A DNA stretch of 64,000 nt from Pseudogemmobacter lacusdianii (GTDB taxonomy: Bacteria; Pseudomonadota; Alphaproteobacteria; Rhodobacterales; Rhodobacteraceae): contig NZ_JAVDBT010000005.1 of the NCBI RefSeq assembly GCF_030848395.1, forward strand, positions 62,001 through 126,000. The letters run 5' to 3'. Numbering within the stretch: the first letter of the stretch is position 1; each line of letters begins with the position of its first letter. The notes beneath the pieces are model-generated. The model worked only from the letters and a program-made list of their open reading frames with translations. It ran no database searches and had not been told where the DNA came from. The position numbers and the translations under genes were made by a program. Below are positions 1 to 64,000 of this stretch, one piece after another.

Positions 1-55
1 GAGCATGCGACTCATAATCGCAGGGTCGGGGGTTCGAGTCCCCCCCTCGCCACCA
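1..55 (+). tRNA. tRNA-Met (CAT anticodon), 5' part cut off by the window edge
   Basis: The 3' part of a tRNA is visible. The anticodon stem TGCGA/TCGCA encloses the loop CTCATAA, giving anticodon CAT. A T-arm GGGGG-TTCGAGT-CCCCC follows, and an encoded CCA ends at 55. The D-arm and the 5' acceptor strand lie before the window. The stem and T-arm look like elongator tRNA-Met rather than initiator, but the missing half keeps an Ile2 (lysidine-modified CAT) tRNA possible. Confidence 0.9.
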
Positions 56-64
56 CAGAATTTC

Positions 65-101
65 AAGGGCTTAAGCGGAAACGCTTAAGCCCTTATTCTT
101 T
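65..101 (+). terminator. Intrinsic terminator of tRNA-Met
   Basis: A perfect 13-bp stem (AAGGGCTTAAGCG / CGCTTAAGCCCTT) with a GAAA tetraloop starts ten bases after the tRNA end and is followed by a T-rich tract (ATTCTTT). Confidence 0.85.
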
Positions 102-260
102 GCTCTCCAGAGAAATGCGAATGTGGCCTGTCCGAATGTGGCCTGCCGCGAGCGGCAGTTTTGCGAGCGGGCCGTTTATCGGCCACGGCCAAGCCGCGAA
201 TCCCCCTTGGGGCGCGCAGGCGGCTTTGGTGCCATCGGTGTTAGGCTTTAACCGGCTGGG

Positions 261-665
261 TTACGCGGCGTTCAGTTCGACCTTGGCGGCGATCGCGGGG
301 GTGACGACGAATTGGATCATCTCGGTGCGGCGCTCTTTATGGCTGCCACTGTTGAAAGAGATAGATTGCATCACGGTTTGATGGCCATTTGCGCCTCGAA
401 TGGTCCAATCAGCCCAAACGCGAAACCGCTGGCAGCGCGTCAGCTCGACCGAGACCAGATTGCCCTCAAGTTGCTGCAGGCCATCGCCGGTCAGTTGCTT
501 ATGCAAGCGTTCGAGAAAGCTTTGAAAGGCTTGCGGTGTGGCAAAAACCTGCGGCTCGTCGTTCAGATAAAGCGGCAGTGGGTAGGTGTAGCGCGCGGCC
601 AATTGATCATACTGACCTAAGGAAAAATGGACGGCGATGGTGGCGATAGAGGCCTGAAGGGACAT
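261..665 (-). CDS. Hypothetical protein, possible NTF2/SnoaL-like fold
   Basis: A 134-residue soluble protein with no signal peptide or membrane segment. The N-terminal part (about 1-60) looks helical and carries ARYTYPLPLY. The second half alternates strands, with RVWADW near residue 85 and QSISFNSGS near 100. A short helical N-terminus followed by strands with aromatic residues is reminiscent of NTF2-like/SnoaL proteins, but no catalytic motif is visible and I do not recognise the family. The start ATG at 665 has only a weak purine stretch upstream. It stands alone, facing away from the next gene. Function unknown. Confidence 0.6.
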   Translation of the reverse strand: MSLQASIATIAVHFSLGQYDQLAARYTYPLPLYLNDEPQVFATPQAFQSFLERLHKQLTGDGLQQLEGNLVSVELTRCQRFRVWADWTIRGANGHQTVMQSISFNSGSHKERRTEMIQFVVTPAIAAKVELNAA

Positions 666-934
666 GGGGAACCAGAACAGTTATGACGGGTTATAGGCGA
701 CAGGCTGAACAAACCGGCGCCGATTAGATGTGTTTCAGAATCAAGTCAATCTGACCGGCCTCTTTGGGGAACCCTGTGCTGGCAGCTCCATTGTGACGTT
801 TTATGTCACAAAGCTTGATGAAAATCTATTGTTATCGGGGGGTTGTGCCTCGCTGCCATTGCGCATGTTCTGAGCCAATGTCGAAAGCTTGGGCGTGATG
901 TGGGGCAGAATGTCGCGCGGAAAGGGGTGTTGGC

Positions 935-1573
935 ATGACCAAAACTGAGAGGCTGTTGGATCAAATGACCACGCTGCACGGGCTGCGGCGGATCGCCAAG
1001 GATGCCACGCGACAGTGGCAACGGCAGAGCGATCAGACCAAGGGGCTGCTGGCGGGCGGCGCGATCGGCGTGCTTTTGACCGGGGACGGGCGGCGGCTTG
1101 TGGGCGCGGGGCTGCGGCTTGGCAGCGCTGCATTGGTCAGCGGTTTGGCGTGGCGTTTGTGGCGCGATTGGCAGGCGGGCGCGGGGCTGCGTGACGCGGC
1201 TGGCCTAGATGCAGTGGAGGCAAAGGCACTGTCGCGCAAGCTGGTGCAGGCGATGGTTGCTGCGGCGCGGGCTGGTGGATCGATCTCGGGGGATGAGCTT
1301 GGGCGGATCGAGGGCGCTTTGGCCGATCTGGGCCTAAGCTTGGATGCAGATGACCTGAATGACGCCGCATTCGCGACAGAATTCGACGCTGAACAGATCG
1401 CCGCTTTGGCCGCGTCCGGGCAAGAAGCCGCGCAGATTTATGCGGCCACATTGCTGGTCATCCGGCAGCAATCCGCGAAGGAAAAGTCCTATCTGGCAGC
1501 CTTGGCCGAGGCCTTGGATCTCTCGCCTGAGCTGGTGGCGCAGTTGCACCGTAGGGCCGCGCGTCTGGTTTGA
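935..1573 (+). CDS. DUF533 / TerB-like protein
   Basis: A 212-residue protein. An N-terminal stretch (about 1-80) contains a glycine-rich hydrophobic segment (GLLAGGAIGVLLTG, about 37-50) that could contact the membrane. The C-terminal half is all-helical and matches the DUF533/YebE family of TerB-like domains: KLVQAMVAAARAGG, then SGDELGRIEGAL, and the closing YLAALAEALDLSPELVAQLH. TerB-like domains usually bind metal or proteins, and the cellular role of DUF533 is not established. The ATG follows AAAGGGG at good spacing. It converges on bhcR with about 10 bp between stops. No link to the bhc genes is apparent. Confidence 0.75.
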   Translation: MTKTERLLDQMTTLHGLRRIAKDATRQWQRQSDQTKGLLAGGAIGVLLTGDGRRLVGAGLRLGSAALVSGLAWRLWRDWQAGAGLRDAAGLDAVEAKALSRKLVQAMVAAARAGGSISGDELGRIEGALADLGLSLDADDLNDAAFATEFDAEQIAALAASGQEAAQIYAATLLVIRQQSAKEKSYLAALAEALDLSPELVAQLHRRAARLV

Positions 1574-1582
1574 CGTGCCAGT

Positions 1583-2392
1583 CTAGGGCTGGGCGCCGCC
1601 CGTTGCTTCGGTGACGCGGTCGGCGGCGGCACGGACCAAGGCGCCAAAGCGGGTTGCCTCTGAGATCCCCATGCGAAACGCCGGCCCCGAGACCGAGATC
1701 CCGGCCACCGGCTCGGCATGGGCGTTGAAGATGGGTGCTGCGACGCAACGCATGCCCTCGGCACGCTCTTGATCGTCGATGGAAAAGCCGCGCTCGCGGG
1801 TATGGGCAAGGTCGCGCAAGAGCGAATGCTCAGAGGTGAGGGTGAGCGAGGTAAACTTCATCAACCCCTGTCGCGCGATGATGCCGCGGGTTTTTTCCTC
1901 GGGATACCAAGCCAGTAGCGCCTTGCCGATGCCGCTGGAATGCATCGGCCCTTTGGTGCCGGGGGCGAAGAAGGCGCGGATCGTCTCATGGGTTTCGACT
2001 TGGGCAAGAAAGACCACCTCATCGCGCAGCTCGGCGCCGAGGTTGGCGGTCTCGCCGGTGTCGCGCATCAGCTGGTCCATGCTTTGGCGGGCACGTTCGA
2101 CGACTTTGGTGCGGCGCAAAAACGCGCTGCCGGTGCGGAATGCGCCGGGACCGATGTGCCAAAATTGGCCCGGCTCCTCGAGCTCAACCATATCATGGCC
2201 CTGCAATGTCACCAATGCGCGATAGACAGTGGCGACGGCCTCACCGGTGGCTTCGGCAATCTCCGACAGAGTGCGGCCGGGGTGGGCGGCGACATGGGTC
2301 AGAATCTGTAAGCCACGGTCCAAGGCCTGCACCGTGTTCTGATCGGTCTTATCGTGAAAAGACTTTGGACGGCCCCGCGGTTTTACAGACAT
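1583..2392 (-). CDS. bhcR: IclR-family regulator of the beta-hydroxyaspartate cycle
   Basis: A 269-residue IclR-type regulator. A winged-helix DNA-binding domain lies at about 20-85 (QALDRGLQILTHVAAHPGRTLSEIAEATG, then TVYRALVTL). It is followed by the IclR effector domain, including RAFFAPGTKGPMHSSGIGKALLAW and CVAAPIFNAHAEPVAGISVSGP. It is divergent from bhcA with 150 bp between the start codons. This is the position of BhcR described in Paracoccus denitrificans, which binds the bhc promoter and senses glyoxylate. The symbol is assigned from family plus the exact gene order. The effector is inferred, not visible in the sequence. Confidence 0.9.
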   Translation of the reverse strand: MSVKPRGRPKSFHDKTDQNTVQALDRGLQILTHVAAHPGRTLSEIAEATGEAVATVYRALVTLQGHDMVELEEPGQFWHIGPGAFRTGSAFLRRTKVVERARQSMDQLMRDTGETANLGAELRDEVVFLAQVETHETIRAFFAPGTKGPMHSSGIGKALLAWYPEEKTRGIIARQGLMKFTSLTLTSEHSLLRDLAHTRERGFSIDDQERAEGMRCVAAPIFNAHAEPVAGISVSGPAFRMGISEATRFGALVRAAADRVTEATGGAQP

Positions 2393-2470
2393 GGGATTTC
2401 ACACCACAAAGTTGAAAAAGAGCAAGCTGTTGAAAGACTGGGACAAAAGCACCTTTATGAGCAAGTGAAA

Positions 2471-2488
2471 AATCTTTTCGAAAAAATT
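2471..2488. promoter_or_regulatory. Candidate BhcR operator in the bhcR-bhcA intergenic region
   Basis: An imperfect palindrome, AATCTTTTC/GAAAAAATT, with 8 of 9 base pairs matching, sits about 55 bp before the bhcA start in an AT-rich part of the divergent promoter. IclR-type regulators bind short palindromes of this size. The palindrome is seen; BhcR binding is inferred. Confidence 0.45.
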
Positions 2489-2542
2489 GTTCTATGGATG
2501 GACTGGGCCTAACCTCACCGTAACAATGAGGGAGCCAGAGCC

Positions 2543-3733
2543 ATGTCCGTGCAAAATCCAGTCTTCATTCCCGGTCCGACCAACATGCCGGAATCGGTGC
2601 GCAAGGCCTGCGATATGCCGACAATTGACCACCGCAGCCCGACCTTCGCGCGGCTGTTCAAACCGGCAGTGGCCGGGGTGAAACGGGTGCTGAAAATGGC
2701 GGAGGGAGAGGTCATCATCTTGCCCTCGACCGGGACCGGCGGCTGGGAAGCGGCTGTTTCCAATACGCTTTCTCCGGGCGACACCGTGCTGGCGGCGCGG
2801 TTTGGCATGTTCAGCCACCGCTGGATTGATCTGTGCCAGCGCCACGGGTTGAACGTCGAGATCATCGAGACGCCTTGGGGCGAAGGGGCGCCTTTGGCGG
2901 CGATTGAGGCGGCGCTGAAGGCGGATACGTCGGGCAAGATCAAGGCGGTTTTGGCGACGCATAACGAGACGGCGACCGGCGTGCGCTCGGACATCGGTGG
3001 CATCCGCCGGGCGATGGATGCGGCCGGGCATGGCGCGATGCTCTTTGTCGATGGCGTCTCCTCGATCGGCTCGATGCCGTTCGATTTCGCCGGCTGGGGC
3101 GTCGATATCGCGGTGGCGGGGAGCCAGAAGGGCTTTATGCTGCCGGCGGGTCTGGCAATCTTGGGCGTGAGCCCTAAGGCTATTGCGGCGATGGAGACCG
3201 CGAAACTGCCGCGCACCTTCTTTGATTTCAAAGACATGCTCAGCTCTTATGCGCGGGGCGGTTATCCTTACACCCCCGCCGTAGGCCTGATCGCGGGTCT
3301 GGCGCATTCGATTGAGCTTTTGGAGGATGAGGGGCTGGAGGCGGTCTATGCCCGCCATCATCGGCTGGCCGAGGGCGTGCGTCGCGCGGTGGCGGCTTGG
3401 GGCATGACGCCCTTTGCGGCCTCGCCCGCGCTTTATTCGGACACGGTGACGGCGGTGAAAGTGCCCGAGGGCTGCAATGGCACCGATCTCGTGCAATTGG
3501 CGGCGACGAAATACGGCATGGCCTTTGGGGTCGGTCTGGGTGAGGTCGCTGGAAAAGTGTTCAGGATCGGGCATTTGGGCATGCTGACCGATGCGATGGT
3601 GCTGTCGGGGCTGGCGGTGGCTGAGATGTGCATGGCTGATCTTGGCTGGCCAGTGAAACTGGGCTCGGGCGTGGCGGCGGCGCAGGAGCATTATCGCGGC
3701 ACCGCCCCTGCTATGGCCTTGGCCGCAGAGTGA
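2543..3733 (+). CDS. bhcA: Aspartate-glyoxylate aminotransferase
   Basis: A 396-residue fold-type I PLP enzyme of the serine-glyoxylate aminotransferase/AGT family. In the beta-hydroxyaspartate cycle it transfers the amino group of aspartate to glyoxylate, giving glycine and oxaloacetate. Visible features are the N-terminal FIPGPTNMPESV, the STGTGGWEAAV cofactor loop, the PLP aspartate region LFVDGVSSIGS, and the PLP lysine K196 in AGSQKGFMLP. Length is typical. AGGGA lies upstream of the ATG. It is the first gene of bhcABCD, followed by a 55-bp gap holding a hairpin and a repeat before bhcB. A generic serine-glyoxylate aminotransferase would look similar; the neighbours decide the name. Confidence 0.93.
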   Translation: MSVQNPVFIPGPTNMPESVRKACDMPTIDHRSPTFARLFKPAVAGVKRVLKMAEGEVIILPSTGTGGWEAAVSNTLSPGDTVLAARFGMFSHRWIDLCQRHGLNVEIIETPWGEGAPLAAIEAALKADTSGKIKAVLATHNETATGVRSDIGGIRRAMDAAGHGAMLFVDGVSSIGSMPFDFAGWGVDIAVAGSQKGFMLPAGLAILGVSPKAIAAMETAKLPRTFFDFKDMLSSYARGGYPYTPAVGLIAGLAHSIELLEDEGLEAVYARHHRLAEGVRRAVAAWGMTPFAASPALYSDTVTAVKVPEGCNGTDLVQLAATKYGMAFGVGLGEVAGKVFRIGHLGMLTDAMVLSGLAVAEMCMADLGWPVKLGSGVAAAQEHYRGTAPAMALAAE

Positions 3734-3742
3734 CCAGCGGCG

Positions 3743-3795
3743 GCGGGGGTTTTGCACCCCCGCACCCCCGCAGAGTATTTAGATCAAGATGAAAG
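3743..3795 (+). repeat. GAGTATTT repeat, half copy, with adjacent GC hairpin
   Basis: The segment at 3773-3795 is the left arm of the palindromic element found complete at 8257, 11502, 22449 and 23793: GAGTATTT, AGAT, then CAAGATGAAA. No right arm follows here. It is preceded by a hairpin at 3743-3763 (GCGGGGGT/ACCCCCGC). The repeat runs into the 5' end of bhcB and supplies an ATG (3789) that can be mistaken for its start. Confidence 0.75.
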
Positions 3796-3803
3796 GCGGA
3801 ACC

Positions 3804-4772
3804 GTGAAGGATTTCAATGGGTTGGTTGTGCCTACCTTTGATGATGTGCTGGCGGCGCATGAGAGGATCGCACCTTATATCCACCGCACGCCGGTGCTGA
3901 CCTCAAGCTATCTGAACGCGCTGACCGGGGCGGAATTGTTCTTTAAATGCGAGAACTTCCAGAAGGCGGGCGCGTTTAAGGTGCGGGGGGCCTGCAATGC
4001 GGTCTTTGGGCTGTCCGAGGAGATGGCGGCGCGCGGCGTGGCCACGCATTCGAGCGGGAATCATGCGCTGTCGCTGTCTTATGCGGCGGGGCAGCGCGGG
4101 ATTCCTTGCCATGTGGTGATGCCGCGGACCGCACCTCAGGCCAAGAAGGATGCGGTGCGTGGCTATGGCGGGGTGATCACAGAATGTGAGCCTTCGACGA
4201 GCAGCCGGGAGGCGGTCTTCGCCGAGGTTCAGGCGTGGACGGGTGCAGAATTTGTGCATCCTTACAATGACTTGCGGGTAATTGCCGGGCAGGCGACCTG
4301 CTCGCGCGAGCTTTTGGAACAGGTTGAGGGTTTGGATGCTGTTGTGGCGCCGATTGGCGGTGGCGGGATGATTTCTGGCACCTGCCTGACGCTTTCGACG
4401 CTGGCACCGGAGATGAAAATCTATGCCGCAGAGCCGCTGAATGCTGATGATGCGGCGCGCAGTTTCCGCGCGGGCCATATCATTGCCGATGATGCGCCGG
4501 AGACCGTGGCCGATGGGCTGAAGGTGCCGCTGAAAGAACTCACCTGGCATTTTGTTAGCAAGAATGTTGCGGATGTCTTAACGGCAAGTGAGGATCAGAT
4601 CGTTGAGGCGATGAAGCTGATCTGGAAGCGGATGAAACTGGTGATGGAGCCGTCCAGTGCCGTGCCTTTGGCCTGCATTCTGGCCAATCGGGACCGCTTC
4701 CGTGGCCAGCGTGTGGGTGTGATCGTGACGGGCGGCAATGTCGATCTCGACAGCCTGCCTTGGATGAAATGA
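3804..4772 (+). CDS. bhcB: Beta-hydroxyaspartate dehydratase
   Basis: A fold-type II PLP enzyme of the threonine dehydratase/serine racemase family. In the cycle it dehydrates beta-hydroxyaspartate to iminosuccinate. Motifs are CENFQKAGAFKVRGA (PLP lysine, residue 59 from this start), HSSGNHALSLSYAA, the glycine loop APIGGGGMISG, and EPSSAVPLA near the C-terminus. I prefer GTG 3804, which has AAAGGCGGA four bases upstream. The in-frame ATG at 3789, five codons earlier, lies inside the intergenic repeat and has no ribosome-binding site. bhcC follows after 12 bp. Enzyme identity rests on the family plus the complete bhc order. Confidence 0.9.
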   Translation: MKDFNGLVVPTFDDVLAAHERIAPYIHRTPVLTSSYLNALTGAELFFKCENFQKAGAFKVRGACNAVFGLSEEMAARGVATHSSGNHALSLSYAAGQRGIPCHVVMPRTAPQAKKDAVRGYGGVITECEPSTSSREAVFAEVQAWTGAEFVHPYNDLRVIAGQATCSRELLEQVEGLDAVVAPIGGGGMISGTCLTLSTLAPEMKIYAAEPLNADDAARSFRAGHIIADDAPETVADGLKVPLKELTWHFVSKNVADVLTASEDQIVEAMKLIWKRMKLVMEPSSAVPLACILANRDRFRGQRVGVIVTGGNVDLDSLPWMK

Positions 4773-4784
4773 GGGGATAAGACC

Positions 4785-5948
4785 ATGAACAAGCACATCA
4801 ATTTTGAAGGCCTGGAAGTGGGCTATGACATCCCCGCGCTGCCGGGCATGGATGCCAAAGACATCCAAACGCCCTGCCTTGTGCTGGATCTTGACGCTTT
4901 AGAGCGCAATATCAAGAAGATGGGCGATTACGCCCGCAGCCACGGTATGCGGCACCGGGTGCATGGCAAAATGCACAAATCCGTTGATGTGGCCTTGCTG
5001 CAAGAGCGGCTGGGCGGCTCGGTCGGGGTCTGCTGCCAGAAGGTCTCGGAGGCCGAGGTTTTTGCGCGCGGCGGGATTAAGGATATTCTCGTCTCCAACC
5101 AAGTGCGCGATGCGGCGAAGATCGACCGTCTGGCGCGGTTGCCGAAATTGGGCGCTCTTACAACGGTTTGTGTGGATGACATCGCCAATATCGCCGAGCT
5201 TTCGGCGGGGGCGGTGAAGCACGGCACGACGCTCGGTGTCTTTGTCGAGATCGACTGTGGCGCGGGGCGCTGCGGGGTGAAAACCGCCGCCGAGGTGGTG
5301 GCGATTGCCAAGGCGGCGGATGCGGCGGAGGGCCTGACCTTCAAGGGCCTTCAAGCCTATCAGGGCGCGATGCAGCACATGGATTCTTATGCCGATCGCA
5401 AGGGTAAATTGGATGCGGCGATTGCGCAGGTCTCGGAGGCGGTTGAGGAATTGAAAGCCGTGGGCCTTGAGCCCGAGCTGGTTTCCGGCGGTGGCACCGG
5501 GTCCTACTATTTCGAAAGCGGATCAGGGGTTTATAACGAGCTGCAATGCGGCAGCTATGCTTTCATGGACGCCGACTACGGCCGAATCCTTGACCAAAAT
5601 GGTCAGCGGATTGACCGTGGTGAATGGGAGAATGCGCTTTTCATCCTCACCTCGGTGATGAGCCATGTGAAGGCGGATAAGGCGGTTGTGGATGCGGGGC
5701 TCAAGGCGCAATCGGTCGATTCCGGCCTGCCGGTGATCTATGGCCGCGAGGATGTGAAATACATCAAATGCAGCGATGAGCATGGCGTGATTGATGATCC
5801 GCAAGGCGTTTTGAAAGTCGGCGACAAGCTGAAGCTGGTGCCCGGCCATTGCGACCCGACCTGCAACGTTCACGACTGGTATGTCGGTGTGCGCGGCGGC
5901 AAGGTCGAGGTGGTCTGGCCGGTCTCTGCCCGCGGCAAGGCCTATTGA
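4785..5948 (+). CDS. bhcC: Erythro-beta-hydroxyaspartate aldolase
   Basis: A 387-residue fold-type III (alanine-racemase-like) PLP enzyme of the D-threonine aldolase family. BhcC condenses glycine with glyoxylate to beta-hydroxyaspartate, the carbon-carbon bond-forming step of the cycle. The motif HGKMHKSVDVALLQ carries the PLP lysine K62. SGGGTGSYYFES is the phosphate-binding region, and the C-terminal PGHCDPTCN carries the His and Asp that bind the divalent metal in this family. Length is normal. It lies 12 bp after bhcB and is followed by a 157-bp gap with 11-bp repeats before bhcD. Confidence 0.92.
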   Translation: MNKHINFEGLEVGYDIPALPGMDAKDIQTPCLVLDLDALERNIKKMGDYARSHGMRHRVHGKMHKSVDVALLQERLGGSVGVCCQKVSEAEVFARGGIKDILVSNQVRDAAKIDRLARLPKLGALTTVCVDDIANIAELSAGAVKHGTTLGVFVEIDCGAGRCGVKTAAEVVAIAKAADAAEGLTFKGLQAYQGAMQHMDSYADRKGKLDAAIAQVSEAVEELKAVGLEPELVSGGGTGSYYFESGSGVYNELQCGSYAFMDADYGRILDQNGQRIDRGEWENALFILTSVMSHVKADKAVVDAGLKAQSVDSGLPVIYGREDVKYIKCSDEHGVIDDPQGVLKVGDKLKLVPGHCDPTCNVHDWYVGVRGGKVEVVWPVSARGKAY

Positions 5949-5987
5949 ACGCCGGGTTAACGCCTTCAAAACGCTGAAAAACCCCGG

Positions 5988-6042
5988 GTCTGGTTTGCGT
6001 CTGTTTCATGTATGGCTTGCGTATGGCTTTGCGCATGACGTG
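5988..6042 (+). repeat. 11-bp tandem repeats between bhcC and bhcD
   Basis: Four contiguous 11-base units (GTCTGGTTTGC, GTCTGTTTCAT, GTATGGCTTGC, GTATGGCTTTG) cover 5988-6031, and a fifth degenerate unit extends to 6042. A similar five-unit array occurs at 29144-29198. Both arrays are preceded by GTTAA and TGAAAAACC and followed by a TTAA-containing stretch. The period equals about one helical turn. Function unknown. Confidence 0.7.
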
Positions 6043-6105
6043 GCCCGGACCTCGGGGGATTAACCTTTTCCAACAGGACGGGCGCTTTGGCCCGAAGGAG
6101 TGCCG

Positions 6106-7065
6106 ATGCTGATCGTTCCCGAGGCGCTGATCGCCTCTCTCGTCTCGCCCGAAGATGCTTTTGCCGCCGTTGAGGCGACCTTTGCCGCGATGGCGCGGGG
6201 GGATGCCTATAACTTCCCCGTGGTGCGGGAGGCTTTGGGGGAGGGGCGGCAATATGGCTTCAAATCGGGGCTGGACCGGGCCGGAAAGCAGCTGGGTGTG
6301 AAGGCGGGTGGCTATTTCCCCGGCAATGCTGAGAAGGGGATGATTAACCATCAGAGCTCGGTGTTTCTCTTTGACCCCGACACCGGGCGGCCGGTGGCGA
6401 TGGTGGGGGGCAATCTGCTGACGGCTTTGCGGACGGCGGCGGCCTCGGCGGTGTCGATTGACCGGCTGGCGCGGGGGGATGCCAAGGTTTTGGGCATCGT
6501 CGGCGCCGGGCATCAGGCGGGGTTTCAGCTGCGCGCGGCGGCGCGGGCGCGGCGGTTTGAGCGGGTGATCGGCTGGAACCTGCACCCTGAGATGCTGCCC
6601 CGGCTTGGCGCGGTGGCGGCGGATCTGGGCCTGCCCTTCGAGTCGGTCGAGCTGCCCCGCATGCGCGAGGCGGATGTGATCGTGACCATCACCTCCTCTC
6701 CGGCGGCGAGCCTTATGGCGGAGCATGTCAGCCCCGGCACGCATCTGGCCTGTATGGGAACGGATACCAAAGGAAAACAAGAGGTTGAGCCTGCTTTGCT
6801 GGCGAAGGCCTCGGTCTTCACCGATGAGGTCGCGCAATCGGTGACCATCGGTGAGGCGCAACATGCCGTGGCTGCGGGGGCCTTGTCCGAGGCGGATATC
6901 GTGGCGGTCGGACAGGTGCTGATCGGCGCGCATCCGGGGCGGCGCTCGGCGGAAGAGATCACTGTGTTCGATGGCACCGGCGTTGGTTTGCAGGATCTTG
7001 CGGTGGCGGCGGTTGCCGTGGCGCGGGCGCGCGAGCGGGGCATGGGGATGGAGGTCGGCGTCTGA
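6106..7065 (+). CDS. bhcD: Iminosuccinate reductase
   Basis: A 319-residue member of the ornithine cyclodeaminase/mu-crystallin family. BhcD reduces iminosuccinate to aspartate with NAD(P)H, closing the cycle by regenerating the amino donor for BhcA. Visible features are GFKSGLDR and LGVKAGGYFPGN in the substrate domain, the Rossmann motif VLGIVGAGHQAGFQ, and CMGTDTKGKQEV. The ATG at 6106 has AAGGAG five bases upstream, so the GTG two codons earlier, which overlaps that site, is unlikely. The spacer to bhcC is long for an operon and holds the 11-bp repeats. Confidence 0.92.
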   Translation: MLIVPEALIASLVSPEDAFAAVEATFAAMARGDAYNFPVVREALGEGRQYGFKSGLDRAGKQLGVKAGGYFPGNAEKGMINHQSSVFLFDPDTGRPVAMVGGNLLTALRTAAASAVSIDRLARGDAKVLGIVGAGHQAGFQLRAAARARRFERVIGWNLHPEMLPRLGAVAADLGLPFESVELPRMREADVIVTITSSPAASLMAEHVSPGTHLACMGTDTKGKQEVEPALLAKASVFTDEVAQSVTIGEAQHAVAAGALSEADIVAVGQVLIGAHPGRRSAEEITVFDGTGVGLQDLAVAAVAVARARERGMGMEVGV

Positions 7066-7070
7066 GGCGC

Positions 7071-7112
7071 CGATTTCTTGGAAGAAATCGAGACGGAGCC
7101 TTGAAAGGCTCC
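7071..7112 (+). terminator. Double hairpin after bhcD, possible terminator
   Basis: Two perfect inverted repeats lie back to back directly after the bhcD stop: CGATTTCTT/AAGAAATCG (7071-7090) and GGAGCCTT/AAGGCTCC (7095-7112). There is no strong T tract, so termination is only possible; RNA 3'-end stabilisation is an alternative. Confidence 0.4.
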
Positions 7113-7245
7113 GGGCCCTTTGCGACAGCATGACGCCATTGTGACGGGCACAAGTTTTGGTCTAAGCCCTGTTGATACGCGGCTTTTCCCGTGATGTGAC
7201 TGCAAGGGACGGTTGCATTACGGGTTGGCGGAAGGACTTCGGATC

Positions 7246-8220
7246 ATGCGGGTCTTTATCAACGGATTTGGTCGGATTGGACGCTCGGTCCTGCGGGCTT
7301 GGGCGCAGGAGCCTGCGCGTTGGCCGGGGCTGGAGGTCGTTGGGATCAACGATATCGCGGCACCTGAGATGTGCGCGCATCTCTTTGAATATGACTCCGT
7401 CTTTGGCCCTTGGCGCGGCACGGTGGCGCTGGAGGCGGGGGCTTTGCTGGTGAATGGCCATGCGATCCCGCTGCACCGGGTCTCGGACCTGTCGCTGCTG
7501 CGGCTTGAGGGTGTCGATCTGGTGATGGAATGCACCGGGCGCGCGGGCGTGCTGGAGGTGGCCGAGCGCGGCTTGCGCGCAGGGGCGGCGCGGGTGCTGA
7601 TCTCGGGCCCGTCCGAGGCGGCTGAGGCCACCGTGGTGCTCGGCGCCAATGATGAGGTGCTGGCGGGGCAGAAGATCGTCTCCAACGCCAGCTGCACCAC
7701 CAATGCTTTGGCCCCTCTGGCCCGGCTTATTCACCGCGAATGGGGCATTGTGACAGGTTCGATGACCACGGTGCATTGCTATACCGGCAGCCAGCCGACG
7801 GTGGATGCGCCAGCGGCCGATTACGCCCGCTCGCGCGCTGCCGCCTTGTCGATGGTGCCCACCACCACCTCGGCGGCACGGCTTTTGGACGGGGTGTTGC
7901 CCGAGGTCGCCGGTCGGATCGTGGCGCAAGCCGTGCGGGTGCCGGTCGCCAGCGTCTCTTGCGTGGATTTCCACCTTCTCCTTGAGCGACCGGCCAGTGT
8001 CGATGAGGTCAACGAGGCCTTCCGCGCGGCCTCGGGCGTCATCGGCGCCACCGACCGGGCTCTCGTCTCCAGCGATCTGCGCGCAAGGCCTGAATCGGTG
8101 GTGATGGCCACGCCCGAAACCAAGGTCACGCCGCAAGGCATGCTGCGGGTCTTTGGTTGGTATGACAATGAATGGGGCTTTTCCAACCGGATGTTGGATA
8201 TGGCTCTTCGAATGGCTTAA
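7246..8220 (+). CDS. Glyceraldehyde-3-phosphate dehydrogenase family protein
   Basis: A type I GAPDH-fold enzyme of 324 residues. Visible are the Rossmann start VFINGFGRIGRSVLR, the catalytic cysteine C150 in SNASCTTN, the partner histidine in TTVHCYTGSQ, and the C-terminal WYDNEWGFSNRMLDM. The expected reaction is NAD-dependent oxidation of glyceraldehyde-3-phosphate. The central loop (QPTVDAPAADYARSRAAALS) and the end (LRARPESVVM) diverge from the housekeeping enzyme, so an accessory GAPDH or erythrose-4-phosphate dehydrogenase is possible. ATG 7246 has GAAGGA upstream; an ATG 11 codons earlier has no such site. It stands alone after bhcD and a GAGTATTT element follows the stop. Confidence 0.85.
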   Translation: MRVFINGFGRIGRSVLRAWAQEPARWPGLEVVGINDIAAPEMCAHLFEYDSVFGPWRGTVALEAGALLVNGHAIPLHRVSDLSLLRLEGVDLVMECTGRAGVLEVAERGLRAGAARVLISGPSEAAEATVVLGANDEVLAGQKIVSNASCTTNALAPLARLIHREWGIVTGSMTTVHCYTGSQPTVDAPAADYARSRAAALSMVPTTTSAARLLDGVLPEVAGRIVAQAVRVPVASVSCVDFHLLLERPASVDEVNEAFRAASGVIGATDRALVSSDLRARPESVVMATPETKVTPQGMLRVFGWYDNEWGFSNRMLDMALRMA

Positions 8221-8256
8221 GCCTTCGCGCTTTGCCAGCGACGGAGCCTCCGGCGG

Positions 8257-8305
8257 GAGTATTTAGATCAAGATGAAAAATGCTTTCATCTTGACGGAAA
8301 TACTC
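8257..8305 (+). repeat. GAGTATTT palindromic element, complete copy
   Basis: The outer arms are GAGTATTT/AAATACTC and the inner arms are CAAGATGAAA/TTTCATCTTG. An unpaired AGAT/ACGG bulge lies between the two stems and the loop is five bases. It lies between the convergent GAPDH and channel genes, flanked by GGCGG and CC-rich runs. It could fold into a strong RNA hairpin on either strand. Confidence 0.85.
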
Positions 8306-8343
8306 CAGGGGGGCCCGGGGGGAGGATCCCCCCGGCTGCCGGG

Positions 8344-9111
8344 TCAATCCAAACCGTCGTCAGGAATATTGATCAAGGTGCCACAAGCCTTGCAATGCAC
8401 CGCATCATGATCATGCCGGCGCAAGCCGCATTTGGGGCAGGGGAAATGCGCCTTTGAGGGGCGCAGCGCTACCTGCACCAGCCGCAGAAAAAGGCTCACC
8501 CCGACGATCATGATCGCCACGGTCAGCAGCCTGCCGGCATGGCCGGTCAGCGTTACATCGCCAAAGCCCGTGGTCGTCAGAGTGGTGACGGTGAAGTAAA
8601 GCGCATCGATGTAATTGGCGATGTCGGGGTTGCTGTTCGATTGAGTCTGATAGACCAAAGCGGTCGTCGCAAAGAGGAAAATCAAGAGGTTGGCGCCCGC
8701 ACGCAGGGTTGCCTCATTGCGGCGAAAGCCGGGTATGTCGCGGCCAAGCTGGCTGATGGTGCGCGGCGAATGCAGCACGCGGTAAAGCCGCAGCACCCGC
8801 AGAAACGCCAGCCCCTCGCCCCAGATCGGGAAGAGAAGCGACAGGATCACCAGAAGATCGGCGATGCCCCAAAAGCTGAAAAGCTCGCGCAGCGGGCGGC
8901 GGGCGATCAAAAGCCGCGCCAAAAGATCGGCCAGAAAGACAAAGCCGATGCAGAGGTCGATGGCGATATTATAAGGCCCGCGCGGCAGGAAACTGGTGCT
9001 GACAAGGTAGCACACCGTCGCAAGGTCAAAGGCCAAAAGCGCGTAGCGAAAGCGGTCAGGCCCGGCACCCGCCCCCTCATAAAGCGTATGGAGGCGGCTG
9101 CGCAGGGTCAT
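8344..9111 (-). CDS. Voltage-gated-type K+ channel-like protein with C-terminal zinc ribbon
   Basis: A 255-residue membrane protein with a six-helix channel plan. S1 begins at FRYALLAFDLATVC and S2 at YNIAIDLCIGFVF. S3 is FWGIADLLVILSLLF. S4 carries regularly spaced arginines (RVLRLYRVL). S5 is followed by the pore TTLTTTGFGDV (potassium-type filter TGFGD) and S6. The tail holds CPKCG plus CKACG, a four-cysteine zinc ribbon, which is unusual in channels of this type. The ATG overlaps the stop of the aldehyde dehydrogenase gene by 4 bp (ATGA), so translation is probably coupled. Potassium selectivity is inferred from the filter. Confidence 0.85.
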   Translation of the reverse strand: MTLRSRLHTLYEGAGAGPDRFRYALLAFDLATVCYLVSTSFLPRGPYNIAIDLCIGFVFLADLLARLLIARRPLRELFSFWGIADLLVILSLLFPIWGEGLAFLRVLRLYRVLHSPRTISQLGRDIPGFRRNEATLRAGANLLIFLFATTALVYQTQSNSNPDIANYIDALYFTVTTLTTTGFGDVTLTGHAGRLLTVAIMIVGVSLFLRLVQVALRPSKAHFPCPKCGLRRHDHDAVHCKACGTLINIPDDGLD

Positions 9112-11438
9112 TCTCCGTAAGGCATCCAGATGGTTTTGACGGAGGTGCTTTGCGCAAGGTAGCTGCGCGCATCGGGCTCGGCCGCCCAATCCACCGCCGT
9201 TCCGGGCGCCCAGACGCGCTTAAGATTGCCCGCACTCTCATGCTCAATCAGAGCGGGGGAAGTGGGGCCAAAGCTCCAGACCGCGTCGATATCGGCATGG
9301 CCCGCCATCGGTTTTGCTAGATCCGCATGCGCTCCGGTCAGGATATTGACCACGCCGCCGGGCAGGTCCGAGGTCTCCAGCACTTGGTAGAAATCACTGG
9401 CGGCCAGCGGGAAGGGCTCGGATGCGGCCAGCACCACGCGGTTGCCCATGGCGATTGCCGGGGCCATCAGCGAGATCAGACCCAAGAGCGGAGCCTCATC
9501 AGGGCAGAGGATACCGATCACGCCCACAGGCTCATGCAGAGCCAAGGCAAGGCCGCGCATCGGGACAGGCTTGGCGGCACCCTCATATTTGTCGGCCCAA
9601 GCGGCATAGGTGAAGAGCCGGTTGATACTCGCCTCGACCTCCGAGGTGCCGGGCTTGCCGGTCATCTCTTGCAGGCGGGCGGCGAATTCGGTGGCCCGGG
9701 CCGAGAGGTTCTCGGCGATATAGTAAAGGATCTGGGCGCGGCTATGGGCGGTGCTGCGCGACCAAGATTTGGCGGCATGGGCGGCCTCAACCGCGTTGCG
9801 CAGATCCTTGCGGTTCGACAAGCCGATATGGCCAAGAAGCCGACCTTTCGGCGACCAGATGGCGCGGGATTGGCCGCCATCCGGGCGGGCCTGCTTGCCG
9901 CCGATGTAGAGTTTCGCGGTGCGGTCGAGCCCCGAGACCTGCGGGTCGCGCGGCGCGGGGATGGCGGGAATGGCTTTCAAGGGGCGCGGCTTGGCGGCGG
10001 GTTTGAGATAGGCGGCCAGCCCCTCCCATCCGCCCTCGCGGCCATAGCCCGACTCGCGCACCCCGCCAAAGCCGGCGGCGGCGTCGAACATATTGGTGCC
10101 ATTGACCCAAACCACACCGGCGCGCAGCTTTGGTGCGATGTCGAGCGCAAGGTTGATATTCTCGCTCCAGACCGAGGCGGCAAGGCCGAAGCGGGTGTTA
10201 TTGGCCAGCTCCACAGCCTCGGCGGGCGTGCGGAAGGTCATCGACACCAGCACCGGGCCGAAGATTTCCTCTTGCATGAGGGGGGCTGCGGGCGAGAGGC
10301 CGGTGATCAGGGTGGGCGGGTAGAAGCAGCCTTGGGGGAGGGGCGTGGCGGCGCGGTAGACCTCGCCTTCCGAGGCATCGACCATTGCGGAGATGGTGCG
10401 CAGCTGGATCGGGTCGACAATGGCGCCGATGTCGATGGCCTTGTCCAAAGGATCGCCGATGCGCAAACCGTCCATGCGGCGCTTCAGCTTGGCATGGAAG
10501 CGCTCGGCGATGCCCTCTTGCACCAAAAGGCGTGAGCCGGCGCAGCAAACCTGGCCTTGGTTGAACCAGATCGCATCGACGAGGCCTTCAACGGCGGAGT
10601 CGAGATCGGCGTCGTCGAAAACGATATAGGGCGATTTGCCGCCCAATTCGAGCGTCAGCGCCTTGCCTTGGCCCGCGGTGGCTTGGCGGATGCGCTTGCC
10701 GACCTCGGTGGAGCCGGTGAAGGCGACTTTCGCGACACCCGGATGGGCGACCAAAGCCGCACCGGTCTCACCATCACCGGTTACGATGTTGAGGACACCC
10801 TTCGGCAGGCCGGCCTCGCGGCTGAGTTCAGCGAAGAGAAGGGCGGTGAGGGGCGTGTATTCAGCGGGCTTCAGGACGACCGTGTTGCCAGCGGCCAGCG
10901 CGGGGGCGATCTTCCACGCCAGCATCAGCAGCGGGAAGTTCCACGGGATGACTTGGCCGCAGACACCAAGCGGCTGCATTCCGGGTTGCTCGGCAGCCAT
11001 CAGCTGGGCAAGGCCCGCGTGGTAGTAGAAATGCCGCGCCACCAGTGGCAGGTCGATGTCGCGGCTCTCGCGGATCGGCTTGCCATTGTCCATCGTTTCC
11101 AGCACCGCCAGCAGCCGCGCGTGCTTTTGCACGAGCCGCGCGAGGGCATAGAGCACCTTTGCCCGCTCATGCCCCGGCGTGCGGGACCATTTCGGGAAAG
11201 CGCGGGCGGCGGCGGCTACGGCTTGATCGACGGTCTCGGATGAGCCTTGCGAAACCTCGGCCAAGACCGCGCCCGTGGCGGGGTTGCGGGTCTCGAAAAC
11301 CGCCTCTGGGGCTGTGAAGCGACCATCGATCCAATGGCCAAAGCGGCGGCCATGTTGCTCTAGCCAAGCCATGGCCTCGGCATTGCTTTCCGGGGCGGGG
11401 CCGTAGGACATAGAGTCGAAGATTTCCTTGATCGTCAT
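9108..11438 (-). CDS. Two-domain aldehyde dehydrogenase family protein
   Basis: A 776-residue protein. Residues about 1-490 form a full NAD(P)-dependent aldehyde dehydrogenase: PWNFPLLM, the FTGSTEVGK cofactor loop, LELGGKSP, the catalytic cysteine in QGQVCCAG, and EEIFGPVL. Residues about 505-776 repeat the aldehyde dehydrogenase N-terminal fold (GVIGILCPDEAPLLGL) but end before a catalytic cysteine domain, so the second copy is probably structural. It lies downstream of deoC on the same strand. The likely role is oxidation of the acetaldehyde made by DeoC to acetate. GGAGAG precedes the ATG at 11438. The substrate is inferred from context. Confidence 0.85.
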   Translation of the reverse strand: MTIKEIFDSMSYGPAPESNAEAMAWLEQHGRRFGHWIDGRFTAPEAVFETRNPATGAVLAEVSQGSSETVDQAVAAAARAFPKWSRTPGHERAKVLYALARLVQKHARLLAVLETMDNGKPIRESRDIDLPLVARHFYYHAGLAQLMAAEQPGMQPLGVCGQVIPWNFPLLMLAWKIAPALAAGNTVVLKPAEYTPLTALLFAELSREAGLPKGVLNIVTGDGETGAALVAHPGVAKVAFTGSTEVGKRIRQATAGQGKALTLELGGKSPYIVFDDADLDSAVEGLVDAIWFNQGQVCCAGSRLLVQEGIAERFHAKLKRRMDGLRIGDPLDKAIDIGAIVDPIQLRTISAMVDASEGEVYRAATPLPQGCFYPPTLITGLSPAAPLMQEEIFGPVLVSMTFRTPAEAVELANNTRFGLAASVWSENINLALDIAPKLRAGVVWVNGTNMFDAAAGFGGVRESGYGREGGWEGLAAYLKPAAKPRPLKAIPAIPAPRDPQVSGLDRTAKLYIGGKQARPDGGQSRAIWSPKGRLLGHIGLSNRKDLRNAVEAAHAAKSWSRSTAHSRAQILYYIAENLSARATEFAARLQEMTGKPGTSEVEASINRLFTYAAWADKYEGAAKPVPMRGLALALHEPVGVIGILCPDEAPLLGLISLMAPAIAMGNRVVLAASEPFPLAASDFYQVLETSDLPGGVVNILTGAHADLAKPMAGHADIDAVWSFGPTSPALIEHESAGNLKRVWAPGTAVDWAAEPDARSYLAQSTSVKTIWMPYGE

Positions 11439-11501
11439 CGCGTCACTCTCCTGCGCCCCATTCGGGCGGGATCTCATTTGGCGGGCCGGGGCCTCCGGCG
11501 G

Positions 11502-11550
11502 GAGTATTTAGATCAAGATGAAAAGCGCTTTCATCTTGACGAAAATACTC
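11502..11550 (+). repeat. GAGTATTT palindromic element, complete copy
   Basis: Same two-stem structure as the copy at 8257, with a shorter loop (AGCGC). It lies between deoC and the aldehyde dehydrogenase gene, inside a likely operon, so it may act as a transcript-processing or attenuating hairpin there. Confidence 0.85.
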
Positions 11551-11612
11551 CGGGGTGAGCCCGGAACGGGCGAGGGGCAGAGCCCCTCCCGCCTTTGGTT
11601 TGGGCGCTGGCC

Positions 11613-12614
11613 TTAGGCCATCGCGTGGCGGTGGCTGGCCGAGTAATGGCCGGTCAAATGGTGTTCCAATTGCCGCTCGATATCGCCCAGAAGCGAGGAG
11701 GCGCCGAAGCGGAAGAGGTCGGGCTGGAGCCAATCATGGCCGAGCTCATCCTTCAAAAGCGCAAGATAGAGGAGCGCATCTTTGGCTTTCGAGATGCCGC
11801 CGGCGGGTTTGTAGCCGACTTTGATGCCGGTGCGGTCCTCGTAATCGCGGATGGCGCGGATCATCGTCAGGCTCACCGGCAGGGTGGCGTTCACGGCCTC
11901 TTTCCCGGTTGAGGTTTTGATGAAATCGGCCCCGGCCATCATGCAAACGAGGCTGGCGCGGGCGACGTTACGCAGGGTTTGCAGCTCACCCGTGGCGAGG
12001 ATGGCTTTGACATGCGCCTCACCGCAGGCGGCGCGCATCTCGCGCATCTCGTCGTAAAGGGCCTGCCAATTGCCGGTCAGCACATGGCGGCGCGAGATCA
12101 CGATGTCGATCTCTTGCGCCCCGGCTTTGACGGATTCGCCGATTTCCGCAATCCGCAGGTGCCAAGGCGAAAGGCCTGCGGGGAAGCCGGTGGAGACGGC
12201 GGCAACCGGGATGCCGCTGCCTTCCAGCGCGCGCACTGCGGTTTCGACCATATCGTGGTAAACGCAGACCGCGCCGGTGGTGAGGCCGGGCATGCCAAGC
12301 GCCTCGAGAATATCGGCGCGCACGGGTTGGCGGGCCTTGGCGCAAAGCCGCTGCACGCGGGCGGTTGTGTCATCGCCGGAAAGCGTGGTGAGGTCGATCA
12401 GGCTGATCGCTTTCAAAAGCCATGCGGCTTGGAAATCCTTTTTGACCGAGCGGCGGCCGCCCAGCGTGGCCGCGCGGCGCTCGATCGCACTGGTATTGGC
12501 TTGCACCGAGGCGACCCAATCAAGGTCAAGCGGCATGCCCGGGTTGCGAGGGTGCGCCTGATGGCCAGAGAGTTGCGGCAATAGGCCCGCGTGATTGGGG
12601 GTCAGGGTCTGCAA
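11613..12614 (-). CDS. deoC: Deoxyribose-phosphate aldolase
   Basis: A class I aldolase cleaving 2-deoxyribose-5-phosphate to glyceraldehyde-3-phosphate and acetaldehyde. Motifs are LIDLTTLSGDDT, the Schiff-base lysine in HVKAILATGEL, and the second active-site lysine in GADFIKTSTGK. GYKPAGGISKAKDAL closes the barrel. The start is uncertain. Homologues extend upstream of the first ATG (12536, MPLDLDW), so I place it at TTG 12614, which has GGAG upstream; a TTG at 12677 is also open. The ORF is about 333 residues, long like other alphaproteobacterial forms. It precedes the aldehyde dehydrogenase, with a palindromic element between them. Confidence 0.85.
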   Translation of the reverse strand: MQTLTPNHAGLLPQLSGHQAHPRNPGMPLDLDWVASVQANTSAIERRAATLGGRRSVKKDFQAAWLLKAISLIDLTTLSGDDTTARVQRLCAKARQPVRADILEALGMPGLTTGAVCVYHDMVETAVRALEGSGIPVAAVSTGFPAGLSPWHLRIAEIGESVKAGAQEIDIVISRRHVLTGNWQALYDEMREMRAACGEAHVKAILATGELQTLRNVARASLVCMMAGADFIKTSTGKEAVNATLPVSLTMIRAIRDYEDRTGIKVGYKPAGGISKAKDALLYLALLKDELGHDWLQPDLFRFGASSLLGDIERQLEHHLTGHYSASHRHAMA

Positions 12615-12742
12615 AACGCGGTCTCCGCGGGCAAGGAACAGGCCGTTACGATGCCACGGGCGCGGCGCGGCTGGCAAGGGTCGGGCGGCTGTGACGGCAG
12701 GTCAGCCGGTTGCGGTGGTCGGGTTTTCGCCGAAAGCGTGGT

Positions 12743-13144
12743 TTAGGCTTTGCGGTCCTGCGGGTGCGAGGGCTCGGCGGGGTTATCTTCGCTGAGCGTG
12801 GCCCAGCCCGCTTTGGTTCCGGTGGGGGGGAGTTTTGCGGCATCTTCGCTGCGGAAGAGATGGGCTTTGGAGAGGAACAGGGCCGAGAGCGGGGCGGTGA
12901 GGAAGAAAAAGAGCGCCACGGCAAGCTCGCGCAAGGCCAGCCGGTCTTCGTTGAGCCAGATATGCACGGCCACGGCGACAAGGGCCGAGCCGATGCCAAG
13001 CGTGGTGGCCTTGGTCGGTGCGTGAAGGCGCTGCATCGACTGTTTCAGGCGCAAAAGGCCGAGCGAGCCGATGACGGCGAAAAGGCCGCCTGCGACCAGA
13101 AGGGCGGCTGCGATGATCTCGATGATGGTGGCGGCAAGGCTCAT
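12743..13144 (-). CDS. mrpG: Mrp antiporter subunit G
   Basis: The small last subunit of the Mrp Na+/H+ antiporter (PhaG/MnhG family), 133 residues with three membrane helices: ATIIEIIAAALLVAGGLFAVIGSLGLLRL, TTLGIGSALVAVAVHIWL, and ALRELAVALFFFLTAPLSALFLSKA. The C-terminal tail of about 35 residues is hydrophilic. Its ATG overlaps the mrpF stop (ATGA). It has no catalytic role of its own in known systems but is needed for the complex. Confidence 0.9.
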   Translation of the reverse strand: MSLAATIIEIIAAALLVAGGLFAVIGSLGLLRLKQSMQRLHAPTKATTLGIGSALVAVAVHIWLNEDRLALRELAVALFFFLTAPLSALFLSKAHLFRSEDAAKLPPTGTKAGWATLSEDNPAEPSHPQDRKA

Positions 13145-13413
13145 TCGATGATGCTCCCACGCAGGAGGTATTTGCAGAAAGCCATGGTCGAGACAAAGCC
13201 GGTCATGGCGATCAGGACGGCGGCTTCAAAGCTGAGGGCTGAGCCAGATTGCGCGGCGGCGAGGATCACCAGGGCCGCGACATTGACCGCCATCGTGTCG
13301 ACGACCAGCACCCGGTCGACGAGGTTCTTGATGGTGAAAAGCCGTAAGAGATTGAGGAGCAGAGCGAGACCGAAACAGCCAATGGCGAAGCTGAGTGCAT
13401 AACCGAGGATCAT
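13141..13413 (-). CDS. mrpF: Mrp antiporter subunit F
   Basis: A 90-residue PhaF/MnhF subunit of three helices. The family pattern around residues 28-40 (IKNLVDRVLVVDTMAVNV) is clear, where an aspartate and an arginine sit within the membrane region. It overlaps both mrpE and mrpG by four bases, which points to tightly coupled translation within the six-gene operon. Confidence 0.9.
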   Translation of the reverse strand: MILGYALSFAIGCFGLALLLNLLRLFTIKNLVDRVLVVDTMAVNVAALVILAAAQSGSALSFEAAVLIAMTGFVSTMAFCKYLLRGSIIE

Positions 13414-13910
13414 GCGAAAATCCTTTTCAAACGGGCCTCATAGCGGCTGTGGATGTCATCGCGCAGCGCCTGCGGATCGGGGGCATGCAGGGCATGGATC
13501 AAGAGCACTTTGCCATCGGCGGAGAGATCTGCGGTCAGCGTGCCCGGCGTCATGGTGATGGTGCCGGCAAGCAGCGCAATCGCCTCGGGCGAGGTGAGGG
13601 AGGTTTCCACCGCGACATAGGTGCTACGGATCTCTTCGGGGCGCAGGAAAAGGATCACGCGGGCAACGTGCAGGCTGGAGATCACCACATCGTAAAGCAC
13701 GATGCCGATATAGGGGATCAGCAGCGCGGGGCGCTTCAGACGCGGTTTGTCGGGCCACCAAGGGGCGGTCAGCAGCGGGATGGCAAGGCCAAGGAAGCCG
13801 CCCATCACCAGCGAGCCGAAGGTCCATGAATCGGCCAAGATCAGCCAGAAGAGGGTGAGGAAAAGGCTGAGGATCGGGTGGGGCCAAAGTCGCATTGCGG
13901 GGCGCATCAT
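13410..13910 (-). CDS. mrpE: Mrp antiporter subunit E
   Basis: A 166-residue PhaE/MnhE subunit with two or three N-terminal helices (ILSLFLTLFWLILADSW, then LVMGGFLGLAIPLL) and a soluble C-terminal domain. The domain contains SLTSPEAIALLAGTITMTPGTLTADL, the family's most recognisable stretch. The ATG at 13910 shares four bases with the mrpD stop. A second ATG one codon in is equally possible. Confidence 0.9.
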   Translation of the reverse strand: MMRPAMRLWPHPILSLFLTLFWLILADSWTFGSLVMGGFLGLAIPLLTAPWWPDKPRLKRPALLIPYIGIVLYDVVISSLHVARVILFLRPEEIRSTYVAVETSLTSPEAIALLAGTITMTPGTLTADLSADGKVLLIHALHAPDPQALRDDIHSRYEARLKRIFA

Positions 13911-15379
13911 TGGGCTCCTCCGGGCAGGTCATGGGCCTCTATGTAGGGCGTGGGGTTATGCAGGCTTTGCGCGGTCTCGGCCAGCCATGCCGTGATGGGG
14001 CCTGCGAGGATCGTCAGGCCAATGAGGGCGGCGATCAGAGCGGCGGGGGCGAAGGCTTCGCGGAGTGGGAGTTTTGCGGCCTTGCCCTCGGGCTTCCAAA
14101 AGAGCGCCGTGCCTGCGCGGGAAAGGCCAAGGATGGCAAGGAAGGTGCCGAGTAGGATGACGGCCCAAACGAGCGTGCTGGGTTGGCTTTGCAGCACCAT
14201 CAGCTTGGCCGGGAAGCCCGAAAGCGGCGGCAGTCCGGCACTGGCGATGGCAGCGGCCATGAAGAGCGCGGCAAGGCGGCCGGGCAGGGGGGCTTTCGAG
14301 GCAAGCACCTCGGCCCCACGGGCGCGGGCGAGGTCGGCAATGAGGAAGAGCGCCGCCCCTGCGAAGGTGGAGTGGATCACATAGTAAAGCGTGGCGGCGG
14401 TGGTGGCAGGCGTGAAGCCGGACATGGCGGTGAAGACCGTGCCCATCGACATGAGGGTGGCACTCGCGGCGATCTGCGGCAGGCCGCGCGCGCCAAGGAT
14501 GCCGATGGCGCCGATGCCAAGGGTGATGAGGCCTGCGGGCAGGAGGAGGGGGCCGATAAGCCCTTCGGTCACGGAAAGGCCCTCGGGGAAGACCATCGTG
14601 CCAAAGCGCAAGGCGGCATAGGCGCCAACTTTGGTCATCACGGCGAAGAGCGCGGCGACCACTCCGGCGGCGGCGGCATAGGTGCCGGGAAGCCAGAAAT
14701 GCAGCGGCACCAGCGCGCCTTTGATCGCAAAGACCAGCATCAAAAGGATCGCGGCGACGCGCATCAGGGCGTGGTCTCCCTGCGGCAGTTGCGGCAGTTT
14801 GACCGCGAGATCCGCCATATTGAGCGTGCCGGTGACGGCGTAGATCGTGGCAAGCGCGAAGAGGAAGAGTGTCGAGCCGACGAGGTTGATGGCGATATAT
14901 TGCAGGCCTGCGCGGATGCGCGGCCCGGTGCCGCCATGGGTCATCAGCCCGTAGGAGGCGATCAGCAGAACCTCGAAGAACACGAAGAGGTTAAAGGCGT
15001 CTCCGGTGAGGAAAGCGCCGTTGAGGCCCATCAGTTGGAAAAGCCAAAGCGCGTGGAAGCGTTGGCCGCGCTGGTCCCAGCCGGTGGCAATGGCTTGGAT
15101 GAGCACAAGGCTCGCCAAGCTGGCGGTCAGCAGGAGCATGAGCGCCGAGAGCCGGTCGAGCACCAGAGTGATGCCGAAGGGGGCGGGCCAATCTCCCAAC
15201 CGGTAGACCTGCGGCTCCGCGCCGCTGGCGGTGCAAAGCAGGTGAATGGCAATGGCGAGAAGCCCGAAGGTGCCCAAGAGCGAGAGCACCCGGCCCGCCG
15301 CATTCCGCCCGGCAAAGAGCGACAAAGCCGCCAGCACGGCGGGGAGAAGAACCGGGGCGATGATCCAATGGTTCAGCAT
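13907..15379 (-). CDS. mrpD: Mrp antiporter subunit D
   Basis: A 490-residue proton-translocating subunit related to NuoL/M/N and MrpA. About 14 membrane helices are expected. The proton_antipo_M core includes LMTHGGTGPRIRAGLQYIAINLVGSTLFLFA and the lysine-bearing AIKGALVPLHFWLPGTYAAA. MrpA and MrpD together supply the ion paths of the antiporter. It overlaps mrpC by one base and mrpE by four. NuoN-like subunits share the core, but the complete mrp order settles the assignment. Confidence 0.93.
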   Translation of the reverse strand: MLNHWIIAPVLLPAVLAALSLFAGRNAAGRVLSLLGTFGLLAIAIHLLCTASGAEPQVYRLGDWPAPFGITLVLDRLSALMLLLTASLASLVLIQAIATGWDQRGQRFHALWLFQLMGLNGAFLTGDAFNLFVFFEVLLIASYGLMTHGGTGPRIRAGLQYIAINLVGSTLFLFALATIYAVTGTLNMADLAVKLPQLPQGDHALMRVAAILLMLVFAIKGALVPLHFWLPGTYAAAAGVVAALFAVMTKVGAYAALRFGTMVFPEGLSVTEGLIGPLLLPAGLITLGIGAIGILGARGLPQIAASATLMSMGTVFTAMSGFTPATTAATLYYVIHSTFAGAALFLIADLARARGAEVLASKAPLPGRLAALFMAAAIASAGLPPLSGFPAKLMVLQSQPSTLVWAVILLGTFLAILGLSRAGTALFWKPEGKAAKLPLREAFAPAALIAALIGLTILAGPITAWLAETAQSLHNPTPYIEAHDLPGGAQ

Positions 15380-15723
15380 CAGGCCTGATCCTCCGGCGTG
15401 CCGGTCTTGGCATCGGTGCGGTCATGGCCAAGCTCGAGGTAAGAGCCAAGCGCCATCATCACCATGACGGCGGTCATGCCAAAAGAGATCACGATGGCCG
15501 TCAGCACCAAGGCTTGCGGCAGGGGATCAGACGGCGCCTCGGTGGTGCCGACGATGGGGGCGGCGGCGGTCTTCAGCCGCCCGGCGGTGAAGAGGAAAAG
15601 GTTCACCGCATAGGACAGGAAGGTGAGGCCCAAGATCACCGGAAAGCTGCGCAGTCGCAGCATCAGGTAGGTGCCGACAGCGGTCAGCAGGCCAATGGTC
15701 AAAGCGAAGAAAAGCTCCATCAT
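15379..15723 (-). CDS. mrpC: Mrp antiporter subunit C
   Basis: A 114-residue NuoK-like subunit with three helices: LFFALTIGLLTAVGTYLML, VILGLTFLSYAVNLFLFTAG, and LPQALVLTAIVISFGMTAVMVMMAL. The pattern TDPLPQALVLTAIVI of the family is present as SDPLPQALVLTAIVI. Its ATG and the mrpAB stop share one base. Confidence 0.92.
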   Translation of the reverse strand: MMELFFALTIGLLTAVGTYLMLRLRSFPVILGLTFLSYAVNLFLFTAGRLKTAAAPIVGTTEAPSDPLPQALVLTAIVISFGMTAVMVMMALGSYLELGHDRTDAKTGTPEDQA

Positions 15724-18512
15724 CAGGCCTTTGGCTTTTCGCGGTCGGCGGTGTGTTGCGCCAGTCGCGAGAGGGTGGAAAGCGCCAGCATCACCGCGCC
15801 GAAGACGCAGAGGAAGACGCCAAGATCAAAGAGGGCGGCGGTGGTCAGCTCGATTTTATCCAGCGGCCAAAGCTCGAGGTAGCGATAGCCCGAGGTGAGG
15901 AAGGGCCAGCCCATGGCCCAAGCGACAAGGCCGGTGGCGGTGGCGATCAGCACACCCGCTCCGATCATGCTTTGATGGGCAAAGCGCAGGCGTTTCTCGG
16001 CCCAGACGAAGCCCGAGGCGATATAGACCAGAAGGATCGCGATCGAGACGGTGAGACCTGCGACAAAGCCTCCGCCCGGCAGGTTATGGCCGCGCAGGAA
16101 GATGAAGACGCCGACAAGGATGATCAGCGGCATCAAGAAGCGGCTGGCGACGACCAGCATCAAAGGGTGCGGATCGCCAGCGTTTTTGGCCAGTTTCAGG
16201 CCGCGCAACCTTGTGATTGCGGTTTTGGAGCTGAGGACCGAGGCGGCGAGGGCGAAGATCACCAAAGCGGCGACGCCAAGGACGATGATCTCGCCGTAGG
16301 TGTCATAGCCGCGGAAATCGACGATGATCGTGTTGACGGCGTTCGTGCCGCCCGCGCCGGGTTTCGACTGCGCCCAATGAAAGTCAGAGATGCGGGGGAA
16401 GGCCGGGTCGCGCAGCATCAGCGCATAGGAAAGGATGCCGGTGCCAAGGCCTGCGGCTGTGGCAAGGATCGCATCACGGGCGCGACGCAGGGGGCGGCTG
16501 TCGCGGGGCGTCTCGGCGGGCAGGAAGTTCAGCGCCAAGAGCATGAGGAGGATGGTGGCGACCTCAACGGTGATCTGGGTCAGCGCCAGATCCGGGGCCG
16601 AGGCCCAAGCGAAGGCGGCCGAGATCATGATGCCGACGATACCGGTCAGCAGAAGCGCCAAGACGCGGTTGTGGTGGTTCCTCACCGTGGCAAGGGCTGC
16701 GGCAGAGAGGATCAGCCAGCCGATGATCGGGGCGGCTTGCAAGGGCAGGCTCTCACGCAGGCCGGGGGCGTGGGTGCCGGTGGTGAAAGCGTAAAGGCCA
16801 AGCGCAAGGATGGTGGCGACGGCGGCGAAGAGACTGCGCGAGAGGCGGCCGTTGTGGAGGGCCTCGGTCAGGCGCTGGGCGGCTTTGGCGATGGCGTTGA
16901 TGATCGCCTCGAAGATCGGCTTTGCCTCGGGGCGCGGGGTGCTGTCCCAGATGCGGCGGAGGCGCGGGGTGGCGGCGTAAAGTGCATAGCCGCCGCCGAG
17001 GGCGGCGAGGGACATCCAAAGCGCCGGGGTTTGCAGCCCGTGCCAAAGGGCGAGATGGCTGTGGATCGCCTCTTGGGTGGTGGCGGAGGCGGCGGCATCG
17101 ACCAAGGGGCCAAAGACCAGCATCGGCATCAGCCCAGATGCGATGACCAGCGCGGTGAGAAGCGCAGGCGCGAGCCAAAGGCCGGGGCCGGGGTCATGGG
17201 CGTGGCTGTCGTGTGGCTTTGGGCCAAGGAAGGTGCCAGCCAAGAGCCGCAGCGAATAGGCGACCGAGAAGAGCGCGGCGAGGGTGGCGATCAGCGCCAT
17301 CGCAAGGCCGCCCGTTGCGGCATTCTCAAGCATGGCCTCTTTTGAAACAAAGCCGTTCAGGGGCGGAATGCCAGCCATAGAAAGCGCGGTCACGGCGGCA
17401 AGGCCGAAGGTCAGCGGCATGAGGTGGCGCAGGCCTCCAAGCGCGCGGATGTCGCGGGTATGGGTGGCGTGATCGACGATCCCCGCCAGCATGAAGAGCG
17501 CGGCCTTGAAGCTGGCATGCACAAGGATGTGCAAAAGCGCGGCCGTGGCGGCGGCTTTGGTGCCAAGGCCCAGAAGGAAGGTGATAAGGCCCAGATGGCT
17601 GACCGTGGAATAGGCGAGGATGGCTTTGAGGTCGTCTTTGAAGAGCGCGATCACTGCGCCGAGGAACATGGTAATAAGTCCCGCCGTGGCGACGATAGTG
17701 GTCCATTCGGGCGTGCCAGCCAGCGCGGGCCAGAGCCGCGCCATGAGGTAGATCCCCGCCTTCACCATGGTGGCCGAATGCAGATAGGCCGAGACCGGGG
17801 TGGGCGCGGCCATCGCGTGGGGCAGCCAGAAGTGGAAGGGGAACTGCGCCGATTTGGTGAAAGCGCCAAGGAGGATCAGGACCAGCGCCACGGGGTAAAG
17901 CGGGCTGGATTGGATCAGCGCGCCTTGGGTCAGGATCTGCGAAAGCTCATAAGACCCGGCGATTTGGCCAAGGATCAGCATGCCTGCGATCAGGGCCAAG
18001 CCGCCTCCGCCGGTGACTGCCAGCGCCATCCGCGCACCTTGACGGCCAGCGGCGAGGTTGCTCCACCAGCCGATCAGAAGGAAGGAGGTGAGCGAGGTCA
18101 GCTCCCAAAAGATCAGCAAAAGAAGGATGTTGTCGGAAAGGACAATGCCGATCATCGCGCCTTGGAAAGCCATGAGAGAGGCGATGAAGCGCGGGAAATT
18201 CTCTTGCGGGTTCAGATAGAAGCGGGCGTAGAGCAGGATCAACAGGCCAATGCCAAGGATGAGCCCCGCGAACAGCAGCGCCAGACCGTCGATGCGGAAA
18301 CTGGCGGTCAGACCCGCGGCGGGCAGCCAGTTGAAGCTTGCGCTGATCCCTTGACCGGCCAAGATCGCCGGGGCGTGGCTGATGAGCCCCACGAGCGCAA
18401 GGCCCGTGGCCAGCATCGCGCCCAATGTCGTGGCATTGCGGCCAAAGCGGCCAAGGCCAGCCGCGACAAGCGCGCCGAGGAAGGGCAAAACAGCAATCAA
18501 CGCAGGTGACAT
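15723..18512 (-). CDS. mrpA: Mrp antiporter subunit A fused to subunit B
   Basis: A 929-residue membrane protein. Residues about 1-780 are MrpA (NuoL-like), including HAMAAPTPVSAYLHSATMVKAG, the most conserved stretch of the proton channel, and HASFKAALFMLAGIVDH. Residues about 790-929 are an MrpB domain (SRFLMPLIILVGVFIFLRGHNLPGGGFVAGL). This A-B fusion is the arrangement described for group 2 Mrp operons in proteobacteria. It is the first gene of mrpABCDEFG. The complex exports Na+ (sometimes K+ or Li+) in exchange for protons and supports pH and salt tolerance. No regulator is encoded beside it. Confidence 0.93.
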   Translation of the reverse strand: MSPALIAVLPFLGALVAAGLGRFGRNATTLGAMLATGLALVGLISHAPAILAGQGISASFNWLPAAGLTASFRIDGLALLFAGLILGIGLLILLYARFYLNPQENFPRFIASLMAFQGAMIGIVLSDNILLLLIFWELTSLTSFLLIGWWSNLAAGRQGARMALAVTGGGGLALIAGMLILGQIAGSYELSQILTQGALIQSSPLYPVALVLILLGAFTKSAQFPFHFWLPHAMAAPTPVSAYLHSATMVKAGIYLMARLWPALAGTPEWTTIVATAGLITMFLGAVIALFKDDLKAILAYSTVSHLGLITFLLGLGTKAAATAALLHILVHASFKAALFMLAGIVDHATHTRDIRALGGLRHLMPLTFGLAAVTALSMAGIPPLNGFVSKEAMLENAATGGLAMALIATLAALFSVAYSLRLLAGTFLGPKPHDSHAHDPGPGLWLAPALLTALVIASGLMPMLVFGPLVDAAASATTQEAIHSHLALWHGLQTPALWMSLAALGGGYALYAATPRLRRIWDSTPRPEAKPIFEAIINAIAKAAQRLTEALHNGRLSRSLFAAVATILALGLYAFTTGTHAPGLRESLPLQAAPIIGWLILSAAALATVRNHHNRVLALLLTGIVGIMISAAFAWASAPDLALTQITVEVATILLMLLALNFLPAETPRDSRPLRRARDAILATAAGLGTGILSYALMLRDPAFPRISDFHWAQSKPGAGGTNAVNTIIVDFRGYDTYGEIIVLGVAALVIFALAASVLSSKTAITRLRGLKLAKNAGDPHPLMLVVASRFLMPLIILVGVFIFLRGHNLPGGGFVAGLTVSIAILLVYIASGFVWAEKRLRFAHQSMIGAGVLIATATGLVAWAMGWPFLTSGYRYLELWPLDKIELTTAALFDLGVFLCVFGAVMLALSTLSRLAQHTADREKPKA

Positions 18513-18719
18513 AGGTCGGAACGGCCTTTGTTGCGAAAGCGATATCGGAAATGTGGCGGGCGGCAGTGACGCCCGGTCAACTTGGCGGCAAAGTCGCCCG
18601 AGAGGGCGGGGAATTCAACCCGTTGCGGGCAAATCATCAGCCAAAGAGCGCCGCCGAGGGTCACAGGTTCTTGAGCTTGACTTGAGCGAGAGCCGCCTGC
18701 GCCACTGCAGGGCGATGGG

Positions 18720-19325
18720 TCAGAGCGGCCCCAAGGTGATTTCGGCGGGGCGTGAGCTGTCGCGCACGATGCGGGCATTTGGCAGATCGTTCGAGGCGAT
18801 CCAATCTTGCGCCGCCTGCGCCTCGCGCCCGTGGTGCTGCCAGCGTGCGGTGAGGCGGCGGATCAGCTCGGGCTCGGGCACGTCGAGCGAGATGGTGAGG
18901 TCAAAAAGCAGGCCAAGGTCGCGCCAAGGGGCTTGATCGAGCAGGAGATAATTGCCCTCGACAATCAAGATGCGGTCGCGGCGGCTGATGATCTCGGCCC
19001 CGGCGCGGGCCAATTCCAGATCGCGGTCAAAGACCGGGATCGCCACATCATCCTCCCCCTCGCGCAGGCGGCGCATGAGGTGCAGAAAGCCCTTGGCATC
19101 GAAGGTGGGCGGTGAGCCTTTGCGCGACCGCAAGCCCCGCGCATCAAGCACGGCATCGTCGAGATGAAACCCGTCCATCGGCACGACGCGGCCGTCTAAG
19201 CTTTGCGCAAGCGTGGCGGCCAGCGTGGATTTGCCCGAAGCTGGCGGGCCGGCCAGCGCGACGATAAACCGCTCGGCCCCTTCGGCGCGGCTGCGGATCA
19301 GGCTGGTCAATGCGGCGTGGTCCAT
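18720..19325 (-). CDS. P-loop nucleoside/sugar kinase family protein
   Basis: A 201-residue kinase of the uridine kinase/phosphoribulokinase-like group. The P-loop GPPASGKST spans residues 26-34. VPMDGFHLDDAVLDARGL resembles the substrate-side DGFH motif of pantothenate kinase-like and FrcK-type enzymes. LIVEGNYLLLD is the Walker B region, and LTARWQHHG precedes the lid. The substrate is unknown: fructose, a nucleoside or another small molecule. ATG 19325 follows AAGGGG at good spacing, so the GTG five codons upstream is not needed. It lies 18 bp after the EamA transporter gene, so co-transcription is likely. Confidence 0.8.
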   Translation of the reverse strand: MDHAALTSLIRSRAEGAERFIVALAGPPASGKSTLAATLAQSLDGRVVPMDGFHLDDAVLDARGLRSRKGSPPTFDAKGFLHLMRRLREGEDDVAIPVFDRDLELARAGAEIISRRDRILIVEGNYLLLDQAPWRDLGLLFDLTISLDVPEPELIRRLTARWQHHGREAQAAQDWIASNDLPNARIVRDSSRPAEITLGPL

Positions 19326-19343
19326 CGTGATCCCCTTCACTCG

Positions 19344-20267
19344 TCAGCCTTGCGGCGACATTGCTTTGCGTTGGCGGGCGCGCTCCATCCCCAGCTGACG
19401 CTCGCGCCAGATGATCAAGATCCCGGCGGTCACCACCAAAGCTGCGCCAAGCAGCATGGTCCAAGTTGGCGTTTCGTCAAAGACATACCAACCGATCGCC
19501 AGCGCAAAGATCATCGACGCATATTCGAAGGGGGCGACGAGCGAGGCATCGGCCTCGCGGTAGCTGGAGGTGAGGCAGATTTGCCCCATGCCGCCCAAGA
19601 TCCCTGCGCCAATCAGCAGGGCGAATTCTTTGGGCGTGGGCCAGACCCAGCCGAATGGGATGGTCAAAAGCGAAAGCACCGTGGCGGTGACTGAGAACCA
19701 AAAGACGATGGTCGCGGTCTTTTCCGCCTGCACCAATTTGCGCACGAAGACTTGGGCAAGGGCCGAGAAAAGCGCGCCCCCCAGCACGATGGCGGCGCCA
19801 AAGGCCTGCATATAGCTGGCACTGTCCGAGCCGAGCACGGTCAGGCGCGGATAGACCACCACCATCACGCCCACGACACCCAAGGCCACTGCGGCCATGC
19901 GAAAGAGCCGGACCTCCTCGCCCAAGAACATGGCGGCAAGGATCACGGTGAGGATCGGCGCGGCATAGCCGATGGCGGTGACCTCGGGCAAAGGCAGATA
20001 GGCCAGACCCGCAAAGCCGCAGCCCATCGCCAAAGTGCCCATCATCCCGCGCCAGAAATGGCCAAAGGGGTTGGCGGTGCGAAAGCCCTGCGCCAGCTCT
20101 CCGCGCCAGGCAAGCCAGACCACGATCACCGGAATTGCTAAGAGCGAGCGGAAGAACACGGTTTGCCCGGCGGGCACATGTTCGGAAGTGGCTTTGATCA
20201 TCGCGAACATCACGATGAAGATCAGGACGGAGATCACCTTATAGGTGATGCCGCGGAGAGGGCGCAT
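19344..20267 (-). CDS. EamA/DMT-family transporter
   Basis: A 307-residue inner-membrane protein with ten predicted helices in two EamA repeats, the usual plan of drug/metabolite exporters. Repeat one includes [22 protein letters not shown] and [27 protein letters not shown]. Repeat two ends in [26 protein letters not shown]. The substrate cannot be read from the sequence; relatives export amino acids, nucleosides or osmolytes. The start ATG at 20267 is the first codon of a clear hydrophobic N-terminus. It is divergent from the adenine deaminase gene, with 119 bp between starts. Confidence 0.85.
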
Positions 20268-20386
20268 GGGGTCTTCCTTCAGGCAGTGGCTTTACCCACC
20301 ACGGAAGCCGCAGATGCACAAGTGTGAACCGATCCGGGCTGGACGCTGGCCTTGCTTTGCGGCTTTCTGGCCGCAGGAGGTGGCGT

Positions 20387-22102
20387 ATGGGACATGTGCA
20401 GGGTGGTGCTGCGGCGCTTTCGGCGCGGATCGCGCAAGGGCGGGGCTTGGAACCGGCGGATCTGGTGCTGAAGGGCGGGCGGATCTTCGATCTGATCTCG
20501 GGTCAGCTGGTGGAAAGCGATGTGGCGATCTGTGGCGACACGATCGTGGGCACCTATGGCAGCTATCAGGGCAAGCGAGAGATCGATGTCTCGGGCCAGA
20601 TCTTGGTGCCGGGTTTTATCGACACCCATCTGCATATCGAAAGCTCGGCCGTCACTCCGCATGAGTTTGACCGTTGCGTGACGCCACGCGGCGTGACCAC
20701 GGCGATCTGCGATCCGCATGAGATTGCCAATGTCTGCGGGCTGACCGGCATTCATTATTTCCTCGATTGCGCCGCCCAGACGCTGATGGACATCCGGGTG
20801 CAGCTGTCGTCCTGCGTGCCCTCGACCCATATGGAGACCTCGGGCGCGCGGCTGGAGGCGGCGGATCTGGTGCCGCTGATGGACCACCCAAAGGTCATCG
20901 GGCTGGCCGAGTTCATGAATTTCCCCGGTGTCTTGATGCAAGATCCGGGCTGCATGGCGAAGCTGGAGGCGTTTCAGGGCCGCCATATCGACGGTCATGC
21001 GCCCTTGCTGCGGGGCATGGACCTTAACGGCTATATCTCGGCTGGTATCCGCACCGAGCATGAGGCGACCACGGCGGATGAGGCTTTGGAAAAGCTGCGC
21101 AAGGGGATGCGGGTTTTGATCCGTGAAGGCTCGGTCTCGAAGGATCTTGAGGCTTTGGTCCCGATCTTGACCGAGCGCCACGCGCCCTACCTTTGCCTTT
21201 GCACCGATGATCGCAACCCCTTGGATATCGCCGAGCATGGGCATCTCGATCACATGATCCGCACGGCGATTGCGCTGGGTGCCTCGCCCTTGGCGGTCTA
21301 CCGCGCGGCCTCGCTCTCGGCGGCCGAGGCCTTTGGGCTGAAGGACCGCGGGCTGATCGCGCCGGGAAAACGCGCCGATATCGCGGTGATCGACAGTCTT
21401 GAGACCTGCCATGCTGCGATGGTCTTCGCAGGTGGCGTGCTGGCCGATGATGAGGGCTTTGCAGCGCGGAGCACGACGCCGCCGGTGGCAAGGGGTTCGG
21501 TCAAGGCGCCGAGGCTGAGCGCTGAGGATTTCCGCACCGCCGGCAACCGCGCCGAGACCCCGGTGATCGGCATCCTGCCCGGCAAGATCATCACCCCGCA
21601 TCTGCGGTTTGAGATCCCGCCGGTGGATGGCGACAAGCGCCCCGATGTCAGCCGCGATTTGATGAAAATCGCGGTGATTGAACGGCATGGCAAGAATGGC
21701 AACCGCGCCACCGGCTTTGTGCAAGGCTTTGGCATGCAGCGCGGCGCCATTGCCTCGACCGTCTGCCATGATCACCACAACATCGCCGTGGTCGGTGCCG
21801 ATTACGCCGATATGGCGCTGGCCGCGAATCGTCTGGGCGAGATCGAGGGCGGTTTTGTCGTCACGCTGGACGGTCAGGTTCTGGCAGAACTGGCTTTGCC
21901 GGTGGCGGGGCTGATGTCCCTGCGGTCCTTTGAAGAGGTGCGTGAGGCTTTGGTGGCTTTGCGCGCCGCCGCCCAAGACTTGGGCGTCACTTTGGAGGAA
22001 CCCTTCTTGCAACTTGCCTTCCTCGCTTTGCCGGTGATCCCGCATCTGAAGATCACCGATCACGGCATGGTCGATGTTGACCGCTTCGAGGTGCTGCCAT
22101 GA
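20387..22102 (+). CDS. ade: Adenine deaminase
   Basis: A 571-residue amidohydrolase converting adenine to hypoxanthine and ammonia in purine salvage. The N-terminal composite domain holds [13 protein letters not shown]. The metal-binding motif HLHIESS follows in [13 protein letters not shown], then [30 protein letters not shown] and the family-specific [10 protein letters not shown] (as [11 protein letters not shown]). Length fits the Ade family. AGGAGG six bases before ATG 20387 fixes the start; upstream in-frame codons lack such a site. The stop overlaps the start of the ArsC-like gene by four bases. Confidence 0.93.
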
Positions 22103-22443
22103 ACGCCACGATCTGGCACAATCCGCGCTGCTCCACCTCGCGCAAGGCGCTTGCGGCGCTGGAGGCGGCGGGGTTTCAGCCGCAAGTGGTGGACTATCTC
22201 AAAACCGGCTGGACCGAGGACGGTCTGCGCATTCTTTTCGCCGAAGCCGGGCTCTCCGCGCGGCAAGCTTTGCGCGCGAAAGAGCCGCTCGCTGCGGAGT
22301 TGGGCCTGAAGGATGCAACCGAGGCGCAAATCCTTGCCGCGATGGTGGCGCATCCGATCTTGGTCGAGCGCCCCTTCGTTCGCACCACCAAGGGCACCCG
22401 CCTTTGCCGTCCGTTGGCGCTGTTGGATGAGCTTCTTAAGTGA
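22099..22443 (+). CDS. arsC: ArsC/Spx-family protein, glutaredoxin-type arsenate reductase
   Basis: A 114-residue thioredoxin-fold protein. The single catalytic cysteine is C11 in [12 protein letters not shown], and the arginine-containing ERPFVRT region matches the family's oxyanion site. Known members reduce arsenate to arsenite using glutathione and glutaredoxin; close YffB/Spx relatives have other roles. No arsR or arsenite exporter is nearby. Its start overlaps the adenine deaminase stop (ATGA), which looks like chance operon formation rather than arsenic resistance. The family call is firm; arsenate as the physiological substrate is uncertain. Confidence 0.85.
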
Positions 22444-22448
22444 AGAAT

Positions 22449-22502
22449 GAGTATTTAGATCAAGATGAAAGCACTTTGGTTTTCATCTTGACTGAAATAC
22501 TC
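22449..22502 (+). repeat. GAGTATTT palindromic element, complete copy
   Basis: Same left arm as the other copies and the right arm TTTCATCTTG, ACTG, AAATACTC. The loop is longer (GCACTTTGGT). It begins six bases after the ArsC-like stop codon and is followed by CCGCCGGAGGCG. Confidence 0.85.
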
Positions 22503-22592
22503 CCGCCGGAGGCGTCCGACCGTGGCCAAGCCCGCCTCCGTCTGCCTTTGGTGGCGGCTGACGGCCGGTCCTTGTGACAGATGAGGAAAATG

Positions 22593-23240
22593 ATGAGCAA
22601 AATCCGCACCGTCTTGCTGTTTGGCGACAGCAACACCCATGGCACCAAGCCGATGCATGCGCTGTCCGATCTGGGCCGCTACGACCGCTCGGAACGTTGG
22701 GCGGGGCTGCTGCAAGGGCTTTTGCCGCAGTGGCATGTGATCGAAGAGGGCCATCCCGGCCGCACGACTTTGCATGACGACCCGATCGAGGGGCCGCATC
22801 GCAATGGGTTGAAGGTGCTCCCGGCTTTGCTCGATTCGCATCGGCCGCTGGATCTGGTGGTGATCATGCTGGGCACCAATGATCTCAAAGAACGTTTCAG
22901 CGTCAATGCCGGTGATATCGCGCTGTCGGTGGGGCGGTTGGTGCAAGAAATCCGCGGCAGCGTGGCCGGGCCCGAGGGGACCGCGCCGCAGGTGCTGGTG
23001 ATCGCGCCGCCGCCGATCATTGAGACCGGCTGTTTGGCCGAGATTTTCGCGGGAGGGGCGGCGAAATCGCACCAACTGGCCAAGCGGATGCAGGCCATGG
23101 CCGCGCGGGAAGGGGTGGCCTTCCTTGACGCCGGTAATTTGGTCGAGGTGAGCCCGATCGACGGCATCCATTACGGCCCCGAGGCCAATCCGGTTTTGGC
23201 CGAAGCCATTGCCGAAGCGATCACCCGGCATTTTCCCTAA
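22593..23240 (+). CDS. SGNH/GDSL hydrolase
   Basis: A 215-residue serine hydrolase. The nucleophile block is LLFGDSNTHGT, the oxyanion glycine and asparagine lie in VIMLGTNDLKERF, and the catalytic Asp-His pair is in SPIDGIHYGPEAN (DxxH). The block order fits SGNH arylesterase/acetylhydrolase relatives that remove acyl groups from carbohydrates or lipids. There is no signal peptide, so it is cytoplasmic. The start at 22593 follows GATGAGGA at six bases; earlier in-frame ATGs at 22581 and 22590 lie inside or just after that site. The substrate is unknown. Confidence 0.85.
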   Translation: MSKIRTVLLFGDSNTHGTKPMHALSDLGRYDRSERWAGLLQGLLPQWHVIEEGHPGRTTLHDDPIEGPHRNGLKVLPALLDSHRPLDLVVIMLGTNDLKERFSVNAGDIALSVGRLVQEIRGSVAGPEGTAPQVLVIAPPPIIETGCLAEIFAGGAAKSHQLAKRMQAMAAREGVAFLDAGNLVEVSPIDGIHYGPEANPVLAEAIAEAITRHFP

Positions 23241-23343
23241 CAGATTAGGCGCTGCCTAATCATAGCTGCGCCAATCCATCCTTTTTTCCGAATGTGTCCT
23301 CCGGCAGGCTGTCGGTAAACCGCAGCCCCGCCGGAGAGATTTT

Positions 23344-23757
23344 ATGGCCCATAAGCGCCATCGCAAGTTTAACACCAAAGACACTTACCCTGAGCAAAAG
23401 CTGGACAATGATCTGGCCCAAGCCGTGGTGGCGCGCGGCACCACGATTTTCTTGCGCGGCCAATGCCCGCAGAATCTGGATGATTCCAAAGACATCGGCA
23501 GTCATGACCCGGTGGAGCAGACCCATAAGGTGATGCAAAATATTCAGCAGCTGATCGAGGAATGCGGCGGCAAGATGGAGCATCTGTGCAAGGTGGTGGT
23601 CTATCTCACCGATGTGCGCCACCGCGAGGCGGTTTATCGCACCATGGGCGAATATATCAAAGGCGTGCATCCGGTCTCGACGGGGGTGGTGGTGACGGCT
23701 TTGGCGCGTCCGAGCTGGCTGGTGGAGATCGATGCCACTGCGGTGATCCCGGATTGA
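23344..23757 (+). CDS. RidA/YjgF-family protein
   Basis: A 137-residue RidA-fold protein. RidA deaminates reactive enamine/imine intermediates released by PLP enzymes. Family features include FLRGQCPQNLDD in place of the more usual SGQ-type motif, QTHKVMQNIQQLIEECGGKMEHLCKVVVYLTD, and HPVSTGVVVTALARPSWLVEIDATAVI. The arginine of the usual carboxylate-binding site appears within ARPSW. GGAGAG precedes the ATG. It is next to a DUF1028 gene, a pairing often seen, which suggests a shared but unknown task. Confidence 0.88.
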   Translation: MAHKRHRKFNTKDTYPEQKLDNDLAQAVVARGTTIFLRGQCPQNLDDSKDIGSHDPVEQTHKVMQNIQQLIEECGGKMEHLCKVVVYLTDVRHREAVYRTMGEYIKGVHPVSTGVVVTALARPSWLVEIDATAVIPD

Positions 23758-23792
23758 CCTTAAGTTGGGGGGCTAGCCCCCCAAACCCCCCA

Positions 23793-23840
23793 GAGTATTT
23801 AGATCAAGATGAAAGGGCTTTCGCCTTGAGGGAAATACTC
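23793..23840 (+). repeat. GAGTATTT palindromic element, degenerate right arm
   Basis: The left arm is identical to the other copies. The right arm has changed (TTTCGCCTTGAGGGAAATACTC). The inner stem carries a mismatch, but the outer stem GAGTATTT/AAATACTC is intact. It is flanked by inverted CCCCC/GGGGG runs. Confidence 0.8.
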
Positions 23841-23892
23841 CACGGGGGTCCGGGGGTGTGAAACCCCCGGCGCCTGCCAGAAGGAGCTGTGT

Positions 23893-24570
23893 ATGACCTT
23901 TTCTCTCCTCGCCCGCTGCCCAGAGACCGGGGCTTTTGGGATGGTGATTTCATCCTCGTCTCCGGCCGTGGCGGCGCGTTGTGCCTATGCCCGCGCTGGG
24001 GTGGGGGTGGCGGCGACGCAGAATATCACCGATCCAAGCCTTGGCCCGCGGCTTTTGGATCTGATGGAGGCCGGGGTCTCGGCTGCGGAGGCGATGGCGC
24101 AGGTCGTGGCTGAGGCGCCTTTTATTGAGTATCGCCAATTGCTTTGCGTCGATCGCCAAGGCCGGGTGGCAAGCCATTCGGGGGCGAAGACCCTTGGCGT
24201 TTGGGCTTTGGCCGAAGGGCAGGGGGCGGTCGCGGGCGGCAACCTCTTGGCCCAAAAAGGTGTGCCGGCGGCGATGCTGGCGGGCTATGAAGCGGCTTCG
24301 GGCAGCTTCGGCGACCGGCTTATCGCTTCTTTGCAGGCAGGTGCTGCGGCGGGTGGTGAGGCGGGGCCGGTGCATTCGGCGGGGCTTTTGATCGTTGATC
24401 GTGAAAGCTGGCCGGTGGCTTGGCTGCGGCAAGACTGGTCGGAAGAGGCGCGGCCGATTGAGGAGTTGACCCGCGCTTGGCAGGTCTATCAGCCGCAGAT
24501 GGCGGCCTATATCCAACGTGCCAAGGATCCCGAATGGGCGCCCTCGTACGGCGTGCCCGGCAACGAATAG
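23893..24570 (+). CDS. DUF1028 domain-containing protein (Ntn-hydrolase-like)
   Basis: A 225-residue protein matching DUF1028: TFSLLARCPETGAFGMVISSSSPAVAARC, then GVGVAATQNITDPSLGPRLLDLMEAG and VAGGNLLAQKGVPAAM. The family is assigned an Ntn-hydrolase-like fold. After removal of the initiator Met the N-terminal Thr-Phe-Ser could matter, but no activity is established. An AAGGAG site lies 8 bases before the ATG. It follows the RidA gene and an intergenic palindrome, and precedes a LysR regulator by 36 bp. Function remains unknown. Confidence 0.82.
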   Translation: MTFSLLARCPETGAFGMVISSSSPAVAARCAYARAGVGVAATQNITDPSLGPRLLDLMEAGVSAAEAMAQVVAEAPFIEYRQLLCVDRQGRVASHSGAKTLGVWALAEGQGAVAGGNLLAQKGVPAAMLAGYEAASGSFGDRLIASLQAGAAAGGEAGPVHSAGLLIVDRESWPVAWLRQDWSEEARPIEELTRAWQVYQPQMAAYIQRAKDPEWAPSYGVPGNE

Positions 24571-24606
24571 GCTTTTCCGACGCCAAGGCGCGCGCTAGCT
24601 TAGGCC

Positions 24607-25530
24607 ATGTCTTTGCGCTTTACCCTTCGTCAGTTGGAATATCTGGTCGCCGTTGGCGAAACCGGCTCAATCGCGGCGGCGGCAGAGCGGGTGAATGTTT
24701 CCTCTCCGTCAATCTCGGCCGCGATTTCGCAATTGGAACAAGCCTTTGGCTTGCAGCTTTTCGTGCGCCGCCATGCGCAGGGGCTGTCCTTGACCCAAGG
24801 TGGGCGCCAGTTTGTGGATGAGGCGCGGGACGTTCTGACGGCGGCGGGGCGGCTTAATGATCTGGCCAATGCGATCACGGGCGAGGTGCGTGGCCCCCTT
24901 TCGGTGGGCTGCCTTGTCACCTTTGCCCAGCTGATTTTGCCGCGGCTGCGGCGGTCTTTTGTCACCCGCCACCCCTTGGTTGAATTCTCCCAATATGAGC
25001 GGCATCAGGCGGAGATTATCGAAGGCATCCGTCAGGCAAGGCTGGATGTGGCCTTGACCTATAACCTTGATATTCCTGCGGATCTTGAGTTTGTGCCGCT
25101 GCTGAAGCTGGCGCCTTATGCGCTTTTTGCCCCCGATCATCCGCTGGCAGGGCGCGATCATGTCACGCCGCAGGACCTTGCGCCGCATCCGATGGTGCTG
25201 CTGGATCTGCCCTTTTCCACTGATTACTTCCTTGAGATGTTTCGCGCGCATGGCTTGCGCCCGAATGTGGTGGAGCGGACGCGGGATATGGGGGTGATGC
25301 GGGCGATGGTGGCCAATGGCTTTGGCTATGGGGTTGCCAATATCCAGCCGCATTCCGCGCATGCGCCGGATGGCCAGCCGGTGGTGCATGTGCCTTTGCG
25401 GCAGGGCGATGCGCTGAAGCTGGGGCTTTTGCTGGCCGAAGGCGCGACCTCGGCCCTGACGATCCGGGCTTTTATTGAGCATTGCCATGAAGTTGTGGCG
25501 ACACAACTTCTGCCCAAGGGACAGGCGTGA
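24607..25530 (+). CDS. LysR-family transcriptional regulator
   Basis: A 307-residue regulator. The N-terminal winged helix (LRFTLRQLEYLVAVGETGSIAAAAERVNVSSPSISAAISQLEQAFG, about 2-48) is typical. The substrate-binding domain runs from about residue 90 (GPLSVGCLVTFAQLILP). The gene runs the same way as its neighbours rather than divergently, so its target is not obvious: the DUF1028/RidA genes or the downstream CbiX-like gene are candidates. The stop codon overlaps the ATG of the next gene (TGATG). Confidence 0.88.
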   Translation: MSLRFTLRQLEYLVAVGETGSIAAAAERVNVSSPSISAAISQLEQAFGLQLFVRRHAQGLSLTQGGRQFVDEARDVLTAAGRLNDLANAITGEVRGPLSVGCLVTFAQLILPRLRRSFVTRHPLVEFSQYERHQAEIIEGIRQARLDVALTYNLDIPADLEFVPLLKLAPYALFAPDHPLAGRDHVTPQDLAPHPMVLLDLPFSTDYFLEMFRAHGLRPNVVERTRDMGVMRAMVANGFGYGVANIQPHSAHAPDGQPVVHVPLRQGDALKLGLLLAEGATSALTIRAFIEHCHEVVATQLLPKGQA

Positions 25531-26186
25531 TGCGGGCTTTGATCGTGGCGCATGGCCAGCCCTCGGATCCCGGGCCTGCGGCGCGGGCGCTGGAGGCTTT
25601 GGCGGGGCGCGTCGCGGTTGACTTACCGGGCTGGCAGGTGGCGGCGGCGACTTTGGCCGAGCCGGGGCGTTTGGCCGAGACCGCAAAGGGCGAGGGGCTG
25701 CTCTTTCCGCTCTTCATGGCCTCGGGCTGGTTCACCCGAAAGGCGATTCCAGCGCGGCTGGCCGAGGCGGGTGCGGGGGATTGGCAGATGTTGACGCCTT
25801 TGGGCGAAATGCAGTCTTTCCAAGACCTTGCCGTGACGGTGGCGCGGGAATCCGGGGCGGCGCGGCTGGTGCTTGCCGCACATGGCTCGGGCAAAGCGCC
25901 GGAGCCTGCAGCGATTGCAGACCATGTGGCGGGCCGGATCTCGGCTGAGGCTGGGATTGCCGCCGAGGCCCGTTTTATCGACCACCGGCCGCAACTGCTT
26001 GAGGCCACTGGCTATGGCCCTGACAGTGCCTGCCTGCCATATTTCGCCATGTCGGGCGAGCATGTGGAACGCGACATTCCAGACGCGCTGGCCCGTGCCG
26101 GTTTTCAGGGCCGTATCCTGCCCGCTTTGGGCTTGGATGTGCGGGTGCCGGGGCTGATTGCGGCGGCTTTGCGGGCCGCCTTGTAA
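25530..26186 (+). CDS. CbiX/SirB-like protein
   Basis: A 218-residue protein of the sirohydrochlorin/cobalt-precorrin chelatase fold. Two half-domains are visible: an N-terminal one starting MRALIVAHGQPSDPGPAARALE and a second one at LVLAAHGSGKAPEPAAIADHV. The histidines in VAHG and AAHG correspond to family metal-binding positions. Real CbiX/SirB enzymes insert Co or Fe into tetrapyrroles, but no siroheme or cobalamin genes are in this window and the substrate is unclear. The ATG at 25530 shares a base with the LysR stop; GTG 25527 is an alternative start. Confidence 0.78.
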   Translation: MRALIVAHGQPSDPGPAARALEALAGRVAVDLPGWQVAAATLAEPGRLAETAKGEGLLFPLFMASGWFTRKAIPARLAEAGAGDWQMLTPLGEMQSFQDLAVTVARESGAARLVLAAHGSGKAPEPAAIADHVAGRISAEAGIAAEARFIDHRPQLLEATGYGPDSACLPYFAMSGEHVERDIPDALARAGFQGRILPALGLDVRVPGLIAAALRAAL

Positions 26187-26208
26187 GGCCGCCCGCAGGT
26201 TTTGTGGC

Positions 26209-27612
26209 TTAGACGGTGTGCAGATAAAGGTCGAAATCGACCTCAGACACGGTGCGCATCACGCGGCCATATTCGGCGGCCTTGATCGCGGTGAAGGTGC
26301 GGTGCATATCCTCGCCCAAGGCGTCCTTCAGGAAGTCCGAACGCTTTGCCGCCTCAATCGCCGAGCGCCAATCAGAGGGCATGGCGCTGGTCTCAGCGCT
26401 TTCGGCATAGGCATTTCCGGTGGTCTCGGGCCCGGGATTTGTCTTCTCATTCATGCCCTTACGGATACCCGCCAGCACGGTTGCGGCCACCAGATAGGGG
26501 TTGGCATCCACCCCTGCCGGGCGGTGCTCAATCCGCCGCGCCTTGATATCACCCGCCGGGATCCGCAGGGCCACCGAGCGGTTGTTCACCCCCCAACTGG
26601 GCGAGACCGGCGCGTAGCTTTGCGAGGCGAAACGGCGCCAAGAATTGGCATGCGGGGCGAAGACCAGCATGGATTCCGCCATGGTCTCCTTAAGGCCACC
26701 CAGCGCGTGCAGGATGGTCGGGTTCCAATCGCCCTCAACCGCCTCGATGAAAACGTTTTCGCCCGATTTATTCAGCATCGAGACGTGGAAATGCATGCCG
26801 GAACCGGCGTAGTTCTCATTCGGTTTCGCCATGAAGCAGGCGGTGACGCCATGGGCGCGGGCCTGTGCGCGGACGATCCGCTTTAGCCGGATCAGGTCAT
26901 CGGCGGCCTGCATCACATCTTTGCGGTAGTTCAGCGTCAGCTCATATTGGCCGGGGGCATATTCCTCGATCAAGGTCTCGGCGGTGATGCCGGCCTTCTT
27001 GGCGCCTGCGTAAATATCTGAGAACAAAGGCAACATTCCGTGGAGATGGTCCACGGAATAGACCTCGGTCTTGTTGCTTTTGCGCCCGTCCAGCACGTCG
27101 CGGGCGGGCTGCATTTTGCCGTCCGGCCCGCGTTCATTGTCGAGAAGGAAGAACTCAAGCTCAAAGGCGCCGGCGGGGTGTAGGCCCTCGGCGGCAAGCG
27201 CGTCGACTTGGCGCTGGAGGGCGTGGCGCGGGTCCGAGGTCATGCGGGCGCCGTCGAGCGTGTACATCGACATGAAAACCTCGCCGCGCGGCGGGTTGGT
27301 GCCATGCAGTGGCACCAGCGTGCCGGGGATCGGCCAGGCGCGCAGATCGCCGTCGCCTTGGTCCCAGATGAGGCCGGTTTCATGCACATCCTCGCCGCAG
27401 ATATCGAGGCCGAGGATCGAGATTGGCAGGTGGCGACCGGATTTGTAAAAGCTGAGAAGCTCATGCCGGCGGATGATTTTGCCGCGACCTATGCCATTGG
27501 CATCATGGAGAATAATGTCGAAAGCCTCGATCTCGGGATGGGCTTCGAGAAAGGCCTCGGCTTCGGCGAGGGTCGAACCGGAAGGGCTAAGTTGGGTCAT
27601 GGCTTGGGTCAT
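26209..27612 (-). CDS. Glutamine synthetase family protein, gamma-glutamylpolyamine synthetase-like
   Basis: A 467-residue ATP-dependent ligase of the GS/PuuA group. Motifs are GAFELEFFLLD (metal and ATP ligands), YAPGQYELTL, GSGMHFHVSM, and NNRSVALRIP with RIEHRPAGVDANPYL near the C-terminus. PuuA-type enzymes join glutamate to putrescine or another amine. It follows a class III aminotransferase gene by only a few bases, so an amine or amino-acid breakdown operon is likely. The start is ATG 27612; a second ATG at 27600 is possible and neither has a strong ribosome site. The amine substrate is not determined. Confidence 0.85.
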   Translation of the reverse strand: MTQAMTQLSPSGSTLAEAEAFLEAHPEIEAFDIILHDANGIGRGKIIRRHELLSFYKSGRHLPISILGLDICGEDVHETGLIWDQGDGDLRAWPIPGTLVPLHGTNPPRGEVFMSMYTLDGARMTSDPRHALQRQVDALAAEGLHPAGAFELEFFLLDNERGPDGKMQPARDVLDGRKSNKTEVYSVDHLHGMLPLFSDIYAGAKKAGITAETLIEEYAPGQYELTLNYRKDVMQAADDLIRLKRIVRAQARAHGVTACFMAKPNENYAGSGMHFHVSMLNKSGENVFIEAVEGDWNPTILHALGGLKETMAESMLVFAPHANSWRRFASQSYAPVSPSWGVNNRSVALRIPAGDIKARRIEHRPAGVDANPYLVAATVLAGIRKGMNEKTNPGPETTGNAYAESAETSAMPSDWRSAIEAAKRSDFLKDALGEDMHRTFTAIKAAEYGRVMRTVSEVDFDLYLHTV

Positions 27613-27614
27613 CT

Positions 27615-28994
27615 TTAACTGAAAAGCTGCGTCAAGATCGCATCGAAATTGCGGATCAGGCGGTTGATTTGGGCGGGGCTGGTGACGGGGCTGACCAGCA
27701 TCATATTGTGGAAGGGCGCGATCAGGCTGCCGCGGTTGATGAGGCCGGTGTGGAGGGCGGCTTCCAACTGCGGTTGGTGGGCATGGGCGGCCTCGGACCC
27801 GTTGGTCAGGGGGCCGGGGGCGCAGATGAATTCCACCCGCGCGCCAACGCGCACAACATGCCACGGCGCGCCATGTTTGGCGATGGATTTAGAAAGGCCG
27901 GCTGCGAGAGCCTTGGCACCTTTTTCCATATGGTTGTAGGCCTTAGCGGTCATCACCTCGGCCAGATTGGCCTTGAGGGCGGCAAATTGCAAAGGGTTGG
28001 CCGAGAGCGTGGTGCCCATGCCGGAATGGCCCGCAGGGCGGTTGGCATTGGCCTTTGCATAGGCTTCGGCGGTGGGGGCGGTGAGGCCCCAGACGGCGGT
28101 GGGCAGACCGCCTGCAACGCATTTGCCGACCACGAAAATATCGGGCTGAAGCCCATGCGTGGCGGTGTAGCCGCCAAGGCCGGAGGACAGGGTATGCGTC
28201 TCATCGATGATGAGTAAGGCATTGTATTTGCGGGTAAGTTCCCGCAGGCCCTGATGGAAGCCGGGGGTGGGGAGGACCATGCAGGAATTGGTCATCACCG
28301 GCTCGGTCAGTATGGCGGCGATTTGGCCGGTTTGGAGGGCGGCCTCAACGGCGGTTAAGTCGTTGAATTCGACGCAAATTGCCGATTGGCTGAGGTCCGC
28401 GAATTGGCCCATGAGGCCGGGGCGCGCGATGGTGCGGCCTTGGTCAAGCGTGACCATCGCCTCATCCACGGTGCCGTGGTAACAGCCGTTGAAAACCAAG
28501 ACCTTAGGGCGGTTGGTGATCGCGCGAGCCACCCGCAAGGCGAAGCGGTTGGCATCGGTGGCGGTGGTGGCGATCTGCCATTTGAAGGCGCCGAAACGCT
28601 CGGTCAGCAGGGCGCCTGCCTCCAGCGCGGCCTCGGTCGGCAGCATATAGGTGAGGCCCTTGGTGGCCTGATCGCGGATCGCTTTTGCCACCGGCGCGGG
28701 CGAATGGCCGAACATCGAGCCGGTATCACCCAGACAGAAATCGTCCAAGCGATGCCCGTCGATATCTTGAATTACCGAGCCTTTTGCGTGGCTTACCAGC
28801 GGCAGATGCGGCATCGGCCAATCGGCCATCCAGTGCATCGGCACGCCGGAAAGGTAATGCCCGGCGCCGTTTCTAAGGGCCTCGGCGGCTTTGGGGCGGG
28901 CGCGTGCATAGGCCTTGGCCTCCGCTTCGGCGAAGGCGGCAAGACGGTCCTTGTGGACCCCGGCGATACACGCGGCGCTGCTGTCGGCGGACAT
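27615..28994 (-). CDS. Class III PLP-dependent aminotransferase
   Basis: A 459-residue fold-type I aminotransferase of the omega/GSA-aminomutase group. It shows HRLDDFCLGDTGSMFGHSPAP at the N-terminal side, VLVFNGCYHGTVDE, LLIIDETHTLSSG (PLP-binding Asp) and the PLP lysine in VVGKCVAGGLPTAVWG. AAGGAA lies five bases before the ATG. It is the first gene of a two-gene unit with the glutamine-synthetase-like ligase, 2 bp apart. Related enzymes act on putrescine, beta-alanine, 4-aminobutyrate or glutamate-semialdehyde; hemL is unlikely because of the partner gene. The substrate is unknown. Confidence 0.85.
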   Translation of the reverse strand: MSADSSAACIAGVHKDRLAAFAEAEAKAYARARPKAAEALRNGAGHYLSGVPMHWMADWPMPHLPLVSHAKGSVIQDIDGHRLDDFCLGDTGSMFGHSPAPVAKAIRDQATKGLTYMLPTEAALEAGALLTERFGAFKWQIATTATDANRFALRVARAITNRPKVLVFNGCYHGTVDEAMVTLDQGRTIARPGLMGQFADLSQSAICVEFNDLTAVEAALQTGQIAAILTEPVMTNSCMVLPTPGFHQGLRELTRKYNALLIIDETHTLSSGLGGYTATHGLQPDIFVVGKCVAGGLPTAVWGLTAPTAEAYAKANANRPAGHSGMGTTLSANPLQFAALKANLAEVMTAKAYNHMEKGAKALAAGLSKSIAKHGAPWHVVRVGARVEFICAPGPLTNGSEAAHAHQPQLEAALHTGLINRGSLIAPFHNMMLVSPVTSPAQINRLIRNFDAILTQLFS

Positions 28995-29143
28995 GGGGGA
29001 TTCCTTGCTGCGCCGGCATATTGCCGCAAGATTTGATCAAATTGCAAGGGGCGGGGTGGGGGCGTTTTTTCGCAAGGTGTTTGTGTTGTGAAAATGGCGT
29101 CGGGTGCGGGTCGTTAAGCCGCTGGGATTGTGTGAAAAACCAC

Positions 29144-29198
29144 GTCTGGTTTTGGTCTGGCTTACGTCTGATTTGCGTATGGCTTTGGTATGGCAACC
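29144..29198 (+). repeat. 11-bp tandem repeats, second array
   Basis: Five contiguous 11-base units are GTCTGGTTTTG, GTCTGGCTTAC, GTCTGATTTGC, GTATGGCTTTG and GTATGGCAACC. They lie in the 327-bp gap (28995-29321) between the aminotransferase start and the lldD stop, where I see no gene. The array resembles that at 5988, including the preceding TGAAAAACC. GTTAAGG follows about 15 bases after it. Confidence 0.75.
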
Positions 29199-29321
29199 GG
29201 GCGGGTCGGCTTTGTTAAGGTTTCCCGGTTTGGCAGCGGTCAACAGCCGCACCAGCGGCCTCGGCCACCGCCTGACAGCGGTCAGGCGATGGCGTTGAAC
29301 TGGGGTAAAGGGGGAGGGGCC

Positions 29322-30485
29322 TTAGACCCAGCGCCCCTCAAAATCCTCGGGCACCAAGAGGCTGTCCCGGCCGAAGTCGCGCAGGTTCCGCTCGCCGCAG
29401 AGCGCCATCGAGATGTCGAGCTCTTTGGCGATCACTTCGAGCGCTTTGGTGACGCCCGCCTCGCCCATCGCGCCAAGCCCGTGCAGATAGGCGCGGCCGA
29501 TCATCGTGCCGGTGGCGCCCATGCCCATCGCCTTCAACACGTCTTGGCCCGAGCGGATGCCGGAATCGAGCCAGATCTCGGTCTTGCCGCCGACGGCGCG
29601 GACGATCGAGGGCAGCACGCGGATCGAGCTGAGCGCACCATCAAGCTGCCGTCCGCCGTGGTTCGAGACCACGATCGCATCGGCGCCGACATCAACGGCC
29701 TTCTGCGCATCCTCGGCGTCGAGCACGCCTTTGAGGATCAGCTTGCCGCCCCATTGGTCGCGGATCCGGGCGACTTTCGACCAATCAAGCTTGGGGTCAA
29801 ACTGCTCATTGGTCCAGACCGCGAGGTCCGCCAGATCGGTGACGCCCTTCACATGGCCAACGATATTGCGGAACTGCCGGCGCGGCGTGCGCGCCATTGC
29901 CATCGCCCAACGCGGCTTCGTCGCGATGTTGAGGATATTGGGCAAGGTCGGGCGCGGCGGTGAGGTGAGGCCGTTCTTCAGGTCATTGTGGCGTTGGCCC
30001 AAAACTTGCAGATCCAGCGTCACCACCAAAGCGGAGCAACCGGCGCGCTTGGCGCGCTCGATGATCGCATCGACGAAATCCTCGTCGCGCATCACATAAA
30101 GCTGGAACCAAAAGCCGGGGCCGGCGTGCTCGGCCACATCCTCGATCGAGCAGATCGACATGGTGGAAAGCGTGAAGGGCACGCGGAAACGCGCGGCGGC
30201 GCGGGCGGCAAGGATCTCACCATCGGGGAATTGCATGCCGCAGCTGCCGACGGGGGCAAGGGCAACGGGCATGGCGACCTTTTCGCCCAGCATCTGGCCC
30301 GAGATATCGCGGCCGCTCAGGTCGCGGGCAACGCGCTGGCGCAGGCGGATCTTGCTGAAATCGCTGCTGTTCTCGCGGAAGGTTTGCTCGGTGTAGCTGC
30401 CGGAATAGCAGTATTCCCAGAACATTTTCGGGGTGCGCTTACGGTGCAAATGTTTGAGGTCGTCGATGCAGGTAATGACGGTCAT
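29322..30485 (-). CDS. lldD: Alpha-hydroxy-acid oxidising enzyme, L-lactate dehydrogenase family
   Basis: A 387-residue FMN-dependent TIM-barrel enzyme oxidising an L-2-hydroxy acid, most often L-lactate to pyruvate, with electrons passed to the quinone pool. Motifs are the substrate arginine region KIRLRQRVARD, MPVALAPVGSCGM, FQLYVMRD, LVVTLDLQVLGQRHND, KGVLDAEDAQKA, the catalytic histidine in VVSNHGGRQLDGA, and DSGIRSGQDVLKA. Length is typical of LldD. It is divergent from an aldehyde dehydrogenase gene, with 172 bp between start codons. Glycolate or mandelate oxidases share the motifs, so lactate is the likely but not proven substrate. Confidence 0.85.
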   Translation of the reverse strand: MTVITCIDDLKHLHRKRTPKMFWEYCYSGSYTEQTFRENSSDFSKIRLRQRVARDLSGRDISGQMLGEKVAMPVALAPVGSCGMQFPDGEILAARAAARFRVPFTLSTMSICSIEDVAEHAGPGFWFQLYVMRDEDFVDAIIERAKRAGCSALVVTLDLQVLGQRHNDLKNGLTSPPRPTLPNILNIATKPRWAMAMARTPRRQFRNIVGHVKGVTDLADLAVWTNEQFDPKLDWSKVARIRDQWGGKLILKGVLDAEDAQKAVDVGADAIVVSNHGGRQLDGALSSIRVLPSIVRAVGGKTEIWLDSGIRSGQDVLKAMGMGATGTMIGRAYLHGLGAMGEAGVTKALEVIAKELDISMALCGERNLRDFGRDSLLVPEDFEGRWV

Positions 30486-30555
30486 TTTGTAATTCCAAAG
30501 CTCTCGGAAGGTTTACGAAGGCTTGGGTGAAAAGGCAAATCCTGACTTTCCAGCC

Positions 30556-30578
30556 TTGTATTTTCCATGTATGCAAGA
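30556..30578. promoter_or_regulatory. Possible operator between lldD and the aldehyde dehydrogenase gene
   Basis: An inverted repeat CTTGTAT - 9 bases - ATGCAAG (6 of 7 pairs) lies in the divergent promoter region, about 70 bp from the lldD start and 80 bp from the other start. The symmetry is seen; the regulator is not encoded nearby. Confidence 0.3.
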
Positions 30579-30657
30579 AGGGGGTTTGGGGCAGTCCCTT
30601 CGGCCGCTGCGCCGCGCCTTGCCCCGCCCGTATTCCTGTAACAATGGAGCAGAGCCC

Positions 30658-32172
30658 ATGACTTTCGTGCCGCATGGACGCCATCTGATCGCCGGAGACT
30701 GGGTCTCCAATGCCGAGACTTTCCCCAATGCGCCGGTGAGCGGGGAGCCGATGCTGTTCTCGGTTGGCACTGTGGCGCATGTGGATGCGGCTTGTGCGGC
30801 GGCTGAGGTGGCTTTTGCAGAATATTCCGCAAAGTCACGCGAAGAGCGGGCTTTGTTCTTGGAGGCGATTGCGGAAGAGATCGAGGCGCGGGCGGCTGCG
30901 GTCACCGAGATTGGCACGCTGGAAAGCGGTTTGCCGCAGGGCCGTTTGGAGGGCGAGCGGGGCCGGACCACGGGTCAGCTGCGGCTCTTCGCAAGCCATA
31001 TCCGTGACGGCGCTTTCCTCGATCGCCGCACCGATGTGGCCTTGCCCGAGCGTCAGCCGGCGCCGCGCCCGGAAATCCGGCTGATGCAGCTGCCGGTCGG
31101 TCCGGTGGCGGTCTTTGGCGCCTCGAACTTCCCGCTGGCGTTTTCCACCGCGGGTGGCGACACGGCGGCGGCTTTGGCCGCGGGTTGCCCGGTTGTGGTG
31201 AAGGGCCATTCGGCGCATCCCGGCACTGGCGAGATCATTGCCGAGGCGGTGAAGGCGGCTGTGGAAAAGACCGGCATGCCGAAGGGCGTCTTCAGCCTGA
31301 TCCAAGGCGGCAATCGTCAGGTGGGTGAGGCTTTGGTCAAGCATCCGGCGATCAAAGCGGTGGGCTTCACCGGATCGCTGGCGGGCGGCCGTGCGCTCTT
31401 TAACCTTTGCGCCCAGCGTCCCAATCCGATCCCGTTCTTTGGCGAGTTGGGCTCGGTCAACCCGATGTTCCTGATGCCGGCCGCTTTGGAAGCGCGCGGT
31501 GAGGCTTTGGCCAAGGGCTGGGCGGGTTCGCTGACCATGGGTGCGGGGCAGTTCTGCACCAATCCCGGTATTGCGGTGGTGATCGACAGCCCGGCGGGCC
31601 GCGCTTTCCACGACCAAGCGCGTGAGGCTGTGGCTCCGATCGCGGCGCAGGTCATGCTGACCGATGGCATCGCCAGCGCTTACCGCCAGGGCAAAGAGCG
31701 GATCGCGGCGGCTTCGGGCGTGCAGACTTTGGTTTCGACGGTCAGCGAGAACCGTCAGGCCTTGCCGAACCTTTTCGCGGTTTCGGGCGATGATTGGCTG
31801 GCGAACCATGCTTTGGGCGAAGAGGTCTTCGGGCCTTTGGGTCTGATCGTCACCGTGCGTGATTTCGCGCAGATGCTTGAGGTCGCGAATGCCTTGGAAG
31901 GTCAGCTGACCTGCACCTTGCATGTCGATGCGGGGGATAAGGCTGAAGCGGCGCAACTGCTGCCGGTTCTGGCGCATAAAGCGGGCCGGATCTTGGCCAA
32001 TGGCTTCCCGACCGGCGTGGAAGTCTCAGAAGCGATGGTGCATGGCGGGCCTTACCCGGCAAGCACGAATTTTGGCGCCACCTCGGTCGGCACCATGTCG
32101 ATCCGCCGCTTCCTTCGGCCGGTGAGCTTCCAGAACATCCCGGTGGAGCTGCTGCCGGAAGATCTGCGCTAA
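30658..32172 (+). CDS. NAD(P)-dependent aldehyde dehydrogenase, alpha-ketoglutarate semialdehyde dehydrogenase type
   Basis: A 504-residue aldehyde dehydrogenase of the divergent KGSADH subgroup: GPVAVFGASNFPLAFSTAGGDTAAAL, KGHSAHPGTGE, FTGSLAGGRALF, FFGELGSVNPMFLMP and the catalytic cysteine in MGAGQFCTNPG. Members oxidise 2-oxoglutarate semialdehyde to 2-oxoglutarate at the end of pentose, sugar-acid or hydroxyproline breakdown. The ATG at 30658 is preceded by GGAGC; the longer open frame upstream has no family similarity. A strong terminator follows. No sugar-acid genes are nearby, so the pathway is open. Confidence 0.87.
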   Translation: MTFVPHGRHLIAGDWVSNAETFPNAPVSGEPMLFSVGTVAHVDAACAAAEVAFAEYSAKSREERALFLEAIAEEIEARAAAVTEIGTLESGLPQGRLEGERGRTTGQLRLFASHIRDGAFLDRRTDVALPERQPAPRPEIRLMQLPVGPVAVFGASNFPLAFSTAGGDTAAALAAGCPVVVKGHSAHPGTGEIIAEAVKAAVEKTGMPKGVFSLIQGGNRQVGEALVKHPAIKAVGFTGSLAGGRALFNLCAQRPNPIPFFGELGSVNPMFLMPAALEARGEALAKGWAGSLTMGAGQFCTNPGIAVVIDSPAGRAFHDQAREAVAPIAAQVMLTDGIASAYRQGKERIAAASGVQTLVSTVSENRQALPNLFAVSGDDWLANHALGEEVFGPLGLIVTVRDFAQMLEVANALEGQLTCTLHVDAGDKAEAAQLLPVLAHKAGRILANGFPTGVEVSEAMVHGGPYPASTNFGATSVGTMSIRRFLRPVSFQNIPVELLPEDLR

Positions 32173-32190
32173 TCGGCTGATCTCAATAGG

Positions 32191-32219
32191 AAAGGGCGGG
32201 CCAATGGCCCGCCCTTTTT
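32191..32219. terminator. Bidirectional intrinsic terminator
   Basis: A perfect 12-bp stem (AAAGGGCGGGCC / GGCCCGCCCTTT) with an AAT loop lies between the convergent aldehyde dehydrogenase and trpA genes, with T runs on both outgoing sides. Confidence 0.88.
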
Positions 32220-32239
32220 GCATTGCGGAAGCTAAAGGA

Positions 32240-33031
32240 TCAGGCGGCGTGCGCGCCTGCGGCAAGGGCTTTGACCTTCGCCAAAACCTCGGCCACGGGT
32301 TGGCCTTCACCAATCGCTTTCACGATCGCCGAGCCCACAACGCAGCCATCGGCCACCGAGGCGATGCCCTGCGCGGCCTCGGGCGTGTTGATGCCAAAGC
32401 CGACGATGACCGGCAGATCGGTGGCGGCTTTGATCCGCGCGACTTCCGGCGCCACATCGGCGGGCTTGGCGGCGGCGGCGCCGGTGATCCCGGTGATCGA
32501 GACGTAATAAACGAAGCCAGAGGTGTTTTGCAGCACTTTGGGCAGGCGCTTGCCATCGGTCGTGGGCGTCGCCAGACGGATGAAGTTCAGGCCCGCGGCT
32601 TGGGCCGGAATGCAAAGCTCGGAATCTTCCTCGGGCGGCAGGTCGACGATGATGAGGCCATCGATGCCAGCCTCTTTCGCCTCGGTCAGGAAGCGGTCAA
32701 CGCCGCGCGAATAGATCGGGTTGTAATAGCCCATGAGCACGATCGGCGTGGTGCTGTTGCTGGCGCGGAAGCTGCGCGCCATGCCAAGCACGCGGTCCAT
32801 CGTCATGCCGTGATCCAGCGCGCGTTGTCCGGCAAGTTGGATCGTCGGGCCATCGGCCATCGGATCGGTGAAGGGCAGGCCAAGCTCGATGATATCGACG
32901 CCGGCTTCGGGCAGGCCTTTCATCACCTCAAGCGAGACCGCCTCATCCGGGTCGCCGGCCATGATATAGGCAACAAAGGCCTTTTTGCCTTCGGATTTCA
33001 GCCGGGCGAAGGTGTCGTCGATCCGGGTCAT
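32240..33031 (-). CDS. trpA: Tryptophan synthase alpha subunit
   Basis: A 263-residue TIM-barrel enzyme that splits indole-3-glycerol phosphate to indole and glyceraldehyde-3-phosphate. The catalytic Glu and Asp are visible in [17 protein letters not shown], with the flexible loop region following at MGYYNPI and [14 protein letters not shown]. The start is ATG 33031, with AGGAG upstream; the open frame continues further 5' but without family similarity. trpB is not beside it, so the trp genes are split, as is common in alphaproteobacteria only with trpB adjacent; here trpA stands alone in the window. Confidence 0.95.
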
Positions 33032-33173
33032 GACGGGCTCCTGCATCTGTTTGATCAGCGGTTTGCACAAGCGGGCGCGGAAAAGCAATGCCAAGGCGTG
33101 CGGGGGCATCGGCCTTAACCGCTTCTTAAGCGTTTTCGTGCCCTGATGGGCAAAAGCAGGGCTGGAGGAGAAG

Positions 33174-33497
33174 ATGCGTTTACTGGCGCTGATACTTTTG
33201 GCGGTGACCTTGCCCACTGCGGTATTGGCACTGGACGGTCGGGTGATTGGCCTTGGCGGGACCGATACCGTCTTTGTTTGGCGAAATGCGGATGCGCATA
33301 GTGAAGCGATGCAGCTGATCCAAGCCGGTGTGCACCAAAGCAACCCCGCGCTGCTGCTGACGCTTTTGGCTTGTATGGTGCCTTCGGGGACCAAGGCGAT
33401 CATCACCGATGCTGGCTTTGCCACCCATGATATCCTCATCACCAGCGGCGAGCAGTCTGGCTGTCGTGGCAATATCCCAATGGAGAGTTGGGATTAG
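33174..33497 (+). CDS. Small secreted protein of unknown function
   Basis: A 107-residue protein with a clear Sec signal peptide ([19 protein letters not shown], cleavage after about residue 19). The mature part is about 88 residues with two cysteines (in [12 protein letters not shown] and SGCRGNIP) that could form a disulfide. [24 protein letters not shown] is followed by an [23 protein letters not shown] segment. GGAGGAG lies a few bases before the ATG. No family is recognised. It is isolated between trpA (divergent) and ychF. Confidence 0.65.
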
Positions 33498-33616
33498 CCG
33501 CGCGCGCAGCGGGGCTTCGGGCCTTTCTGTGCGCTGGTTTGCCACCGATCTTGATCCTTTGACCTCACACCCTTAGAAGCGGCCTGTTCGATGGCGCGGC
33601 GCCAATGGAGGGCAGC

Positions 33617-34714
33617 ATGGGTTTCAAGATGGGCATCGTAGGGCTGCCGAATGTGGGCAAGTCCACCCTCTTCAATGCGTTGACGCGGACCGCGGCGGCG
33701 CAGGCGGCCAACTTCCCCTTCTGCACCATTGAGCCCAATGTCGGCGAAGTGGCGGTGCCCGATGCGCGGCTGGATGTTTTGGCGGGGATTGCTGGCTCGA
33801 AGCAGATCCTGCCGACGCGGATGACTTTCGTTGATATCGCGGGCCTGGTGCGCGGCGCTTCGAAAGGCGAAGGCTTGGGCAACCAGTTCTTGGCCAATAT
33901 CCGCGAATGCGATGCGATTGCCCATGTGCTGCGCTGCTTTGAAGACGGCGATATCACCCATGTGGAAGGCCGGATTGACCCGGTCGCCGATGCTGAGACC
34001 ATCGAGACCGAACTGATGCTGGCCGATCTCGAATCGATCGAGCGGCGGCGGGCCAACCTGGCGCGCAAGCTGAAGGGCGGCGACAAGGAGAGCCTGGATC
34101 AGGACCGGCTTTTGGCCTTGGCTCAAACCGCGCTGAACGAAGGTCGTCCGGCGCGGACGCTGGCGATCTCGGCCGATGACCGCCGCACTTGGGACCTGTT
34201 GCAGCTTTTGACCTCGAAACCGGTGCTTTACGTTTGCAACGTGGAAGAAAGCGCTGCGGCGACGGGCAATTCGCAATCGGCCCGCGTGGCAGAGATGGCG
34301 GCCAAGCAGGGCGCAGGCTCGGTGGTGATCTCGGCCCGGATCGAGGAAGAGCTGGCGCAGCTGCCTGCGGAAGATGCCGGGATTTTCCTTGAAGAGATGG
34401 GGCTGCAAGAGGCGGGCCTCGACCGGCTGATCAAGGCGGGTTATGCGCTTTTGGGCCTGCAGACCTATTTCACCGTGGGCCCGAAAGAGGCGCGCGCTTG
34501 GACCATCTTGAAGGGCACCTTGGCTCCGCAAGCCGCCGGCGTGATCCACGGCGATTTCGAGAAGGGCTTTATCCGCGCCGAAACCGTTGCCTATGACGAC
34601 TATGTCGCGGGCAAAGGCGAAGCGGGCGCGAAAGAGGCGGGGAAATTCCGTGTCGAGGGCAAGACTTACGAGGTGAAGGACGGCGACGTTCTGCACTTCT
34701 TGTTCAACGCCTGA
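33617..34714 (+). CDS. ychF: Redox-regulated ATPase/GTPase YchF
   Basis: A 365-residue Obg-related P-loop protein binding ribosomes and preferring ATP. G1 is [17 protein letters not shown] (residues about 6-22), G3 is [20 protein letters not shown], and the altered G4 is CNVEE in place of NKxD, the hallmark of YchF. The C-terminal TGS-like domain ends [36 protein letters not shown] 33617 follows GGAGGG; the ATG four codons earlier lies before that site. Length is normal for the family. Found in nearly all bacteria. Confidence 0.95.
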
Positions 34715-34890
34715 TCCCGATTGAGACCTTCGGGCCTGCCGATTGGCGGGCCTGAATTCCTTGAACGCCGCAGTGTCATCCTTGCGCGCAAGCACCAACG
34801 ACCACCGCAAATTCATCGCTTTGAAAAGCTTTGCTCAATCGCGATGAAAAGCCCTTGTCACTCCGCCACTTGGCCCATATACGAGCAGGC

Positions 34891-34980
34891 GGAGCTGTGG
34901 CCGAGTGGTCGAAGGCACACCCCTGCTAAGGGTGCAGGCCCGGAAGGGTCTCGAGGGTTCGAATCCCTTCGGCTCCGCCA
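34891..34980 (+). tRNA. tRNA-Ser (GCT anticodon)
   Basis: A 90-base tRNA with a long variable arm. The acceptor stem is GGAGCTG/CGGCTCC (one G-T pair), the anticodon stem CACCC/GGGTG carries the loop CTGCTAA, and the T-arm is GAGGG-TTCGAAT-CCCTT. CCA is encoded at the end. Confidence 0.95.
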
Positions 34981-35323
34981 TTACCCCTTGATTTGATTGA
35001 ACGTTTGCTTGGCGCAGATGCCCGCCAATGCGTCGCCTGATACGGGGCGCCAGGATACAACCGGTGGCAGCAACAGCTGTCCGCTCACTGCCTTGTCAGG
35101 AGCGGCTGGAAGAATCTCCGGTTGGCCAGTCTGTGTGAAGAGCCTGGAGCTGCAGCCTTCAAGCGAGCCACTCCCCAGACATCTTTGGCGACGGCCAGCT
35201 CCGCGATCTTGGCGGGCGTCGACGGGACCGGCTCCTCCGCTGGGTCAACAGCAGGTCAATGCTGCGCAAAATTTGGCAGGGGTCCTTAGCTTCATGGCAT
35301 GGTTGTCTCGCAGGCCGGAATGT
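34981..35323. other. Non-coding stretch between tRNA-Ser and the tetR-like gene
   Basis: A 343-bp region with no convincing gene. Short open frames have unusual residue composition and no family features. Its base use looks less GC-rich and less codon-biased than the neighbours. Its place next to a tRNA 3' end is where integrated elements usually start, but I found no integrase and no second copy of the tRNA end downstream of the efflux genes. Confidence 0.5.
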
Positions 35324-35908
35324 CTACTTCCGCATTGTTCGCAGCATGCGTTGAAGAATCTTGGCCCCCACTTCCGCAAGATCAAACGCCCCCTTCGTGT
35401 TCAGCCACTGGTTTAGGAGCCCGTTCAATAGGCTGGCGAGCATCAAGGCGGCCTCTTCTGGTGCCAGATCCTCGCTGAGGATGCCCGTCGCATCGGCACG
35501 CTTCGCCAAATGCAACATCACATTCCAAGCCTCCATCGATTCTGGGTCAGATGCATCGACGGGCAGGGTGGATAGGATCTTATAGATCCGCTGCCGACTT
35601 TGGTCGCTGGCGAAAAGCGTCAAAAAGGCCAGAGCGCTGCGCTCAAAGACCACGAATACATCTTCGGTCGAAACGGCAAGTGCCTGTTCTGTAAGCTCAT
35701 CTTGCGGAGGGCGGAACTTTACACGCAAGGCCTGAAGGACTTCGGTTTTATCCTTGAAATGCCAATATATTGCGCCACGCGTGACGCCCGCTTTGCGCGC
35801 GATCTGGTCCAAAGACGTGTTGGCGACGCCTTGGCGCGAAAAGAGATCCTCCGCAGCCAGCAGAATGCTCATGCGCGTTTTTTCAGCATCATCTTTACTA
35901 CGTCGCAT
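35324..35908 (-). CDS. TetR/AcrR-family repressor of the adjacent efflux genes
   Basis: A 194-residue regulator of the AcrR/TtgR type. The helix-turn-helix is SILLAAEDLFSRQGVANTSLDQIARKAGVTRGAIYWHFKDKTEVLQAL (about 14-61), almost the family signature. The C-terminal all-helical ligand domain includes AEEAALMLASLLNGLLNQW-like sequence. ATG 35908 has GGAGA upstream; more distant in-frame starts would run through the operator. It is divergent from the outer-membrane channel gene with a perfect AcrR-like palindrome between them, so it probably represses both and is released by drug-like ligands. Confidence 0.88.
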   Translation of the reverse strand: MRRSKDDAEKTRMSILLAAEDLFSRQGVANTSLDQIARKAGVTRGAIYWHFKDKTEVLQALRVKFRPPQDELTEQALAVSTEDVFVVFERSALAFLTLFASDQSRQRIYKILSTLPVDASDPESMEAWNVMLHLAKRADATGILSEDLAPEEAALMLASLLNGLLNQWLNTKGAFDLAEVGAKILQRMLRTMRK

Positions 35909-35932
35909 TCTTGTCTCCGTCGCTAAGATTTT

Positions 35933-35962
35933 ACTTACATACAAACTTGAATGTATGTAAGT
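35933..35962. promoter_or_regulatory. AcrR/TtgR-type operator
   Basis: A perfect inverted repeat: ACTTACATACA (35933-35943), 8-base spacer AACTTGAA, TGTATGTAAGT (35952-35962). The inner part TACATACA...TGTATGTA closely matches the known AcrR operator of E. coli acrAB. It lies 25 bp before the repressor ATG and about 120 bp before the channel gene. Confidence 0.85.
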
Positions 35963-36081
35963 GCCAAGCCGTGCCACGCCGCAGGGTAGGCCAGTTTCAG
36001 ATCAATTCGACAGTGTTCTTCCACTTCAACGGCGGGGGAGTCGCTTCGATTTCCGCGAACATAGTGAGAAGGCGAGAGAGA

Positions 36082-37458
36082 ATGCCAAGCCATGAGGCCA
36101 CCAAATGCCTGCCCCGCAGGCAGTTTCTGCTCGGGTCAGCCGCGCTTGCACTGGCTGGCTGTGCTCCGGCCTCAATGCGTGGTTTGGACGTGGATCCTGC
36201 CGCCAGCTTTGGAGAGGGGACGCCCGGCCGTCAGGCCGGCGATTGGTGGCTTGCTTTCCAAGAGCAGCAACTCTCGGCCCTGATCGCGCAGGGCCATGCG
36301 CGCAATTTGGATCTGGCGCAAGCGGTTGAGCAGATTCGCGCGGCTGAGGCAGGCGCTGGCATGGCCAGATCCGCTGACCTGCCGCAAATTGGAGCCACGG
36401 CGCAGGGCCAGCGCGGCGATGGCGATGGATCGGGCCGTATCTCTGAGACTTCGACGGCCGGGCTGAATGTCTCATGGGTCTTGGATATCTTCGGCGCCAA
36501 CCGCAACGCCAAACGGGCAGCCGAAGCCCGCGTGGATGCCAGCCGCGCCGGTGCGGCGGCGACCAAGCTGATCATCGAAGGCGCGATTGCCGCGGCCTAT
36601 GTGGATCTGCGGTTCTATCAAGCCAATCTCAGCCTCACCCGTCGCTCTTTGGAGAGCCGCCGCAAATCGTTGGAGCTGACCAAACGTCAGTTCGAATTTG
36701 GCGACGCGGCCAAACTCTCGGTCGTGCAAGCCGAACAATTGGTGGCCGAGGGCGAGGCGCAACTGCCGCAATATGAGGCAGGCGTGGATCAGGCGATCGC
36801 GCGGCTTGCCAATCTCACCGCGCAACGCAGCGCAGCGTTGCAAGGCACGCTGAAGACGTCAGGCGGGCAACCGCGGACGAAATTCAAAGCATCGGTCGGT
36901 GTGCCGGCCGAAGTGATCCGCGCGCGGCCCGATGTGCAGCTTGCCGAAAGCCTTTATCAGGCGGCGGCTTATGATGTAGGTGTGGCCAAAGCCGCGTTCT
37001 GGCCTTCGGTGCGGTTGGGCGGGTCGATCCTGCCGACCAACATTTCCGGTGGCGGCAATGTGAAGCCTTGGAGCCTTGGCCCCAGCATTGACCTGCCCAT
37101 CTTCACCGCCGGAGCCAATCGCGCCAATCTGCGCGCGAAAGAGGCCAAGGCGGCTGAGGCGCATCTGGCTTGGCAAGCGGCGGTCTATGGCGCCATCGAA
37201 GAGGTTGAGGTTGCTCTGGCCTCTTATAACCGCGATGGCCGTGTCGTCAGCAGCCAGCAAAAACTGGTCGAAACCTCGCGCCAAGCGGTCGAGCTGGCTC
37301 AGGCCAATTTCTCGATCGGTGAAGGCGCCTTCATGGCCGTTTTGGACGCCGAGCGCAGCTATCTGGGGGCCCAGCAGGGCCTTGCTGCGGCGCAGCGGAT
37401 GCGCGGGCTGAACTTCATCCAGCTTAGCCTTGCCACAGCTGGCGGCACGGCGATCTAA
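36082..37458 (+). CDS. Outer-membrane efflux channel lipoprotein (OprM/NodT type)
   Basis: A 458-residue TolC-fold outer-membrane factor of a tripartite RND pump. The N-terminus PRRQFLLGSAALALAGC combines a lipobox (LAGC, lipidated C27) with a twin-arginine pair, so Tat export is possible. Two OEP repeats follow, with GDWWLAFQEQQLSALI, the long coiled helices, and FWPSVRLGGSI before the second repeat. The gene is first of three efflux genes, an unusual order since the channel more often comes last. Start 36082 has a GAGAGAGA stretch just upstream. Confidence 0.87.
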   Translation: MPSHEATKCLPRRQFLLGSAALALAGCAPASMRGLDVDPAASFGEGTPGRQAGDWWLAFQEQQLSALIAQGHARNLDLAQAVEQIRAAEAGAGMARSADLPQIGATAQGQRGDGDGSGRISETSTAGLNVSWVLDIFGANRNAKRAAEARVDASRAGAAATKLIIEGAIAAAYVDLRFYQANLSLTRRSLESRRKSLELTKRQFEFGDAAKLSVVQAEQLVAEGEAQLPQYEAGVDQAIARLANLTAQRSAALQGTLKTSGGQPRTKFKASVGVPAEVIRARPDVQLAESLYQAAAYDVGVAKAAFWPSVRLGGSILPTNISGGGNVKPWSLGPSIDLPIFTAGANRANLRAKEAKAAEAHLAWQAAVYGAIEEVEVALASYNRDGRVVSSQQKLVETSRQAVELAQANFSIGEGAFMAVLDAERSYLGAQQGLAAAQRMRGLNFIQLSLATAGGTAI

Positions 37459-37475
37459 CCTCATCCCCTCTCTTT

Positions 37476-37511
37476 GCGCCCCCCAGCCGATCGCCGGGGG
37501 GCGCCGTTTTT
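37476..37511 (+). terminator. Intrinsic terminator between channel and adaptor genes
   Basis: A perfect 9-bp GC stem (GCGCCCCCC/GGGGGGCGC) is followed by CCGTTTTT. It ends four bases before the first possible start codon of the adaptor gene, so it separates the channel gene from the pump genes and would occupy the adaptor's leader. Confidence 0.8.
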
Positions 37512-37514
37512 CCT

Positions 37515-38738
37515 ATGAAACTAAGGCCCTCCATGTCCCTCTTCTCTGTCCCATCCGTCCGCATGAAACGGGCTTTTGCGCTGAGCACGGCCCTCTTGAC
37601 CTCGCCCGCTTGGGCGCAAGCCCCCGGGGGCGAAGCACCGCCGACGCCGGTCACCGTGATCGAAGCTCAGGTTCAGGACCATGTTCTGACCACCCGTCTG
37701 CCCGGCCGGGTCAAAGTGGCTTTGGTGGCAGAGGTTCGCCCGCAAGTCTCGGGCCTGCTGCGCAACCGCCTTTTTGAAGAGGGCAGCACAGTCGAGGCCG
37801 GTCAGCCGCTTTATGAGATTGAGGACGACAGCTATCGCGCCGCGGTCGCCGCGGCTTCAGCCGCTGTAGCTCAGGCCAAGGCAAGCTTTGAGCTGGCAAA
37901 GACCGAAGAGCGCCGGGCTTTGGAACTCTTTGAAAATAACGCAGGCTCCGCCCAGAAACGCGACAGCGCCATTGCAAACCGGCAAGCCGCCGAAGCCGCC
38001 TTCATGGCCGCCGAGGCCCAGTTGCTGGCCGCCGAGATCAACCTTGATCGCACGGTCATTCGCGCGCCGATTGCTGGCGTGATCGGTCTGTCGGATGTCT
38101 CGGTTGGGGCGCTGTTGTCCGCCCAGCAGCCCGCCGCTTTGGCCACGATCCGCGATCTGAACAATGTGCATGTCGATGTCACCCAGTCAGCGGTGGATAT
38201 CCTGCGCTGGAACGCCACGCTGGATCAGCTGGATGTCCGCACCTCTGGCGAAGCCACGCTGATCTTGGCCGATGGCTCTACCTATCCGGTGAAAGGCAAA
38301 CTGGCGGCGGCCGAGCCCAAGGTGGAGCCGACGACGGGCATGGTCACCTTGCGGATGGCCTATCCCAACCCGGACCACATCCTTCTGCCGGGCATGTATG
38401 TCGAGGTCGATCTGCCGCAAGCCTTGGCGAATGACGCCGTGGCCGTGCCGCAAAACGCGGTGATGCGCGATCGCTCGGGTGGCACCTTCGTCTGGGTCGT
38501 GGATGCCGGCGCCGTCGCCGTGCGGCCGGTCGAGGTCGTCACCTCGGAGGGCAATCTGTGGATCCTGTCGTCGGGCCTGAAAGAAGGCGATCAGGTGATC
38601 ACCTCTGGCTTCCAAAAGATCGGGCCGGGCGCTCCGGTCGCTGTGGTTCCGGCCGCTGCGGCGACGGGCCCGACGGCGACGGACGCAACGGCGACGGACA
38701 CGACGGATGCGGCCCAAACCGAAAAGGCAGCTGAATAA
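37515..38738 (+). CDS. RND efflux periplasmic adaptor (membrane fusion protein)
   Basis: A 407-residue adaptor of the AcrA/MexA family, placed in the periplasm. A signal peptide lies at about 17-36 (MKRAFALSTALLTSPAWAQA). The barrel-sandwich half VRPQVSGLLRNRLFEEGSTVEAGQPLYEIED is followed by an alpha-hairpin rich in Ala and Glu. The second lipoyl half is VIRAPIAGVIGLSDVSVGALL. The last 30 residues are a Thr/Ala/Asp-rich tail. The start is uncertain: ATG 37515, 37533 and 37563 are all in frame, and 37533 has AAGG upstream. Its stop overlaps the pump start (TAATG). Confidence 0.9.
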   Translation: MKLRPSMSLFSVPSVRMKRAFALSTALLTSPAWAQAPGGEAPPTPVTVIEAQVQDHVLTTRLPGRVKVALVAEVRPQVSGLLRNRLFEEGSTVEAGQPLYEIEDDSYRAAVAAASAAVAQAKASFELAKTEERRALELFENNAGSAQKRDSAIANRQAAEAAFMAAEAQLLAAEINLDRTVIRAPIAGVIGLSDVSVGALLSAQQPAALATIRDLNNVHVDVTQSAVDILRWNATLDQLDVRTSGEATLILADGSTYPVKGKLAAAEPKVEPTTGMVTLRMAYPNPDHILLPGMYVEVDLPQALANDAVAVPQNAVMRDRSGGTFVWVVDAGAVAVRPVEVVTSEGNLWILSSGLKEGDQVITSGFQKIGPGAPVAVVPAAAATGPTATDATATDTTDAAQTEKAAE

Positions 38739-41700
38739 TGGCCCGCTTTTTCATTGACCGCCCCATCTTTGCATGGGTGATCGCGATCGTGATCATGGGC
38801 GTCGGCATTCTGTCGATCATGCGCCTGCCCGTGTCGCAATATCCGGCCATCGCCTCGCCTGCGGTGGTGATCAACGCGATGTATCCCGGCGCTTCGGCGG
38901 AAACTGTGGCCGATACCGTGGTGCAGGTGATTGAGAAGGAGATGACCGGGCTTGATGGCCTGCGGTATATCTCGTCCTCGACCACTTCGAACGGCACAGC
39001 CTCGATCACACTGACCTTCGAGCTTGGCACCGATCCCGACATTGCACAGGTGCAGGTGCAGAACAAATTGGCGCAAGCCGAGGCAGGACTGCCGCAGATC
39101 GTGGCCCGGCAAGGGGTGACCGTTCAAAAGTCGATGACCGGCTTTTTGATGGTGATCTCGCTGATTTCAGATGACGGCAGCATGACGGATGTCGCGCTTT
39201 CCGATTATCTCAGCTCTTACATGGTCGAGAATTTCTCGCGGCTGCCCGGCGTCGGTTCTGTTCAGGTGTTCGGCTCTGAATATGCCATGCGGATCTGGCT
39301 CGACCCGCAAAAACTCAAGTCCTATGACATGAGCCCCGGTCAGGTCATTGCCGCAGTGCAGGGCCAAAACGCCCAGATCTCTGCTGGTGCTTTCGGGGCG
39401 CAACCGGCGCCTGCCGGCCAGCTCTTGAATGCGACGATCAACGCGCAATCCTTGCTGAAGACGCCGGAAGATTTTGAACGGGTGGTTCTGCGCGCTGATG
39501 CCGATGGCGGTTTGGTGATGCTGCGGGATGTGGCCCGGGTCGAGCTTGGCGCCGAGATGTATGAGATCAAGTCGCTGTACAACGGCAAGCCCTCGACCGG
39601 TATGGCGATCATGCTGGCCTCGGGTGCCAATGCGCTTGAGACCTCAGAGAGGGTCAAAGAGACCTTGGCCGAGCTGGAGCCCTTCTTGCCGGAAGGCGTG
39701 AGCTATGTGATCCCCTTCGACACGACGCCTTTCGTCTCGATCTCGATTGAAGCCGTGGTCATGACGCTGATCGAAGCGATCGGCTTGGTCTTCTTCGTGA
39801 TGCTGATCTTCCTGCACAACCTTCGCGCCACCTTGATCCCGACAATGGCAGTGCCAGTCGTGCTTTTGGGCACCTTCGGCGTGATGGCCTATTTCGGCTT
39901 TTCGATTAACACCCTCACCATGCTGGCGATGGTGCTGGCGATCGGGCTTTTGGTCGATGACGCCATCGTGGTGGTCGAGAACGTCGAGCGGATCATGGCG
40001 GAAGAGCATCTGCCGGCAAAAGAGGCCACCAAGAAGTCGATGGGCGAGATCACCGGCGCTTTGATCGGCATCGCCATGGTGTTGTCGGCGGTCTTCGTGC
40101 CAATGGCTTTCTTTGGCGGCTCAACCGGCGAGATCTACAAGCAGTTTGCGATCACCATCGTGGCCGCAATGGCGCTTTCGGTCATCGTGGCTTTGGTCTT
40201 CACGCCTGCGCTCTGCGCCACCATGCTGCGTCCTCATAGCGAGAAATCCCGTATCGCGACGCGCTATGCCAATTGGTTCGAGCCGAAGTTCACCCGCCTG
40301 ACCAATGGCTATGGCGGCGTGGCAAAATGGGGCCTGAGCAATCCCGTTAAGATGCTTGGGATCTATGCCGCGCTCGTTTTTGGCATGGTGACGATGTACA
40401 ACAGCACCCCGACCTCCTTCCTTCCCGAGGAAGACCAAGGCGTGTTGATGACGATCATCCAAGGCCCTTCGGGGGCGACGACCGAGCAGACCTTGGCCGT
40501 CACCAAGCAGGTTGAGCAATATTTCTTGCAAGCGGAAGGCGACAATGTGGAGTCGGTCTTCTCGGTTCTGGGCTTCTCCTTCTCGGGGCAAGGTCAGAAC
40601 ATGGCGATGATGTTCGTGAAGCTGAAAGACTGGAGCGTCAGGACCGCCTCTGAAGACGAAGCGAACGCCATCGCCATGCGCGCCTTTGGGCCGCTCTTCG
40701 GAGGCATGACAGAGGCCTTGGTCATTCCGATTGCGCCGCCTGCGGTGATGGAACTGGGCAACTCGAACGGCTTTGGGGGCTTTTTGCAGGCCCGCTCTGG
40801 CCAATCCCATGAAGAGCTGCTGAATGCGCGCAATATGCTTTTGGGCATGGCCGCGCAGAGCCCGCTTTTGCAAGGCGTGCGTCCCAATGGCGTGGAAGAT
40901 GCGGCTCAACTGCGGCTGAACATCGACTGGGCCAAGGCCGGAGCCGTTGGCCTGACCGCCTCGGATGTTGGGCAGTTCCTCTCGACGGTTTGGGCCTCGT
41001 CTTACGTCAACGACTTCCTTTACGAAGGCCGGGTGAAGCGGGTTTATGTGCAGGGTGAACCTTGGGCCCGGACGACGCCAGAAGACTTTGCTTTGTGGCG
41101 TATCCCCAACAACCGCGGAGAATTCGTGGCCCTTTCCACCTTCGCGACACCAGAGTGGATCTATGGCCCGCAGCAAGTGAAGCGTTACGATGCGGCACCA
41201 GCAATGGAGATCCAAGGCACTCCTGCCGTCGGTGTCTCGACCGGTGAAGCTATGGCTGAGATGGAGCGTTTGGCGACACAATTGCCGCCGGGCTTCAGCT
41301 GGGTTTGGACAGGCCTGTCGCTGGAAGAGAAAGAGGCCGGCAATGGCGCGATCATGCTCTATGTCCTTGCGCTGGCGGCGGTCTTCCTTTGCCTTGCGGC
41401 TCTTTATGAAAGCTGGGCCATTCCGATCTCGGTCATTCTGGCGATGCCCGTGGGTGTCCTTGGGACTTTGATCGGGGCTTGGATCGGTGGGCAGGCCAAT
41501 GGCGTCTACTTCCAAGTTGGGATGCTTACGGTGATTGGCCTGACGGGCAAGAACGGCATCATGATCGTCGAATTTGCCCGCGAGCGCATGTCGCAATTGG
41601 GAGAGGATGCGATTACCGCCGCCTATCAGGCTGCCAAATTGCGCTTCCGTCCGATCCTGATGACCTCGCTTGCCTTTGGTTTGGGCGTGGTGCCGCTGGT

Positions 41701-41869
41701 GCTGTCGTCAGGTGCAGGCGCAGGCGCGCGCCACGCCATCGGTTATGCAACGCTTTACGGGACGATCTCGGGCACCTTACTGGGCATCGTCTTCGTTCCG
41801 GTGTTCTTCGTGTTGGTGAACAAGTTGTTCAATAGAAACCGGAGCAAAGCCGAAATCGCGACGAGCTAA
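38738..41869 (+). CDS. RND multidrug efflux transporter, HAE1 family
   Basis: A 1043-residue AcrB-like inner-membrane proton/drug antiporter. It begins MARFFIDRPIFAWVIAIVIMGVG. The proton-relay helix IGLLVDDAIVVVENVERIMAEE carries the paired aspartates, and the second repeat includes IGLTGKNGIMIVEFARE with the relay lysine. Twelve membrane helices and two large periplasmic loops are expected from the length. FMA VPxxFFGGSTGEIYKQFAITI follows the usual pattern. With the adaptor and the lipoprotein channel it makes a full tripartite pump, probably for amphiphilic drugs. Control by the TetR-type repressor is inferred. Confidence 0.95.
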   Translation: MARFFIDRPIFAWVIAIVIMGVGILSIMRLPVSQYPAIASPAVVINAMYPGASAETVADTVVQVIEKEMTGLDGLRYISSSTTSNGTASITLTFELGTDPDIAQVQVQNKLAQAEAGLPQIVARQGVTVQKSMTGFLMVISLISDDGSMTDVALSDYLSSYMVENFSRLPGVGSVQVFGSEYAMRIWLDPQKLKSYDMSPGQVIAAVQGQNAQISAGAFGAQPAPAGQLLNATINAQSLLKTPEDFERVVLRADADGGLVMLRDVARVELGAEMYEIKSLYNGKPSTGMAIMLASGANALETSERVKETLAELEPFLPEGVSYVIPFDTTPFVSISIEAVVMTLIEAIGLVFFVMLIFLHNLRATLIPTMAVPVVLLGTFGVMAYFGFSINTLTMLAMVLAIGLLVDDAIVVVENVERIMAEEHLPAKEATKKSMGEITGALIGIAMVLSAVFVPMAFFGGSTGEIYKQFAITIVAAMALSVIVALVFTPALCATMLRPHSEKSRIATRYANWFEPKFTRLTNGYGGVAKWGLSNPVKMLGIYAALVFGMVTMYNSTPTSFLPEEDQGVLMTIIQGPSGATTEQTLAVTKQVEQYFLQAEGDNVESVFSVLGFSFSGQGQNMAMMFVKLKDWSVRTASEDEANAIAMRAFGPLFGGMTEALVIPIAPPAVMELGNSNGFGGFLQARSGQSHEELLNARNMLLGMAAQSPLLQGVRPNGVEDAAQLRLNIDWAKAGAVGLTASDVGQFLSTVWASSYVNDFLYEGRVKRVYVQGEPWARTTPEDFALWRIPNNRGEFVALSTFATPEWIYGPQQVKRYDAAPAMEIQGTPAVGVSTGEAMAEMERLATQLPPGFSWVWTGLSLEEKEAGNGAIMLYVLALAAVFLCLAALYESWAIPISVILAMPVGVLGTLIGAWIGGQANGVYFQVGMLTVIGLTGKNGIMIVEFARERMSQLGEDAITAAYQAAKLRFRPILMTSLAFGLGVVPLVLSSGAGAGARHAIGYATLYGTISGTLLGIVFVPVFFVLVNKLFNRNRSKAEIATS

Positions 41870-41898
41870 GCCCCCTTAGCTTACCGACGTTAACAAAT

Positions 41899-41929
41899 GT
41901 TAGGCCCATGCCATGGCAATGGGCCTAAC
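41899..41929. terminator. Hairpin after the RND transporter, possible terminator
   Basis: Perfect 11-bp arms (GTTAGGCCCAT/ATGGGCCTAAC) enclose a nine-base loop that is itself nearly palindromic (GCCATGGCA). It begins 30 bases after the stop. No T tract follows, so it may be a processing or weak termination hairpin. Confidence 0.5.
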
Positions 41930-42532
41930 GAATCTCTGTTGTTGTAGGTTTTAGGGGCGCGGGCATCGCTCGGACCTGTCCGGATCGAAGAGCAGATCCT
42001 AAGTTGGCACGGCTAAGCTGCTGATAACTCAATCTACGAACAAATTTTCGGTGCACTGGATGGAGTTCCTGCCGATATCTTGGCAGGCTCCGCCGGAACC
42101 TCTGCTTGGGCAAGGCTACGGCCATGCCGCACGGGCGCCGCTCCTCTGAACATTCTAAGATCCCAATTTACGCGCGAGCGTATTTGTGAGCGTCACGATG
42201 TGCGGATCGTCGCTGCTCTCCTCGCAAAACTTTGCCCAACATTTGCGCTGCGCGATCGGGCAGGCTTTCGGCTCTGACAGCCCCTGTCGCTAGGTGAGCG
42301 CCTTTATGCGGCTTGCCCCGCGAGGCATCGGTCGCCTGCTTTTCAGACCAATCGGCGCGAGAACCTTCCTTGGGGCGCCTTGGCCAAGGCTCCACAAGGG
42401 GCTGTCGCAATCCGACAGATAAGGTCGCTTAAGGCTCGATCTGAGCGCGTTGCCTGTTGCTCATTGAGCTTGCCCGAGCCCCCTGAAGCAACAGCTGAGG
42501 GGAGGCTTGCAATGCATAACAGGGAGAAACCT
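41930..42532. other. Intergenic region before the betaine-type transporter
   Basis: About 600 bp without a convincing gene on either strand. Short open frames lack start sites and family features. It must contain the promoter of the transporter operon. AGGGAGA just before 42533 is the ribosome site of the binding-protein gene. I see no tRNA, repeat array or clear operator. Confidence 0.5.
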
Positions 42533-43534
42533 ATGAAACCGACTATCGCACCGCTTGCCCTTGCGCTGGGCCTTTCCGGTGTGGGCGGCATGGCTGCCGC
42601 CGAGGGCTGCGGCGAGATCACCATTGCCAGCATGAACTGGCAAAGTGCTGAACTGGCCGCTGCAGTAGATCAGTTCATCCTGAACAACGGCTTTGGCTGC
42701 GAGGCAGAGATCATCCAAGGCGACACCGTGCCGACCATCACCTCGATGGTGGAGAAGGGCGATCCGCAAATTGCTCCCGAAGGTTGGGTCGACCTGATTC
42801 CCGAAGTCGTGCAGGCGGGTCTGGCCGAAGGCAAGATTGTCGCCGGGGCTGAGATCCTGTCGGATGGCGCGGTCCAAGGCTGGTGGATCCCTAAATATCT
42901 GGCAGACGCCAATCCCCAGATCAAAACCATCGATGACCTGCTGAAGCATCCCGAGCTTTTCCCCGATCCCGAGGATGACTCCAAAGGCGCTGTGCACAAC
43001 GGCCCGCAAGGCTGGGGCGGCACGGTCGTCACCGCACAGCTTTACAAAGCCTATGGCGCGGAAGCCGCTGGCTTTAATCTGGTCGACACCGGCTCTGCCG
43101 CGGGTCTCGACGGCTCGATCGCCCGCGCTTACGAGCGTCAAGAAGGCTGGGTCGGCTATTACTGGGCACCGACCGCGCTCTTGGGCAAGTATGAGATGGT
43201 CAAGCTTGAGCATGGCGCTGCGCTTGACGCGGAAGAGTGGAAGTCCTGCACCTCGAACGCCGAATGCGCAGAACCGAAGCCGAACGATTGGCCGAAAGAT
43301 AAGGTGCAAACCGTTATCGCAAAGCCCTTTGCAGACAGCGCCCCGGCTGAGGTGATGGATTACCTCAACACGCGTGCCTGGACCAATGCCACCGTCAACG
43401 GCGTCATGGCTTGGATGACCGACAACCAAGCCACGGGTGAAGATGGTGCGCGCCACTTCCTGAAAGAGAATGAAGCTTTGTGGCAGGACTGGGTCTCGCC
43501 GGAAGTCGCGGAAAAAGTAAAAGCCGCGCTCTGA
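42533..43534 (+). CDS. proX: Glycine betaine/choline-type ABC transporter substrate-binding protein
   Basis: A 333-residue periplasmic protein of the OpuAC family. The signal peptide is residues 1 to about 23 (KPTIAPLALALGLSGVGGMAAA). The mature protein starts EGCGEITIASMNWQSAE. Tryptophans and tyrosines for a cation-pi box are present in VQGWWIP, PQGWGG and WVGYYWAPTAL. A Cys pair within SCTSNAEC suggests a disulfide loop. Quaternary amines (betaine, choline, proline betaine, carnitine) are the expected cargo. ATG 42533 follows AGGGAGA; upstream in-frame ATG 42512 is less likely. First gene of a three-gene transporter operon. Confidence 0.88.
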   Translation: MKPTIAPLALALGLSGVGGMAAAEGCGEITIASMNWQSAELAAAVDQFILNNGFGCEAEIIQGDTVPTITSMVEKGDPQIAPEGWVDLIPEVVQAGLAEGKIVAGAEILSDGAVQGWWIPKYLADANPQIKTIDDLLKHPELFPDPEDDSKGAVHNGPQGWGGTVVTAQLYKAYGAEAAGFNLVDTGSAAGLDGSIARAYERQEGWVGYYWAPTALLGKYEMVKLEHGAALDAEEWKSCTSNAECAEPKPNDWPKDKVQTVIAKPFADSAPAEVMDYLNTRAWTNATVNGVMAWMTDNQATGEDGARHFLKENEALWQDWVSPEVAEKVKAAL

Positions 43535-43550
43535 CCTGCTCTTACCCTGC

Positions 43551-43579
43551 GGGCGGCCCCGTTTGGGGCCGCCCATTTT
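43551..43579 (+). terminator. Hairpin between binding-protein and permease genes
   Basis: A perfect 10-bp stem (GGGCGGCCCC/GGGGCCGCCC) with a GTTT loop and ATTTT after it. In ABC operons such hairpins often keep the binding protein at higher levels than the permease by partial termination or 3'-end protection. Confidence 0.7.
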
Positions 43580-43634
43580 GTTTGCCACTGCCCGCACCTT
43601 GCGCCGGGCATCTTCCCGTTAGGACCTTTCGCCT

Positions 43635-44522
43635 ATGAGCTGGCTCACCGATTTCCCGCAGATGGATGAAAACCATCTGCGAGATCTGAGAAAAACGATC
43701 GACGAAGCGTTTAGAAGCTTCACCCGCAGTTATGGTGACACGTTCGAAGCCATGTTTGAGCCGCTCCGCATCTTCATGGTGCAGGCCGAACGCTTCATGA
43801 CACAGACACCCTGGCTCATCACGCTAGCGATCATTCTCGCGGTGGCTTGGCTGGGCAGCCGGAGCGTCAAAGCCGTTTTGGCCACCGCTGCGACCATGCT
43901 GCTCATCGGCTATCTGGGCATGTGGGACGATACGATGAAGACGCTGGCGATGATCTTCGTCTGCACGGTCATCTGTATCGTCATCGGCATTCCGCTTGGG
44001 ATCGCGATGGCGCGGTGGAACCGCATGCAGGCGGTCATCAACCCTGTGCTGGATGTGATGCAGACCATGCCCAGCTTCGTCTATCTGATCCCTGTGGTGA
44101 TGCTTTTGGGCATCGGCAAGGTGCCGGGTCTGATTGCGGTGGTGATCTATGCCATGCCGCCGGTGATCCGCCTGACCAATCTTGGCATCCGCCTTGTCGA
44201 TAAGGAAATGCTGGAAGCCGCCGACGCCTTTGGCTCTTCGGATTGGCAAAAGCTGAAGAATGTGCAGCTGCCGCTGGCGCTGCCGACCATCATGGCTGGG
44301 ATCAACCAGACGATCATGATGGCTCTGGCGATGGTGGTGATCGCCTCGATGATCGGCGTGCAGGGCCTTGGCCAGCCGGTGCTGCGGGCGATCTCGAACC
44401 AGTATTTCACCCTTGGGATGTTCAACGGCTTTGCCATTGTCGGTATCGCGATCATCTTTGACCGCGTCAGCCAAGCCTTCGGCAAGCGCCTGCAAAAGCA
44501 TTCGGAGGTGAGCCATGGCTGA
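43635..44522 (+). CDS. proW: Betaine/choline-type ABC transporter permease
   Basis: A 295-residue inner-membrane permease. An N-terminal cytoplasmic stretch of about 55 residues is followed by six or seven helices. The binding-protein-dependent permease EAA loop is EAADAFGSSDWQKLKNVQLPLALPTIMAGINQT. MPSFVYLIPVVMLLGIGKVPGLIAVVIYAMPPVIRLT is characteristic of ProW/OpuAB. The last eight bases overlap the ATPase gene, suggesting coupled translation. It gathers with the upstream binding protein and downstream ATPase into one importer. Confidence 0.92.
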   Translation: MSWLTDFPQMDENHLRDLRKTIDEAFRSFTRSYGDTFEAMFEPLRIFMVQAERFMTQTPWLITLAIILAVAWLGSRSVKAVLATAATMLLIGYLGMWDDTMKTLAMIFVCTVICIVIGIPLGIAMARWNRMQAVINPVLDVMQTMPSFVYLIPVVMLLGIGKVPGLIAVVIYAMPPVIRLTNLGIRLVDKEMLEAADAFGSSDWQKLKNVQLPLALPTIMAGINQTIMMALAMVVIASMIGVQGLGQPVLRAISNQYFTLGMFNGFAIVGIAIIFDRVSQAFGKRLQKHSEVSHG

Positions 44523-45555
44523 TCAGATCGGTATTGAGATCCGCAACCTTTACAAGATCTTCGGCCCGCGTGCGGCCGAGCTGATGGAGAAGGTGCGCGC
44601 AGGCGCCACCAAGACAGAGCTCAACGAGCAGCATCACCATGTGCTGGGCCTTAACAACATCAACATGTCGATGGCCGCGGGCCAGATCCATGTCATCATG
44701 GGGTTGTCCGGCTCGGGCAAATCCACGCTGATCCGCCACATCAACCGCCTGATCGACCCCACTGCCGGTGAGGTGATGGTGGGGGGTGAGAATGTGGTGG
44801 GGATGTCGAAAGAGGCATTGCGCGAATTCCGTCGCCACCAGACCGCAATGGTGTTCCAAAAATTCGCGCTGCTGCCCAACCGCACCGTGCTGGAAAACAC
44901 CTATTACGGGCTGGAGATCCAAGGCGTCCCGCATGCGAAACGCGTCGATGCGGCGATGCGCTGGATCGAACGGGTGGGGCTGAAGGGCTTTGAGAAGAAA
45001 TATCCCAACCAGCTTTCGGGCGGGATGCAGCAGCGCGTTGGCCTTGCGCGCGCCCTTTCGAATGACGCGCCGATCTTGCTGATGGATGAGGCTTATTCCG
45101 CACTCGATCCGCTGATCCGGGTCGATATGCAGACCGTCCTGCTCGATCTGCAAAAAGAGATCCGCAAGACCGTGGTCTTCATCACCCATGACCTTGATGA
45201 GGCTTTGCGGCTGGGCGACAGCATCGCCATCCTGCGCGATGGCGAGATTATCCAGCAAGGCACCAGCCAAGACATCGTTCTGCGTCCGGCCGATGCCTAT
45301 ATCGAGAACTTCGTGCGTGAAGTGAACCGGGGCCGCGTCATTCGTGCCGATGCGGCAATGGCTGCGCTGAACGGTGCCGAGCCGCCTGCGGGTCGCGTGT
45401 CCGGCTCGAACACCTTGGATGATGCAGGACGGATCATGGTGCAGAACGGGATGACACGTCTGGCGGTGATCGATGATCACTCCGGCCAGCCGGTCGGTGT
45501 GCTGACGATGGAGGCGATCATGGCCGCCATCACCCGGCACAATGCCGCCGCTTAA
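44515..45555 (+). CDS. proV: Betaine/choline-type ABC transporter ATP-binding protein
   Basis: A 346-residue ATPase of the ProV/OpuAA family. Walker A is GLSGSGKST, the Q-loop region MVFQKFALLPNRTVLEN, the signature LSGGMQQRVGLARAL, Walker B ILLMDEAYSALDPL, and the switch histidine in FITHDLDEAL. The N-terminal helix RAAELMEKVRAGATKTEL is typical of the family. After residue 270 a single CBS-like segment (RIMVQNGMTRLAVIDDHSGQPVGVL) remains; CBS domains gate related importers by ionic strength. Confidence 0.93.
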   Translation: MADQIGIEIRNLYKIFGPRAAELMEKVRAGATKTELNEQHHHVLGLNNINMSMAAGQIHVIMGLSGSGKSTLIRHINRLIDPTAGEVMVGGENVVGMSKEALREFRRHQTAMVFQKFALLPNRTVLENTYYGLEIQGVPHAKRVDAAMRWIERVGLKGFEKKYPNQLSGGMQQRVGLARALSNDAPILLMDEAYSALDPLIRVDMQTVLLDLQKEIRKTVVFITHDLDEALRLGDSIAILRDGEIIQQGTSQDIVLRPADAYIENFVREVNRGRVIRADAAMAALNGAEPPAGRVSGSNTLDDAGRIMVQNGMTRLAVIDDHSGQPVGVLTMEAIMAAITRHNAAA

Positions 45556-45580
45556 GCCGATTGATCTGATGCTTGTTGTG

Positions 45581-45613
45581 AAAAGGGCCAGAGGGGAAAC
45601 CTCTGGCCCTTTT
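45581..45613. terminator. Bidirectional intrinsic terminator
   Basis: A perfect 14-bp stem (AAAAGGGCCAGAGG / CCTCTGGCCCTTTT) with a GGAAA loop lies between the convergent ATPase and GlxA-type regulator genes and provides a T run in each direction. Confidence 0.92.
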
Positions 45614-45615
45614 GC

Positions 45616-46668
45616 TTAGGCTTCGGTCTCTGCCGGTTCCTCGCGCATTTTGCGGAAATGCGAAAAACGGTGAGGCGAGACGCCAAATTTCTTGCGAAAG
45701 CTTTTCGAGAAATGGGAGCTGGATTGATAGCCGCAGGCGATCGCGGTCTCGAGCACACTCAGATCGGTCTCAGCCAAAAGCGCCCGCCCATTCTGCAGCC
45801 GCAGATTGTTTAGGTATTGCAGCGGTGTCACGCCAAGATTGCCTTTAAACAAACGTTCAATCTGCCGCCGCGACACGCCCACATGATCGGCGCAATCATC
45901 GATGCTGAAGGGCTCTTCGATATGCTCTTCAAGATAAGTGACCGCTTTGGCCAGATGCCGGTTGCGGGTGCCCAAACGGGAACTGAGCGAGGTGGTTTGC
46001 TCATCCGCCTCATCCCTGCGTCGGGACAGAAGGCACATATTCATCACCGCTTGGCTGAGCTCTCCGCCGAAATGTTCGTCCACGATCCTTAAGACGAGGT
46101 CGGCCGCAGCCACCCCACCGGCACAGGTGACGATGCGATCGTCGACACTGAAGACCTGCCATTCCGGCGTCAGATCTGGGAAAACTTCGGTGAAGCTGCG
46201 GATGTTCTCCCAATGCAGGGTGAACCGCCGCCCATCCAAAATCCCGGCCCGTGCCAAAGCATAGGCCCCGGTGCAAAGCCCGCCCACGGTGCGTCCATGC
46301 CGCCACTGGGCCCGGATCCAATCGCTTAAGGTCGAACTGCAGGCCAATTCTGGCTCGACGCCGCCACAGACCAAAACATAGCCCGGCGCTGCGTGATTGG
46401 GCAGGGCAGCATCTGGCACGAGCGAAAGCCCGTTTGAGCAGCGCACCGGCTTGCCATCCGCACTATAGACGTTCCAGCGAAACAGCACCTGGCCCGCCAG
46501 TTGGTTCGCCACCCGCAACGGCTCAATCGCCGAGGTGAAGGCCAGCATGGTAAACTGATGCATCAGCACGAAGGAAACGTTGATCGGTTCCTTGGGCGCT
46601 TGGAGCGAGATATGGGCAATTCCCCGTGCCACATAGCGGCGATCACCGGCATCGATCACATTGGACAT
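45616..46668 (-). CDS. GlxA-family (DJ-1/PfpI plus AraC) transcriptional regulator
   Basis: A 350-residue regulator. The N-terminal DJ-1/PfpI-like domain (about 30-205) holds YVLVCGGVEPEL and VGGLCTGAYALARAG, where the elbow cysteine sits. The AraC-type double helix-turn-helix (about 235-335) includes PFSIDDCADHVGVSRRQIERLFKGNLGVTPLQYL and GYQSSSHFSKSFRKKFGVSPHRF. This plan is shared by GbdR and CdhR, which control betaine and carnitine use in Pseudomonas. Its place beside a betaine-type importer supports a similar role here. ATG 46668 is preceded by AAGGGT; an upstream in-frame start is possible. Confidence 0.87.
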   Translation of the reverse strand: MSNVIDAGDRRYVARGIAHISLQAPKEPINVSFVLMHQFTMLAFTSAIEPLRVANQLAGQVLFRWNVYSADGKPVRCSNGLSLVPDAALPNHAAPGYVLVCGGVEPELACSSTLSDWIRAQWRHGRTVGGLCTGAYALARAGILDGRRFTLHWENIRSFTEVFPDLTPEWQVFSVDDRIVTCAGGVAAADLVLRIVDEHFGGELSQAVMNMCLLSRRRDEADEQTTSLSSRLGTRNRHLAKAVTYLEEHIEEPFSIDDCADHVGVSRRQIERLFKGNLGVTPLQYLNNLRLQNGRALLAETDLSVLETAIACGYQSSSHFSKSFRKKFGVSPHRFSHFRKMREEPAETEA

Positions 46669-46915
46669 GGCGGACCCTTCCGTGGGAGAATTTCGACGGC
46701 GATATCCAATCGGCAGATGAGTGTCCATATCACTGCTGCGCTGGGTTTTAAGGTCTGTCTCGAGGGGGTTGCGAAGGGCGTTTATCGCCAGACTTTAAGG
46801 ATTTATGGGGGCAAGCGGACGGGCCCAGAAATGCAGCGAGGCGACCGGGTTGGCTTGAGCCGCCTTGGGGGCCGATGGGTGGCAAAGGGCAGGGCCGAGA
46901 GCGCGGCCGACCGTC

Positions 46916-47128
46916 CTATCGGGGACGTGGCGGGCAGATCCCTTGATAGGCAGTGGCCAACCAATCGAGCAGGTGGCGCACCACGGGGCGCATGCCTTTC
47001 TTGCCCAAATGCACGGCATGAATGCGGCCAACGGGCGCGCGCAAATCCAGATCGACAGTGACCAAACGGCGGGCCTGCAGGTCATCTTCGACCAAGATGC
47101 GCGGCATCAGACGTTCACCAGCGGCCAA
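46916..47128 (-). pseudogene. C-terminal remnant of a LysR-family regulator
   Basis: About 70 codons ending in TAG at 46916 match only the last part of a LysR effector domain: AGERLMPRILVEDDLQARRLVTV, then the typical closing GRIHAVHLGKKGMRPVVRHLLDWLATAYQG. There is no DNA-binding domain upstream. Instead the opposite strand becomes a pirin fragment near 47110-47130. The gene has lost its 5' three-quarters and cannot make a regulator. Family assignment is by pattern; the deletion is inferred. Confidence 0.7.
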
Positions 47129-47535
47129 ATCCCAGCGGTTGAACTGGAAGGCCGCAGTCGCCTGCGCGTCATCGCGGGGTGTATGGCGGTGTTGAGGGGC
47201 CCGCGCAGACGGCCTCGCCTTTGCATCTGTGGGACGTTTACCTGCAGGCTGGCGATGGTCACCGCATCGAACTGCCAGCAGGGCAGGCGGTGTCGGTTGC
47301 GCTTTTGAGTGGTGGCGCGGTGCTGAATGGCCTCCAAGAATTGGCAGGCCCTGAAACGGTGATCTTCACCACCGATGCAGGGCAGATCCAACTGGCCGCG
47401 ACCGAAGATGCCCATTACCTCGTCTTGGCGGGAGAGCCGATTAAGGAGCCGATCGCAATGGGCGACCCCTTCGTGATGAACACCGAAGCCGAGTTGCGCG
47501 ATGCCTATCAGGATTTTCGCATGGGCAAGCTCTGA
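47107..47535 (+). pseudogene. C-terminal remnant of a pirin-family gene, frameshifted
   Basis: Pirin-like sequence begins in one frame (QTFTSGQIPAVELEGRSRLRVIAG, to about 47178) and continues in another (VYGGVEGPAQTASPLHLWDVYL onward to the stop at 47535). A frameshift therefore lies near 47172-47180. The metal-binding N-terminal cupin half of pirin is missing altogether. LysR and pirin genes are often divergent neighbours; a deletion over their shared promoter and 5' ends would produce exactly this tail-to-tail pair. Confidence 0.7.
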
Positions 47536-47788
47536 CGCCGCTGACCCTGCGCGTGGCGCGACCCTCCATCTGCGAGGGCATCCCGAAGCGAGCAGGGCGC
47601 GCTACCAATTGCCAAGGGGCATGAGATCACGGCCAGCCCGAGAGCAGGGGCTGGCTGCGTGACTTCTGCGCCAAAGCCCGTTTGATGCGGCATGATCCCT
47701 GTTGGGGCGGCGTCCCATCCCCGCGATAGGTTTCGGGGATGGAACGCGGCTTTTGGCGGGCACGGGCCTTTGTCCTGCCCGCCTGAGC

Positions 47789-49396
47789 TTAGGCCTGACG
47801 GGCCGCGAGCAGGTTGTCGAGCCAGTCGGGGTCCATTTCGGGGACCGAGGAGAGCAAAAGCTCGGTATAAGCGGCATGTGGTGGGGCAAAGATCTCGTCT
47901 TTGCTGCCTTGCTCAACCACACGGCCGTTTTGCATCACCACCACATGATCGGCGATGGCGCGCACAGTCGCGAGATCATGGGTGATGAAAAGATAGCCCA
48001 GCCCACGCTCGCGTTGCAGCCGGTCCAGGAGCCGCAAGATGCCTTCGGCGACGATTTGGTCAAGCGCGCTGGTCACCTCATCGCAGATGATCAAATCGGG
48101 TTCGGCTGCCAAGGCGCGGGCGATGCAGACGCGTTGTTTCTGACCGCCCGAAAGCTCGCTTGGCAGGCGGTTGATGAAAAGATCGGGGTCCAGCTCGATC
48201 TCGGTCAAAAGCTCGCGGATGCGGTCTTCCTTGGCGCGGCCGCGCAGGCCTAGGTAAAACTCCAGCGGCCGGCCCAGCACCTCACGGATGGTGTGGCGCG
48301 GGTTCAGCGCGGTGTCGGCGCTTTGGTGGATCATTTGCATGCGCTTCAGCATGCTGCGCGGGCGGTCACGGTTCTTGGCGGGCAGCATTTGGCCGTCGAA
48401 CTTCACCAGCCCGGCGGTGGGCGGCAAAAGCCCCATTGCCACGCGTGCGGTGGTGGACTTGCCCGAGCCGCTTTCGCCGACCACGGCCACGGTTCTGCCG
48501 CGGTGCGCGGCGATGGTGACGCGGTCCAGCACTTTATGGGTGCCGTAAGAGGCATCGACGCCGGTGATCTCAAGCAGCGGCGGGCCTTCGGGGAGGGGCC
48601 CGCGCGGCGAGGCTTGGAACTCACGCACGGCCCAAAGCGATTTGGTATAGGCCTCTTTGGGATGGGCCAGCATCTCGCGGGCAGGGGCGTCTTCGACCTC
48701 TTCGCCCTTGAGCAAAACCTTGATGCGGTCGGCCATCTGGGCCACGACCGCAAGGTCATGGGTGATGTAGATTGCAGCCGAGCCGTGGTTGCGCACGATG
48801 TCGCGGATCGCGGCGAGAACCTCGATCTGGGTGGTGACGTCCAGCGCGGTGGTCGGTTCGTCAAAGATGATGAGGTCCGGCTTGCAGGCCATCGCCATCG
48901 CGGTCATCGCGCGCTGCAATTGCCCGCCCGAGATCTGGTGCGGGAAGCGAAAGCCGATCTGATCGGGGTCGGGCAGGCGCATCTCACTGTAAAGGCGTAC
49001 GGCTTCCGCCTCGGCTTCGCTGCGCGACATGACGCCGTGTCGGATCGGGGCCTCGCAATGCTGTGCGATGATGCGCCAAGCCGGGTTGAAGGAGGCGGCC
49101 GAGGATTGCGCGACATAGGCGATGCGGCGGCCGCGCAGCTTGCGCAGCTCTTCCGTCGAAGCACCGACCAGCTCTTGCCCGTCAAAACGGATCGAACCGC
49201 TTGAGATGCGGCAGCCGGGGCGCACATGGCCCATTGCCGTCAGACCAAGGGTGGATTTCCCCGCGCCGCTTTCGCCGATCAGCCCCAGAACCTCGCCGCG
49301 GTGCAGATCAAGGCTGACGCCTTTGACGATCTCATTCCAGCCATTGCTGCCGCGGCCTTCGATGCGGAGGTCGCGGATTTCCAACAGTTTTTCCAT
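47789..49396 (-). CDS. Peptide/nickel-type ABC transporter, fused double ATPase (DppD-DppF)
   Basis: A 535-residue protein with two complete ABC ATPase domains. Domain 1 (about 1-265): Walker [10 protein letters not shown], signature [10 protein letters not shown], Walker [13 protein letters not shown], switch YITHDLAVV. Domain 2 (about 275-520): [45 protein letters not shown]. Each is followed by an oligopeptide-type C-terminal helix. It would power import through the two permeases encoded upstream. The gene starts three bases after the dppC-like stop. The cargo is unknown; the link to histidine genes is discussed in the findings. Confidence 0.92.
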
Positions 49397-49399
49397 GGT

Positions 49400-50257
49400 T
49401 CAGTCCTTCAATCCGCTGGAAAGGTGCAGCACCCAATCGACGACCAGATTGACCGAGACGGTCAGGATCGCGATGGCGGCCGCAGGCAGGAGCGGAGCCA
49501 GGCCGAAGGTTGCCGTTTGCCAGCTTGAGAAGTTGGCGAAGGAGATCAGGCGCGCACTTTCGCGCACCATCGAGCCCCAATCCGCTGTCGGCGGTTGCAA
49601 CCCTAGACCAAGGAAGCTGAGGGCGGCGATAAAGAGAAAGACAAAGCAGAAGCGCAGGCCAAACTCCGCGATCAGCGGTGCGGCGGCATTGGGCAGGATC
49701 TCGCGGCGGACGATCCAGCCCAGTCCCTCGCCACGCATCCGCGCGACTTCGATATAGTCCAAGGTTAGGATGCCTTGCGCCACAGCGCGCGACAGGCGGA
49801 AGACGCGGGTGCTGTCGAGCACGGCGATGACCAAGATCAGCGCCACCACGGATGTGCCGGTGATGGTGAGGATCAGCAGGGCGAAAATCAGCGAAGGGAT
49901 CGCCATCAGCACATCGACCAGCCGCGACAGCGCGGTGTCGACCCAGCCGCCCATCGTGGCGGCCACCAGCCCTAGGGTGGAGCCGATTAAGAAGGCCAAG
50001 CCGGTGGCCATCAAGGCGATGCCGACGGTGTTTCTGGCGCCATAGATCAGCCGCGACAGCACATCTCGGCCCAAGGCGTCGGTGCCAAGGTAATAGGGCG
50101 CGACCCAAGGTTGATAGGTGGGCCCGACGACCTCTTGCTCGGCGTAGGGCGCGATGAGGGGGGCGAAGATGGCAAGCACGGCGTAGAGCAGGATCAAGCT
50201 CATCCCGAGCTTTGCCGAGAACGGAGCACTGCGCATGGCTGAAAGGCTAAGCGCCAT
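49400..50257 (-). CDS. Peptide-type ABC transporter permease (DppC-like)
   Basis: A 285-residue permease with six helices. It starts LSLILLYAVLAIFAPLIAPYAEQE, the N-terminal OppC pattern, and carries APYYLGTDALGRDVLSRLIYGAR, the classical DppC/OppC motif. The EAA loop is EVARMRGEGLGWIVRREILPNAAAPLIAEF. GAGG lies eight bases before the ATG. It is the middle gene of a three-gene unit, five bases after dppB. Confidence 0.92.
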   Translation of the reverse strand: MALSLSAMRSAPFSAKLGMSLILLYAVLAIFAPLIAPYAEQEVVGPTYQPWVAPYYLGTDALGRDVLSRLIYGARNTVGIALMATGLAFLIGSTLGLVAATMGGWVDTALSRLVDVLMAIPSLIFALLILTITGTSVVALILVIAVLDSTRVFRLSRAVAQGILTLDYIEVARMRGEGLGWIVRREILPNAAAPLIAEFGLRFCFVFLFIAALSFLGLGLQPPTADWGSMVRESARLISFANFSSWQTATFGLAPLLPAAAIAILTVSVNLVVDWVLHLSSGLKD

Positions 50258-50262
50258 GGAGA

Positions 50263-51231
50263 TTACCTCGGGTGCAGAAGGCGCGGGTTAGAGGCAATGC
50301 CAATCAGGTCCGCAACCAAGTTGAGAAGAATATAGGTCGCCGCGAAGATCAGGCAGGCGGCCTGCACCACGGGCATATCGCGCTTTGCCACGCTGTCGAC
50401 CAGCAATTGGCCAAGGCCGGGATAGACGAAGACCACTTCGACCAGCACGACGCCGACGATAAGATAGGCAAGGTTTAGCGCGATCACGGTGACAATCGGC
50501 GCGACCGCATTCGGCAAGGCGTGAATGGCGATGACGCGCCAAGCTTTCATGCCCTTAAGTTCGGCCATTTCGATATAGGGCAGGGCGAGCAGGTTCACGA
50601 TCGCTGCGCGGGTCATCCGCATCATATGCGCGGCCACGATCAAGACCATCGTCAGCGCCGGCAGGAAGGCGGTGTGCAGCCGATCCGCCAAGGTCATGTC
50701 CGGGGTCACGTTGGCAAGGCTGGGGAACCAGCCCAATTGTACTGAAAAGAGCAAGATCAGGATATAGGCCACGAAGAACTCGGGGAAGGAGATCACCGTG
50801 AGCGTGGTGCCCGAGATCCAGCGGTCCAGCAGGCCGCCGCGGTATAGCGCTGCCAAGAGGCCAAGGCCCACCGAAAGCGGCACTGCGATCGCGGCAGCAT
50901 AACCCGCCAAGAAGAAGGTGTTGAAGGCGCGGTCCGAAATCAGATCTGCAATCGGACGTCGGTTTGCCAGCGACAGGCCAAAATCGCCCTGCACCGCATT
51001 GCCCAGCCAAGCCAGATAGCGCGTCATCGGCGGATCGGTCAGGCCAAATTGCTCTTTGAAGGCGGCAATCGTCTCGGGCGAGGCGGATTGGCCCAGCACC
51101 TCGGTGGCGATGTCGCCGGGCAAAAGCTCAACCGCCCAGAAAATCACGGCTGACACGATGAGCAGTGTCAGGAGACCGATGCCCAGTCGCCTGAGCACAA
51201 GAAGCGGAATCGGTGACAATTTGGTTGGCAT
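50263..51231 (-). CDS. Peptide-type ABC transporter permease (DppB-like)
   Basis: A 322-residue permease of the OppB/DppB family: RRLGIGLLTLLIVSAVIFWAVELLPGDIATEVLG, then FGLTDPPMTRYLAWLGNAVQGDFGLSL, the standard N-terminal signature. The EAA loop includes MAELKGMKAWRVIAIHALPNAVAPIVT. The ORF is open to an ATG at 51264, but that codon lies inside the HutC-type operator and has no ribosome site. I therefore place the start at ATG 51231, with AGAAG upstream. First gene of the permease/ATPase unit, divergent from hutC; the binding protein is encoded separately at 58158. Confidence 0.9.
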   Translation of the reverse strand: MPTKLSPIPLLVLRRLGIGLLTLLIVSAVIFWAVELLPGDIATEVLGQSASPETIAAFKEQFGLTDPPMTRYLAWLGNAVQGDFGLSLANRRPIADLISDRAFNTFFLAGYAAAIAVPLSVGLGLLAALYRGGLLDRWISGTTLTVISFPEFFVAYILILLFSVQLGWFPSLANVTPDMTLADRLHTAFLPALTMVLIVAAHMMRMTRAAIVNLLALPYIEMAELKGMKAWRVIAIHALPNAVAPIVTVIALNLAYLIVGVVLVEVVFVYPGLGQLLVDSVAKRDMPVVQAACLIFAATYILLNLVADLIGIASNPRLLHPR

Positions 51232-51250
51232 TCTGGCAGGACTTCTTTCG

Positions 51251-51266
51251 TTATGTATAGTCATAA
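51251..51266. promoter_or_regulatory. HutC-type operator in the dppB-hutC divergent region
   Basis: TTATGTATAGTCATAA: inverted arms TTATG/CATAA with a six-base centre. The core TGTATAGTCA matches the sites at 52282, 58062 and 61248. It lies between the two divergent genes and could repress both. Confidence 0.6.
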
Positions 51267-51370
51267 TCCAGAAGTTTGCCGCGCAGTCTAGTAAAATATT
51301 GGCTCGACACCCCTAATTGTTGCTTGCATTTTGAGCGCGCTTCAAACTTGAGCAGTTGAGGGGCGGCGTG

Positions 51371-52063
51371 ATGCGTTCGGCGACTTATCGTGAGATCAAG
51401 GCAGATTTATTACGGCGAATCCTGGGTGGAGAATGGCTGCCCGGCAGCTTGGTGCCGAACGAACAACAGCTTGCGCAAGAGTTCAAGGCTGCGCGTGCAA
51501 CCGTCAATCGAGCGATGCGCGAGCTGGTGGATGAGGGGATCATCGAGCGGCGGCGCAAGGCTGGCACGCGGGTGCGCAAAGCGCCGGTGCGCACGGTGCG
51601 TTTTGCGGTGCCTCTGACCCAGCGCGAGATCTCTGAGCGCGGCTCGGCCTATGGGCACACACTGCTCATGTCAGAGATTGTGCCGGCGCAAGATTGGTTG
51701 GCAGAGCGGCTGAATGTGACCTCGGGGGCCGAGGTGATGCATGTGATCTGCCTGCATTCGGCGGATGGTGAGCCCTACCAATTGGAGGATCGCTGGATCA
51801 ATCTGGCGGCGACGCCCGCTGCGCGCGAGGCGGATTTCACCCAGAACGGCCCGATGGAATGGTTGGTGCAGCAGGTGCCCTTTTCGGACGTTGAGGTCAG
51901 CATGTCGGCGGCGCTGGCCACGAAAGAGCAGGCAAGGCTGCTGAAATCGGCGCTGGGCGATGCGCTCTTTCGCGTTGATCGGCGCACGATCTGGCGCGAT
52001 GAGGTGGTGGCCTATGTCACGCTTCTACATCGCCCGGATTACCAGATGACGGGCCGCTACTAA
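51371..52063 (+). CDS. hutC: HutC-type GntR-family repressor
   Basis: A 230-residue regulator. The GntR winged helix (about 4-68) reads TYREIKADLLRRILGGEWLPGSLVPNEQQLAQEF and VNRAMRELVDEGIIERRRKAGTRV. The C-terminal UTRA domain has the HutC hallmarks QLEDRWINLAATPA, ADFTQNGPMEWL and a terminal TLLHRPDYQMTGRY. HutC repressors are released by urocanate. ATG 51371 has GAGGGGCGG upstream. Between the transporter and the Rieske genes, and with four similar sites in this cluster including the hutF/hutI region, it probably controls the whole set. Confidence 0.87.
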   Translation: MRSATYREIKADLLRRILGGEWLPGSLVPNEQQLAQEFKAARATVNRAMRELVDEGIIERRRKAGTRVRKAPVRTVRFAVPLTQREISERGSAYGHTLLMSEIVPAQDWLAERLNVTSGAEVMHVICLHSADGEPYQLEDRWINLAATPAAREADFTQNGPMEWLVQQVPFSDVEVSMSAALATKEQARLLKSALGDALFRVDRRTIWRDEVVAYVTLLHRPDYQMTGRY

Positions 52064-52278
52064 GGGCCTCATTTGGATGTTTTGGCGCAGCGTTGCTGGG
52101 TTTTCGAGGCAACGTTCTGTGCCAACTTTTTCATCACCTTGCGCAAAAAGCTCTCTGAAAAGCCATGAAATGAGGACCTTTCCAGGGGGATTGCGGCGCA
52201 GACTTGAGGCTACTTGATTTAGCTAATCTAAAGATTGCGTTAGAACTGATCTCTTTAAGCCGCCCGAAGAATAACGTA

Positions 52279-52295
52279 TTTTGTCTATACATAAA
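52279..52295. promoter_or_regulatory. HutC-type operator upstream of the Rieske oxygenase gene
   Basis: TTTTGTCTATACATAAA is an imperfect palindrome around TGT-CTAT-ACA. On the other strand it reads TTATGTATAGACA, almost identical to the site before dppB. It ends 14 bases before the ATG and just upstream of the GGAGG ribosome site. Confidence 0.65.
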
Positions 52296-52309
52296 TTTCG
52301 GAGGCTATA

Positions 52310-53347
52310 ATGTTCCTGCGCAACAGCTGGTATGTGGCGGCTTGGGATCACGAGGTCGGCACTGGCCTCTTCCCCGTCAAAATGCTTGGCGAAAACATCG
52401 TCCTTTATCGCAAACTCAACGGTCAAGTGGCCGCTCTTGAGGATGCCTGCCCGCACCGCAAGCTGCCGTTGTCGATGGGACGAATCAAAGGTGATACGGT
52501 TGAGTGCGGCTATCATGGCCTGACCTTTGACAGCACCGGCACTTGCACCCGCGTGCCCGGCGTTGAGAAGATCCCGCATGTGGCTTGCGTGCGGTCCTAC
52601 CCGATCGAAGAGCGTTATGGCCTTTTGTGGGTCTGGATGGGCGATGCCGACAAGGCTGATCCCGCGCTGATCTTTGAAGTCGACCATTGGGGCGACCCGG
52701 CTTGGGGCGTGAACCGTGGCGACTCTATGCAGATCAACTGCAACTACCTTTACATGACCGACAACCTGTTGGACCCGTCGCATGTGGCTTGGGTTCACCA
52801 AACCTCCTTCGGCAATGCCGCGACCGAAGAGGCTCCGCTTGAGACCACCATCGGCGAAAAGGGCGTCACCGTCTGGCGCTGGATGATGGATGTTGAGCCT
52901 GCGCCCTTCTATGCGCCTTTCTTGAAGTTCAAAGGCAACTGCGACCGCAAGCAGCACTATGAAGTGCACTATCCCAGCCATGCCATCATCAAGTCGATCT
53001 TCTCGCCCGCCGGTGCCGGTGGTGAGGGCCGTCCGTTCGTCGATGATACCTTCTTGATGGACAGCTATAACTTCATGACGCCGATCGACGAGAACACGAC
53101 CAAATACTATTGGTTCCAGATGCGCAACTTCGCTCCGAACGACGCAGAAGTGTCGCGTCAGTTTGCGGTTTCGGTGCGTGGCGCCTTTGATGAAGATCGC
53201 GCTGTGCTGACGGCGGTGCATAAGGGTATGGCTGAAAAGCAAACCCCGAACCTTGATCTGAAGATCGACGTGGGTCCGCTGCGCTTCCGCCGCAACCTTG
53301 CCAAGATGATCGAGGCCGAACAGGCACAGAAAGTCGCGGCTGAGTGA
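52310..53347 (+). CDS. Rieske [2Fe-2S] oxygenase, VanA-like demethylase family
   Basis: A 345-residue terminal oxygenase. The Rieske cluster ligands are C47, H49, C66 and H69 (CPHR...CGYHG). The mononuclear iron site is N152/D155/H158/H163 in DNLLDPSHVAWVHQ. The N-terminal NSWYVAAWDHEV and the overall plan match VanA-type O- and N-demethylases. Such enzymes hydroxylate a methyl group, which leaves as formaldehyde. GGAGG five bases upstream gives a strong start. The stop overlaps the reductase ATG. A hut-type operator overlaps its promoter, so a methylated histidine-like substrate is a plausible but unproven idea. Confidence 0.9.
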   Translation: MFLRNSWYVAAWDHEVGTGLFPVKMLGENIVLYRKLNGQVAALEDACPHRKLPLSMGRIKGDTVECGYHGLTFDSTGTCTRVPGVEKIPHVACVRSYPIEERYGLLWVWMGDADKADPALIFEVDHWGDPAWGVNRGDSMQINCNYLYMTDNLLDPSHVAWVHQTSFGNAATEEAPLETTIGEKGVTVWRWMMDVEPAPFYAPFLKFKGNCDRKQHYEVHYPSHAIIKSIFSPAGAGGEGRPFVDDTFLMDSYNFMTPIDENTTKYYWFQMRNFAPNDAEVSRQFAVSVRGAFDEDRAVLTAVHKGMAEKQTPNLDLKIDVGPLRFRRNLAKMIEAEQAQKVAAE

Positions 53348-54459
53348 TGACTGCCAACGACCGGCCCGCTTCGGGGAAAGCTGGTTTTCGCGGCCTGAAA
53401 GTGGTTGCGAAAACCGTCGAGAGCAGCTTGATCACCTCGATCTACCTTGAGGCGGAGGACGGCAGTGTACTGCCGTCCTTCCGGCCGGGCCAGTTTCTGG
53501 TCTTCAAGTTCCCGGCCGAGAACGACAAGGGCTATGTGCTGCGCAACTATAGCCTTTCGGGGGCGCCGGATGACCAGATGCGCTACCGCATCTCGGTCAA
53601 GCGAGAGCCTGCGGCGGGGCCGGATCTGCCGGTGGGTTTCGGCTCAAACCACCTGCATGATCAGGTTGAAATCGGCGATGTCCTCAGCGTCGAAGGTCCG
53701 CGCGGTGAGTTTGTGCTTGATGAGCAAAGCGATCGCCCGGTGGTCTTGCTCAGCGGTGGCGTTGGGCTGACGCCGATGGTCTCGATGCTGCATGCTTTGG
53801 CGCAGCGTTCAGAGCGTCGCGCGCTGTTCGTACATGCTTGTGAGAATGGCGATGTCCATGCTTTGCGCCGTGAAGTGGATGCGGTGATCGGGCAGCGCGC
53901 GGGACTTGCGGCGCATTACCGCTACCGCATGCCGCTGGATGCAGACCGCTCTGCGGGCCATTTCCACGGCGAGGGTGTGATCACCCGCGAGGTGCTGCAA
54001 GAGCTGTTGTGCCTTGATGATTATGAGTTCTACCTCTGTGGCCCACCCGGCTTCATGCAGGCGGTCTATCAGACATTGCGCGGGCTTGGCGTGGCCAAGG
54101 ACCGCATAGCCTATGAATTCTTTGGCCCCGCCACGGTGCTTGATACCGAAGTGAAGCCTATCGTTGCGGCAGCCCCTGTCGCTGCACCGGCTGAAGCGGG
54201 GGAGGCGATCACCGTCGAATTCCGCAAGTCGGGGATCACGGTGGCTTGGGATGATGCGACTGGCTCGATCCTTGATCTGGCCGAGAATGCCGGGCTGACG
54301 CCGGACTTCAGCTGCCGCGCCGGCATCTGCGGCACCTGCGTTGCGCGCAGCCTCTCGGGCGAGGTGAGCTATTTCGAAGACCCGTTGGATGAGATGGGCG
54401 AGGGCGAGGTTCTGCTTTGCTGCTCTCGGCCAAAGACCGCCCTCGTATTGGATCTGTGA
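53347..54459 (+). CDS. Oxygenase reductase: FAD/NAD(P)H domains plus C-terminal [2Fe-2S] ferredoxin
   Basis: A 370-residue electron-transfer partner for the Rieske oxygenase. The FNR-type flavin domain carries RNYS (residues 66-69) and the later GVGLTPMVSML of the nucleotide-binding domain. EFYLCGPPGFMQAV follows. After an Ala/Pro linker (about 275-290) a plant-type ferredoxin supplies CRAGICGTC and a distant LCCS. The order flavin-NAD-ferredoxin matches reductases of VanB-like and betaine/stachydrine demethylase systems. ATG 53347 overlaps the upstream stop (TGATG). Partnership is inferred from adjacency. Confidence 0.9.
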   Translation: MTANDRPASGKAGFRGLKVVAKTVESSLITSIYLEAEDGSVLPSFRPGQFLVFKFPAENDKGYVLRNYSLSGAPDDQMRYRISVKREPAAGPDLPVGFGSNHLHDQVEIGDVLSVEGPRGEFVLDEQSDRPVVLLSGGVGLTPMVSMLHALAQRSERRALFVHACENGDVHALRREVDAVIGQRAGLAAHYRYRMPLDADRSAGHFHGEGVITREVLQELLCLDDYEFYLCGPPGFMQAVYQTLRGLGVAKDRIAYEFFGPATVLDTEVKPIVAAAPVAAPAEAGEAITVEFRKSGITVAWDDATGSILDLAENAGLTPDFSCRAGICGTCVARSLSGEVSYFEDPLDEMGEGEVLLCCSRPKTALVLDL

Positions 54460-54464
54460 CGCGC

Positions 54465-55601
54465 ATGACAAATCACACGCCCCCTCGCGACCTCAGGCCT
54501 GCGGCCTTGCAGGTCAATCCGCATGTCTCGGCCCTGCCGACCTATAATGCCGGCATGTCGCTGGACAAGGCGCGGGCGATCAGTGGCCATGAAGAGCTGG
54601 CGCGGCTGGCCAGCAATGAAAACCCCGACGGATGCTCTCCGGCGGTGCGGGCGGCCTTGGCCAGCGCCGCCTTTGATCCGTCGCGCTATGCCGATCCGGC
54701 CTGCACGGCCTTGCGGGAGGCTTTGGCGGCGCGGCTTGGGGTTGAGCCGGGCGTGATCGTGGCGGGCAATGGCTCGGAAGAGATGATTGCCGCGATCTCG
54801 CGCGGGGTGCTGACGCCAGAGGCTCAGGTTGTGACCGTTGTGCCAAGCTTTGGCCTGCATGAGATTGAGCCTTTGGCGGCGGGTGCCTCGGTCTTGAAGG
54901 TGCCGATGACGGGGGAGGCGGGCTTTGACCTTGCAGCCTTGGAGGCGGCGATTGCTGCGGGTCCGCGCGTGGTCTTCCTGTCGTCGCCTTGGAACCCAGT
55001 TGGCCCGGCGCTGGATCAAAATGCGCTTGATCGGCTGATCGCGGCGGTCCGGCCCGGCACCTTGTTCGTGCTGGACGAGGCCTATTTCGAATTCGCCGAT
55101 GCGGGTCTACCCGATGGGATCGAGGTGCTGCGCAACAGCGGCATCAACTGGATCGTGCTGCGCACCTTCTCAAAGGCCTATGGGTTGGCAGGTTTGCGCG
55201 TCGGCTATGCGGTCTGCTCGGACACCGAGATTGCCCGCGTGGTCGGCGCCGCAAAGACGCCTTTCAACGTCAATTGCGCGGCGCAGATTGCGGCCACAGC
55301 GGCGCTGGCGGATGAGGCTTGGATGAAAGCCTCGGTCGCGGGGACGCGGGCCGAGCGGCTGCGCGTCGAGGCGGCTTTCGCAGAAATGGGGCTGCGCGCG
55401 GCCTCCTCGCAGACGAACTTTTTGTTCTTTGACTGCGGGCGCGACAGCAGCGAGATGGCGACGAGCCTGCTGATGGCCGGGATCATCGTCAAACCTTGGC
55501 GCGAGCCCGGCTATACAAGCTGGCTGCGGGCGACCATTGGCAAACCGGCCGAGAACGACCGGTTGATCGCGGCTTTGCGCGCGCTTACGGTCGCGGCATG
55601 A
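54465..55601 (+). CDS. HisC-like class I/II aminotransferase
   Basis: A 378-residue PLP aminotransferase related to histidinol-phosphate aminotransferase. ASNENPDGCSPAVRAAL, GNGSEEMIAAISRGVL, VFLSSPWNPVGPAL, LFVLDEAYFEFAD and the PLP lysine in LRTFSKAYGLAGLRVGYA are visible. Housekeeping hisC would be expected elsewhere. Here it sits five bases after the reductase and overlaps the FAD enzyme by four bases, so it belongs to this catabolic operon. It could interconvert imidazole-pyruvate (or a methylated form) and the matching histidine. The substrate is an inference from neighbours. Confidence 0.85.
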   Translation: MTNHTPPRDLRPAALQVNPHVSALPTYNAGMSLDKARAISGHEELARLASNENPDGCSPAVRAALASAAFDPSRYADPACTALREALAARLGVEPGVIVAGNGSEEMIAAISRGVLTPEAQVVTVVPSFGLHEIEPLAAGASVLKVPMTGEAGFDLAALEAAIAAGPRVVFLSSPWNPVGPALDQNALDRLIAAVRPGTLFVLDEAYFEFADAGLPDGIEVLRNSGINWIVLRTFSKAYGLAGLRVGYAVCSDTEIARVVGAAKTPFNVNCAAQIAATAALADEAWMKASVAGTRAERLRVEAAFAEMGLRAASSQTNFLFFDCGRDSSEMATSLLMAGIIVKPWREPGYTSWLRATIGKPAENDRLIAALRALTVAA

Positions 55602-56986
55602 GCCACAGCCCCGCATCTTCCGAACTGATCTCTTTGCGGCAGGAACTGGCGGGCATCGTCGGTGCCAGCCATCTGCGCGAGGATCTTGGCCCGGAGCATG
55701 GGGCCAAGCTGATGGCACTGCCCGCCTCGACCGAAGAGGTCGCGGCACTCGTCCAGCTTTGTGCCGCGCGTGGGGTCAGCATTGTCCCCGAGGGCGGCGG
55801 CACTGGGCTGGTTGGCGGGACTTTGTCGCAACCGGGGCAGTTGGTTATCTCATTGACCCGGATGGCAAAGATTGAAGCCATCTATCCGGACGAGCGTGTC
55901 GCGGTCGTGCAGGCGGGCGTGCCGCTTGAGGTGTTGCAAAGTGCCGCGGCGCTGCATGGGCTGGAGCCGGGGATCGACCTGCCAGCCCGTGGCACAGCGA
56001 CGATTGGCGGCATGGTTTCGACCAATGCGGGCGGCATCATGGCGCATCGCTACGGGGTGATGCGGCACCGGGTGCTGGGCTTGGAAGCGGTGCTGCCGGA
56101 TGGTCAGATCTACTCCGATCTGACCCGGGTGGTGAAAAACGCCGCTGGCTACGATCTGAAGCATCTTTTCATCGGGGCGGAAGGCACGCTTGGGCTTGTG
56201 ACGCGGGTGGTTTTGAAGCTTGAGCCTTTGCCCGCAGCCTCGGCCACGGTGCTTTTGGGGCTGCCGTCGTTTGACGCCGCGCTTCAGGCGATCAACCTTG
56301 CGATGAAGACCGAGATTGGGCATCTGCGCGGTGCCGAGGGACTTTGGCAAAGCTACATCCGGCTGACGGCGCAGGCGCATGGTTGGTCAGAGCCGAGCTT
56401 CCCGCTCGATCAGCCGGTCAATCTTTTGCTGATGCTGGGAGGCGGTGATGAGGCCGCTTTGCAGGGCGCCATCGAGGGGATCTTCGGCAGCATCCTTGAG
56501 GCCTATCCCAGCGCCACCGGCATTATTGCCGCATCGAAGCGCCAAGAGGCCGATCTGTGGCGGCTGCGCGAGGACACCGATGTCCTTTATCGCACCCATA
56601 AGGCGGCGCCCTCTTATGACGTCTCGGTGCCGCTGTCCGAGATTGCGGGCTATGTTGACCATGTCACGCAGGGACTGGCGGCGCTGGATGGCGGGATTAA
56701 GCCTTATGTTTTCGGGCATTTGGCCGATGGTAACCTGCATATCGTGTTGGACCGCACGGGGCCGATGGCACCCGGCCTAACCGCATCGGTGGAAGAGGTG
56801 CTTTACGCGCCGCTGCGCGCGCTGGGGGGCAGTTTCTCGGCCGAGCATGGTGTGGGTTCAAAGCGGATCGGATCTTTGATCGCGACGGTGGACGCTGGAA
56901 AGCTGCAAATGATGACGCAGCTTAAACGCACACTGGACCCGGGCAATCTTTTGAACCCCGGCAAGGTGTTGAGCTTGAAATCCTAA
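55598..56986 (+). CDS. FAD-linked 2-hydroxyacid dehydrogenase (GlcD/D-lactate dehydrogenase type)
   Basis: A 462-residue flavoprotein of the VAO/PCMH group. The FAD-binding half has IVPEGGGTGLVGGTL and GTATIGGMVSTNAGG, followed by EGTLGLVTRVVLKL. The C-terminal half has the metal-ligand pattern VFGHLADGNLHI and FSAEHGVGSKRI. Members oxidise D-lactate, glycolate or other D-2-hydroxy acids to 2-oxo acids. Coupling with a HisC-like aminotransferase suggests a hydroxy-acid such as imidazole-lactate feeding into a 2-oxo acid and then an amino acid. ATG 55598 overlaps the previous stop (ATGA). Confidence 0.87.
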   Translation: MSHSPASSELISLRQELAGIVGASHLREDLGPEHGAKLMALPASTEEVAALVQLCAARGVSIVPEGGGTGLVGGTLSQPGQLVISLTRMAKIEAIYPDERVAVVQAGVPLEVLQSAAALHGLEPGIDLPARGTATIGGMVSTNAGGIMAHRYGVMRHRVLGLEAVLPDGQIYSDLTRVVKNAAGYDLKHLFIGAEGTLGLVTRVVLKLEPLPAASATVLLGLPSFDAALQAINLAMKTEIGHLRGAEGLWQSYIRLTAQAHGWSEPSFPLDQPVNLLLMLGGGDEAALQGAIEGIFGSILEAYPSATGIIAASKRQEADLWRLREDTDVLYRTHKAAPSYDVSVPLSEIAGYVDHVTQGLAALDGGIKPYVFGHLADGNLHIVLDRTGPMAPGLTASVEEVLYAPLRALGGSFSAEHGVGSKRIGSLIATVDAGKLQMMTQLKRTLDPGNLLNPGKVLSLKS

Positions 56987-57019
56987 ACTTAGAATAGCGC
57001 GCACCGGACCGGTTGCGCG

Positions 57020-57952
57020 CTATTTCGGTTTGACCGTGCCCTCGCGCCGCGGGCGAGATTGGGCGATGGTCCAGTTAAGGAACTCACGCGCCACGTCGCG
57101 CGCCAAGCTCGCTGCACCCCAGCAGATGAAATAGGATTCGTTGAGCGGCATGGCATCGTCCGAAAGCCGGATCAAACGGCCGGATTCAACATCGGCCTCG
57201 GCAAAGGCGGCCTGTGCCAGCACGACGCCTTGGCCGGCGATCGCGGCTTCAAGCCCGAAGCTCGACAGCGAATAGATCGTCGCCATTTTGGGCTGGCCCG
57301 ACAGCCGCTGCCCGCGCCTTGCAAACCATTCGGTCCAAGTGGGCGATGCGGTCTCGCCCATGCCCCAATCCACCTCGATCAAGGGCACATTCATCAAGCC
57401 GGAGTCGGTTGCGGCCTCGGGGTGGGCCTGCAAAAACTCGGGTGAGCAGGCGGGGAAACAGGTGTCGCGGAACAAGAGCCGCGAATGCGGATAGCGCGCA
57501 GCGGCATTGCCATAGGTCAGGCGAAAGCCGTGATCCATCAACTGGGGATCGGTCTCGCGATGGGTGGCCACGATGCGAATCGACGGGTCCTGCGCAGCGG
57601 CCTGAAAGCGGTGGATGATCGGGTGCAGCCATTTTTGCAAAAGCGTCGGCAGGCCCGAGATCACCAGATCTTCAGACATGCGTTGGGCGAGGATGAAATC
57701 TGAGGCGCGGGTCAGGCGGTCGAAGCCTTGCGCGATCATCTCGTGGTAAATTCGGGCCGCCGGGGTCAGCCCGATGCGTCGTCCCTCACGGATCAGCAGG
57801 GGAAAGCCGACATGCTCTTCCAATAAGCGCAGCTGCTGGCTGATCGCGCCGGGCGTCACACCAAGGCTGCGCGCCGCGCCGTGCACGGTGCTGGTGCGGC
57901 CAAAGGCATCAAACGCCTGCAAAGCACGCAAGGGGGGCAGACCTTTGCTCAT
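57020..57952 (-). CDS. LysR-family regulator, GcvA-like
   Basis: A 310-residue regulator. The winged helix starts LPPLRALQAFDAFGRTSTVHGAARSLGVTPGAISQQLRLLEEHVG (about 5-49), with the RALQAF entry typical of GcvA-like members. The effector domain includes LVISGLPTLLQKWLHP. It converges on the operon's last gene and is divergent from the binding-protein gene at 58158, with 205 bp between starts. It is likely to respond to a substrate of this cluster and may control the binding protein alongside HutC. The effector is unknown. Confidence 0.87.
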   Translation of the reverse strand: MSKGLPPLRALQAFDAFGRTSTVHGAARSLGVTPGAISQQLRLLEEHVGFPLLIREGRRIGLTPAARIYHEMIAQGFDRLTRASDFILAQRMSEDLVISGLPTLLQKWLHPIIHRFQAAAQDPSIRIVATHRETDPQLMDHGFRLTYGNAAARYPHSRLLFRDTCFPACSPEFLQAHPEAATDSGLMNVPLIEVDWGMGETASPTWTEWFARRGQRLSGQPKMATIYSLSSFGLEAAIAGQGVVLAQAAFAEADVESGRLIRLSDDAMPLNESYFICWGAASLARDVAREFLNWTIAQSRPRREGTVKPK

Positions 57953-58058
57953 TTTTTGCTCCGCTGTGAGACTGCGTTGATCCGTGTAATGCGTTAGTCT
58001 GGCTAAACAAATGTGTAGAGCTTATCGTTTGTGTGATGCGTTGGCGAGGCTTAGCTTA

Positions 58059-58074
58059 TTAAGTACATACATAA
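58059..58074. promoter_or_regulatory. HutC-type operator upstream of the binding-protein gene
   Basis: TTAAGTACATACATAA reads TTATGTATGTACTTAA on the other strand. The core TGTATGTACT is close to the CTTGTATGTACAAG sequence reported for HutC in Pseudomonas. It lies about 85 bp before the ATG and within the LysR divergent region. Confidence 0.6.
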
Positions 58075-58157
58075 TCTCCGTCCCACAATTCAGACCCGAT
58101 AATCAGCCACCAAGGCTTTCCGATCCAACGGAAACCCGCCAATAGGGAGCTTCTCTC

Positions 58158-59714
58158 ATGACAATCTCACCCACTCGCCGTTCAATGCTGTTGGGAGCAG
58201 GCGCGATGTCGGCCGCCGCAGCGCTGGGGCTTGCGCCGCACCGCGCCCGCGCGCAAAGCACGCCGCAATCGGGCGGCACCTTCCGCATGGCGGTGTCCGA
58301 CTTCAGCACCGCCGACAGCCTTGACCCGCAGGTCAACGAATACCGCTTCATGATGCACCTGCAGTATCAACTGCGGAACTGCTTGATCGAAGTTGGCCCC
58401 GGCGGTGTCTTGGTGCCGGAACTGGCAACCGAATGGGGCCCGAACAACGATCTTACCGAATGGACCTTTAAGATCCGCTCGGGGGTTGAGTTCCATGACG
58501 GTCGCCCGCTGACCGCTGAAGATGTGGTTTGGTCGCTGAACCTGCACCGCGGCGAGAAGACCATCTCGGTTGCGAAGTCGATGCTGACCGCGATCACCGA
58601 TATTCAGGCCACTGGCCCGCTTGAGGTCAAGATCACACTGTCTGGCCCGAACGCAGGCTTCCCGGCGATCCTGTCGATGATCAACATGATCATCGTCCCG
58701 GCCGAGGACACTGATTTCAACAAAGGCGTCGGCACCGGCGGCTATATCCTTGAGACCTATGAGCCGGGCCTGCGCAGCGTTGTGCGGAAGAACCCGAACT
58801 ACTGGAAAGAGGGCCGGGCGCATTTCGACTCGATCGAGATCCACTGCATCGCCGACATCAACGCCCGCACCACCGCGCTGCAAACGGGCCAGATCGATGC
58901 AATGGGCTTTGTTGACACCACCACGGCGGGCCTGCTCAAAGCCTTCCCGGGGATCAACCTGATCCAAACTCAGGGTAAACTGCACCACGGTTTCGCGATG
59001 AACGTGACCGATCCGCTCTTCCGTGACGCGGATGTGCGCCGGGCGATGAAATATGCCATCGATCGCCATGAGATCTTGGACAAGATCCAGTCGGGCTATG
59101 GCTCGATCGCCAACGATCAGCCGCTCTCCAAGGCCTATGCCGCACATAACCCCGACCTACCGCAGTATGAATATGACCCCGAGCGGGCCAAGTCCTTGCT
59201 TGCGAAGGCTGGCGTTTCGGGGATGGTCGTGCCGCTGCACGTCTCGGAACTGCCCTTCACCGGCGCGGTCAATATGGCGCAGCTTTACGCCCAGCAGGCA
59301 TCGGCTGCCGGCATCACCATTGATGTGAAGCGCGAGCCCGATGACGGCTACTGGTCCAACATCTGGACCAAGCGTCCGATGTTCGCCACCCGGTGGTCGG
59401 GCCGCGTCAACGAAGATGCGATGCTGACGCTGGTTTACTCGCGCGAGAGCATCGGCACCTTCAACGAAAGCAGTTGGGACAATGAGGCGTTCAACAACGC
59501 TTTGGTCGCGGCGCGCGGCGAGAAGGACGAAGCCAAGCGCAAGGAAATCTATTGGGAGTGCCAGCGCATCATCTGGGAAGATGCGGGCCTCGTGGCGCCG
59601 ATCTGGGCAGATTTCTTGGACGCCACCTCGTCCAAAGTGGGTCATGGCGAGATCGCCAACGACTGGGAGCTTGACGGTGCACGCTGCGGCGAGCGCTGGT
59701 GGTTCAACGCCTGA
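58158..59714 (+). CDS. Peptide-type ABC transporter substrate-binding protein (family 5), Tat-exported
   Basis: A 518-residue periplasmic binding protein. The N-terminus SPTRRSMLLGAGAMSAAAALGLA is a twin-arginine signal, with a likely cleavage site after ARA (residues 30-32). The SBP family-5 signature is EFHDGRPLTAEDVVWSLNLHRG, preceded by LDPQVNEYRFMMHLQYQLRNCLIE and followed by GTGGYILETYEPG. It most likely serves the DppBC-DF importer encoded at 47789-51231, since no other permeases are nearby and both promoters share the HutC-type motif. The cargo is unknown; family members carry peptides, metals or small cations. Confidence 0.9.
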   Translation: MTISPTRRSMLLGAGAMSAAAALGLAPHRARAQSTPQSGGTFRMAVSDFSTADSLDPQVNEYRFMMHLQYQLRNCLIEVGPGGVLVPELATEWGPNNDLTEWTFKIRSGVEFHDGRPLTAEDVVWSLNLHRGEKTISVAKSMLTAITDIQATGPLEVKITLSGPNAGFPAILSMINMIIVPAEDTDFNKGVGTGGYILETYEPGLRSVVRKNPNYWKEGRAHFDSIEIHCIADINARTTALQTGQIDAMGFVDTTTAGLLKAFPGINLIQTQGKLHHGFAMNVTDPLFRDADVRRAMKYAIDRHEILDKIQSGYGSIANDQPLSKAYAAHNPDLPQYEYDPERAKSLLAKAGVSGMVVPLHVSELPFTGAVNMAQLYAQQASAAGITIDVKREPDDGYWSNIWTKRPMFATRWSGRVNEDAMLTLVYSRESIGTFNESSWDNEAFNNALVAARGEKDEAKRKEIYWECQRIIWEDAGLVAPIWADFLDATSSKVGHGEIANDWELDGARCGERWWFNA

Positions 59715-59805
59715 TCTTTGGCGGTGCCGGGGCAACCCGGCGCTCGCTTTTGGCCCTGTGGCGCGTGACGTCCGAGGGGCCGCAAAGACGGGTCCTGCAC
59801 AAAAG

Positions 59806-59842
59806 AAAAACGCGGCAGATGGGGTTCATCTGCCGCGTTTTT
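59806..59842. terminator. Bidirectional intrinsic terminator
   Basis: A perfect 16-bp stem including AAAAA/TTTTT (core CGCGGCAGATG/CATCTGCCGCG, loop GGGTT) separates the convergent binding-protein and hutF genes. Confidence 0.93.
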
Positions 59843-59863
59843 ATTTGTTTAAGGTGCCTTAGG

Positions 59864-61195
59864 TCAGAGCAGTTTGCGCATGACTTCGCTGGCGGCACGT
59901 CGGATCCGGTCCCGCTCGGGGTGGCGACCGTCTTGCACGACATGACGGCCCGAGGCCCAAACTTGGTCCACCGCGACGCCGCTGCCAAAGATCCAGCGGT
60001 CCAAAAGCGAGGCCGGGTTCGAAAGCGCCATCGGATCGCGCAGGGCCACAAGATCAGCGGGCGCGCCGGTTGCAAGCTCCTGCTGCGGCGCGGCCAAGGC
60101 CTGCGCACCACCTTGCAGGGCAGCGTTGAAGAGGGCGGTGCCGGTCGATCCAGCCTCGGTGCAGATGTTGCGACCCCGCAGCGATAGGCGCTGTGAATAT
60201 TCCAGCATCTGCAGCTCTTGCGCGACCGAGATCGCCACATTGCTGTCGGTGCCAACGCCGAACCTGCCACCTTGGGCCAAGAAGCCGGGGGCGGGGAAGA
60301 TACCATCGCCAAGGTTCGCCTCAGTCACCGGGCAGAGGCCTGCGACGGCGCCGCTTTGCGCGATGCCGGTGATCTCGGCTTCGGTCAGATGGGTGGCGTG
60401 GATCAAGCACCAATTCGGGCCGACCGGGGTCTCAGCCAGAAGTGCTTCAACCGGGCGCGCGCCGGAATGGGCAAGGCTGTCTTCAACCTCTTTCACCTGC
60501 TCGGCAATGTGGATGTGGAACGGCCGATCCGGCCATTGCGCGGCGAGATAGCGAATCTCCTCCGGCGTCGCACCGCGCAGTGAATGCGGCGCGAGACCGA
60601 GCCGGTCCTGCGGGCGGGTCATCCGGGCCTCACAGCGCTCCATTAGCCGGTCAAAGGCGTCGAGGCTGTGCAAGAAGCGGCGCTGGCCTTCGTTGGGCGC
60701 GGCGCCGCCAAAGCCGCCATGCGCGTAGAAAACCGGCAGATGCGTCAGCGCGATGCCGGTCTCTTCGGCGGCGGCAAAGATCCGCAGAGACAGCTCGGCC
60801 GGGTCGTCATAGGGGCGGCCATCGGGGGCGTGGTGCAGATAGTGGAACTCGCCCAGCCGGGTGTAACCGGCTTCAAGCATCTCAACGCAAGCCAGCGCGG
60901 CGATGGCTTGGACGCCCTCGGGGTTCAGTTGCAGTGCAAAGCGGTACATCACTTCGCGCCAGGTCCAGAAGCTGTCTTTGCCCGGCCCGCGCAGTTCCGT
61001 GAGCCCCGAGAAGCCGCGCTGGAACGTGTGGCTGTGCAGGTTGGGCATGCCCGGGATCAGCGCTTCGACCCGGGTGTCATCCGCCTGTGCCGGAACGCCG
61101 ACGCTTATCCCGGCAATCCGGCTCTCAGACAGCTCGACCCTTACATCCTCGACCCAGCCAGCGGGCAATAGGGCCGCTGCCGCATGAATGCGCAT
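59864..61195 (-). CDS. hutF: Formimidoylglutamate deiminase
   Basis: A 443-residue amidohydrolase converting N-formimidoyl-L-glutamate to N-formyl-L-glutamate and ammonia, the branch of histidine breakdown that continues with HutG deformylase. The metal motif HSHTFQRGFSGLTE, the substrate-side EMLEAGYTRLGEFHYLHH, LAPHSLRGA, FHIHIAEQ and FGVGTDSNV in the amidohydrolase barrel are visible. Length is normal. It is divergent from hutI, with a HutC-type site in the 157-bp gap. The presence of hutF points to the five-step pathway instead of direct FIGlu hydrolysis. Confidence 0.93.
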   Translation of the reverse strand: MRIHAAAALLPAGWVEDVRVELSESRIAGISVGVPAQADDTRVEALIPGMPNLHSHTFQRGFSGLTELRGPGKDSFWTWREVMYRFALQLNPEGVQAIAALACVEMLEAGYTRLGEFHYLHHAPDGRPYDDPAELSLRIFAAAEETGIALTHLPVFYAHGGFGGAAPNEGQRRFLHSLDAFDRLMERCEARMTRPQDRLGLAPHSLRGATPEEIRYLAAQWPDRPFHIHIAEQVKEVEDSLAHSGARPVEALLAETPVGPNWCLIHATHLTEAEITGIAQSGAVAGLCPVTEANLGDGIFPAPGFLAQGGRFGVGTDSNVAISVAQELQMLEYSQRLSLRGRNICTEAGSTGTALFNAALQGGAQALAAPQQELATGAPADLVALRDPMALSNPASLLDRWIFGSGVAVDQVWASGRHVVQDGRHPERDRIRRAASEVMRKLL

Positions 61196-61243
61196 CTTCA
61201 GATTCTCCCGCGTATTTGCCCCGCATTATGAGCAGAAAAAACT

Positions 61244-61261
61244 TATATGTATATACTTGTT
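61244..61261. promoter_or_regulatory. HutC-type operator between hutF and hutI
   Basis: The AT-rich segment TATATGTATATACTTGTT contains TGTATATACT at 61248-61257, the same core as the other three sites, and the eight-base palindrome GTATATAC. It lies about 50 bp from the hutF start and about 95 bp from the hutI start. Confidence 0.6.
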
Positions 61262-61352
61262 TTTCGTCGCAGACGGGTGCAGCATGAAGGCAAGCACAGC
61301 CGCGCCGAATCCGCATTCCGGACCGCGCCTGAACCAGCGAGATGGAGAGCCG

Positions 61353-62555
61353 ATGACCGCGACGCTTTGGACCAACGCCCGCATTGTGACCGCGGATGGC
61401 ACAACAACGCCCTCGGCGCCGGGCGCGCTGGAGCTTTTGACTGACGGTGGAAAGATCGTGGCTTTGGGCGCTGATCTGCCGCGTCAGGGCGCAAAGATCG
61501 TCGATTGCGAAGGCCGGCTGATGACGCCCGCGCCGATTGATTGCCACACCCATCTGGTCTTCGGCGGCGACCGCGCCTTTGAGTTTGAGCAGCGTCTTGA
61601 CGGCGTGGCCTATGAAGAGATCGCGCGGGCAGGGGGCGGCATCAAAGCCTCGATGCGCGCGACGCGGGCGATGGATGTGGACCAACTGGTCACCGCAAGC
61701 CTGCCGCGATTGGACCATTTGCTGGCCGAAGGGGTCAGCACGGTCGAGATCAAATCGGGCTACGGCCTGTCGGTTGAGGCCGAGTTGCACATGCTGCGCG
61801 CCGCCCGCGCGATGGAGACGCAGCGCAATGTGCGCATCCGCAAGACTTGGCTCGCCGCCCATGCGCTGCCGCCCGAATATGCGGGCCGCGCGGTGGATTA
61901 CATCCATGAGGTCGCGATTGCGGGACTGAATGCAGGCCATGCCGAAGGGCTGATCGATGCGGTCGATTCCTTCTGCGAGGGGATTGCATTCTCGACCGAA
62001 GAGCTGGCGCCGCTTTACGCACGGGCGAAGGCGTTGGGGTTGGATGTGAAAATCCACTCCGAGCAGCTTTCCCATGCTGGCGGCACCGCCTTTGCCGCGC
62101 GGCACGGCGCGCTTTCGGCCGATCACCTTGAATATGCCACCGCCGAGGATGCCGCGTTGATGGCGGCTTCAGGCACTGTGGCGGTGCTCTTGCCCGGTGC
62201 CTTCTACACCTTGCGTGAGACGGTGTTGCCTCCCGTTGAGGCCTTCCGCGCCGCAGGCGTGCCGATGGCGCTTTCGACCGATTGCAACCCCGGCACCTCG
62301 CCGCTGACCTCGATCTTGATGACCATGAACATGGGCGCGACGCTCTTTAGGCTGACGGTGTCGGAATGCCTGAAAGCTGTGACCTGCAATGCCGCGCAAG
62401 CGCTTGGTCTTTCAAACGAAACCGGGCGGATCGCGCCCGGACTCTCGGCCGATTTGGCGCTGTGGGATGTGGAAAGCCCCGCCCAGCTTGTCGCCCGTAT
62501 TGGCTTTAACCCGCTCCACTCCCGCGTCTTCAGAGGTGCAGAATGCCCGCAATGA
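61353..62555 (+). CDS. hutI: Imidazolonepropionase
   Basis: A 400-residue amidohydrolase that opens the ring of 4-imidazolone-5-propionate to give N-formimidoyl-glutamate. Visible are the metal motif [84 protein letters not shown] and [14 protein letters not shown]. Start ATG 61353 has GGAGA upstream; an earlier in-frame ATG at 61284 is less likely because homologues begin near here. Its stop overlaps the second possible hutH start, so hutI and hutH are translationally coupled. Confidence 0.94.
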
Positions 62556-64000
62556 CCCCGCTTATCCTGACCCCCGGAAACGCAACCCTGACCGAGCTTG
62601 AGCAGGTCTGGCGCGAAGGGCTTGTCGTGCGCCTGCACGATTCTGCCCGCGCGGGCATCGCCACCTCGGCCGAGCGGATCGCGGCGGCGGCGGCGGGCAA
62701 TGCGCCGGTTTACGGCGTCAATACCGGCTTTGGCAAACTCGCCTCGGTGCGGATCGCGCCGGCCGATACCGCCACGCTGCAACGCAACCTGATCTTGTCG
62801 CATTGCTGCGGCGTGGGTGAGCCGGTTGAGCCGCAAACCGTGCGGCTGATCATGGTGCTGAAGCTTCTGAGCCTTGGCCGTGGTGCCTCGGGCGTGCGGC
62901 CCGAACTGGTGGCGCTGCTCGAAGATATGCTGGCGCATGACGTGCTGCCGGTGATCCCGTCGCAAGGCTCGGTCGGCGCTTCGGGTGACTTGGCCCCGCT
63001 GGCCCATATGGCCGCCGTGATGCTGGGCGAGGGCCGGGCTTTGCACAAAGGCGTTGAGATGTCGGGCGCCGATGCGCTGGCAGCCGCCGGGCTGAAGCCT
63101 TTGACCTTGGCCGCGAAGGAAGGGCTGGCGCTGATCAACGGCACGCAAGTCTCGACCGCTTTTGCACTGGTCGGTCTTTTCGATGCCTTCCGTGCGGCCC
63201 GCGCGGCGCTGGTGGTCTCGTCGATGTCCACCGATGCGATCATGGGCTCGACCGCGCCCTTCATCGAGGAAATCCACACCCTGCGCGGCCATCGCGGCCA
63301 GATCATGTCGGCGCGCATCATCCGGGGGCTGATGGAAGGCTCGGCGATCCGCGAGAGCCACCAAGAGGGCGACAGCCGGGTGCAAGATCCCTATTGCATC
63401 CGCTGCCAGCCGCAAGTGACCGGCGCCTGCATTGACGTGCTTTTCCAAGCCGCGCGCACGCTGGAGATCGAGGCGAATGCCGCCACCGATAACCCGCTGG
63501 TGCTGACCAGCGCCGAAGGCGAGCCGTCGCTGATTATCTCGGGCGGGAACTTCCACGCCGAGCCGGTGGCGCTGGCCGCTGACCAGATCGCGCTGGCTTT
63601 GTCCGAGATCGGTGCCATCGCACAGCGCCGCATTGCGATGATGGTTGATCCGGCGATGAGCTTTGGCTTGCCGCCCTTCCTGACCAATGATCCGGGTCTG
63701 AACAGTGGGCTGATGATCGCCGAGGTCACCTCGGCCGCGCTGATGAGCGAGAATAAGCACCTCGCCAATCCCTGCTCGACCGATTCCACCCCGACCAGCG
63801 CCAACCAAGAGGACCATGTCAGCATGGCCGCTCATGGGGCGCGGCGCTTGCGTCGGATGAACGCAAACCTGGCGCATATCATCGGGATCGAGGCGATCTG
63901 TGCTGCCGCCGGGATCGAGGCGCGTGCGCCCTTGGCCACCTCGGGGCCCTTGGGTGCGGCTTTGGCGCGGCTGCGTCAGGACATCGCCCCGCTCGAGCAG
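62543..64000 (+). CDS. hutH: Histidine ammonia-lyase, 3' end beyond the window
   Basis: 486 codons are visible and the frame is open at the window edge; about 25 residues are missing compared with the usual 510. The enzyme removes ammonia from L-histidine to make trans-urocanate. The MIO prosthetic group forms from A146-S147-G148 in [45 protein letters not shown] and [20 protein letters not shown] are characteristic. ATG 62543 has AGAGG upstream; ATG 62552, overlapping the hutI stop as ATGA, is the alternative. hutU and hutG are expected beyond the edge. Confidence 0.95.

Follow-up and report, generated by a model that had tools for sequence, protein, structure and literature searches.

A four-gene operon lying about 3 kb from hutF in Pseudogemmobacter lacusdianii, which encodes a Rieske oxygenase, its reductase, a HisC-like aminotransferase (hereafter AT) and a FAD-dependent 2-hydroxyacid dehydrogenase (hereafter FAD protein), is probably, though by no great distance from an even chance, a HutC-linked peripheral catabolic module. 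Together with an importer, it would turn histidine derivatives into histidine for the Hut pathway, AT and the FAD protein acting on D-imidazolelactate and the Rieske enzyme acting as a demethylase. According to this proposal, a dedicated ABC importer would bring in histidine derivatives, including ring-N-methylated ones. The FAD protein would then oxidize a 2-hydroxyacid, for which its family makes D-imidazolelactate or a ring-methylated derivative the likeliest candidate, to the 2-oxoacid and hand the electrons to the respiratory chain, while AT would transaminate imidazolepyruvate with glutamate to L-histidine, which HutH and HutU would degrade. The Rieske oxygenase and its reductase would remove the methyl group from a ring-N-methylated histidine derivative as formaldehyde. 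To our knowledge, no member of the module has an assigned substrate or activity.

Arrangement and conservation of the gene neighbourhood

The window, that is, the whole stretch of 64,000 nucleotides analysed here, carries the operon on its forward strand in the order of the Rieske gene (52310–53347), the reductase gene (53344–54459), AT (54465–55601; 378 aa) and the FAD gene (55598–56986; 462 aa), the junctions lying between an overlap of 4 bases and a gap of 5. The initial annotation had placed the last two genes behind the Rieske genes within one run and had noted a four-base overlap between them, and both statements hold, as the two open reading frames share the ATGA at 55598–55601. The order implied in its title has to be reversed, because AT comes first and the FAD gene second, but the proposed chemistry is unaffected by this. 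Directly upstream of the operon lies the gene for a HutC-type GntR repressor, HutC1 (51356–52063, forward strand; TIGR02018, 262 bits against a cut-off of 220; GntR and UTRA domains), and downstream that for a GcvA-like LysR regulator (57020–57952, reverse strand), whose family is often encoded divergently to the module elsewhere. The putative importer consists of a family-5 solute-binding protein (58158–59714, forward strand; SBP_bac_5), a fused DppD/DppF-type ABC ATPase with two ABC_tran stretches and oligo_HPY (47789–49396, reverse strand), a DppC-type permease (49400–50257, reverse strand) and a DppB-type permease (50263–51264, reverse strand), which have counterparts of 76, 82, 83 and 81% identity, respectively, in the module-bearing genome G397. 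The hut genes follow with hutF for formimidoylglutamate deiminase (59864–61195, reverse strand; TIGR02022, 582.7 against 413), hutI for imidazolonepropionase (61353–62555, forward strand; TIGR01224, 404 against 298) and hutH for histidine ammonia-lyase (62543–64000, forward strand), which continues beyond the window end and is followed there by genes for HutG, CaiB, ACAD, HutU and HutD.

How far is this arrangement kept in relatives? AT loci were searched with two peptide patterns and the best 80 of 103 were kept; with L056, L057, L060 and L061 added they make a set of 84, in which L057 and L077, and likewise L060 and L076, are apparently the same contigs. Genes in these loci were called with a codon-score caller of our own, for which 16 window genes served as the training set, not with a published annotator, and neighbour families were labelled by similarity to window proteins or from one scanned member, except that FrmA (Pfam zinc alcohol dehydrogenase), a second HutC-type gene in L053, a GST-like gene and a PAAT permease with its ATPase were labelled by eye. 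It is to be noted that genes at contig ends can be missed, so that the neighbourhood counts are lower bounds. The FAD gene directly follows AT on the same strand in 51 of the 84 loci, with an overlap of exactly 4 bases in 25 of these 51 adjacent pairs by our own start calls, and a Rieske or reductase gene directly precedes AT in 72 of the 84. The pairing of AT and the FAD gene is beyond chance. Among the best 80 of 103 loci, AT is accompanied by the Rieske gene in 69, the FAD gene in 61, the reductase gene in 56, a member of the LysR1 family in 52, any hut enzyme gene in 24 and CaiB or ACAD in 6. The pair is not the self-contained unit that it had been taken for: the Rieske oxygenase and its reductase, and the importer as well, usually form part of what is conserved. 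Nor is this larger unit obligate, since the FAD gene was not found in 19 and the Rieske gene in 11 of the same best 80 of 103 loci, some of whose contigs end early. HutU is encoded in 10 of 11 AT-bearing genomes of the same family as P. lacusdianii, against 200 of 394 overall, and it is found elsewhere in the genome in all 31 carriers that have no hut gene in the flank, a comparison that covers carriers only.

The aminotransferase and the flavoprotein

AT passes the hisC model TIGR01141 only marginally, by about 2 bits (278.6 against a cut-off of 276.55), and scores 428 against NF003496, whose cut-off is 540. The marginal pass is what speaks for a reading of AT as an additional biosynthetic HisC, with the FAD protein as an unrelated lactate or glycolate dehydrogenase. 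This reading is very improbable, for another hisC is present, AT forms a clade apart, it has Lys in place of Arg322, and the FAD protein scores far under the glcD cut-off. The initial annotation had advised looking for another hisC, the lack of which would have spoken against its proposal. A separate housekeeping hisC does lie at C5, adjoining a prephenate dehydrogenase gene, and is the top TIGR01141 match of the genome (319.9 bits); the idea of AT as the only hisC is therefore rejected. In an alignment of 80 AT sequences (that of the window and 79 of the 84 locus ATs, five shorter than 331 aa having been dropped), all 80 have Lys at the position of E. coli HisC Arg322, where both E. coli HisC and the organism's own HisC have Arg, with the PLP lysine and Arg335 both retained; the swap itself is conservative. 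In the tree, one change separates the AT clade from HisC (support 96/96), with two HisC rows only; as the HisC outgroup branches are long, we draw from the tree no more than the unity of the module clade.

The FAD protein, a flavoprotein of the GlcD/D-LDH type, has both FAD_binding_4 (PF01565) and FAD-oxidase_C (PF02913) domains together with the metal and C1-carboxylate residues. Among 64 aligned FAD sequences, the equivalents of Arg386, His434 and His441 are present in all, that of Thr390 is Thr in 62 and Ser in 2, and those of Glu475 and His476 are present in 63, the remaining row being gapped. The position of Lys401 is occupied by Ser, and that of Asn443 by Val, Ile or Ala, in all 64. From the portions of the study that were available, Lys401 and Asn443 bind the C5 (distal) carboxylate of D-2-hydroxyglutarate, and D-LDH and GlcD have small or hydrophobic residues at these positions (PMC7801405). 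The residues fit a 2-hydroxyacid other than 2-hydroxyglutarate, and a D-2-hydroxyglutarate dehydrogenase, which would need the two equivalents, was rejected. GlcD was rejected as well, since the score against TIGR00387 (245, cut-off 567.9) is too low for a glcD equivalog. The dehydrogenases of this flavoprotein family act on D-acids and pass electrons to acceptors; by analogy, the substrate, whose stereochemistry the initial annotation had left open, should be the D-form, and the escape from histidine to imidazole-lactate, which had been suggested as the reverse direction, is unlikely, because the electrons go to acceptors and hut genes adjoin.

Taken together, the best reading of the two genes is a conversion of D-imidazolelactate via imidazolepyruvate to histidine, as far as families and residues can indicate it. 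A more general pair, an aromatic aminotransferase with an aromatic D-2-hydroxyacid dehydrogenase for phenyllactate or indolelactate whose proximity to hut is incidental, is improbable: family I-beta aminotransferases do cross between histidinol phosphate and aromatic amino acids, according to the sections of one report that were available (PMC4703992), but linkage to hut recurs in several arrangements and HutC-like operators are found in the promoters.

The Rieske oxygenase and the operator-like sites

The Rieske oxygenase, a probable demethylase, has both Rieske (PF00355) and VanA_C (PF19112) domains, and the nearest solved chain, 7qwt, is listed as GdmA. The flavin/2Fe-2S reductase that would serve it (FAD_binding_6, NAD_binding_1, Fer2) is GbcB/VanB-like, though its 134 bits against GbcB are below the cut-off of 500. 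The formaldehyde-disposal genes GFA/FrmA occur in 13 of the best 80 of 103 loci and lie inside the operon in the Ensifer loci L135 and L143; such neighbours suggest that the Rieske enzyme may be a demethylase, perhaps on methylhistidine. It is possible, but not likely, that the operon is chiefly a pathway for ring-N-methylhistidine, in which the methyl group is removed by the Rieske enzyme from methylhistidine or the corresponding oxo or hydroxy acid, AT and the FAD protein act on N-methyl-imidazole oxo and hydroxy acids, and plain imidazolelactate is a side substrate. Apart from the formaldehyde genes, this is favoured by at least 8 genomes of the organism's own family in which a Rieske relative (54–73% identity) is encoded no more than 160 bp from hutU, and by the demethylases DdmC and NdmA among the solved relatives. 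However, these solved relatives also include hydroxylases such as SxtT, and L114 has AT and the FAD gene with hut and CaiB-ACAD but without the Rieske gene, while L100, L103 and L107 have AT beside hut without either of them, the contig of L103 ending after AT. The pair is thus not tied to demethylation.

A linear route, in which the Rieske enzyme α-hydroxylates imidazolepropionate to imidazolelactate, the FAD protein oxidizes it and AT forms histidine, would account for all four genes in one line, and CaiB/ACAD, candidates for a second imidazolepropionate route, are present in the same clusters. Yet it leaves FrmA/GFA unexplained, and α-hydroxylation beside a carboxylate would be unusual for VanA-type Rieske enzymes; we give it very little credence.

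Control of the preferred module by HutC is suggested by two palindromes resembling HutC operators, TGTCTATACA at 52282–52291, whose core starts 27 bp before the Rieske ATG, and TGTATATACT at 61248–61257 between hutF and hutI. The motif GTMTAKAC, in choosing which a GntR/HutC subfamily operator consensus reportedly given by Rigali in 2002 was used, was picked after the window sites were seen. It has exactly two sites in the window against 0.15 expected, and across the genome it is rarer than its reversed control. The site at 52282 matches it exactly and has one mismatch to the Pseudomonas consensus TGTA-N2-TACA; the window has no exact TGTA-N2-TACA and six matches with one mismatch each, of which two are outside the region and one is within the reductase gene. 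In the best 80 of 103 loci, a test independent of the window although the loci were not dereplicated, 42 of 51 GTMTAKAC sites are located no more than 250 bp upstream of a module or hut gene, whereas ten control motifs, permuted or altered forms of it, give 0–7 such sites, the highest belonging to the control nearest to the motif. The 18 operator-like sites upstream of Rieske genes in these best 80 of 103 loci are all confined to 10 beta-proteobacterial loci that are related to one another. Four promoter regions scanned for inverted repeats had none in common. In the part of the source that was available, HutC sites of P. aeruginosa differ from the consensus (PMC12772324), so that the consensus is no sure guide. 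An entry to Hut separate from histidine uptake, as had been proposed from the pair, is supported by the operon near hut here and in many genomes, the HutC-operator-like site and an AT distinct from the housekeeping HisC.

Wider meaning and comparison with known systems

A broader view, to be taken as tentative and rather doubtful, is that a mobile, HutC-linked funnel is present in alpha- and beta-proteobacteria, with Rieske demethylation of methylhistidine, recovery of D-imidazolelactate by the FAD protein and AT, and conversion of imidazolepropionate to urocanate by CaiB and ACAD. Bacterial consumption of these three compounds is known from old biochemistry or not at all, and the funnel, if true, would give the first set of genes by which they are consumed aerobically. 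In the open-licence literature we found no gene assignment for the consumption of imidazolelactate, methylhistidine or imidazolepropionate, no paper joining imidazole lactate with histidine utilization, and none joining methylhistidine with Rieske and demethylase; the portions available of PMC13320830 and PMC11872695 contain nothing on imidazolelactate or imidazolepropionate consumption. Imidazolepropionate is described, in the excerpts that were available, as a gut metabolite linked to diabetes, and the module is relevant to it since candidate genes for its destruction are present in some clusters. The question is directly testable, since the enzyme families are defined and the conserved operon comes with a regulator and an operator-like site.

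The closest route is the degradation of imidazolyl-L-lactate by Pseudomonas testosteroni, which Coote and Hassall are said to have described in 1973 and which, as in our proposal, reportedly runs from the hydroxyacid through imidazolepyruvate and histidine into Hut. Its dehydrogenase is said to be NAD(P)-linked and to act on the L-acid, and we know of no genes for it. The locus here differs in its D-acid-family flavoprotein, Rieske enzyme, importer and HutC-like operator, and the L-acid of that earlier biochemistry counts against our preferred explanation. Compared with LDHD, GlcD and D-2-hydroxyglutarate dehydrogenase, the FAD protein shares both domains and the conserved metal and 2-hydroxyacid residues. 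In lacking Lys401 and Asn443 equivalents it goes with LDHD and GlcD and not with D-2-hydroxyglutarate dehydrogenase, and it departs from the known enzymes in scoring far below the glcD cut-off and in having an aminotransferase and hut genes as partners. AT shares with HisC (TIGR01141) the fold family, the PLP lysine, Arg335 and an expected imidazole-type substrate, and differs in its own clade, the Arg322 replacement, a catabolic neighbourhood and being a second copy in the genome. Finally, like the canonical Hut pathway and HutC regulon, the locus has a HutC-type gene, an operator-like site at the operon and adjoining hut genes, and unlike it, the locus carries extra peripheral funnel enzymes, namely the Rieske oxygenase, AT and the FAD protein, with CaiB and ACAD in the cluster.

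Organization of the operon and its flanks

In this 3.78-Mb genome, genes for a Rieske oxygenase (52310-53347), its reductase (53344-54459), a HisC-like aminotransferase (AT; 54465-55601) and a GlcD/D-LDH-type flavoprotein (55598-56986) form an operon on the forward strand, with junctions that vary between a 4-base overlap and a gap of 5 bases. The initial annotation had placed the AT and flavoprotein genes, overlapping by four bases, downstream of the Rieske genes, and the gene coordinates confirm this; the two genes share ATGA at the overlap. Upstream lies the gene of a HutC-type repressor (51356-52063; 262 on TIGR02018 against a cut-off of 220), divergent to those of a Dpp-type ABC importer, and a family-5 solute-binding protein (SBP5) gene comes after the operon. 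The next hut genes, hutF, hutI and hutH, are still within the window (C45:62001-126000), past whose end are found hutG, a CaiB-type CoA-transferase, an acyl-CoA dehydrogenase (ACAD), hutU, hutD and, labelled by eye, a second GntR/HutC-type gene.

The CaiB-ACAD pair (L053:1902-4230 on contig C45, 0.9-3.2 kb beyond the window end) is part of the hut operon, flanked by hutG and hutU. In genome G397 this pair comes after the Rieske-reductase-AT-flavoprotein genes, and in loci L080 and L081 it has operator-like sites upstream; it is a candidate for a route from imidazolepropionyl-CoA to urocanoyl-CoA. Just 5′ of the module are a betaine-type ABC transporter with an OpuAC binding protein and a GbdR-like AraC regulator (42380-45555 and 45616-46728), the transporter being presumably HutXWV-like.

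Residues of the aminotransferase and the flavoprotein

Whether a separate housekeeping hisC exists had been left to be checked, and it does: the top TIGR01141 match of the genome (319.9 bits) lies on contig C5 next to a prephenate dehydrogenase gene, and AT, which exceeds the cut-off by only 2 bits, is rejected as the housekeeping enzyme. AT retains the PLP lysine and Arg335 of E. coli HisC. The Arg322 position is Lys in all 80 AT rows, which comprise the window AT and, of 84 locus ATs, the 79 that remain when five shorter than 331 aa are left out. Four hut-linked ATs of greater distance also have Lys there; the genome's own HisC and E. coli HisC have Arg. In an IQ-TREE tree, 21 module ATs share one side of a branch with support 96/96, and the exact place of the HisC rows is unsure because their branches are long. 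In a related aromatic aminotransferase of M. tuberculosis, an arginine is described as swinging to admit a dicarboxylate or an aromatic substrate (passages of PMC4703992); it may correspond to the Arg322 position.

The flavoprotein, beside which the genome has three further FAD-oxidase_C genes, carries both domains typical of D-2-hydroxyacid dehydrogenases. When 64 module rows are aligned with human D-2-hydroxyglutarate dehydrogenase, residues for the metal, the C1 carboxylate and the C2 hydroxyl are retained: the Arg and both His equivalents in 64 rows, the Glu and the catalytic His in 63 (the remaining row is gapped), and Thr390 as Thr in 62 and Ser in two. The Lys401 position is Ser in all 64, and that of Asn443 is Val, Ile or Ala. 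According to portions of PMC7801405, the C5 carboxylate is bound by Lys401 and Asn443, for which D-LDH and GlcD have other residues; the module flavoprotein resembles D-LDH and GlcD, and unlike D-2-hydroxyglutarate dehydrogenase it has neither Lys401 nor Asn443. Since both are absent and the 2-hydroxyacid residues are kept, the expected substrate would be a 2-hydroxyacid whose side chain is not acidic, a description that fits imidazolelactate and lactate alike; D-specificity is probable from family membership.

Conserved neighbourhood and operator-like sites

An AT-alignment search with two peptide patterns covered one genome per species (84,980 species), and the best 80 of 103 AT loci (58-82% identity by best segment) were retained, from Rhodobacterales, Rhizobiales, Burkholderiales, Geminicoccaceae and others. 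Near AT are genes for the Rieske oxygenase in 69 of these 80 loci, the flavoprotein in 61, the reductase in 56 and LysR in 52. Any hut enzyme gene is present in 24 (HutH 24, HutU 20, HutG 15, HutI 14, HutF 8), the formaldehyde-disposal genes GFA in 12 and FrmA-like in 10 (either 13, both 9), CaiB in six and ACAD in five. When flank families were ranked by locus count over 84 loci, those in at least nine were the module, its transporters, LysR and HutC-type regulators, hut genes, two formaldehyde genes and PhyH. Three types of importers substitute for one another. In L114, AT and flavoprotein lie without Rieske within a hut-CaiB-ACAD operon; in L100, L107 and L103 (truncated after AT), AT adjoins hut without Rieske or flavoprotein. 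More distant ATs (40-45% identity; G001, G004, G007, G014) also adjoin hut genes, and Rieske relatives of 54-73% identity are no more than 160 bp from hutU in at least 8 of 88 Rieske-bearing genomes among 394, by coordinates compared by hand (G074, G076, G091, G092, G133, G330, G401 and, as a partial match, G177).

At E ≤ 1e-70, AT occurs in 11 of the 394 family genomes, in six, this one included, at ≥56% identity. HutU is present in 10 of the 11, the one without it being G202 (71% complete), versus 200 of all 394 genomes. Among 56 loci without a flank hut enzyme gene, all 31 carriers tested have HutU elsewhere, a count of carriers alone. Eight rhizobial carriers (G443, G450-G452, G454-G457) have an additional, weaker HutU-like gene, one possibility being thiourocanate hydratase, for which models NF058530/NF058531 exist.

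Some further arrangements are to be noted. A second Rieske gene (L054:7516-8568; 73% identity) lies 36 kb downstream in another cluster, with M29/NicX-like (no Pfam match), creatininase-family, GST-like and ABC transporter genes, the first and third labelled by eye; the same cluster directly adjoins hutU in G076 and is away from it in G073. An unusual DUF2817-ABC ATPase fusion (L057:13945-15897; family in 38 of 80 loci), encoded after AT or flavoprotein and before a family-3 binding protein gene, may link uptake with the deacylation of an N-acyl or peptide form. In L156 (741-10577), and similarly in L157 and L159, a distant hut-linked AT is divergent from an LldD-like (FMN 2-hydroxyacid dehydrogenase type), HisD-family and SDR cluster, its families tested in L156 only; L158 is similar, but the part of it covered has no LldD-like gene. 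This is possibly an L-acid counterpart or a sulfopropanediol cluster. In L105 (7942-8745) and eight more beta-proteobacterial loci, a PhyH-type 2-oxoglutarate oxygenase gene is divergent from Rieske-AT-flavoprotein and shares its operator-like sites.

As described in parts of the literature, Pseudomonas HutC binds TGTA-N2-TACA with urocanate as effector (PMC12977541), and HutC sites with little similarity to the consensus are reported from P. aeruginosa (PMC12772324). The exact consensus is absent from the window; with one mismatch there are six matches versus 1.87 expected. Two of these are the GTMTAKAC sites and a third lies in the stretch from the LysR gene to that of SBP5, but of the rest one falls within the reductase gene and two are distant. 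GTMTAKAC, presumably the core of the subfamily consensus, occurs exactly twice, once 27 bp 5′ of the Rieske start codon and once in the hutF-hutI intergenic region (0.15 expected; 1 of 100 shuffles reached two). The 80 loci (1,406,491 bases, not dereplicated) hold 51 sites, 47 of them outside called genes, in 14% of the bases. In 25 loci, 42 of the sites lie no more than 250 bp upstream of a gene for AT, Rieske, a hut enzyme, CaiB or a member of the HutC2 family; for ten control motifs the totals were 1-37 sites, with 0-7 so placed. The 18 Rieske-upstream sites all come from 10 related beta-proteobacterial loci. Across the genome, TGTMTAKAC is found in 15 rows (14 places), fewer than the 32 rows of its reversed control. 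The significance of these sites is in their positions, not their count. Weaker operator-like sites are TTATGTATAGTCATAA (51251-51266) at the dppB start, seen by eye, and AGTACATACA (58062-58071) between the LysR and SBP5 genes.

A putative funnel into the Hut pathway

The initial annotation had read AT and flavoprotein as an entry to Hut from imidazolelactate through imidazolepyruvate to histidine. This stands in part: the hut neighbourhood and the separate hisC make it very probable that the module is a dedicated Hut-feeding unit, and imidazolelactate is, by a modest preference drawn from sequence, the best reading of the pair. Most likely, an importer would bring in histidine derivatives, the Rieske enzyme would demethylate a ring-methylated one with release of formaldehyde, the flavoprotein would oxidize D-imidazolelactate to imidazolepyruvate, and AT would convert this with glutamate to histidine for HutH, HutU, HutI, HutF and HutG. 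Demethylation is suggested because of the GFA/FrmA neighbours and the VanA-type relatives. The nearest solved chain is 7qwt, the next match is DdmC, a dicamba O-demethylase, and other matches such as SxtT are not known to be demethylases. 7qwt is listed as GdmA in an excerpt of PMC12445004. Imidazolelactate is named among root-exudate metabolites of common bean in a passage of PMC4192682, and therefore soil rhizobia may meet it.

We found no description of a conserved peripheral funnel on the Hut pathway in the open-licence literature searched. The enzymes of Coote and Hassall are reportedly L-specific and NAD(P)-linked. To judge from the title of their 1973 paper, as cited in PMC5487837, the logic of oxidation and then transamination is the same here.
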